This document shows, one piece after another, positions 1 to 21,274 of a stretch of DNA of 21,274 bases. The stretch comes from a virus, in IMG/VR virus record IMGVR_UViG_3300032560_000140, positions 1 through 21,274 of that record. The stretch is one strand, 5' to 3'. How positions within the stretch are numbered: position 1 is the first letter of the stretch; every line of letters starts with the position of its first letter. A program made the translations under genes and the position numbers. The notes under the pieces are model-generated. The model had not been told where the DNA came from, made no database searches, and saw only the letters and a program-made list of their open reading frames with translations.

Positions 1-1
1 A

Positions 2-625
2 GTAATAGAGTTTTGTATTAGAAATTTTAGGAGATCACCGCTACATGATTTCGGTTCACACCCTCATGATTGGAAACGTATGCTAGATGCTTTAATTTAC
101 GATGCGGATTTAGAAGTGTTTTTAGAGCAACAAGAATTATTACAAAAGAAATTGCGTAAAACTATTCAGAGATCACAAGCATTATCAAAATATGGATCTA
201 CCATTGATCTAGAAAAATCTTTACTATGGTCGTTTAAAAATCAAACTAAATTTAATTGTGAAGATACGCCGTTATTACCTCGTCAACATACCGATGCTAT
301 TCCAATATCTCTTAGTGCTACCTCATTAACATCATTACCTAGAGAAGTTAGAGAAAAAATGTTAGTGATTAAAGCATTGGCTAAATTTAAACAGCATCAT
401 AAGCATCATGAACATCCAGAATTATTATATCATTGTTCAGCACATCTTAGACGACAAGAACAAAATTTAACTGATGTGATTTTTCCTTTAACTCTTAGCC
501 CATCATCTACAGAAACTACTACTACCCCTTCTTCTGGACAATCAGTGACAATCTATGATGCAGATGCAGTAGTCTATTCTTATAGTAACCCATCAGTGTT
601 AAGAGCTAGGCCATCATCTCAATAA
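2..625 (+). CDS. Hypothetical protein, 5' end outside the window
   Basis: The reading frame ending at 625 is open back to the first bases, with no stop upstream of its first ATG at 80. The upstream codons read as ordinary protein (…HDFGSHPHDWKRM…), so the true start probably lies outside the window. From ATG 80 the product is 181 aa. It has a charged helical N-terminal part (EQQELLQKKLRK), a His-rich patch (HHKHHEH, about residues 106-112) and a Ser/Thr-rich tail. No signal peptide or membrane segment is visible and I do not recognise the family. A terminator-like hairpin follows about 40 bp downstream, so the gene ends its transcription unit. It could be the last gene of a preceding phage module or a host gene beside the element. 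Confidence 0.6.
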   Translation, partial: VIEFCIRNFRRSPLHDFGSHPHDWKRMLDALIYDADLEVFLEQQELLQKKLRKTIQRSQALSKYGSTIDLEKSLLWSFKNQTKFNCEDTPLLPRQHTDAIPISLSATSLTSLPREVREKMLVIKALAKFKQHHKHHEHPELLYHCSAHLRRQEQNLTDVIFPLTLSPSSTETTTTPSSGQSVTIYDADAVVYSYSNPSVLRARPSSQ

Positions 626-662
626 TTGACGGCTTTAAGAGTACAGAGTTTAATATAAAAAC

Positions 663-690
663 GCCCTAGGCGGAGTTGTGTTCCTAGGGC
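663..690 (+). terminator. Hairpin terminator after the first gene
   Basis: An 8-bp perfect stem, GCCCTAGG (663-670) paired with CCTAGGGC (683-690), encloses a 12-nt loop. It is followed by a short T-rich stretch (ATTATTTTG) and preceded by an A run, so it could act in both directions. The rest of the 626-780 gap shows no convincing promoter. Confidence 0.55.
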
Positions 691-780
691 ACAATTATTT
701 TGCATGGATAAAGGGAAAGTATCAGCCGATTAACCACTAAAGTCAAACCAAACGTCAATTATTTACAGGGAGTAAATTAC

Positions 781-1506
781 ATGTGTTTTATGTTAATGCT
801 GGCCGCGTTTCGTGACCAGGCCAAGGGTTCTAACGGGAAGTATCGACTAACAGGAATTGAGACTGCTGTTTACGCCAGGATGGCCTTATATGCCAGCGAG
901 GACGGAACTAATATTTATCCTGGCCTTAACACTCTAGTTGCTGAACTTAAGTTTTCTAAGAGTACTATTCAACGAACTATAAAAGCTTTGTTAGATAAAA
1001 AACGGATAGTTTTAATAAAGCAAGGCAACAGTCAAATGCATAAAGCTAACGAATATAAAATTAACCTGCCACTACTACCAAGGCATGTAGCTATTCAAAT
1101 GCCTACTTATACTGACGCTGTGGATAACTATGTGGATAACATGCCAATTTCAGTGGATAACCCTGTGGATAATTCTTCACCTATAGTCGCAGAGACTAGG
1201 GGGGCTGTACCCAGAGAGACCAGGGGGGGTGTACCTAGAGAGACCACCCATAATCATTTAACACAATCATTAACTACTACAAACTATCATATGATAGAAG
1301 AGCAACAAATTGATATAAAAAATGATTTGTTGATGATGCAGGTAAATAAGAAATCGGTAGATAGGTGGGTTAACGAGTTTGGGTTTACTGCACTAACTGA
1401 AATTATTGTAGCTATGAGGGAACACGAAAAGAAAAAAGGGATCCAAATAAAAAACAAGGGAGCGTATCTTAGAAAAATCTTAGAGCAACAAAGAAGTAGG
1501 CATTAA
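781..1506 (+). CDS. Phage replication initiator-like protein with N-terminal winged HTH
   Basis: The product is 241 aa. The start is supported by AGGGAG about 8 nt upstream of ATG 781. Residues about 20-95 look like a winged helix-turn-helix of the HTH_36 / phage O-protein type: GIETAVYARMALYASEDG, then PGLNTLVAELKFSKSTIQRTIKALLDKK, then a wing. The middle (about residues 110-160) is low complexity: four VDN tripeptides and an ETRG.VPR repeat. It coincides with DnaA-box-like sites and a 24-bp tandem repeat in the DNA. The C-terminal part (about 185-241) is helical and basic and resembles partner-binding tails of phage replisome organisers. In lambda the O protein likewise binds iterons inside its own gene. 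The inferred role is to open the phage origin and recruit host helicase. It faces the recombination operon convergently, with hairpins between. Confidence 0.75.
   Translation: MCFMLMLAAFRDQAKGSNGKYRLTGIETAVYARMALYASEDGTNIYPGLNTLVAELKFSKSTIQRTIKALLDKKRIVLIKQGNSQMHKANEYKINLPLLPRHVAIQMPTYTDAVDNYVDNMPISVDNPVDNSSPIVAETRGAVPRETRGGVPRETTHNHLTQSLTTTNYHMIEEQQIDIKNDLLMMQVNKKSVDRWVNEFGFTALTEIIVAMREHEKKKGIQIKNKGAYLRKILEQQRSRH
1119..1172. promoter_or_regulatory. Cluster of four DnaA-box-like sites (candidate phage origin)
   Basis: TGTGGATAA, the complement of the E. coli consensus DnaA box TTATCCACA, occurs exactly at 1119-1127, 1131-1139 and 1164-1172. A one-mismatch copy, AGTGGATAA, lies at 1152-1160. 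All four face the same way with start spacings of 12, 21 and 12 bp. They lie inside the replication-initiator gene, next to a 24-bp tandem repeat. Origin function is inferred. The alternative is that the VDN protein repeat is selected and the DNA match is a by-product. Confidence 0.6.
1191..1249. repeat. 24-bp tandem repeat (iteron-like) inside the replication gene
   Basis: About 2.4 copies with a 24-bp period: units starting at 1191 and 1215 share AGAGAC.AGGGGGG.TGTACC, and a partial third (AGAGACCACCC) starts at 1239. They encode ETRGAVPR / ETRGGVPR / ET. Phage replication-initiator genes often carry iterons bound by their own product; these repeats sit 20 bp after the DnaA-box cluster and are G-rich on the plus strand. 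Confidence 0.65.
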
Positions 1507-1519
1507 TAGACATAAAAAA

Positions 1520-1561
1520 TTTAGCCCTTACGGAAACCCAGGGAGGACCGTAAGGGCTAAA
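1520..1561 (-). terminator. Strong hairpin terminator for the recombination operon
   Basis: A 14-bp perfect stem, TTTAGCCCTTACGG (1520-1533) with CCGTAAGGGCTAAA (1548-1561), encloses a 14-nt loop. On the minus strand it is followed directly by a run of six T (complement of the A run at 1514-1519). It therefore best terminates leftward transcripts coming from the recombination genes. It lies 13 bp after the convergent replication gene and could also protect that transcript's 3' end. Confidence 0.75.
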
Positions 1562-1603
1562 CATCAGCCATGATTAATTAACAATTTAGGATATTCCCGT
1601 TGA

Positions 1604-1656
1604 GCTAACCTAAAGGAGTTCTAGAAGCTCCTTTAGGCCAGGAGTAATCTGTTAGC
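1604..1656. other. Nested inverted repeat in the convergent intergenic region
   Basis: An inner 10-bp perfect stem, CCTAAAGGAG (1609-1618) with CTCCTTTAGG (1628-1637), has a 9-nt loop. It is enclosed by an outer pair, GCTAAC (1604-1609) with GTTAGC (1651-1656). No T run follows on either strand, so it is not a typical intrinsic terminator. The 1507-1714 gap contains only this and the terminator at 1520; I see no open reading frame in it. The role is unknown. Confidence 0.4.
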
Positions 1657-1714
1657 GGTCTTTCAAATCACTAATAGATCTAAGAATAAAAAAATGCAGG
1701 GTAATAGTAATATT

Positions 1715-2617
1715 TTAATTTGCCTCTTGCAAGTCATTTGTGCTGATTTCTTCAAACACTTTGTTAATAGGCAAACTATTAATCTTTTGTTGCCTATTAA
1801 TTTTTTTATCAAGCTGCCTTATGACGTCAGCAAAATCTTTGGCTAGCATATGATCTAAACTATTAATTTTTAGATAATTACATAATGCTATTTCTTCGCT
1901 ATCCGACAATATTATTTTGCTTTTAACAATCTCTAATTGTTCGGCAGTAATGGTAGCGCCAACATCAACTAGATCTACAACACTAACAATATCTTTCGGC
2001 TCTTTGCCTTCCATTTCTTCAAAGGTTGGATGCACACCAAGAACATCTGAAAAGGCTTTTCTAAGTGCTTGAGCTTCTGTACATTTGGCTATTTGTCCAA
2101 AAGGTCTTTTTGCCCACATAGCATTAGGGGTTATTTCATTTTTTCCTCTGGTTGCATAGTTTTCTTTCCAATACTCTTTAGCAGAAAAGAAAGAACTCTT
2201 ACCACTAGTAGGGTTATATTTTTCTACAGTCATCTTACACCATTCAGGATAAGATATTTCCATTGTTCCTATCGTTTCTGTTATCGTTGGACCGTACTCA
2301 GGTTCGCTAATCCCTAAATATAGGCCAGTTCTATCAGCGTCAATACGATATGATGCAATCCCAGGCATAAGGACATCCCTATATTCATAACTGCCAGTTT
2401 GACTGTTTTTTACACTCATAGGCACAATATGAACAGGTTTAGCAATCGGATCATACTTTTTAGCGTTACAGTATGCTAAAACCATTCCTATAGATTCATC
2501 TTTAGCCCCAGGGTAAATCGAATTTTTAAGGGTATAATAGAGGTTGCTATCAGTATCCGCTAAAAGTTCTGTTAACGTTTGTTTTGGTTTAATTGGCTTT
2601 GCATTTGAGCTAAGCAT
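1715..2617 (-). CDS. bet: Single-strand annealing recombinase, Redbeta/Bet (RecT superfamily)
   Basis: The product is 300 aa. The start is fixed by AGGAGG six nt upstream of the ATG at 2617. The family pattern is clear: GAKDESIGMVLAYCNAKKYDP near the N-terminus (where lambda Bet has a .L….A..Y.LNP segment), a central VLMPGIASYRIDADRTG segment, and W..RP..QI.KC.EAQALRKAF about residues 165-190 (lambda: hPkRMlrhkAmiQcARlAFGF). The last 90 residues are a charged, variable tail. The protein anneals complementary single strands exposed by the partner exonuclease, for phage recombination and repair. It overlaps the end of the exonuclease gene by 46 nt, consistent with translational coupling. Full length, with no lesions seen. 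Confidence 0.88.
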   Translation of the reverse strand: MLSSNAKPIKPKQTLTELLADTDSNLYYTLKNSIYPGAKDESIGMVLAYCNAKKYDPIAKPVHIVPMSVKNSQTGSYEYRDVLMPGIASYRIDADRTGLYLGISEPEYGPTITETIGTMEISYPEWCKMTVEKYNPTSGKSSFFSAKEYWKENYATRGKNEITPNAMWAKRPFGQIAKCTEAQALRKAFSDVLGVHPTFEEMEGKEPKDIVSVVDLVDVGATITAEQLEIVKSKIILSDSEEIALCNYLKINSLDHMLAKDFADVIRQLDKKINRQQKINSLPINKVFEEISTNDLQEAN

Positions 2618-3462
2618 TTTAATCCTCCTGCTTGATTATCTAATTCTTTCATTTTTGCCCAATTAGGTAATGATATTAATTGGAATTTTTCTTCATACCC
2701 AGGCCACTCTTTATACCTTACACATTCGGTATATAAAGCTGCGCCATCTAAGTATTCTAATCTGCCTTGTGCTAATGAGCTTTCGTCTAAAGTAAAGCAC
2801 GCTGTTAAATAAGGCGGCTTTTTCTCAACTACGAAAAAGGCAAAGAATCTTTTTTTACCATCTAATTGTTTTAATGCATCTATCTGCATAGCTGCTTGTC
2901 TATGATAGCCATACTGATAAATAGAATTTGAAAATGCTTTAATCGAATCAGTAGTTTTAAGGTCGATTATTAATTTATCATTAAAAATATCTGGTCTTGA
3001 TCTAAGTGGTGTATCAAATGTGCCACCTTCCCAAAATATAGATTGCTCAACTTTACCATCTTTAAGTTCATTCCAGATAGGATGAGCAGATATAACGTTA
3101 GCCATGTCTTTAATGTCTTCCCATTCACCAGTTCTTAAAATATCTCGTCCATTAGCTGCAATTTCAGCTTGTGCGTAAATCTCTTTACCAATCTTTGTAG
3201 ATAAATTCACTGATTCTGTCATACAATAAAAGGTATTATCGAATTTTTTAGGCTCCAATACAAGTGTATGAACAGCACGTCCTAGCTTATATTTTTCAGC
3301 TTGTTTCTTTAATTCTTTTTCGTCTAACTCTGTACGTTTTACGTGATATTCATAGTAATACCGTTTAGGACAATCTAGTATCAAATTGATACCAGTTGAG
3401 CTAATACTATTGTCTGCGTGATATTCGTTAATATCTAAATTGTCGTATATACCGTTTATCAT
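2572..3462 (-). CDS. RecE/exodeoxyribonuclease VIII-like PD-(D/E)XK exonuclease
   Basis: The product is 296 aa. The start at 3462 has AGGAG 8 nt upstream. Motifs of the RecE C-terminal nuclease family (DUF3799-type, PD-(D/E)XK fold) are present: an N-terminal SSTGINLILDCPKRYYYEY segment (about 21-39), GRAVH with His65, Glu139 (VEQS), R.RPD with Asp158, DLKT with Asp167 and Lys169, then YGYHRQAAM with Gln189. Asp158, Asp167 and Lys169 should form the metal site. The enzyme is expected to resect one strand of double-stranded DNA ends, leaving single strands for the annealing protein encoded next. Adjacency to Bet gives a RecE/RecT- or Exo/Beta-like recombination pair. It follows the small upstream ORF by 2 nt and shares its leader motif (GGAGAATAATAATG). 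Confidence 0.85.
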   Translation of the reverse strand: MINGIYDNLDINEYHADNSISSTGINLILDCPKRYYYEYHVKRTELDEKELKKQAEKYKLGRAVHTLVLEPKKFDNTFYCMTESVNLSTKIGKEIYAQAEIAANGRDILRTGEWEDIKDMANVISAHPIWNELKDGKVEQSIFWEGGTFDTPLRSRPDIFNDKLIIDLKTTDSIKAFSNSIYQYGYHRQAAMQIDALKQLDGKKRFFAFFVVEKKPPYLTACFTLDESSLAQGRLEYLDGAALYTECVRYKEWPGYEEKFQLISLPNWAKMKELDNQAGGLKCLAQMQSQLNQNKR

Positions 3463-3464
3463 TA

Positions 3465-3659
3465 TTATTCTCCTAGTAGTTCTAATCTATCGAATAAATC
3501 TTGTATTGCTTCTAATTCAGTAGCACCATTTCCGCAACAGTTATACTTTAGTACCGCATCTTCTGCCCCGTCGTAACCGTCGAGTACTGCGGTCCAATCA
3601 AATTGGCGTTGCGGGATCGGCGCACAGTAATAAGAAGTAAGTATGGTATGTTTTGGCAT
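3465..3659 (-). CDS. Small hypothetical protein, first gene of the recombination operon
   Basis: The product is 64 aa, starting at ATG 3659 (MPKHTILTSYY). AAGGAG lies 8 nt upstream; an in-frame start at 3698 has no comparable ribosome site. It has two adjacent cysteines (NCCGNGATELEAIQDLFDRLE) and a short acidic helix at the end, and I recognise no family. The pattern Y…G.GATELEAI..L resembles small single-domain phage proteins that begin with a strand pair and end in a helix. It is the promoter-proximal gene of the exonuclease-Bet operon, so it may modulate recombination (for example as an anti-nuclease), but nothing in the sequence proves this. Confidence 0.65.
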   Translation of the reverse strand: MPKHTILTSYYCAPIPQRQFDWTAVLDGYDGAEDAVLKYNCCGNGATELEAIQDLFDRLELLGE

Positions 3660-3708
3660 TATTATTCTCCTTCTTGTAATTTTTATGTTTTTGTGCAATA
3701 ATAACTAC

Positions 3709-3736
3709 ATTGTAATACAAAACGATACGATGTCAA
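3709..3736 (-). promoter_or_regulatory. Sigma70-type promoter for the recombination operon
   Basis: Reading leftward, a perfect -35 box TTGACA (3736-3731) is followed by a 16-bp spacer and a near-perfect -10 box TACAAT (3714-3709). The predicted start of transcription is near 3702, about 40 bp before the first gene's ATG at 3659. It lies in the divergent gap between this operon and the ribbon-helix-helix gene. Confidence 0.7.
3710..3720. promoter_or_regulatory. Palindromic candidate operator over the -10 region
   Basis: TTGTAATACAA is a perfect palindrome around a central A. It overlaps the -10 box and spacer of the leftward promoter. A repressor bound here would block the recombination operon. 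The adjacent divergent ribbon-helix-helix gene is the obvious candidate repressor; that link is inferred. Confidence 0.4.
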
Positions 3737-3752
3737 GAGGTGGTTTATAAAA

Positions 3753-3932
3753 ATGTTGGATAAAACAGAAAAAGAGCTATTAGGGCCAGGCTTAAGCGTG
3801 AGATTGACAGCTATAACGCGTAATAAATTAAGCGTACTTGCACGAAAAAGGGGTATGTCGCCATCTAGTTTGGCTAGATTTTGGCTGGAAGAAAGAATAA
3901 AAAAAGAAGATAATAATAAAAAAGGGGATTGA
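3753..3932 (+). CDS. Small ribbon-helix-helix (Arc/CopG-like) DNA-binding protein
   Basis: The product is 59 aa. ATG 3753 has GAGGTGG about 9 nt upstream. Residues 13-50 fit a ribbon-helix-helix fold: a short beta strand GLSVRLT, helix A (AITRNKLSVLARKRG), a turn MSPSS, and helix B (LARFWLEERIKKE). The tail is Lys/Asp-rich. Proteins of this type dimerise and insert the paired strands into the major groove of palindromic operators; Arc and Mnt of P22 are the classical phage examples. The gene diverges from the recombination operon, whose promoter carries an 11-bp palindrome, so it is a likely regulator of that operon. Its stop sits 2 nt before the next gene's start. Confidence 0.7.
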   Translation: MLDKTEKELLGPGLSVRLTAITRNKLSVLARKRGMSPSSLARFWLEERIKKEDNNKKGD

Positions 3933-3934
3933 TT

Positions 3935-4309
3935 ATGACAACAACAAATGCATTAGTTTATTACCACGAACTAGTTAAAGCCGGAATGCCGGACGAACAA
4001 GCTTTTAATCAAGCAATGGCATTTGATAATGCTATTAGTCATTTGGCAACGAAAGACGAGCTAAAAACAGAAATATTCTTACTAAGAAAAGATATACAGC
4101 GCATTGATACTAAATTACAAGATTTTGCGACTAAAGAAGAGCTAAAAACAGAAATATCCTTACTAAGAAAAGATCTTGAGGTAAGATTCTCTGAAATAGA
4201 TGCGAACTTTAAATTAATAGATGCTAATTTCGCCACTATGCGAATTTTTGGCTGGGCTATTATTGTTATTGTGATTGTACCGATTTCTAAGATAGTTTTT
4301 GGTTGGTAA
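3935..4309 (+). CDS. Coiled-coil membrane protein A (DUF1640-like)
   Basis: The product is 124 aa. I chose ATG 3935 over the in-frame TTG at 3929 because the AAGGGG site lies too close to the latter. The protein has a conserved N-terminal head (ALVYYHELVKAGMPDEQAFNQAMAF), the signature ATK.EL, a coiled coil (about residues 40-98) and one C-terminal hydrophobic helix (IFGWAIIVIVIVPISKIVFGW). This layout resembles DUF1640/CCDC90-type proteins. A 36-bp block, 4058-4093, repeats at 4139-4174 with one mismatch, duplicating ELKTEI.LLRKD. It is the first of five related proteins in the window and is immediately upstream of a second one. Expected location is the membrane with the coil in the cytoplasm; function is unknown. 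Confidence 0.75.
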   Translation: MTTTNALVYYHELVKAGMPDEQAFNQAMAFDNAISHLATKDELKTEIFLLRKDIQRIDTKLQDFATKEELKTEISLLRKDLEVRFSEIDANFKLIDANFATMRIFGWAIIVIVIVPISKIVFGW

Positions 4310-4330
4310 TATATAAAAATGGGGTTAAAG

Positions 4331-4693
4331 ATGACAAATAAAGCATTACAGTACTTTTTAGATTTAAAGGCTAATGGCGCAACAGATGCAGAAGCCAAAG
4401 CACAAACAGAGGCGCTGACCTCTGTATTAGAGGGCGTTGCGACTAAAGAAGATTTAAAAATTGTAAGAGAAGATTTATTGGCGACAAAAACAGAATTAAT
4501 TGCAAAGCTTGCGACTAAAGAAGAATTAACTAATTTAGGAATAAGAACTGACTCTAAATTTGATTTAGTTAGGAAAGACATACTAAACTTGGAGGATAGA
4601 ATAGACATTAATCATCGGTGGATCATGGCATTTTTAATAGCCAATTTTGTTGCGTTTGCAACATTAATTATAACTAATGCTATGCGAGTCTGA
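4331..4693 (+). CDS. Coiled-coil membrane protein B (DUF1640-like)
   Basis: The product is 120 aa. The start ATG 4331 is preceded by ATGGGG, which I read as the ribosome site rather than as a start; an identical arrangement precedes protein D at 8848. The head NKALQYFLDLKANGATDAEAKAQTEAL matches paralogues A, D and E. Two ATKE(D/E)L signatures follow and a coil extends to about residue 95. A terminal membrane helix (IMAFLIANFVAFATLIITNAM) follows. The 14-bp string GCGACTAAAGAAGA occurs once in A and twice here, showing recent common ancestry or conversion between the two genes. The 21-bp gap from A suggests a shared transcript. Confidence 0.75.
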   Translation: MTNKALQYFLDLKANGATDAEAKAQTEALTSVLEGVATKEDLKIVREDLLATKTELIAKLATKEELTNLGIRTDSKFDLVRKDILNLEDRIDINHRWIMAFLIANFVAFATLIITNAMRV

Positions 4694-4721
4694 ACTATAA
4701 TATAACAAGGAGGTTAATACT

Positions 4722-4961
4722 ATGAAATGCAGATGTACAAGCTGTAGTGGCAATAAAAAAATTATGAAACTAGGTATGGTAATGGGCGAGTGTGGAAACT
4801 GTAAAGGCACAGGCACGCAAACAATCGAAGATAGTATCATACCAGATGTAGCTAAACCAACAGACAAGGATGTCATCAATGACGCAAAAAGAGAAGAATC
4901 GCGAGAAGTTAAAAAAACAGATAGCAAAGTTACCTCCAATCAAACTAAGCGTAAAAGGTAA
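4722..4961 (+). CDS. Small Cys-motif protein (DnaJ-like zinc knuckle)
   Basis: The product is 79 aa, with an excellent ribosome site (AAGGAGG, 7 nt before the ATG). The first 35 residues contain C.C..C.G (Cys3, 5, 8) and C..CKGTGT (Cys24, 27). These resemble half of a DnaJ-type CXXCXGXG zinc-binding domain. The remainder is charged and probably disordered, ending in KRKR. Its last 83 nt overlap the start of the terminase small subunit gene in another frame. I do not recognise a specific family. Position suggests a packaging or late-regulation accessory protein, but that is inference from location only. Confidence 0.7.
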   Translation: MKCRCTSCSGNKKIMKLGMVMGECGNCKGTGTQTIEDSIIPDVAKPTDKDVINDAKREESREVKKTDSKVTSNQTKRKR

Positions 4962-5358
4962 ACACCCTGGCGGTAGACCAACGAAATACACCGAAGAATT
5001 AGCAAACCGTATCTGCGACGCTGTAGCTACAACAACTGATGGTATGCGACGCATGTGCGCCAACAACGAAGGTTTTCCAACATGTGAAACACTTATGCAA
5101 TGGCGCTATAAATATCCCGAGTTTTCTGCACATTACGCACAATCTAAGCTTATTCAGGCTGATTTATTCGCAGAACAAATTATAGATATTTGTGACGAAG
5201 AACAACACACCAGCGAAGGAATACAACACGCAAGACTTAGGGTTGACACTCGCAAATGGTTAACATCAAAACTAATACCAAAAACTTACGGCGACAGAGT
5301 TCATAGCGAATCAACAGTTAGTATTAAACATGAGGATGCATTGGAGCTTTTAAAATAA
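4879..5358 (+). CDS. Terminase small subunit
   Basis: The product is 159 aa, counting from ATG 4879, which sits 9 nt after ACAAGG; the in-frame ATG at 4870 abuts that site and is less likely. The family pattern is clear: GGRPTKYTEELANRICD, then MRRMCANNEGFPTCETLMQWR (helix-turn-helix DNA recognition), then F..HYAQSKLIQADLFAEQIIDICDE, then a region where R.DTRKWL…PK.YGD matches the usual C-terminal motif of terminase small subunits. It recognises phage DNA and recruits the large subunit for headful or site-specific packaging. The large subunit gene follows at 5926, separated by three small ORFs. The N-terminal 25 residues are very basic. Confidence 0.85.
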   Translation: MTQKEKNREKLKKQIAKLPPIKLSVKGKHPGGRPTKYTEELANRICDAVATTTDGMRRMCANNEGFPTCETLMQWRYKYPEFSAHYAQSKLIQADLFAEQIIDICDEEQHTSEGIQHARLRVDTRKWLTSKLIPKTYGDRVHSESTVSIKHEDALELLK

Positions 5359-5359
5359 A

Positions 5360-5497
5360 ATGTTCATCAATGATGCAGAAGTATATCACATAGCTGTAAT
5401 GCTATATGAATTTATGATGCCAGATGATGTCGATGCAACGCCAATTACTTTGGCAGAATTTAAACAAAAATTAGAAGGAATATTAAAGGATGGATGA
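5360..5497 (+). CDS. Tiny hypothetical protein after terminase small subunit
   Basis: A 45-aa frame begins 1 nt after the terminase small subunit stop (MFINDAEVYHIAVMLYEFM…). It is acidic and probably helical, with no recognised domain. The immediate spacing and its 8-nt overlap with the next small ORF are typical of packed phage operons. No good ribosome site is visible, so it would depend on translational coupling. Confidence 0.4.
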   Translation: MFINDAEVYHIAVMLYEFMMPDDVDATPITLAEFKQKLEGILKDG

Positions 5498-5636
5498 AGA
5501 GGAGGGTAAAATATGGGCTCGTTACTATAGCTGCCCTTGGTATGATTTAACTCCCGGCGAACAGGCAGTAATAATTAACTTTAGTAAAAATTGTGGGGTT
5601 AGCCACGTTATGTTCGACAGGTTTTTTACCAACTAA
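5490..5636 (+). CDS. Tiny hypothetical protein
   Basis: A 48-aa frame starts at ATG 5490 and overlaps the previous ORF by 8 nt (MDEEEGKIWARYYSCPWYDL…). AAAGG stands directly before the ATG, closer than usual. The composition (Trp/Tyr/Cys-rich, TPGEQAVIINF) looks protein-like rather than random, but no family is recognised. It fills the gap between the terminase small subunit and the sigma-like gene. Confidence 0.4.
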   Translation: MDEEEGKIWARYYSCPWYDLTPGEQAVIINFSKNCGVSHVMFDRFFTN

Positions 5637-5653
5637 AAAGGAATGGCTAGAGA

Positions 5654-5929
5654 ATGGGATACAATAGTACTAAGCATAATTTGGCAGCATTATTAGAACT
5701 AATTAATGAGTTTGTACAAGACAATCCTTTAAAAATAGAAGAATTGCCGGACTATCTTAAACAATTACCAGATAGAGAGCAGCAAGTATTAAACTTTTAT
5801 TATAGGGATGGACTCACCCTTAGAGAAATAGCTGAAATTTTTGGGGTGAGTTGGTCTCGGCCGTTTGAAATTAAAAGTAAGGCGATAAGAAGAATAAGAA
5901 AAAAAATTACAATAGCTAAAAACAAATGA
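5654..5929 (+). CDS. Sigma70 region 4-like HTH protein
   Basis: The product is 91 aa. Residues 38-83 closely follow the -35-recognition domain of sigma70/RpoD: LPDREQQVL (38-46), a loop YYRDG, the helix-turn-helix LTLREIAEIFGVSWSR (54-69) and a terminal KSKAIRRIRKK helix. The first 37 residues are an acidic helical segment unlike sigma region 3, and regions 2 and 3 are absent, so it is not a full sigma factor. It could bind promoter DNA as a late-gene activator or act as a small-terminase-like HTH. Its TGA overlaps the ATG of the terminase large subunit (ATGA at 5926), so the two are coupled. The pattern also resembles phage DUF1492/ArpU-type regulators, which sit just before terminase genes. 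Confidence 0.75.
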   Translation: MGYNSTKHNLAALLELINEFVQDNPLKIEELPDYLKQLPDREQQVLNFYYRDGLTLREIAEIFGVSWSRPFEIKSKAIRRIRKKITIAKNK

Positions 5930-8286
5930 CTGAAGACGAGATTAAAACACGCCAGCATTTAAAAGATAACTTTTTACATTATGCATCACGTTGTCTTAAA
6001 ATTCGCACTAAGCAAGGCGAGATTTCGCCGTTTATTTTAAATAAAGCGCAAGAATATATCCATCAGAAATTAGAAGAGCAAAGACTACAAACAGGTAAGG
6101 TTAGGGCGCTGATCTTGAAAGGGCGTCAGCAGGGCTGCTGTTTTTCACCAGACATGCGTGTACTAACATCTGACTATAGGTGGGTACCTATTGGCTCCAT
6201 TAATGTTGGCGACAAGCTGGTTAGTTGCGATGAAAACTCCGTAGGCTTTACTAAAATAGGGCGTAAACAATCAAGAAAATTCAGAACATCTACGGTAGAG
6301 GCCAAGGCAATTTTTTATAAGCCAACTTATGAAGTTTTATTTGATAATGGTGCACGGCTAAATGTAACGGCCGAACATCGAATGCTTAGCAAGCAAAGAG
6401 GGGGTTGCGAACAAAGGTGGCGACTCGTAGCGGACTTTAAGGTGGGCGATTATATTAGGATTGCAACAAGGCCACCAAACTATAAATCTAGTTATGAAGA
6501 CGGATGGATGGGAGGATTGATTGACGGCGAAGGAAGTATGAGGGGCAAAAATGGCGGAACAAAAAGAGTTAGTATACACCAGATTGCTGGGCCAATTTTA
6601 GACAGGATAAAGGCATATTTCAAAAACATTGATATGCCATATTGCGAGGTGTTGGATCGCCGAACTTCGGGGGTAAGCAGTAAGCTTGGGGATAAGCCAG
6701 TACATCGCCTAGATATACACAGATTACCGTACATAATAGAGTTATTTTCAAGATGTAGGCCAACAAGATTTACTAATGATGAGTGGCATTTGGGACACGA
6801 GTTACCTGGCAAAGCAGCTACAGACGGTATTAAACCTTGGGCAAAAATAATTAAAATAACTCCTTTAAAAAAACAAAAAGTTATCGACTTACAAACTAGC
6901 GAAAAGACGTATATGTGCGAAGGACTAGTGTCGCATAACTCAACTTATGTGGGCGGACGCTTCTATCATAAGACCACCCATAATAAGGGTACACAATGCT
7001 TTATCTTAACACATGCACTGGATGCTACCAACAACCTATTTAAAATGGCTCAGCGTTTTTACCAGAACACGCCAAACTTAGTTCAGCCCGATATCAGTAC
7101 TAACAACTCTAAAGAGCTAATCTTTGGGCGCTTAGATAGTGGATATAAACTAGGAACAGCCGAAAACAAAGCGGTCGGTCGTTCCAGCACCATCCAATTA
7201 TTCCATGGCTCGGAGATTGCTTTTTGGGCAAACGCCCAAGAACATACTAAGGGTATACTGCAAGCGGTGCCTGATTCTACTGGTACAGAAATCATACTGG
7301 AATCTACCGCTAATGGTGTCGGTAATTATTTCCATCAAATGTGGCAGAAAGCAGAAAGCGGCATGTCTGATTTTATTGCGGTATTCGTGCCTTGGTTTTG
7401 GCAAGAAGAATATAAAAGGTCAGTGCCGCCAGACTTTAAACCTAACCATATAGAGTTACGTTTAATTGAAGCTTATCGGTTAACCTTAGAGCAAATAGCT
7501 TGGCGGCGATTTAAAATTACTGATTTATCAGTTAACGGTCAAGACGGGGAGAAGAGCTTTTGCCAGGAATATCCATGTAATCCCAATGAAGCTTTCCAAC
7601 TTAAAGGTGAGAATTCATTTATAGATTCCTCAACAGTGATGCGTGCCAGAAAAGGAGAAGCCGAAAAATATGGGCCTTTAATTATGGGCGTTGACCCTGC
7701 AAGATTTGGTGATGATCGCACATCAATTATCTTTAGGCAAGGCCGTGTGGCATTTGGGTTACAAAGTTATACTAAGAAAGACACAATGGAGGTAACTGGC
7801 ATTGTTCATTCTTTGATTGAACAATATCGGCCTTTAAAGGTCTTTGTAGATGTGGGCGGCTTAGGAGCTGGGGTTGTAGATAGGCTAAATGAATTAGGCC
7901 ATAAAGAGGCCGTAGTTGCGGTTAACGCGGGTTCAAAAAGCTTAGATGATCAGAAGTATTCAAATAAGCGAGCTGAAATGTGGGGCAAATGTGCAAATTG
8001 GTTAGAGGATATCCCAGTACAAATACCAGATACAGACAGCTTACATGCGGATTTATGTGGAATACGCTATAGTTTTGATTCCAACTCTAGGTTAGTTATG
8101 GAGAAAAAGGAGGACATGAAAAAGAGGGGAATAAGATCGTCAGACGAAGCAGACGCGCTTTGTTTAACTTTTGCTTATCCTGTAACAGCATTTAGGGAAC
8201 AGCCCAACCCAAACGCACCAATACTTAAATCATTGGCACAAGATTTTAATACTAAACTGACAGCCATTAGGAGATCTAGGAAATAA
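5926..8286 (+). CDS. Terminase large subunit (packaging ATPase/nuclease) containing an intein
   Basis: The gene encodes 786 aa, of which 519 remain after removal of residues 72-338 as an intein. The host protein is the DNA-packaging motor. Its ATPase P-loop is LKGRQQGC|STYVGG, interrupted between Cys71 and Ser339. The Walker B acid is Glu430 in GSEIAFW and motif III is ESTANG (459-464). The C-terminal RNase H-like nuclease has Asp590 (GVDPARFGDD), Asp642 (VFVDVGG) and Asp743 (SDEADAL). All key residues are present, so the spliced protein should be active. The lysine of the P-loop is Lys65, the displaced position common in terminases (K.RQ.G.ST). The gene is coupled by a 4-nt overlap to the sigma-like gene. 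No terminator is seen before the convergent cassette 9 bp downstream. Confidence 0.92.
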   Translation: MTEDEIKTRQHLKDNFLHYASRCLKIRTKQGEISPFILNKAQEYIHQKLEEQRLQTGKVRALILKGRQQGCCFSPDMRVLTSDYRWVPIGSINVGDKLVSCDENSVGFTKIGRKQSRKFRTSTVEAKAIFYKPTYEVLFDNGARLNVTAEHRMLSKQRGGCEQRWRLVADFKVGDYIRIATRPPNYKSSYEDGWMGGLIDGEGSMRGKNGGTKRVSIHQIAGPILDRIKAYFKNIDMPYCEVLDRRTSGVSSKLGDKPVHRLDIHRLPYIIELFSRCRPTRFTNDEWHLGHELPGKAATDGIKPWAKIIKITPLKKQKVIDLQTSEKTYMCEGLVSHNSTYVGGRFYHKTTHNKGTQCFILTHALDATNNLFKMAQRFYQNTPNLVQPDISTNNSKELIFGRLDSGYKLGTAENKAVGRSSTIQLFHGSEIAFWANAQEHTKGILQAVPDSTGTEIILESTANGVGNYFHQMWQKAESGMSDFIAVFVPWFWQEEYKRSVPPDFKPNHIELRLIEAYRLTLEQIAWRRFKITDLSVNGQDGEKSFCQEYPCNPNEAFQLKGENSFIDSSTVMRARKGEAEKYGPLIMGVDPARFGDDRTSIIFRQGRVAFGLQSYTKKDTMEVTGIVHSLIEQYRPLKVFVDVGGLGAGVVDRLNELGHKEAVVAVNAGSKSLDDQKYSNKRAEMWGKCANWLEDIPVQIPDTDSLHADLCGIRYSFDSNSRLVMEKKEDMKKRGIRSSDEADALCLTFAYPVTAFREQPNPNAPILKSLAQDFNTKLTAIRRSRK
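6139..6939 (+). mobile_element. Intein with LAGLIDADG homing endonuclease motif in the terminase P-loop
   Basis: A 267-aa in-frame insertion (residues 72-338 of the terminase). It starts with Cys72 in block A (CFSPDMRVLTSDYRWVPIGSI, then NVGDKLVS). Block B is NVTAEH with Thr148 and His151. It ends with KVIDLQTS…YMCEGLVSHN, whose His337-Asn338 is followed by Ser339 as the +1 nucleophile. These are the residues needed for standard protein splicing. Between the splicing blocks lies one clear LAGLIDADG-type motif, GGLIDGEGS (residues 196-204), with acidic Asp200. A second copy is not obvious, so the endonuclease may be a homodimeric single-motif type or degenerate. Splicing restores the P-loop GRQQGCST. 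Confidence 0.9.
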
Positions 8287-8295
8287 GTTTTTATT

Positions 8296-8523
8296 TTACC
8301 ACCAATGTTTTACACTATTTAGAATCATGGTTAACATAAAAGCAAGAGTAGAAACATTTAGGGCAATTAATACATTTAATCTAGTTTTTATACCTCCTAT
8401 TTCGCCTTTTATACCCTCTATTTCGCCTTTTATACCCTCTATTTTGCCGTTTATTTTAGCTTCAAAATGCAGAAGCTCGGCCTCTATTAAGTTTAAACAA
8501 TAATTTAATGCTGTATTATCCAT
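8296..8523 (-). CDS. Coiled-coil membrane protein C (short paralogue)
   Basis: The product is 75 aa. The head (NTALNYCLNLIEAEL) is a shortened form of that in A, B, D and E and lacks the ATK.DL signature. The coil is made of nearly identical heptads (G.IEGIK repeated three times) encoded by 21-bp tandem repeats. A C-terminal membrane helix follows (LNVLIALNVSTLAFMLTMIL). It is transcribed against the virion genes, 22 bp after protein D, and its stop lies 9 bp from the end of the terminase gene. Function is unknown. Confidence 0.65.
   Translation of the reverse strand: MDNTALNYCLNLIEAELLHFEAKINGKIEGIKGEIEGIKGEIGGIKTRLNVLIALNVSTLAFMLTMILNSVKHWW
8386..8448. repeat. Three 21-bp tandem repeats encoding coiled-coil heptads
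   Basis: Units at 8386-8406, 8407-8427 and 8428-8448 follow TTTTATACCCTCTATTTCGCC with at most two changes. Because 21 bp is exactly seven codons, each unit adds one heptad (GEIEGIK-type) to the coil of protein C without changing its register. Confidence 0.9.
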
Positions 8524-8545
8524 CTATATATCCATAATGTTTCTT

Positions 8546-8848
8546 TTAAAACTTCCCGAAATACTTTAATATTACCCCTACAATAATCGGAGCATAAATA
8601 AATCCTAAGATTGAATATACCATAAAATACTTTAATTCAGATTTAACTTCTTTAATGTCACTTTTTAACTCAGTTCTCAATGCTTTAATCTCGGCCTTTA
8701 CATCTTTAATCTCGGCCTTCAAGTCAGATTTAGTTGCCAAACCTTGTAACATACTTTCTAATGCAATAAGCTGGGCTTCGGCTTGTTCCTCTGGAACTCC
8801 GCTTGCTTTTAAATCTTTTAGATATTGTATAACCCTAGCGCTATCCAT
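8546..8848 (-). CDS. Coiled-coil membrane protein D (DUF1640-like)
   Basis: The product is 100 aa. The start at 8848 (MDSARVIQYL) has GGGGA about 7 nt upstream; an in-frame ATG at 8860 overlaps that site and is less likely. The head (RVIQYLKDLKASGVPEEQAEAQLIAL) and ATKSDL signature match paralogues A, B and E. The coil alternates KAEIK.V / KAEIKAL / ELKSDIKEV units and is followed by a terminal hydrophobic helix (FMVYSILGFIYAPIIVGVIL). It is the promoter-proximal gene of a two-gene minus-strand cassette placed between terminase and portal. This location and orientation are typical of a phage moron, expressed independently of the late operon. Confidence 0.75.
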   Translation of the reverse strand: MDSARVIQYLKDLKASGVPEEQAEAQLIALESMLQGLATKSDLKAEIKDVKAEIKALRTELKSDIKEVKSELKYFMVYSILGFIYAPIIVGVILKYFGKF

Positions 8849-8879
8849 ATATATCCCCATTTTATAGTTATTTCCTTAG

Positions 8880-8908
8880 ATTTTACTATACTAAAAACTT
8901 AGATACAA
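8880..8908 (-). promoter_or_regulatory. Possible promoter of the C/D cassette
   Basis: Reading leftward, TTGTAT (8908-8903), a 17-bp spacer and TAAAAT (8885-8880) give a moderate sigma70 match. The predicted start near 8873 lies 25 nt before the D start codon. An imperfect inverted repeat (CTTAGATAC … GTATCTATCTAAG, about 8898-8926) overlaps the -35 side. Confidence 0.35.
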
Positions 8909-8955
8909 GGAATGTATCTATCTAAGTAGTTCAACCACCATGAAAAGGATTTCAA

Positions 8956-11070
8956 ATGGTCGCTAAAAAGCACACGGATAAGTTAAACGAAATTAAAAAA
9001 AATATTGAGCAAGCGCACGAATATTTTATAAAGAATGTTAATCGCTTTAATGACTTTATGAAGTTTGTCTTCCAGACTTCGTTGTCATCGGACGATATCA
9101 CAAAATTAGATGTACTACAAAAGCCAGCAATAGAATTTAATATCTTAGAGGCGATGATATCAAGACTCAGGGGCGAATTCGCCAAACAAGAACCATCCAT
9201 AGTAGCTCGGGCGGCTGATGGTGTTAGGATAGAAGAGCTGACCCCTGAGTTTTTACAAACATTAGAAATAATTGAGGCGCATTTACGCGAGATTTTCTTT
9301 GATGCCTCGAATGATGCATTAGAGTATAACATTTACTCTGATTTATTGGCTGGCGGCTATTCTGTTGTTTATGTTTATACAGGATATATTAATGAACTGT
9401 CGTTTGAGCAAAACATTAAGGTGGAGCGAGTATTTGATCCAACTTTAACGGGCTTCGATCCTTTAGCAAGAGAATCGCATAAGGGTGACGGCAATTACTG
9501 CTTTCAATTAATTCCTAAATCAAAAGAAGACTTTGAGGAAGAATTCGGCAAAGGTTCAGCTGATAATATGAAGTTTGAAAGATCGAGCGCAGTAGGGGAT
9601 TTTAATTGGAGCTATTTAAATCAAGATCAAGAAATCATACTGGTTGCTGATTATTACTGCAAGAAGAAGAAGAAAGAAAAGATAGTTAAACTTTCCAATG
9701 GTCATACTATTGTTAAAAAGCATTATGAAGAATTCCTTAAACTATGGGGAAATCAAGGCTTTATTGAACAAGCTCCCGTTGTTATAGATGAAAGGGAAAC
9801 TATTATAGAGACAATCGACAGATATATGGTTTGTGAAGATAAAGTACTATCCCACGAAGAAACACCGTATAAATTTCTCCCATTAGTATTTATTGACGGC
9901 AATAGTGTTGTAATTAGAGAAAACGAAGATGGTGCATCAATGCAGATGACACGGCCTTTTGTTTATCATGCTAAAGGTGTACAACAACTTAAAAACTTCT
10001 CAGGACAGACCGTTGCTGCCGAAATTGAAAATATGGTACAACATAAATTCATGGTGGCTGTAGAGTCCATCCCTGAAGACTACGCTGATGCTTATAAGAA
10101 CGTACAGCAAGCATCTACATTAGTTTATAACGCATTTTACAAAGATAATCCAGAACAACCTTTACCTCCTCCAAGAGAAGTTCAACGAACTCCTACTCCT
10201 GACATTGTTAATATGACTTTTATGGGAACCGATCAAGTTACCCAAACTATATTAGGTACGTACGATTCCATATTAGGAACTAACGATAAGCAAATATCAG
10301 GGGTCGCCATTCAGCAAGGCGCTATGCAATCTAATGCTGCCGCTATTCCTTATTTACAGGGATATATTAGAGGATTAAATAGGGTTGCTCAAATAGTTGT
10401 TGACTTAATTCCTAAGTATTATGTAACGCCTAGAAGTTTACCGGTAAAGGCACCTGACGGTAAGCGCTCTTATCAAATTATTAATCACCCAAACAATCCC
10501 AATAGTGTAGACTTTAGCTACAACCCAAATAGTTTACAGATTAAGGTAGAAGCAGGTGTTAGTAGCGCAGTACAAAAACAAGTTGCATTAGATCAAATAA
10601 TTAGAATGATGCAATCCAGTCAATTGTTTGCCGAATTTATTAATACCATGGGGCTAGAGACTATCCTAGATAACATGGATATTAGAGGCATTGAGGGTCT
10701 CAAAGCTCAAGCCGTTCAGTTTATGAAGCAATTAGAAGAACAAAAAGCACAACAGGCCCAGCAAGGTAACCCAGAAGAAACAGCAATGCGCGAGCAAACC
10801 GAGGCTATTAAAGAAATTGAGATGGCTAAGATTCAGCAACAACAACAAAAACAAGAGGGGGAGCTGGCTATTCAAGCCGCTAAAGTTGCTAATGAAAAAA
10901 CCCTAACTGACGTTAAGTTTATGCAGATTATGGCGCAAATTAATCAGAATCAAACCAAACTTGGAATTGAACAAGAAAAGGTTGACTCTGAAAATGCTAG
11001 AACTGCAATTGAGCAAGCAATGCAACATGTTCAAAATTTACGGAAAAATGTAGAGGATAATCACAAATAG
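8956..11070 (+). CDS. Portal protein, P22 gp1-like
   Basis: The product is 704 aa, close to the 725 aa of P22 gp1. The start has AAAAGGA 7 nt upstream. The N-terminal region (AHEYFIKNVNRFNDFMKFVF … LQKPAIEFNILEAMISRLRGEFAKQEPSI) and the middle portion (FQLIPKSKEDFEEEFGK, IDRYMVCED, KFLPLVFIDG) follow the P22-type portal pattern. TGTYDSILGTNDKQISGVAIQQGAMQSNAA matches the segment before the stem/clip region. The last 110 residues are a Gln/Glu/Lys-rich helical stretch like the long barrel of P22 portal. Twelve copies form the vertex through which terminase pumps DNA. It follows terminase but is separated from it by a reverse-strand cassette. Confidence 0.85.
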   Translation: MVAKKHTDKLNEIKKNIEQAHEYFIKNVNRFNDFMKFVFQTSLSSDDITKLDVLQKPAIEFNILEAMISRLRGEFAKQEPSIVARAADGVRIEELTPEFLQTLEIIEAHLREIFFDASNDALEYNIYSDLLAGGYSVVYVYTGYINELSFEQNIKVERVFDPTLTGFDPLARESHKGDGNYCFQLIPKSKEDFEEEFGKGSADNMKFERSSAVGDFNWSYLNQDQEIILVADYYCKKKKKEKIVKLSNGHTIVKKHYEEFLKLWGNQGFIEQAPVVIDERETIIETIDRYMVCEDKVLSHEETPYKFLPLVFIDGNSVVIRENEDGASMQMTRPFVYHAKGVQQLKNFSGQTVAAEIENMVQHKFMVAVESIPEDYADAYKNVQQASTLVYNAFYKDNPEQPLPPPREVQRTPTPDIVNMTFMGTDQVTQTILGTYDSILGTNDKQISGVAIQQGAMQSNAAAIPYLQGYIRGLNRVAQIVVDLIPKYYVTPRSLPVKAPDGKRSYQIINHPNNPNSVDFSYNPNSLQIKVEAGVSSAVQKQVALDQIIRMMQSSQLFAEFINTMGLETILDNMDIRGIEGLKAQAVQFMKQLEEQKAQQAQQGNPEETAMREQTEAIKEIEMAKIQQQQQKQEGELAIQAAKVANEKTLTDVKFMQIMAQINQNQTKLGIEQEKVDSENARTAIEQAMQHVQNLRKNVEDNHK

Positions 11071-11081
11071 AAATTAGCTTT

Positions 11082-11315
11082 ATGAAAGAAAAAACTACTA
11101 CTACTGAAACTACAGCACGAATTAATAAATTGCTCGAGCTAAAAAAGAATCACTCTTTAACTACTTTTGACAAAAGAGAATTAAATAATTTGTTGTCTCA
11201 GATGGCAAAAAATACCAAACGAGACAGAGCTAGAAGCGGTAGGGCTTGGGCGCGTGGCAGCATCGATAGAATTAATTGTCCTGGCACTGTGCTTAATGGG
11301 GAAGTAATAGAGTAA
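11082..11315 (+). CDS. Hypothetical protein downstream of portal
   Basis: The product is 77 aa, basic, with a helical segment (INKLLELKKNHSLTTFDKRELNNLLSQMAKN) followed by an Arg-rich stretch (KRDRARSGRAWARG) and a short C-terminal strand. No domain is recognised. It begins 11 nt after the portal stop with no clear ribosome site. The basic tail suggests nucleic-acid or virion contact, which is inference only. Confidence 0.5.
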   Translation: MKEKTTTTETTARINKLLELKKNHSLTTFDKRELNNLLSQMAKNTKRDRARSGRAWARGSIDRINCPGTVLNGEVIE

Positions 11316-11375
11316 ACTTATTGCAAAACAATTTAATTTAATGCGATACTCTAAGGAATAGAATAGGGAAATTAT

Positions 11376-11537
11376 ATGATAACTAAATCGCGTACTTTCC
11401 CACCGCTAAAGCCCCTTGCTTTGATTACGTTAGCAGAATATGAAGCACTTGAGTTGAAGCAAGATTTAGATTATAAAAATCTTTTAGTTGATGCTAAATT
11501 TGAAGCGGAAAGAGGAAAATTATTTTTAAAGGAGTAG
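11376..11537 (+). CDS. Small hypothetical protein
   Basis: The product is 53 aa (MITKSRTFPPLKPLALITLAEYEALEL…). ATG 11376 has AGGGAA 5 nt upstream, and the frame ends in AAGGAGTAG, so its last codons carry the ribosome site of the next gene. It has a Pro-rich start and a charged helical rest. No family is recognised. Confidence 0.6.
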   Translation: MITKSRTFPPLKPLALITLAEYEALELKQDLDYKNLLVDAKFEAERGKLFLKE

Positions 11538-11540
11538 AAA

Positions 11541-11756
11541 ATGTCAAAACTAACTACTAAAGCCAGAAAGAGATTAAAACCAAAAGAATTTGCGCTACCT
11601 AAATCACGTAAATATCCAGTACCAGATAAGGCTCATGCTAAAAATGCTAAAGCTCGTGCATCTGAGATGGAACATAAAGGCAAGATATCTAAAGCAACAG
11701 AAGAAAAGATAGACGCTAAGGCTAATAAGGTTCTTAAGGGAAAGAAAAATAAATGA
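11541..11756 (+). CDS. Small basic phage protein (DUF6582-like pattern)
   Basis: The product is 71 aa with a strong ribosome site (AAGGAG, 6 nt before the ATG). The pattern LKPKEFALPKSRKYPVPDKAHAKNAKARASE, followed by GKIS..TEEKIDAKANKVL, is one I associate with small DUF6582-type proteins common in phage structural regions and in bacteria. The name is from memory of the pattern and should be treated as tentative. It is lysine-rich throughout and predicted soluble. Its stop overlaps the next start (ATGA). Confidence 0.65.
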   Translation: MSKLTTKARKRLKPKEFALPKSRKYPVPDKAHAKNAKARASEMEHKGKISKATEEKIDAKANKVLKGKKNK

Positions 11757-11959
11757 AAAACGAAGATGAACTTGTACCTGTAATAACTGAAAAACCCGAA
11801 GAAGAAAAGGTAATCGAGATTGCAGAGGATTCAGTTATTCTTACGGATTATGCGCTTAGTGAGAGTGAGCTTGCAGAATTTCACCGAGAATCCTCAGTTG
11901 AATATTGGCGAACTATAGAATTACCGCCCTCGCCTAAATATAAACCTGGCGCCCCATAA
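11753..11959 (+). CDS. Small acidic hypothetical protein
   Basis: The product is 68 aa and strongly acidic (EKPEEEKVIEIAEDS), with a Pro-rich end (PPSPKYKPGAP). Its start overlaps the preceding basic protein's stop by 4 nt, so the two are translationally coupled. The opposite charges suggest the pair could interact. No family is recognised. Confidence 0.6.
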   Translation: MKNEDELVPVITEKPEEEKVIEIAEDSVILTDYALSESELAEFHRESSVEYWRTIELPPSPKYKPGAP

Positions 11960-11983
11960 ATTTTAACAAACAAGGAGAGTACT

Positions 11984-12337
11984 ATGCCTACAGATAATCA
12001 ACCTAAAAGCATTACGACTGTATTGAATAAACTTAAAGCCGAACTACACGAAGCTATGGCTAATTTCCATGCTAAAATAGATGCCATTGGACATCATGTT
12101 GAGGCCGAAGCACCTAAGATTGAATCCGATGTTGCTAGCGCAGTTTCCAATATTCAGCCAGAAGTTAATGAAGCCGTTAATGCGCTAGCAGCGGTTGAAC
12201 CAGTCGTTAATACTGTAATAGGAGTTGCTGCACCTGAAGCATTACCTATTGTTGAGGGCGTTGAAAGCGCTGTATCTACAGTAGCTAGCGTGGTTGACGC
12301 TCCTAATTCGCCAGCTAAAAAAAAGCTTAGAATATAG
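11984..12337 (+). CDS. Amphipathic helical protein
   Basis: The product is 117 aa with a good ribosome site (AAGGAG, 7 nt before the ATG). The N-terminal half is a helix (LNKLKAELHEAMANFHAKIDAIGHHVEAEAP). The rest is Ala/Val/Glu-rich with repeating VEP/VEG.ESAVS turns, and the end is basic (PAKKKLRI). It has no true membrane helix. It is the last gene of the portal cluster; a strong terminator begins 8 bp after its stop. It could be a minor virion or scaffolding accessory protein, but the sequence does not decide this. Confidence 0.6.
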   Translation: MPTDNQPKSITTVLNKLKAELHEAMANFHAKIDAIGHHVEAEAPKIESDVASAVSNIQPEVNEAVNALAAVEPVVNTVIGVAAPEALPIVEGVESAVSTVASVVDAPNSPAKKKLRI

Positions 12338-12345
12338 TATTAAGC

Positions 12346-12390
12346 GCATATACACTAACATAAATTATTAGTGTATATGCTATTTTTTAT
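12346..12390 (+). terminator. Strong intrinsic terminator of the portal cluster
   Basis: A 13-bp perfect stem, GCATATACACTAA (12346-12358) with TTAGTGTATATGC (12368-12380), encloses a 9-nt loop and is followed by TATTTTTTAT. This is the clearest terminator in the window. It implies that scaffold and coat need a promoter further downstream, or antitermination. Confidence 0.8.
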
Positions 12391-12394
12391 CATT

Positions 12395-12417
12395 GATTAT
12401 ACAGTTACTGTATAATC
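12395..12417. promoter_or_regulatory. Perfect palindrome abutting a start codon
   Basis: GATTATACAG (12395-12404) and CTGTATAATC (12408-12417) form a 10-bp perfect inverted repeat around TTA, ending right at ATG 12418. It contains TATAAT at 12411-12416. It may be an operator, a second hairpin behind the terminator, or a -10 element for an internal start. Confidence 0.5.
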
Positions 12418-12618
12418 ATGCAGAAAGATGATTGGGCAACAGAAGATTTTATAACGTACGAGGTTTTAATTATTTTAGAAGCACGCATAGAAAAGTCCAT
12501 AGAAATTGCAATCAATTTACTAAATGCTGGGGTTAGTCCTGAGATAATAAGTAAATGCGTAGGATTATCTCTAGAAGAAATAGAAGAATTACCAAGATAT
12601 GAAGGGCGCACTTACTAA
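12418..12618 (+). CDS. 66-aa protein resembling the C-terminal tail of Rpn/PD-(D/E)XK transposase-like proteins
   Basis: The stretch IEIAINLLNAGVSPEIISKCVGLSLEEIEEL matches the tail typical of recombination-promoting nuclease (Rpn, YhgA-like) proteins, where iA..LL..G.s.e.I...tGLs.eEI..L is a recurring end. The nuclease domain is absent. The first 30 residues (DDWATEDFITYEVLIILEARIEKS) are a helical lead-in. No ribosome site is visible before ATG 12418, which directly follows a palindrome. It may be a remnant, a leaderless gene, or a small standalone protein that binds a full-length Rpn. It stands alone between two terminator-like hairpins. Confidence 0.45.
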   Translation: MQKDDWATEDFITYEVLIILEARIEKSIEIAINLLNAGVSPEIISKCVGLSLEEIEELPRYEGRTY

Positions 12619-12664
12619 TTTTCTTTTATTGTACTAATATACAAATATTCATATTAAATATCCT

Positions 12665-12697
12665 AGCCGCTAATGATTTGAACAACCGTTAGCGGCT
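12665..12697 (+). terminator. Hairpin terminator between convergent genes
   Basis: A 9-bp perfect stem, AGCCGCTAA (12665-12673) with TTAGCGGCT (12689-12697), encloses a 15-nt loop and is followed on the plus strand by TTCTTTAT. It separates the 66-aa ORF from VapD, which is read from the other side. The minus-strand T run is poor. Confidence 0.65.
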
Positions 12698-12716
12698 TTC
12701 TTTATATTATTATCGA

Positions 12717-13007
12717 TTATGTATGGTTTTTAACTATTACTGTAAAATCTGACCAGTCTTCTACTTTGAAAGCTCTAATGTCTCTTACTGAAAGCCTAAA
12801 CCAGTCTATATTAGATAATATTCTAATTGCTTCATAAAGGTGGGATAAGGTGTTAGCGTCTTCTTTTGTAGTATAAAGACTCCCTTGTTTCCATTCAAAA
12901 CCTACTTCTTCCAATTCTTTGGAAATTTCCGTATAAGCACCATTATAGGGTTCGCCATAATGCTTTTTTAGATCGTCAATTTTTAAATCAAATGCTATTG
13001 CGTACAT
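12717..13007 (-). CDS. vapD: VapD-family ribonuclease (virulence-associated protein D)
   Basis: The product is 96 aa, the usual VapD length. It starts at ATG 13007 with AAGGA about 6 nt upstream; a longer in-frame start at 13070 would add residues that overlap the upstream gene and do not match the family. The hallmark MYAIAFDL with Asp7 opens the protein. It continues [39 protein letters not shown], then the conserved [17 protein letters not shown]. VapD has a Cas2-like ferredoxin fold and, in characterised members, cleaves RNA as a homodimer and can act as the toxin of a toxin-antitoxin pair. The gene lies 10 bp after coiled-coil protein E on the same strand, so they are likely co-transcribed. 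It is reverse to the virion genes, typical of a lysogenic-conversion cargo gene. Confidence 0.88.
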
Positions 13008-13017
13008 ACTAAAGTCC

Positions 13018-13299
13018 TTAATGGAAAAACAATACTTTAACTGTTCCGCCAGCAAGAGCCAAGAGACCACCCCACATAAATTTACGGATGTCGCCTTTTA
13101 TTTCTTTTACGTCTGCCTTTAATTCTTTTACGTCTGCCTTTACGCCGTTTAAATCTTCTTTTACGCTGGTTAAATCTTCTTTTGTAGCCACATGATCTAA
13201 TGCAGAATTTAAAGCATAGGTTTGGGTTCTGGCTTGTTCCTCTGGAACTCCCCCAGCTTTTAGTTCTTCAAAAAATTTTAATGTATTAATATGTTCCAA
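13018..13299 (-). CDS. Coiled-coil membrane protein E (DUF1640-like), upstream of vapD
   Basis: The product is 93 aa from a TTG start at 13299, which has AGGGGGG 7 nt upstream and begins exactly where the paralogues begin. An ATG at 13374 in frame would lie upstream of the predicted promoter. The head ([27 protein letters not shown]), ATKEDL signature, coil of [14 protein letters not shown] heptads and C-terminal hydrophobic helix ([19 protein letters not shown]) match protein D closely. It ends 10 bp before vapD. As the partner gene of a toxin-like ribonuclease it could be an antitoxin, a membrane anchor or an unrelated member of the same cassette; none of these is shown by sequence. Confidence 0.75.
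13097..13182. repeat. Two pairs of 21-bp repeats in the coil of protein E
   Basis: Units 13097-13117 and 13118-13138 agree at 20 of 21 positions; units 13141-13161 and 13162-13182 agree at 19 of 21. Each unit encodes one heptad ([14 protein letters not shown]-type and [14 protein letters not shown]-type). This mirrors the 21-bp repeats in protein C. Confidence 0.85.
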
Positions 13300-13320
13300 T
13301 TTATTGCCCCCCTTTTTAAC

Positions 13321-13349
13321 ATTATACCTATCTAACAAACTATAAACAA
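13321..13349 (-). promoter_or_regulatory. Promoter of the protein E-vapD cassette
   Basis: Reading leftward, TTGTTT (13349-13344), a 17-bp spacer and a perfect TATAAT (13326-13321). Transcription would start near 13314, 15 nt before the TTG start codon at 13299 and just in front of its AGGGGGG ribosome site. This supports both the start-codon choice and independent expression of the cassette. Confidence 0.6.
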
Positions 13350-13410
13350 GCACTAGAATTGCCGCGACTAACATAAATCACATTAAATAACAAGCCCCTA
13401 CAAAAAATAC

Positions 13411-13474
13411 TTTCACGGCTAATATCACGGCTAATTTCACAGTTATCCACAAAACCCTGTGCAAAATTTGCACA
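13411..13474. promoter_or_regulatory. Repeat and palindrome cluster upstream of scaffold
   Basis: In the 258-bp gap between protein E and scaffold lie three tandem 12-bp units (TTTCACGGCTAA 13411-13422, TATCACGGCTAA 13423-13434, TTTCACAGTTAT 13435-13446). These run into an exact DnaA box TTATCCACA (13443-13451). A perfect 17-bp palindrome, TGTGCAAAATTTGCACA (13458-13474), follows. TTGCAC inside the palindrome with TAGAGT 17 bp later is a weak candidate rightward promoter. The layout suggests a regulated promoter for the scaffold-coat operon. No ORF is seen here. Confidence 0.45.
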
Positions 13475-13557
13475 AATCTAGAACGTGAACTAGAGTTAAA
13501 TTACTAGGTTTATACAGGATGTAGAAACTTAGGTTCCTACCGAGCCATCGGGTATAA

Positions 13558-14319
13558 ATGGTCGCGAACTCAGCGCATGAGGTTATTTTACCGTCACGGG
13601 GAAATAGTGGGTTTATGGATGATATAGAAGCTTCAGGGATCGAAGCGCCAGCTACTGAAAGTGAACCTGAAAAGACACTACCAGTTAGCAAGGTGAATGA
13701 CATTGTTAAACGGGAAAAAGCCCATGTTGCTGAACGCGTGCGTCAACAGATGCAAGCCGAGTATCAGGCAGAACTTGAAAAGATTCGTGCTGAATCTGCT
13801 GTACAACCAGCGGCTACGGGCGAAAACTATACCTCCGAAATTGAACGGCGAGTATATGACAAGCTCATGCAGGATTTGCAAAAGCATCGTGATGAGGTTG
13901 AAAGAAAAGCTCAGGAAGATGAGTTAAAGACAATTGCTGATCAGTACTACCTTAAAATGGGTAAAGGCTCTCAGCTATTTGAAGACTTTAACGAAGTCAT
14001 GGGTGATTTTGAACCTGATAAATTTCCCAATGCTGTAATACTAGCAGCTCAAATGGAGAATACGCCAGAGATTATGTATGAACTGGCTAATAACCCATCG
14101 AAGTTGTTAGAAATAGATTCGCTAGCTAAGACCTCGCCTAAATTGGCGACAAAACAGCTAGAACGTTTATCGAAATCGATAAGCCAGAATCTAGAAGCAA
14201 AAACCAACAATGTTAGTGCCCCTCCTCCTTTATCAAAACTTAAATCTTCTTCGGTCGGTATGGATAGCGGCAAGATGACGTTGAAGGATTTTAAGAACGC
14301 TCCTTGGTTGAAAGGCTAA
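13558..14319 (+). CDS. Scaffolding protein
   Basis: The product is 253 aa. A stop codon directly precedes ATG 13558; the ribosome site is weak and ATG 13615 (MDDIEASG) is a plausible alternative start. The composition is that of podovirus and siphovirus scaffolds: acidic N-terminus, long charged coiled coil (VKREKAHVAERVRQQMQAEYQAELEKI … EVERKAQEDELKTIADQYYLKMGKG), Pro/Ser linker (SAPPPLSKLKSSS) and a conserved-looking end (LKDFKNAPWLKG). It lies directly before the coat gene, as gp8 does in P22. It templates procapsid assembly and leaves before DNA packaging. The P22 counterpart is 303 aa, so this one is somewhat shorter. Confidence 0.75.
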   Translation: MVANSAHEVILPSRGNSGFMDDIEASGIEAPATESEPEKTLPVSKVNDIVKREKAHVAERVRQQMQAEYQAELEKIRAESAVQPAATGENYTSEIERRVYDKLMQDLQKHRDEVERKAQEDELKTIADQYYLKMGKGSQLFEDFNEVMGDFEPDKFPNAVILAAQMENTPEIMYELANNPSKLLEIDSLAKTSPKLATKQLERLSKSISQNLEAKTNNVSAPPPLSKLKSSSVGMDSGKMTLKDFKNAPWLKG

Positions 14320-14389
14320 AGATCGTTAACCTCTAACTATATTGCCATGTCTTTACCTGGATTAACTCTAGATAAAGGGAAATTTTACC

Positions 14390-15637
14390 ATGGCAGGACC
14401 AACAAATATATTACAACAAGTGCAAACATACCAAATGTCTTCACTTGCGTTTCTACAAAACTTAAATTGCTTTATTTCTACCTCGAACACTAAATTTAAA
14501 AACTTCGAGAAATTAGTAGGAAACTTAGGGGATTCAGTAGGTTTTGATTTACCTCCTAGAATGACTACTACTAACTCTTTGGTTGCAACTTTTCAACCAG
14601 CCGATCAAAGAATACAAACTTTGGTTTGTGATCAATCAGTTTCAACTAGCTATGCATTCACATCTCAACAATTTATATTCAATGTTGAGGAATACATGGG
14701 GCGTTTCGGTAAAGCTGCTGTTCAAGAAATTGGCGCACAAATCGAAGCTAATGTCGCACAAAATTGTGTAACTAATACTTACAGATTCTTTGGCGATGGT
14801 GTTAATCCAATTAATAGTTACACTCAATTAGCTAATGCATTAGCATTATACCGTAACTATGGTTCAGCTACTGGCCGCGCTAAAGCATATATTGGTGACA
14901 CTGTTGTACCTAACATCGTTGGTACTGGATTAAACCAATTTGCAATGGATCGTAATAACAAGATTGCGAACTCGTGGGAATTAGGAGAGTTCTCTAATTG
15001 CGATTGGTACCAATCTAACTTATTACCAATTCATATAGCCGGAACAGAAGGACAACAAGGAAGCACTTTAACTGTAGTTTCTACTACTTTAGATGCAAAT
15101 GGCGCTGTTACAGCTATTACCTTTAGTGGTACCCATGCTGCAAACGATGCTAACTCTGTTCAACAATACGATAAATTTCAATTTAACGATGGTGTATCGG
15201 GATATACTAACTTGCGTTACAGAACCTTTATCGGTCATAAGGTATCTGCTAACCCAGTTCAATTTCAAGCTACATCGGCTGCTGCATCCACTTCTGGATC
15301 TCAGGTAACCGTTAATATTTACCCAGCATTACAAGCATCTGCTACTAATGCTCAAAACTTGAACACTCAAATATTACCTGGTATGCAAGTATCGGTATTA
15401 CCAAGTCACAGGTCTGGGTTGATAACAGCTGGCGATCCATTGTTCTTAGCAATGCCAAGATTGCCTGATCAAGTACCGTTCCCTACAGGAAACGAAAACG
15501 ATCCAGAAACAGGTGTGTCAATGCGTATGTATTACGGAACTCTATTTGGACAGAATCAGATGGGGATGATCCACGATGCAATATGGGGTAGTACACTTGT
15601 ATCAGAATATGCGATGGCTTTGGTATTTCCGTTATAA
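14390..15637 (+). CDS. Major capsid (coat) protein, probably P22 gp5-like HK97 fold
   Basis: The product is 415 aa (P22 gp5: 430). AAAGGGA stands 9 nt before the ATG. The N-terminal part (FENFEKLVGNLGDSVGFDLPPRMTTT-type segment, then QPADQRIQTLVCDQSVSTSYAFTSQQFIFNVEEYMGRFGKAAVQEIGAQIEANVAQ) has the helix-and-strand order of the HK97 spine region. The middle (about residues 215-330), with TLTVVSTTLDANGAVTAITFSG and KVSANPVQFQ, looks like the inserted Ig-like domain of P22-type coats. Gene order (portal, scaffold, coat, gp4, gp10) is the main support for the P22-type call; direct similarity to gp5 is weak by eye. The gene shows more C-ending and G+C-richer codons than its neighbours, as expected for a highly expressed protein. 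Confidence 0.8.
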   Translation: MAGPTNILQQVQTYQMSSLAFLQNLNCFISTSNTKFKNFEKLVGNLGDSVGFDLPPRMTTTNSLVATFQPADQRIQTLVCDQSVSTSYAFTSQQFIFNVEEYMGRFGKAAVQEIGAQIEANVAQNCVTNTYRFFGDGVNPINSYTQLANALALYRNYGSATGRAKAYIGDTVVPNIVGTGLNQFAMDRNNKIANSWELGEFSNCDWYQSNLLPIHIAGTEGQQGSTLTVVSTTLDANGAVTAITFSGTHAANDANSVQQYDKFQFNDGVSGYTNLRYRTFIGHKVSANPVQFQATSAAASTSGSQVTVNIYPALQASATNAQNLNTQILPGMQVSVLPSHRSGLITAGDPLFLAMPRLPDQVPFPTGNENDPETGVSMRMYYGTLFGQNQMGMIHDAIWGSTLVSEYAMALVFPL

Positions 15638-15710
15638 ATATGTGTCCAAACTTTATTTTTCATGGATTTAAAGATATAGTGAATTTCTTTAAATTGCAAG
15701 AGAAATATTT

Positions 15711-16268
15711 ATGGCGCTTAAAACGGTCTTATGTAAAAGATGTGGAAAAGAAATCCAAAGAAGACAATGGGGTATTTGTAAGGAATGTTATGAGAAAGGT
15801 AAAGCTGAAAGAAGAGCTAAAGTTAAAGCTAAAATTCGTGCCGAAAAAAGCTTGCCTCCTTATGGTTCAGGGCTTCGGAACCCCATTTGTTTACTTTGTG
15901 CGAGTCTTAAAGAGAATAAAGATAGTGGTTATTGCAATAGTTGCAAAAGAGAAGCTGCTAGCGCTAGGCGCATTATGCTTAAAAAAAATAATCCTAACTT
16001 TATTCAAGAAGAAAGAAGCCGCAGAAAAGAAAAGTACTCTAGGTGTGCTGAATATAGACATAAAGTCAAAATTCAGAATTTTACCTGGCAAGCTATCAAA
16101 TTCGGTGTTCTTGTTCCTCAACCATGCGAAGTTTGTAGTAAAACAGAAAATATTGATGCTCATCACACAGACTACTCAAAACCTCTTGATGTTAGGTGGT
16201 TATGTAAAAGTTGCCATATTAAACACCATAGAGAACTGGAGCGCAATAAAGCAACTGAACAATCTTAA
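15711..16268 (+). CDS. HNH endonuclease with zinc knuckles
   Basis: The product is 185 aa. The C-terminal 50 residues are a zinc-bound HNH (beta-beta-alpha-metal) nuclease of the T7-like phage type: C139EVC142, ENIDAHH (His151-152) TDYSKPLDV, WLC165KSC168H169, then HH172-173. His151 or His152 is the expected general base. The N-terminal part carries further paired cysteines (Cys8/11, Cys23/26 and two pairs around residues 60-80) that look like zinc knuckles for DNA binding, followed by a basic helix. It is inserted between coat and the next structural gene, without a homologue in the P22 order. The likely role is a free-standing homing endonuclease; general phage DNA nicking is the alternative. 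Confidence 0.85.
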   Translation: MALKTVLCKRCGKEIQRRQWGICKECYEKGKAERRAKVKAKIRAEKSLPPYGSGLRNPICLLCASLKENKDSGYCNSCKREAASARRIMLKKNNPNFIQEERSRRKEKYSRCAEYRHKVKIQNFTWQAIKFGVLVPQPCEVCSKTENIDAHHTDYSKPLDVRWLCKSCHIKHHRELERNKATEQS

Positions 16269-16286
16269 TTTAAAAGGAAGAATGTT

Positions 16287-17027
16287 ATGACAATACAACC
16301 AAATTACCCTATGGTTAACCTTGGTAACCTTTATGTCCAAGGTGGTGCGCTTTCCTTTGTAAGTGGCACTAGCATTACAATTGCAGCTGGACAGTTCCGC
16401 GATTCAACTAACGTTAATGATATTGTTTTATCAAGCGCAGCTACTATTGTGGCATCTGCTAACGGAGCTAATGGATTAGATGTCGGCTCTTTAGGTAATA
16501 GCACTTTATATGCTGTTTACGTAATAGGAGATTCTACTGATTATAATCCAACTGCTGGTCTTTTATCAGCTAGCTTTAGCGCTCCAACACTACCTGCTGG
16601 TTATGATATGTTCCGCCGTATTGGATGCGTATTAACTAGTGGTGCTGCTGCAATTCTAGACTTTAGCCAATCTGGTCGTACTATGTGGTATGCGGCTGCC
16701 ATTGCAACTGCTGTAACTGTTGGTCAATCTACTGCATTTGCTCTAGTTAATGTTTCAGCAATGGTACCAAGTACTGCAAACTCAGTAATACTAGAATCAG
16801 TTTTAACAGCTGATGCTGGTGGTACTCGTACTGCTGCTTTTAAAGCTAGCGGTTCAAGCTCAACAGCTGGACAGGTTATTACGTCATCTCCTGCTAGCAC
16901 TGTTACTAGTACATCTTTAGTTTGTCCTTGCTCGACTATATCAAGCACAACTGGCGTTGATTACTTAGTATCAAATGGCTCTGCTTCATTAGCAGTTTCT
17001 GTATTTGGCTACGTAGATCAATTATAA
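16287..17027 (+). CDS. Probable virion surface protein, Ser/Thr/Ala-rich
   Basis: The product is 246 aa with AAAGGAAG before the ATG. It is almost free of charge and rich in Ser, Thr, Ala, Val and Gly (SGTSITIAAGQF, SSAATIVASANGANG, LPAGYDMFRRIGCVLTSG), indicating all-beta structure. Segments such as GNSTLYAVYVIGDST and the -FRRIG pattern occur in short phage decoration or fibre-like proteins that present beta sandwiches. It sits between coat and the gp4-like gene, where a head-decoration protein would fit. A mid-length tail-fibre-like protein is the alternative. No signal peptide or chaperone domain is seen. Confidence 0.6.
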   Translation: MTIQPNYPMVNLGNLYVQGGALSFVSGTSITIAAGQFRDSTNVNDIVLSSAATIVASANGANGLDVGSLGNSTLYAVYVIGDSTDYNPTAGLLSASFSAPTLPAGYDMFRRIGCVLTSGAAAILDFSQSGRTMWYAAAIATAVTVGQSTAFALVNVSAMVPSTANSVILESVLTADAGGTRTAAFKASGSSSTAGQVITSSPASTVTSTSLVCPCSTISSTTGVDYLVSNGSASLAVSVFGYVDQL

Positions 17028-17040
17028 GGAGCACTTGTCC

Positions 17041-17751
17041 ATGGCTTATCCCGTCACATTGCTAATTTCTGAGGCATTTTATACCTCGGGAATCGTATCA
17101 CGCAATTTCCAAACAGTGGCGGGTGACCAGGAGCAAACGGGCTTTTTAAAGCTAAACGAAATCTTATCTGATACTGCAATTGAGGAAGATATGATCCCTT
17201 ATTTTACGACATCATATGCCTTTAATGCAGTGCCTGGACAAGAAATGTATTTTATCCCAAACCTATCTGATCCAGAAACTTTAACGTTCTTTATTAATAC
17301 CATTCGGTATCAAATGAGGAAAGAATCACAAGATTTATATTTTGGGGCAGCAAGAGCAGAAAACGTTGAATCATTGCCTTATAACTGGCATTGTGAACGT
17401 TGTTTAGGTGGCTGCAATTTATTTATCTATTTCTTTCCAGATACCGCGTACCCAATGCAGTTGACAGGACGCTTTAGATTGCAAACAGTAACTATTAATC
17501 AAGATTTATCTTTAATCCTTGATCAATACTACATTAACTATTTGCAATATAGATTAGCAGATAGATTGTGTACTGCCTACAACTTTGCACCTTCTCCATC
17601 ATTAACTAAACAACTACTACAATACCAACAAATGATCTCAAAACGATCTAGCCCTATGGATTTAAGAATTAATAAAATATCGACATTAACTCCAAGTCAA
17701 AGCATTAATTATGCACAAATAAATCTTGGAAAAGGGTGGACTACCGATTAA
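17041..17751 (+). CDS. Tail accessory / packaged-DNA stabilisation protein, gp4-like
   Basis: The product is 236 aa from ATG 17041, 9 nt after AAGGAG; an in-frame TTG at 17035 is too close to that site. An N-terminal helical region (LLISEAFYTSGIVSRNFQTVAGDQEQTGFLKLNEILSD) leads to a beta-rich middle (YAFNAVPGQEMYFIPN…) and a helical end (LILDQYYINYLQYRLADRLC..YNFAPSPSLTKQLLQYQQMI), the pattern of P22 gp4-type head-completion proteins. These attach below the portal and begin closure of the DNA-filled head. P22 gp4 is 166 aa, so this version is longer. It stands in the P22 position, before gp10. P22 gp4 also has peptidoglycan hydrolase activity; no catalytic motif for that is evident here. Confidence 0.7.
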   Translation: MAYPVTLLISEAFYTSGIVSRNFQTVAGDQEQTGFLKLNEILSDTAIEEDMIPYFTTSYAFNAVPGQEMYFIPNLSDPETLTFFINTIRYQMRKESQDLYFGAARAENVESLPYNWHCERCLGGCNLFIYFFPDTAYPMQLTGRFRLQTVTINQDLSLILDQYYINYLQYRLADRLCTAYNFAPSPSLTKQLLQYQQMISKRSSPMDLRINKISTLTPSQSINYAQINLGKGWTTD

Positions 17752-17771
17752 TTTATAGGATTGTGCCATAA

Positions 17772-19391
17772 ATGAGACAAACGCCAAACTCACGAAGAGA
17801 AGAAGTAAATGTTGTCGGTGGTTCAACTTTCGGTCGATACAAGAAAATCTCAAGTGAAAAAACCTATAATATGTTCGTATCTGATGAATGGCTAGTTAAC
17901 ACCGCTGGATATCAAAAGGTTTATGAATTACTTCCAGAAGGATTAGGCCGTGCTGTTTTTACTAGTATTCGTGGTAATCGTTTAATTGTTGTAGTCGACA
18001 GTTTTGTTTATTCATTAAATGAGCATCTTGTCCCTACTTTTGTAGGAATGCTGGGAACTGAAAGAGGCGTTGTATATATAGATGAAAACCTAAACTCACA
18101 GATTTGTATTGTAGATGGATTAAATGCTTATATCTATAATTATTCGTTACCAGGATCTAGTTTAACGGTTCAAACTGGTTTAGGTAATCTTGTCCCTGGC
18201 TATGTAGATTATCATAATACTTATTTTCTTTTTGGAAATGCTGACAGAACAACTAATGGTGCTGCATGGTATGCTTATCAATATGCTACTCCAACAACCA
18301 TTACACAAGCAACTACTGGCCAATTTGCTTTACAAACCAAACCTGATTATGCGCTTGCTGTCGTTAGAATTCCTGCTCAATCAGCTAACGTTTTAGTTAT
18401 GGGAACATCAGTTTGCGAAATATGGATGCAAATTGGGGGATTACAAAACTATAGAAGAAATCAAAACGTAAGCGTAGATTATGGCTGCGCTTCTGTTTCA
18501 ACTATTGCATCTTCAGATAAATTTATAGCATGGCTAGCTATAAATGAAAATAACGCCCCTACTATTATGGTGTATAATGGGCAAGAATTTAAGCCAATAT
18601 CAACAGATGGTATCGATCATCAATTGTCTCATATTCAATATCCAGCACAATCAACAGCAATGTTTTATAGACAAGATGGTCATTTATTTTATCAATTAAC
18701 ATTTTATAATCCAGCAGATAATCTAACCATCCTTTATGATTGTACGACTGAGATGTTTTTTAATCTTAGTGATTGGGATTTAAATTATCATCCAGCCAAA
18801 AATTATGCTTATTTTAATGGACAGACTTATTTTATTTCTTTAAATGACGGGGATTTATATTTATCATCTACTGATTTAACAACTTACAACGAAAACTTAC
18901 CGAATGCCATACCAGATCCAACTTTAATACATGAAATCCAAAGAATAAGGATTTGCGACACCATTAGAGCAGATGACAGTAGCCAATTTAGACCAAATAC
19001 TTTTGTATTCACACTTGAGCAAGGTAACGATAAAAACGTTACAGGGTTATCAATAAATAGCCCTGGGCAGGATTTATTAATAACGGAAGATTTATTTAAC
19101 CCTCCTGATGATACTATCTACACAGAAGCTGGGCAACCAATGGCAGCTGAGGATTCTTTAGATATAGCATCAATAACAATTCCATATCAGCCAAGAGTTG
19201 ATTTAACAGTTTCAAGAGATAGTGGAATTACTTGGAGTAATACAGTATCTAGAAATTTAAACCCAATAGGGATGCGTCAAAACATTCTTAACTGGGAAAA
19301 TTTAGGGGCATGTAATAGTTTAACTTTAAAACTAAGATTTTGGGGTTTAAGTCGGTTTGTAGCTAATAATGGAATGGTGGAGCTATATTAA
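17772..19391 (+). CDS. Packaged-DNA stabilisation tail protein, gp10-like
   Basis: The product is 539 aa (P22 gp10: 472). It opens RQTPNSRREEVNVVGGSTFGRYKKISSEKTYNMFVSDEWLVNTAGYQKV, matching the gp10 pattern in which a short arm is followed by a protein laid out as propeller-like strands: RGNRLIVVVDSFVYSLN, QICIVDGLNAYIYNY and so on. VRIPAQSANVLVMGTSVCEIWMQIGG and the SVDYGCASVSTIASSDKFIAWLA segment are typical of this family. The protein forms the hexameric ring below gp4 and carries the needle and tailspikes. The stop overlaps the next start (TAATG at 19389), indicating coupling. The last 150 residues are beta-rich. Confidence 0.82.
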   Translation: MRQTPNSRREEVNVVGGSTFGRYKKISSEKTYNMFVSDEWLVNTAGYQKVYELLPEGLGRAVFTSIRGNRLIVVVDSFVYSLNEHLVPTFVGMLGTERGVVYIDENLNSQICIVDGLNAYIYNYSLPGSSLTVQTGLGNLVPGYVDYHNTYFLFGNADRTTNGAAWYAYQYATPTTITQATTGQFALQTKPDYALAVVRIPAQSANVLVMGTSVCEIWMQIGGLQNYRRNQNVSVDYGCASVSTIASSDKFIAWLAINENNAPTIMVYNGQEFKPISTDGIDHQLSHIQYPAQSTAMFYRQDGHLFYQLTFYNPADNLTILYDCTTEMFFNLSDWDLNYHPAKNYAYFNGQTYFISLNDGDLYLSSTDLTTYNENLPNAIPDPTLIHEIQRIRICDTIRADDSSQFRPNTFVFTLEQGNDKNVTGLSINSPGQDLLITEDLFNPPDDTIYTEAGQPMAAEDSLDIASITIPYQPRVDLTVSRDSGITWSNTVSRNLNPIGMRQNILNWENLGACNSLTLKLRFWGLSRFVANNGMVELY

Positions 19392-19639
19392 TGGACTTAC
19401 CAACATATTTACAAGGCATTGATCACGAAAATTATAACCAAGAGTTAAACCAAACTTTAAGAGATAATTTAAGTGATAATGGCTGGGTTGTGCCACAGAT
19501 AACGATGGTAAACTTAGCTATAATTGAATCACAGATGCCAGATGGTACATTATGGTATGTAACTGATAGTACGCCATCTACATTTGTTGGAAAAGTTAAC
19601 GGTAGTTTAGTAAAATTTACAACTACTTCGTATCCATAA
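19391..19639 (+). CDS. Small structural protein in the needle-gene position
   Basis: The product is 82 aa. After a helical start (YLQGIDHENYNQELNQTLRDNLSDNG) comes WVVPQITMVNLAIIESQMPDGTLWYVTDS, then VGKVNGSLVKFTTTSYP. The MPDGTLWY.TD……VNG.L pattern recurs in short phage tail and fibre proteins. In P22 the next gene after gp10 is the 233-aa needle gp26; this one is much shorter and lacks its long trimeric coil. It is coupled to gp10 by a 1-nt overlap. It may be a minor tail tip or fibre-anchoring protein. Confidence 0.6.
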   Translation: MDLPTYLQGIDHENYNQELNQTLRDNLSDNGWVVPQITMVNLAIIESQMPDGTLWYVTDSTPSTFVGKVNGSLVKFTTTSYP

Positions 19640-19651
19640 GGAGCATAGGTA

Positions 19652-20461
19652 ATGGGATTTTTTAGTGGTATAGGAAAAGCTTTAGGTGGCGCTGGCAAGG
19701 GATTTATAGGAAGCGGCGGTAGTCCTTGGGGGGCTGCATTGGGGGCTGGCATGAGCCTATTAGGTGGTAGAGGCGGTGGTGGTAATGCCGGAATGGATTA
19801 TTTAAATCAAATTCCAGGCATGGCTATGGGCTATTTAAATCCTTATACCGAGGAAGGGAAGAAAGCCTACAGTAGCTTACTCGATCAATACAGTAATACA
19901 TCTACTACTAACCAAAATCAATTTCCCGCTGAATATAGCCAAATGGCGCGCGATCCTAATGCTTTCGTTAATAACTTAATGAGAGGCTACGAGCCATCGC
20001 GCGGCTATAATTACAAACAAAATCAAATGCTAGGAGCTGCTAGAAATAGTGCAGCATCGGGCGGTTTTGCAGGTACTCAATACGATCAAGGACAACAAGC
20101 AGAACTTGTTCGCGATCTCTTAGGTTCTGATATGGGCGAGTACTTATCAAGAATTATGGGAACTCAAAATGCTGGGTTGGCTGGTGAAGAAAGAAGATTA
20201 GCTGGACGCGCCAGTGCTTTAGGCGGTATGGCTGGTACTGGATTTAATGCATCCTCTGATTTAGCTAATATATTAGGTTCAAATTTAGGACAAAAAGCAA
20301 CTTTTGATTTTGCTAATCAGCGCCAACGTAGATTAGATAGGCGAGAAGATAATAACGACAGGAGCGCATTATTTTCTAAATTATTTGATAGGGGCGCCAA
20401 CGGAAAAAGTATGTTTGATACTTTCAGTTCTAAAATAGGTTCATTTTTTTCTAAGGGATAA
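19652..20461 (+). CDS. DNA ejection/transfer protein, gp7/gp14-like position
   Basis: The product is 269 aa, with AAGGAG upstream of the ATG. The Gly-rich amphipathic N-terminus (GFFSGIGKALGGAGKGF, GAALGAGMSLLGGRGGGG) could insert in membrane. A helical, Gln/Asn-rich middle follows, with GYNYKQNQMLGAARNSAASGGFAGTQYDQGQQAELVRDLL, a pattern common in podovirus DNA-transfer proteins. The C-terminus is basic (RQRRLDRREDN) and ends in SKIGSFFSKG. P22 ejection proteins gp7, gp14/20 and gp16 leave the virion and form a channel across the cell envelope; this gene fits the order. It ends 3 nt before the next start. Confidence 0.7.
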   Translation: MGFFSGIGKALGGAGKGFIGSGGSPWGAALGAGMSLLGGRGGGGNAGMDYLNQIPGMAMGYLNPYTEEGKKAYSSLLDQYSNTSTTNQNQFPAEYSQMARDPNAFVNNLMRGYEPSRGYNYKQNQMLGAARNSAASGGFAGTQYDQGQQAELVRDLLGSDMGEYLSRIMGTQNAGLAGEERRLAGRASALGGMAGTGFNASSDLANILGSNLGQKATFDFANQRQRRLDRREDNNDRSALFSKLFDRGANGKSMFDTFSSKIGSFFSKG

Positions 20462-20464
20462 GCG

Positions 20465-21274
20465 ATGCCAATACAAACATTTAATTTTGCAAACATAGAG
20501 CCTATGAAGCTAGGAAGTAGATTTTCTGATATTTTAGCTGGACTCAAAACTAGTGAGGATTCCGAAGATAGAAGAATAAAGAATGAAGGCTTAGGGCATC
20601 AAAATACTATTTTAGGCGCTGAGGCACAATATGCGCCAGATAAATTTAAATTTGCAAATGCTATTCAAGAAGCTAAGGCTAGATATGCCGCAGAACAAGA
20701 ACAATCAGAAATTGCTTTAAGAAGAGCGCACGCACATCATGCAAACAGTCAAGCAGAGCATGGTGGCCTAACTGGCGCTCCAGCTGAAGCCTTCGCTTTA
20801 GAACTATTAAAAAAACGCTATGGAGCAAATAGCGATGTTTATAACAATGCTAAAAAAAGCTATGAATTGGCAAATCATTCTAAGGAAGTTTTAAACGCAA
20901 ACAGAGAAGAATTAACAAAAAATGCTGGCAAAAGATTTTCTACTCCTCTAGGAAAGCTTCAACAAGAACGAGCTGAAATTGAAGCTGGGTATATGCCAGG
21001 AACTATGAATAGTGATAACCCTATTCCTTTAAATCCTGAAGCTCAGCAAGCATTATTAGGAGAAGTTGATAATAAGATATTAAAAACAAACACTGATGCT
21101 CAAAGCCGAATAAAGAATATATATGCAACTAATATTGAGAAAACAGTTGATAATATAAAGGTTGATGATTTAGTTAGGTATGGTGGTCTTGCGGGAGGGG
21201 TAGCAAAAAAGATAGAGCAAGGAAAAGCTCTTGTTGGAAAAGAATCTGAGGATTATAAAAAGTTTCAAGAAAAT
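20465..21274 (+). CDS. Second ejection-type protein, 3' end outside the window
   Basis: The frame starts at ATG 20465 and is open to the last base, giving at least 270 residues. After MPIQTFNFANIEPMKLGSRF come long charged helices rich in Ala, Gln and Lys (FANAIQEAKARYAAEQEQSEIALRRAHAHHANSQAEHG, LELLKKRYGANSDVYNNAKKSYEL). A central Pro/Asn turn region and LVRYGGLAGGVAKKIEQGK near the cut follow. I see no membrane helix so far. This resembles large internal virion proteins of podoviruses (gp16/gp20 type) that are injected with the genome. The ribosome site is part of the preceding gene's end (AAGGGATAAGCG), so translation is probably coupled. Confidence 0.7.
   Translation, partial: MPIQTFNFANIEPMKLGSRFSDILAGLKTSEDSEDRRIKNEGLGHQNTILGAEAQYAPDKFKFANAIQEAKARYAAEQEQSEIALRRAHAHHANSQAEHGGLTGAPAEAFALELLKKRYGANSDVYNNAKKSYELANHSKEVLNANREELTKNAGKRFSTPLGKLQQERAEIEAGYMPGTMNSDNPIPLNPEAQQALLGEVDNKILKTNTDAQSRIKNIYATNIEKTVDNIKVDDLVRYGGLAGGVAKKIEQGKALVGKESEDYKKFQEN

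Follow-up and report, generated by a model that had tools for sequence, protein, structure and literature searches.

Dispersed, exchangeable phage proteins of apparent DUF1640/CCDC90 type and their tentative link to superinfection exclusion

Introduction

Proteins of the DUF1640/CCDC90 family (PF07798), among them MCUR1, CCDC90B, Put6 and Put7 and prokaryotic members, span phages to human mitochondria; for none of those from bacteria or phages did we find an established function. The membrane proteins of this family have a trimer-forming β-layer neck of the form [aliphatic]-A-T-K-[polar]-[DE] (PMC4786415). Among systems carried by phages, the Borrelia cp32 plasmid-prophages have up to two bdr genes each, the products of which are inner-membrane proteins of unknown function (PMC10016077), and P22 encodes SieA, the exclusion function of which is proven (PMC10883804).

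Here we analyse a 21,274-nt stretch of phage DNA (the window) in which a preliminary description had noted five related coiled-coil membrane proteins, adding that it knew of no described phage system built from such a set. That last statement needs tempering, as APSE and Megaira phages have annotated DUF1640 genes and Borrelia cp32 has bdr.

Six related genes and their neighbours

All five reported reading frames are present in the window, A and B on the plus strand and C, D and E on the minus strand. The 39.5-kb near-complete phage that contains the window includes a sixth copy, F, which adjoins the lysis genes (17968–18225 on G001; labels such as G001 or L005 denote the genomes compared), so that the count of five holds for the window and becomes six for the genome. 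A (124 aa; 3935–4309, +) has a head at residues 1–37, an LATKDE neck, a long stalk with a second motif, FATKEE, and a C-terminal hydrophobic anchor. B (120 aa; 4331–4693, +) carries VATKED and LATKEE necks, a stalk and a C-terminal anchor; D (100 aa; 8546–8848, −), antisense between the TerL and portal genes, has an LATKSD neck, a stalk and an anchor; and E (93 aa, TTG start; 13018–13299, −) has a VATKED neck, a heptad stalk and an anchor. A head-only HMM, built from 16 paralogues of other phages and run on all window ORFs, matched exactly A (1.3e-12), B (4.3e-11), D (5.7e-13) and E (1e-20), with the portal as the next ORF at 0.32, confirming that these four share an N-terminal head beyond chance coiled-coil resemblance.

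C (75 aa; 8296–8523, −) retains heptad repeats and the anchor but has neither neck motif nor head in the window phage (head HMM, E 8.7). In L005, L006, L007, L018 and L024, by comparison, the orthologue of C has a full head and the motif LATKGEL (head HMM, 2.4e-10). Window C corresponds to the first ~10 and last ~38 residues of the headed orthologue, separated by a tandem array of 21-bp (heptad) repeats at 8386–8454, and aligns at the DNA level with the intact G002 copy at 12040–12312. The reduced head that had been ascribed to C is thus borne out, and since orthologues elsewhere are headed, it is a derived loss.

Two neighbouring genes accompany members of the set. A 59-aa ribbon-helix-helix (RHH)-like ORF (3753–3932, +), recognized by its sequence pattern and without a match in Pfam, NCBIfam or PADLOC, heads the run RHH–A–B and is kept upstream of the slot-2 copies (see below) in relatives; it is a probable local regulator. 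A VapD-family gene of Cas2-like nuclease fold (12717–13007, −) lies 10 bp downstream of E, matching NCBIfam NF041506 at E 4.2e-13, under the cut-off of that model, and the PADLOC Cas2 model at 9e-11. E and VapD are probably co-transcribed, and the pair recurs in G011/G012 on an unrelated phage backbone. A search for VapD in Legionellales with NF041506 gave zero matches, and its controls were likewise silent, which makes it uninformative.

Relationship to DUF1640/CCDC90 proteins

The layout of these proteins had been likened to that of DUF1640/CCDC90 proteins, and this likeness holds in kind, although the Pfam threshold is not reached. PF07798 is the top Pfam match for E (23.1 bits, E 7.4e-5), D (22.1 bits, 1.6e-4) and B (16.2 bits), all under the cut-off of 33.5 bits, while A and C have no PF07798 match. 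On the same scale, APSE P47 scores 34.8, two Megaira proteins 34.8 and 33.7, a Methylocapsa protein 56.5 and two Legionellales proteins 32.4 and 32.1 bits. By contrast with these single-sequence scores, hhalign of the set against the APSE P47, Megaira and Methylocapsa proteins (A4 versus A6) gave a probability of 98.3 and an E-value of 1.5e-14 over 77 columns. A profile search of the PDB retrieved the CCDC90B crystal construct 6h9m at E 0.25 only; its matches to designed pentatricopeptide proteins were sums of short repeat matches and were dropped. With a profile link that covers head and neck, the set appears to consist of divergent DUF1640/CCDC90-type proteins, related at the superfamily level.

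Judged by its letters, the signature ATK.(D/E)L is identical to the trimer-forming β-layer neck described above; it is missing from window C and reads LATKGE in the intact C orthologue. An AlphaFold2 model of E as one chain (pLDDT 77.7, pTM 0.36) places helices at residues 7–16, 21–36 and 41–93 with a break exactly at VATK, predicting a helical head, a neck break and a long stalk helix. A Foldseek search of this model against the PDB returned chance helical pairings and no significant match. By analogy with the published β-layer structures the proteins would be trimers, and their hydrophobic C termini point to insertion into the inner membrane. PHROG labels of holin, spanin, scaffold and tail fibre for the family look like coiled-coil matches and were not retained.

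Copy number, slots and module exchange

The dispersal seen in the window extends to its relatives: seven phages of the group have 3–7 copies each, spread over five slots, and distant relatives of the group have zero. The slots lie between complete modules—TerL/portal, RHH/TerS, portal or VapD/scaffold, ejection protein/tail fibre, and lysis—and their members are mostly antisense. An antisense member occupies the TerL/portal slot in all 21 close relatives with enough sequence (21/21). Slot 4, between the ejection-protein and tail genes, holds antisense members in G002, G003, G004, G009, G010 and G017, the ejection protein being named from gene order, as PHROGs gave no match. The window phage has an SPFH gene and no family member in this sieA-like slot. 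The lysis slot of G001–G004 keeps F with little change.

In three slots the head is kept while stalk and anchor differ, with the break at the neck. In G003, G004 and G010 the A head is followed by a stalk and anchor that resemble those of B, and B and its G002 counterpart are 100% identical in the head and 38% in the anchor. Chimeras of tandem copies (A head, B tail) and length changes by heptad units occur, and each of the 47 distinct family sequences is an open frame without interruption. Dispersal in many copies characterizes the family generally, bacterial chromosomes included: the Legionellales genomes G027 and G028 have 6–7 members each, members occur in 45 of the 399 Pseudomonadota sampled, many of which have 11–12 or more copies, and some chromosomes hold a dozen or more relatives with no sign of phage context.

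Phage carriage and expression signals

The 39.5-kb phage has ParA and Rep-like genes, the Rep having kin among Piscirickettsia/Legionella plasmid proteins, as well as HigA-like and YefM/YoeB genes. Together these genes suggest stable carriage, and this P22/Sf6-like phage is probably maintained as a plasmid. An assignment of the host through portal relatives in metagenome-assembled genomes was abandoned, their phyla being inconsistent; the family is absent from the Legionellales genomes that bear a related portal, and we found no host genome combining this phage clade with the family.

E starts at a TTG codon, just ahead of which lie AAGGGGGG and a promoter-like TATAAT box (13321–13326, −; ~20 bp upstream). 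A longer E of 118 aa, which would carry a hydrophobic segment at its N terminus, is unlikely and was rejected, because the promoter-like site, an RBS-like site and the TTG start all fall within the extension. The promoter region of D contains a perfect inverted repeat, AGATACA-N5-TGTATCT (8901–8919), which also lies upstream of D in sister phages and is a possible operator; the leader TTTTTAGTATAGTAAAAT precedes the slot-4 copies of G002 and G010 as well. Across relatives, near-consensus sigma-70 sites lie upstream of 6/32 family genes versus 3/183 others (Fisher p = 4e-4), an enrichment seen only in that comparison, as a promoter scan of the window alone did not rise above shuffles. We infer that the genes are expressed during carriage.

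A tentative role in superinfection exclusion

The analysis shows the kinship of these genes, their slots and number of copies, the swapping of modules and the enrichment of promoters. We propose, tentatively and short of calling it probable, that the genes are accessory and that their products are trimers, tail-anchored in the inner membrane, which are produced while the host carries the phage and most likely serve superinfection exclusion. Of the roles suggested in the preliminary description, exclusion has the best support, which comes from where the genes lie and from their expression signals. The set would comprise accessory (moron) genes of a P22/Sf6-like, probably plasmid-borne phage, each product having a small two-helix cytoplasmic head, an ATKxDL β-layer neck fixing the trimer, a heptad stalk whose length varies and, at its C terminus, an inner-membrane helix. 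Lying between structural modules, the genes would have their own promoters at least in slot 4, and could therefore yield their products during carriage. The trimers may alter the inner membrane so that DNA entry of related phages is blocked, as with P22 SieA, and rivalry with co-circulating phages could account for several copies, slot turnover and the swapping of stalks and anchors while the head stays the same. By gene order, slot 4 corresponds to the position of sieA in P22. Against this proposal, the set has no match to a SieA family, and SieA is not known to be a coiled-coil, tail-anchored protein; the sieA-like slot of the window phage is taken by an SPFH gene, and promoter scans of the window by itself stay level with shuffles; the family has no sequence relation to the PADLOC defence models, a lone LmuB match (0.0087) reflecting the coiled coil; and in P22 a single exclusion protein of such type is enough. 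Exclusion cannot be the function of the whole family, because multi-copy relatives lie on chromosomes without phage context.

The chief rival, which we consider possible but doubtful, is that the phage proteins mix or compete with host DUF1640/CCDC90-type proteins, adjusting membrane transport or metabolism of the host while it carries the phage, with several heads matching several host partners. Yeast Put6 and Put7, which form one hetero-oligomeric complex, and MCUR1, a transporter scaffold, offer precedents (PMC7519068). The multi-copy state in G027/G028 and the 45/399 Pseudomonadota agrees with this rival, as do slot-constant heads with changing anchors, a pattern to be expected of heads that each bind one unvarying partner; however, the resemblance between phage and chromosomal copies is only distant, and no host genome was found with both phage clade and family. 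Largely neutral genes, easily duplicated or exchanged and kept by recombination without a common function, would explain the tandem-copy chimeras, heptad-unit length shifts and head-less C, but this is unlikely given 47 distinct intact sequences and an antisense TerL/portal member in every one of the 21 close relatives with enough sequence.

Regulation of a holin in lysis timing, quite improbable, fits F alone, which directly follows the lysis genes and is kept at that slot in G001–G004, and holins can be regulated by short membrane-anchored proteins; yet F has no holin family match, the others have weak coiled-coil matches only, and their slots lie away from lysis and are mostly antisense to late genes. 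We think it very unlikely that members are toxin–antitoxin partners, as membrane-tethered antitoxins or sensors, E with VapD and A and B with the RHH-like ORF. The 10-bp spacing of E and VapD, their pairing on the G011/G012 backbone and the CCDC90-like gene beside VapD in L183, L185 and L187 speak for such partnership, but such a gene adjoins 0/10 of the VapD loci present among the 399 Pseudomonadota genomes, most copies of the family lack a neighbouring toxin, and a census of VapD neighbours lists VapX, VapY and VapW only (PMC11980593); with the pairing recurring in two cassettes but in 0/10 genomic loci, E was dropped as a VapD antitoxin. Action on a eukaryotic cell housing an intracellular bacterial host, by lysogenic conversion, is just as improbable: the best phage matches come from the endosymbiont phages APSE, phiSG1 and Megaira, and the Rep has relatives in intracellular bacteria, but from their anchor the proteins are predicted to stay in the bacterial inner membrane, and many genomes with chromosomal relatives are of a size typical of free-living bacteria.

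A rather unlikely elaboration of the exclusion reading is that slot-constant heads recombine at the β-layer neck with changing stalk-anchors, yielding hetero-trimers that decide phage entry. Each carried phage would then have a distinct hetero-trimer set, a previously undescribed combinatorial superinfection exclusion on the MCUR1/CCDC90 architecture. The natural head/anchor swaps in constant slots form a comparison set for the roles of head and anchor, and bear on whether the DUF1640/CCDC90 family can control membrane passage.

Comparison with known systems

With VapD toxin–antitoxin systems the window shares a VapD gene directly downstream of E, whereas the known VapD partners VapX, VapY and VapW have other folds than CCDC90-like E (PMC11980593). 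Bdr proteins are alike in plasmid-prophage setting, variable repeat stalk, C-terminal anchor, reported inner-membrane association and more than one copy per element, and bdr lies between TerL and portal in B. turcica lp27; they differ in that no ATK β-layer was seen in the four Bdr proteins. Homology to Bdr, raised by an unbiased plasmid search, was dropped, with hhalign at a probability of 62.5 over 12 anchor columns only and tblastn matches weak (E 0.02–0.7) and restricted to stalk and anchor.

P22 SieA is likewise an inner-membrane product of a P22-like phage, and in P22 sieA lies between ejection-protein and tail genes, a position that slot 4 resembles by gene order, but it is a single gene for which no sequence relation to the set was seen. 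Closer are APSE P47 and the DUF1640 proteins of Megaira phages and plasmids, which are likewise encoded on phages or plasmids and match across head, neck, stalk and anchor; they differ in being single-copy in each stretch examined, over the Pfam cut-off and at other genome positions. The DUF1640/CCDC90 proteins as a whole have the same two-helix head, ATKxDL neck, coiled-coil stalk and C-terminal anchor, from which the phage set departs in scoring under the Pfam cut-off, in its very short stalks and in its several exchangeable copies per phage.

Members and shared head

All five related ORFs of the preliminary description, A (3935–4309, +), B (4331–4693, +), C (8296–8523, −), D (8546–8848, −) and E (13018–13299, −), are present in the window. 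A head-only profile, made from 16 paralogues of other phages and searched against the window ORFs, recovers the common N-terminal head proposed for A, B, D and E (1e-20 for E, 6e-13 for D, 1e-12 for A and 4e-11 for B; next-best ORF, 0.32). The reduced head ascribed to C is also borne out: the profile gives just 8.7 in the window, where C keeps its start and last ~38 residues with 21-bp repeats in between, and C of sister phages has a complete head and a LATKGEL neck. The count of five, however, is too low for the phage, as a sixth member lies after the lysis genes at 17968–18225 of G001, the 39,544-bp record of the same phage.

Likeness to DUF1640/CCDC90 had been proposed, and this stands in part. 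With a PF07798 cut-off of 33.5 bits, E (23.1 bits), D (22.1 bits) and B (16.2 bits) match below threshold, and A and C have no match to this model. By contrast, an alignment of 27 family members compared with one of APSE P47, two Megaira proteins, one Methylocapsa and one Shewanella protein (the four scanned against PF07798, all but the Shewanella protein, pass the cut-off) gives a profile link that spans 77 columns, with a probability of 98.3 and an E-value of 1.5e-14. The family ATK motif fits [aliphatic]-A-T-K-[polar]-[DE], the consensus for beta-layers, which are trimeric in crystal structures and are reported where the stalk begins in DUF1640 membrane proteins (PMC4786415). AlphaFold2 (pLDDT 77.7, pTM 0.36) predicts helices at residues 7–16, 21–36 and 41–93 of E, with a break at VATK; Foldseek found no significant PDB match for this model. 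On these combined grounds, A–E are classed as divergent relatives of DUF1640/CCDC90, not formal Pfam members.

Exchange of heads and tails

At orthologous slots, the sites between structural modules that hold family genes, DNA identity is 91–99% across the head and then drops to 41–47%. Comparing window A with G003, G004 and G010, B with G002 and D with G003, the break falls by eye at codons 37–42, the ATKxDL neck; a script threshold places it at codons 33–37 because it averages over windows. The A copies of G003, G004 and G010 carry a B-like tail (70–76% over 110–187 nt) and are thus head-A/tail-B chimeras. D and E have an exact 21-nt stretch of the head in common, and stalk length varies by heptads (21 bp) or 18-residue repeats.

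The phage and its slots

By gene content, the window, 21,274 bp from IMG/VR, belongs to a P22/Sf6-like podovirus, encoding a P22 portal (PF16510, 1.5e-75), Sf6 TerS, RecT, a DUF3799 nuclease and scaffold, coat and head-closure proteins. G001 is 99.9% identical to it, the two overlapping at either end (window 1–13939 with G001 13939–1; 13690–21274 with 39544–31961), as expected for a circular or circularly permuted genome. G001 is probably a phage-plasmid: it encodes a ParA-like protein (phrog_164, 4.5e-39), a Rep with a weak match (phrog_428, 2e-4) and tblastn relatives in Piscirickettsia, Legionella and Bdellovibrio plasmids, and HigA-like, YefM/YoeB and SPFH/Band 7 genes (the last HflC/HflK-like, 29247–30194, +; L122:9547–10494), and no integrase was recognised among the part of its proteins scanned. 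Its lysis genes are putative, assigned from layout and hydrophobic segments without a family match.

Several other features lie in the window. TerL contains an in-frame intein of ~800 bp (6139–6938, +) in its Walker A region (QQGC / S-TYVGG; first residue C, last HN ahead of S); it is missing from the identical site in relatives at 96–97% identity, such as G002, and is therefore a recent gain or loss. Just ahead of TerL, a sigma-70 region 4 domain (PF04545, 2.5e-12) marks a small ORF (5654–5929, +) that is a possible late-gene regulator. The stretch at 15640–16290 (+), between coat and the following gene, is present in G002 and absent from G003 and G004, and looks like a free-standing homing-type insertion; its ORF at 15711–16268 is probably HNH-type by sequence pattern, with no Pfam match. 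The HTH_36 gene holds a 24-bp tandem repeat (2.3 copies, 1191–1246).

The suggested survey of relatives for copy number and loci found six copies in G001, G002 and G009, seven in G003, five in G010, four in G004 and three in G017, and none in the long records G005–G008 and G013. Five slots are occupied: TerL/portal, RHH/TerS, portal or VapD/scaffold, ejection/tail fibre (slot 4) and lysis. Slot 4 holds the SPFH/Band 7 gene in the window's own phage and CCDC90-like genes in relatives. Among 55 loci containing a portal start, the family occurs in 22 of 22 at portal identity of at least 92% (antisense between TerL and portal in all 21 with enough sequence), in four of nine at 69–79% (none in the TerL/portal slot), in none of eight at 56–62% and in one of 16 at 49% or less, absence being weak evidence in these mostly fragmentary loci. 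That last match (L064, E 1.7e-7) lacks the head and may be coiled-coil noise.

Expression and possible function

TTGACA-17-TATAGT stands upstream of the slot-4 genes of G003 and G004. Across seven phages, at least 10 of 12 sigma-70 consensus bases precede 6/32 family genes versus 3/183 others (Fisher p = 4e-4, optimistic because the sequences are related). The D promoter region has an inverted repeat, AGATACA-N5-TGTATCT, kept in sister phages, and a TATAAT box lies ~20 bp upstream of E's TTG start. Three features suggest that the genes are expressed at times other than lytic growth: their placement antisense or between modules, their own promoters and the probable maintenance of the phage as a plasmid.

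Directly after E is a VapD-like gene (12717–13007, −; NF041506, 4.2e-13; Cas2 model, 9e-11). The pair recurs in G011/G012. VapD stands next to a CCDC90-like gene at L179/L180, L183, L185 and L187; none of ten genomic VapD loci has such a neighbour. We regard the association as a lead.

Superinfection exclusion is our leading guess for function, a tentative one suggested by the predicted membrane anchor, the turnover of the genes and the place of slot 4, which resembles that of sieA in the P22 gene order. The SieA mechanism is described in PMC10883804. Ranked second, and rather unlikely, is interaction with host DUF1640 proteins. In its favour, a survey of 143 Legionellales genomes finds the family in eight, at 6–7 copies in two of these, and 45 of 399 Pseudomonadota genomes carry it, many with at least 12 matches, some of these genomic matches lying in long or ill-defined frames and possibly false. 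By this survey, having many dispersed copies is a trait of the family, not of phages alone. Pseudomonadota with at least 12 dispersed DUF1640/CCDC90-like matches per genome include G181, G189, G220, G296 and others (L214–L233).

Comparison with known systems

The preliminary description knew of no phage system built from such a set. Phage DUF1640 genes are already known, in APSE (P47) and a Megaira phage, and the bdr genes of Borrelia cp32 elements, of unknown function (PMC10016077), have a similar layout, although profile comparison could not demonstrate homology. In Borrelia turcica lp27, a bdr gene (L141:1375–1782) lies between phage TerL and portal genes, the same slot as C and D. What is new, as far as our searches show, is a set that occupies multiple slots and exchanges modules.

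Follow-up and report, generated by a model that had tools for sequence, protein, structure and literature searches.

A class 1 intein with a single LAGLIDADG motif interrupting Walker A of a P22/Sf6-like terminase, and signs of its recent mobility

The terminase large subunit (TerL) of an uncultivated virus is interrupted in its ATP-binding motif by 267 amino acids, which raises the questions of what this segment is, whether it still moves between genomes, and whether it affects DNA packaging. P-loop inteins of phage terminases are already known, mainly from mycobacteriophages (PMC5050341). The window, i.e. the whole stretch of DNA analysed here, is a 21,274-base fragment of this virus (IMG/VR record IMGVR_UViG_3300032560_000140). 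It encodes a P22-type portal, an Sf6-type small terminase, a scaffold, a major head protein and a P22-type head closure protein, and because of these gene types the phage is assigned to the P22/Sf6-like tailed phages. A RecT-type annealing protein (1715-2617) and an exonuclease VIII-like nuclease (2572-3462) are both encoded on the minus strand. Between the small and large terminase genes lies the gene for a 91-aa protein (5654-5929) with a sigma-70 region 4 domain (2.5e-12). After the major head gene and before the next gene, an ORF at 15711-16268 has an HNH-like C-terminus (HHTDYS..CKSCHIKHH; phrog_2340 endonuclease) and is likely a free-standing homing endonuclease. Several similar small coiled-coil/membrane proteins are encoded amid the head genes on both strands (3929-4309, 4319-4693, 8546-8860 and 13018-13374). 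Two of them are CCDC90-like, and in relatives, copies that are ∼77% alike are found in inverted orientation.

The TerL gene occupies 5926-8286 on the plus strand and encodes a precursor of 786 aa (phrog_2 terminase large subunit, 5.6e-27). The N-extein (71 aa, 5926-6138) ends with the opening residues of Walker A (KGRQQGC, 6118-6138), and the C-extein (448 aa plus stop, 6940-8286) begins with the +1 Ser of the same motif (STYVGG), as judged from alignment with intein-free alleles and T4 gp17. The latter is the closest solved terminase, and is matched in the PDB by the intein-free homologue L012 (3.2e-6). Since SRQLGK-TT of gp17 aligns with GRQQGC^ST of the window, the segment separates the position of the Walker Lys from the Thr/Ser, in keeping with the ATP-binding location named in a preliminary description of this DNA.

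The segment (6139-6939, TerL residues 72-338) is a class 1 intein, and splicing is predicted from its sequence and modelled fold. It is absent from the related records L012-L023 and L025, among which are alleles with TerL flanks ∼99% identical to those of the window. After in silico excision the window reads KGRQQGC-STYVGGR, as these records naturally do apart from F or Y in GGR[FY], and the junction is exactly C|S. The window and L012 differ at 0 of 213 positions in the N-extein and at 11 of 1347 in the C-extein. Ten further records from different metagenomes carry the intein at the same base. The borders in the preliminary description were thus exact, and its full set of splicing residues is present: Cys1, TAEH (intein residues 77-80), the terminal HN (266-267) and the +1 Ser. 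In an alignment of 57 family members Cys1, block-B His80, H266 and N267 are invariant (57/57), and the block B Thr77 position holds T in 40 members and S in 17. Cys1, the Thr-x-x-His of block B, HN^S, a Hint fold, in-frame insertion and empty homologues with an exact junction all accord with class 1; the presence of Cys1 and an Asp at the F:4 position (VIDL; position assigned by eye) separate the intein from class 3.

Hint and LAGLIDADG profile searches, proposed in the preliminary description, were run on the segment. Pfam Hint was placed at residues 1-92, and Intein_splicing (E=1.4e-6) and NCBIfam NF038136 (2e-8) were both matched below their curated cut-offs for this single sequence, with LAGLIDADG_3 at 0.017. 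Intein_splicing is matched by 51 of the 57 family members. As the profile scores of the lone segment are weak, its identity is decided by the comparative evidence, i.e. the empty alleles, the invariant residues and an AlphaFold2 model. This model reached a pLDDT of 94.4 when built on the alignment of 57 relatives, and only 30 with a two-sequence alignment. Foldseek matched it to the PI-PfuI, Mxe GyrA and Ssp DnaB inteins (E to 2.5e-9). These share the Hint fold with the window intein, and I-MsoI and I-AniI share the LAGLIDADG domain, all at a sequence identity of ∼10-14%. PI-PfuI is much larger, with 454 residues and a two-motif endonuclease.

The model divides the intein into an all-beta N-terminal Hint part (aa 1-112, 6139-6474, border approximate; block B TAEH at 6367-6378), an endonuclease domain (aa 113-228, 6475-6822), and a C-terminal Hint part with blocks F and G (6823-6939, ending EGLVSHN), the last of which was delimited by alignment with the C-terminus of the Mxe GyrA intein. 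The endonuclease domain has one LAGLIDADG core with the order helix-2 strands-helix-2 strands-helix (H119-131, E132-135, E143-149, H152-163, E169-173, E188-194 and H196-206). The only motif copy, GGLIDGEGS (intein 125-133, 6511-6537), is the single one reported in the preliminary description. Searching with the family profile gave hits to I-MsoI, I-AniI and I-HjeMI (profile positions 110-209), and Pfam LAGLIDADG_3 is matched by 18 of the 57 members at E≤0.01. A related intein of only 176 aa at the same site (L180 and L182) lacks the endonuclease part, and the endonuclease is therefore a separable module.

Intein-plus and intein-free genomes occur in two clades. Clade A comprises the window, L002, L003 and L011 as intein-plus and L012-L019 and L096 as intein-free records; clade B comprises L004-L010 (intein-plus) and L020-L023 and L090 (intein-free). 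Plus and minus alleles are nearly identical inside each clade, and the exteins differ by ∼12% between the clades. With the intein set aside, L004(+) and L021(-) differ at 21 positions in 7,970 bp; 5 of these lie beyond -5,900, and the remaining 16 all fall within -7..+42 of the insertion. The same 16 recur among the 35 differences in 10,893 bp between L006(+) and L022(-). A single 49-bp replacement placed at random over 7,970 bp would cover the junction with a chance of ∼0.6%. In this tract the intein-plus alleles of clade B are identical to the window lineage for 50 bp (about -9..+41; window 6130-6138 and 6940-6980), with 0 differences where ∼6 are expected; outside the tract only 0.35% of 49-bp windows show no difference between A and B. 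In L025, a third and intein-free lineage, the longest run identical to L012 of clade A, 83 bp, falls exactly at -3..+79. The base C at +39 is found, within clades A and B and L025, only in intein-plus alleles, and these are of both clades. Co-conversion of flanks is a known mark of phage intron homing (PMC2988022) and of homing in general (PMC3943268), and the clade B footprint looks like such co-conversion. Whichever its direction, the exchange in clade B had the insertion site at its centre.

None of the records found is the donor in the clade B event. Between A and B the inteins have a dS of 1.84 and a dN of 0.071, compared to an extein dS of 0.60-0.66 (Fisher p 2e-7 for the higher synonymous divergence of the inteins). 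As the A and B inteins differ so strongly at synonymous sites, the donor would have had an A-like flank next to an intein of the other type rather than the window's own. The high intein dS was also considered as a sign of independent invasion, but it is only consistent with this, because the genomes are mosaic and other genes are 78-93% identical. No discrete conversion tract was found in clade A: the window and L012-L019 are identical from -293 to +38, but L014 and L019, both intein-free, share a longer identity. In clade B a second tract lies at +691..+813 (equivalent to window 7630-7752, around DPARFGDDR), where L005, L008 and L009 show 33 differences within ∼120 bp from L004 and L006 in otherwise near-identical genomes; its donor was not found among the records.

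We regard it as highly likely that this is a class 1 intein with a single LAGLIDADG motif that sits in Walker A of a P22/Sf6-like terminase and, at the DNA level, spreads by homing. As judged from the residues and the fold, the intein would be translated in frame and then excised through attack by Cys1, transfer to Ser+1, cyclisation of the Asn and ligation of the exteins, which would restore KGRQQGCST. The endonuclease, presumably acting as a dimer, would cut the conserved site in intein-free TerL genes of co-infecting relatives, and repair off the intein-plus copy would insert the intein with a short donor flank. The RecT-type annealing protein and the exonuclease that the phage encodes may perform this repair, which is plausible for tracts this short.

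An alternative that we consider unlikely is that the intein-plus allele is ancestral in clade B and that the intein was lost when a diverged intein-free allele served as the template for conversion, perhaps by repair after cutting; homing would then be old and not recent. Such a loss would look no different in the sequences, because the empty tract of clade B is itself unusually divergent: its 16 differences from clade A in 49 bp exceed those of every other 49-bp window outside the tract, and an exact-pattern scan for this L020-type tract in other backbones matched only intein-free records of clade B. Loss does not readily account for an intein-plus tract equal to the flank of the other lineage, nor for the restriction of the C at +39 to intein-plus alleles. 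The mobility of the intein appears to be recent, and the clade B event was probably a gain. The preliminary description had asked whether homing is still active, and for the most part the answer seems to be yes, given the near-isogenic plus/minus genomes with their tract, the selection on the endonuclease described below and the occupation of this site by one intein family in very different terminases.

It is considerably less probable that the endonuclease is already dead, with the intein being passed on vertically and through ordinary recombination between phages. This reading draws on the single motif, on a target without a palindrome, and on short-tract recombination elsewhere in the genomes of this phage group. 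A single-motif LAGLIDADG enzyme is expected to act as a dimer of the I-CreI type on a near-palindromic site. Homodimeric LAGLIDADG enzymes are known (PMC3943268). Near the insertion site the best symmetry is 6 of 12 pairs, which is the commonest value elsewhere in TerL, and no palindrome rises above background, a point that also counts against the homing reading. Against a dead enzyme, the dN/dS between clades A and B is 0.039 for the intein and 0.036 for the endonuclease domain at a dS of 1.6, which indicates strong purifying selection on the domain. The ratio is likewise low in other intein pairs, though dS is near saturation there. The acidic motif residues are also retained (D129 in 56/57, E131 in 54/57), the conversion footprint falls exactly at the insertion site, and a dispensable endonuclease has been deleted, as in L180 and L182. 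The intein is very probably functional and recently mobile.

That the intein is retained as a switch, delaying packaging until splicing, is very improbable. With its Walker A interrupted, the unspliced precursor would be expected to be inactive, and such a role has been discussed for TerL inteins generally (PMC5050341). However, near-isogenic phages lacking the intein occur at least as often in this set, and in E. coli the splicing of related TerL inteins proceeded readily (PMC5050341). The intein is dispensable to the phage, because intein-free siblings near-identical over 8-11 kb exist, and the proposal in the preliminary description that splicing times late assembly is left unsupported. Finally, a lineage-specific terminase domain or an assembly chimera, which the sub-threshold Pfam scores of the single sequence might suggest, is for practical purposes refuted by the exact empty alleles, the invariant splicing residues, the intein-like model and the same-base insertion in different metagenomes; homologues with the segment as a normal domain, or a missing Hint match, were looked for and neither was found.

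Among the listed annotated-phage matches, which are Pham3880-type and portal inteins, the closest is the mycobacteriophage Pham3880-g intein (cluster C1/Bixzunavirus, e.g. LRRHood gp245), with 29% identity over the full 267 aa (E 1e-25). It is similarly compact (∼269 aa), with one motif (GFMDGEG), Cys1 and HN^S, and is reported to splice (PMC5050341). Unlike the window intein, it is inserted at SSPY^SK, where the ATPase part of a terminase-like protein lacking a P-loop ends, and its host belongs to another protein family. Mycobacteriophage TerL1-a, compared by its description (PMC5050341), is inserted in TerL between the P-loop Lys and Thr, which is the position in the window, where Cys replaces Lys. 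A one-residue shift of site is reported between TerL1-a and TerL1-b; for TerL1-b, splicing was observed, as was cleavage of the intein-free allele by its endonuclease (PMC5050341). Two LAGLIDADG motifs (blocks C and E) are present in TerL1-b and TerL1-c (PMC5050341), compared to one in the window family. The TerL-like intein of Roseicitreum antarcticum plasmid pRA01 (WP_092892172.1) is 35-37% identical, with 265 aa and a single motif, and occupies the homologous P-loop site (KARQLGF^TT). Its host protein is annotated as hypothetical, adjoins a terminase small subunit gene, and is very unlike the terminase of the window.

The same intein family is found at the homologous P-loop site in ∼50 further viral loci, with terminases diverged beyond 20% identity. 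In L156, L157 and L172 the intein lies one codon earlier (KGRQQG^CTTY), which resembles the shift between TerL1-a and TerL1-b. The inteins are more alike than their host terminases, as in L113 and L167 (0.60 identical, exteins 0.18), and the reverse is seen in L150 and L152 (0.56, exteins 0.98). These discordant histories point to repeated invasion of the P-loop site. A scan of genome contigs with two close inteins gave no matches, and a broader alignment gave 16 loci, mostly partial actinobacterial matches. The compact single-motif family is also seen in a Gordonia phage portal protein (L110) and in the DNA polymerase of an M. intracellulare plasmid (L114). Other insertions occur in TerL as well. 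Three relatives of the window TerL (L063, L068 and L080) have an uninterrupted P-loop and a different, larger intein with two LAGLIDADG motifs in the Walker B region (H[AG]^..N^SEV[AG]FW). In the TerL ORF near position 4031 of L060 a third site is occupied, in the C-terminal nuclease part (DAL^C..N^CLTFA), by an insertion with Hint-like ends and no evident LAGLIDADG motif.

More tentatively, and with a probability that we place well below even, the family may home across unrelated terminase families at Walker A codons, with cutting that turns the site into a gene-conversion hotspot and so also rewrites intein-free genes. It would then leave resistant, synonymously recoded targets of the L020 type, and intein-less footprints such as that of L025.

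The window intein is a further P-loop TerL intein, with unusually clean comparative evidence of recent mobility. Recent movement of an intein in wild phages can be seen directly in genome pairs that differ almost solely by the intein and the 49-bp tract around it. The family supplies intein-plus, intein-free, endonuclease-less and intein-swapped alleles of one gene, and this set makes the homing cycle, target resistance and DNA recognition by a single-motif enzyme directly testable.
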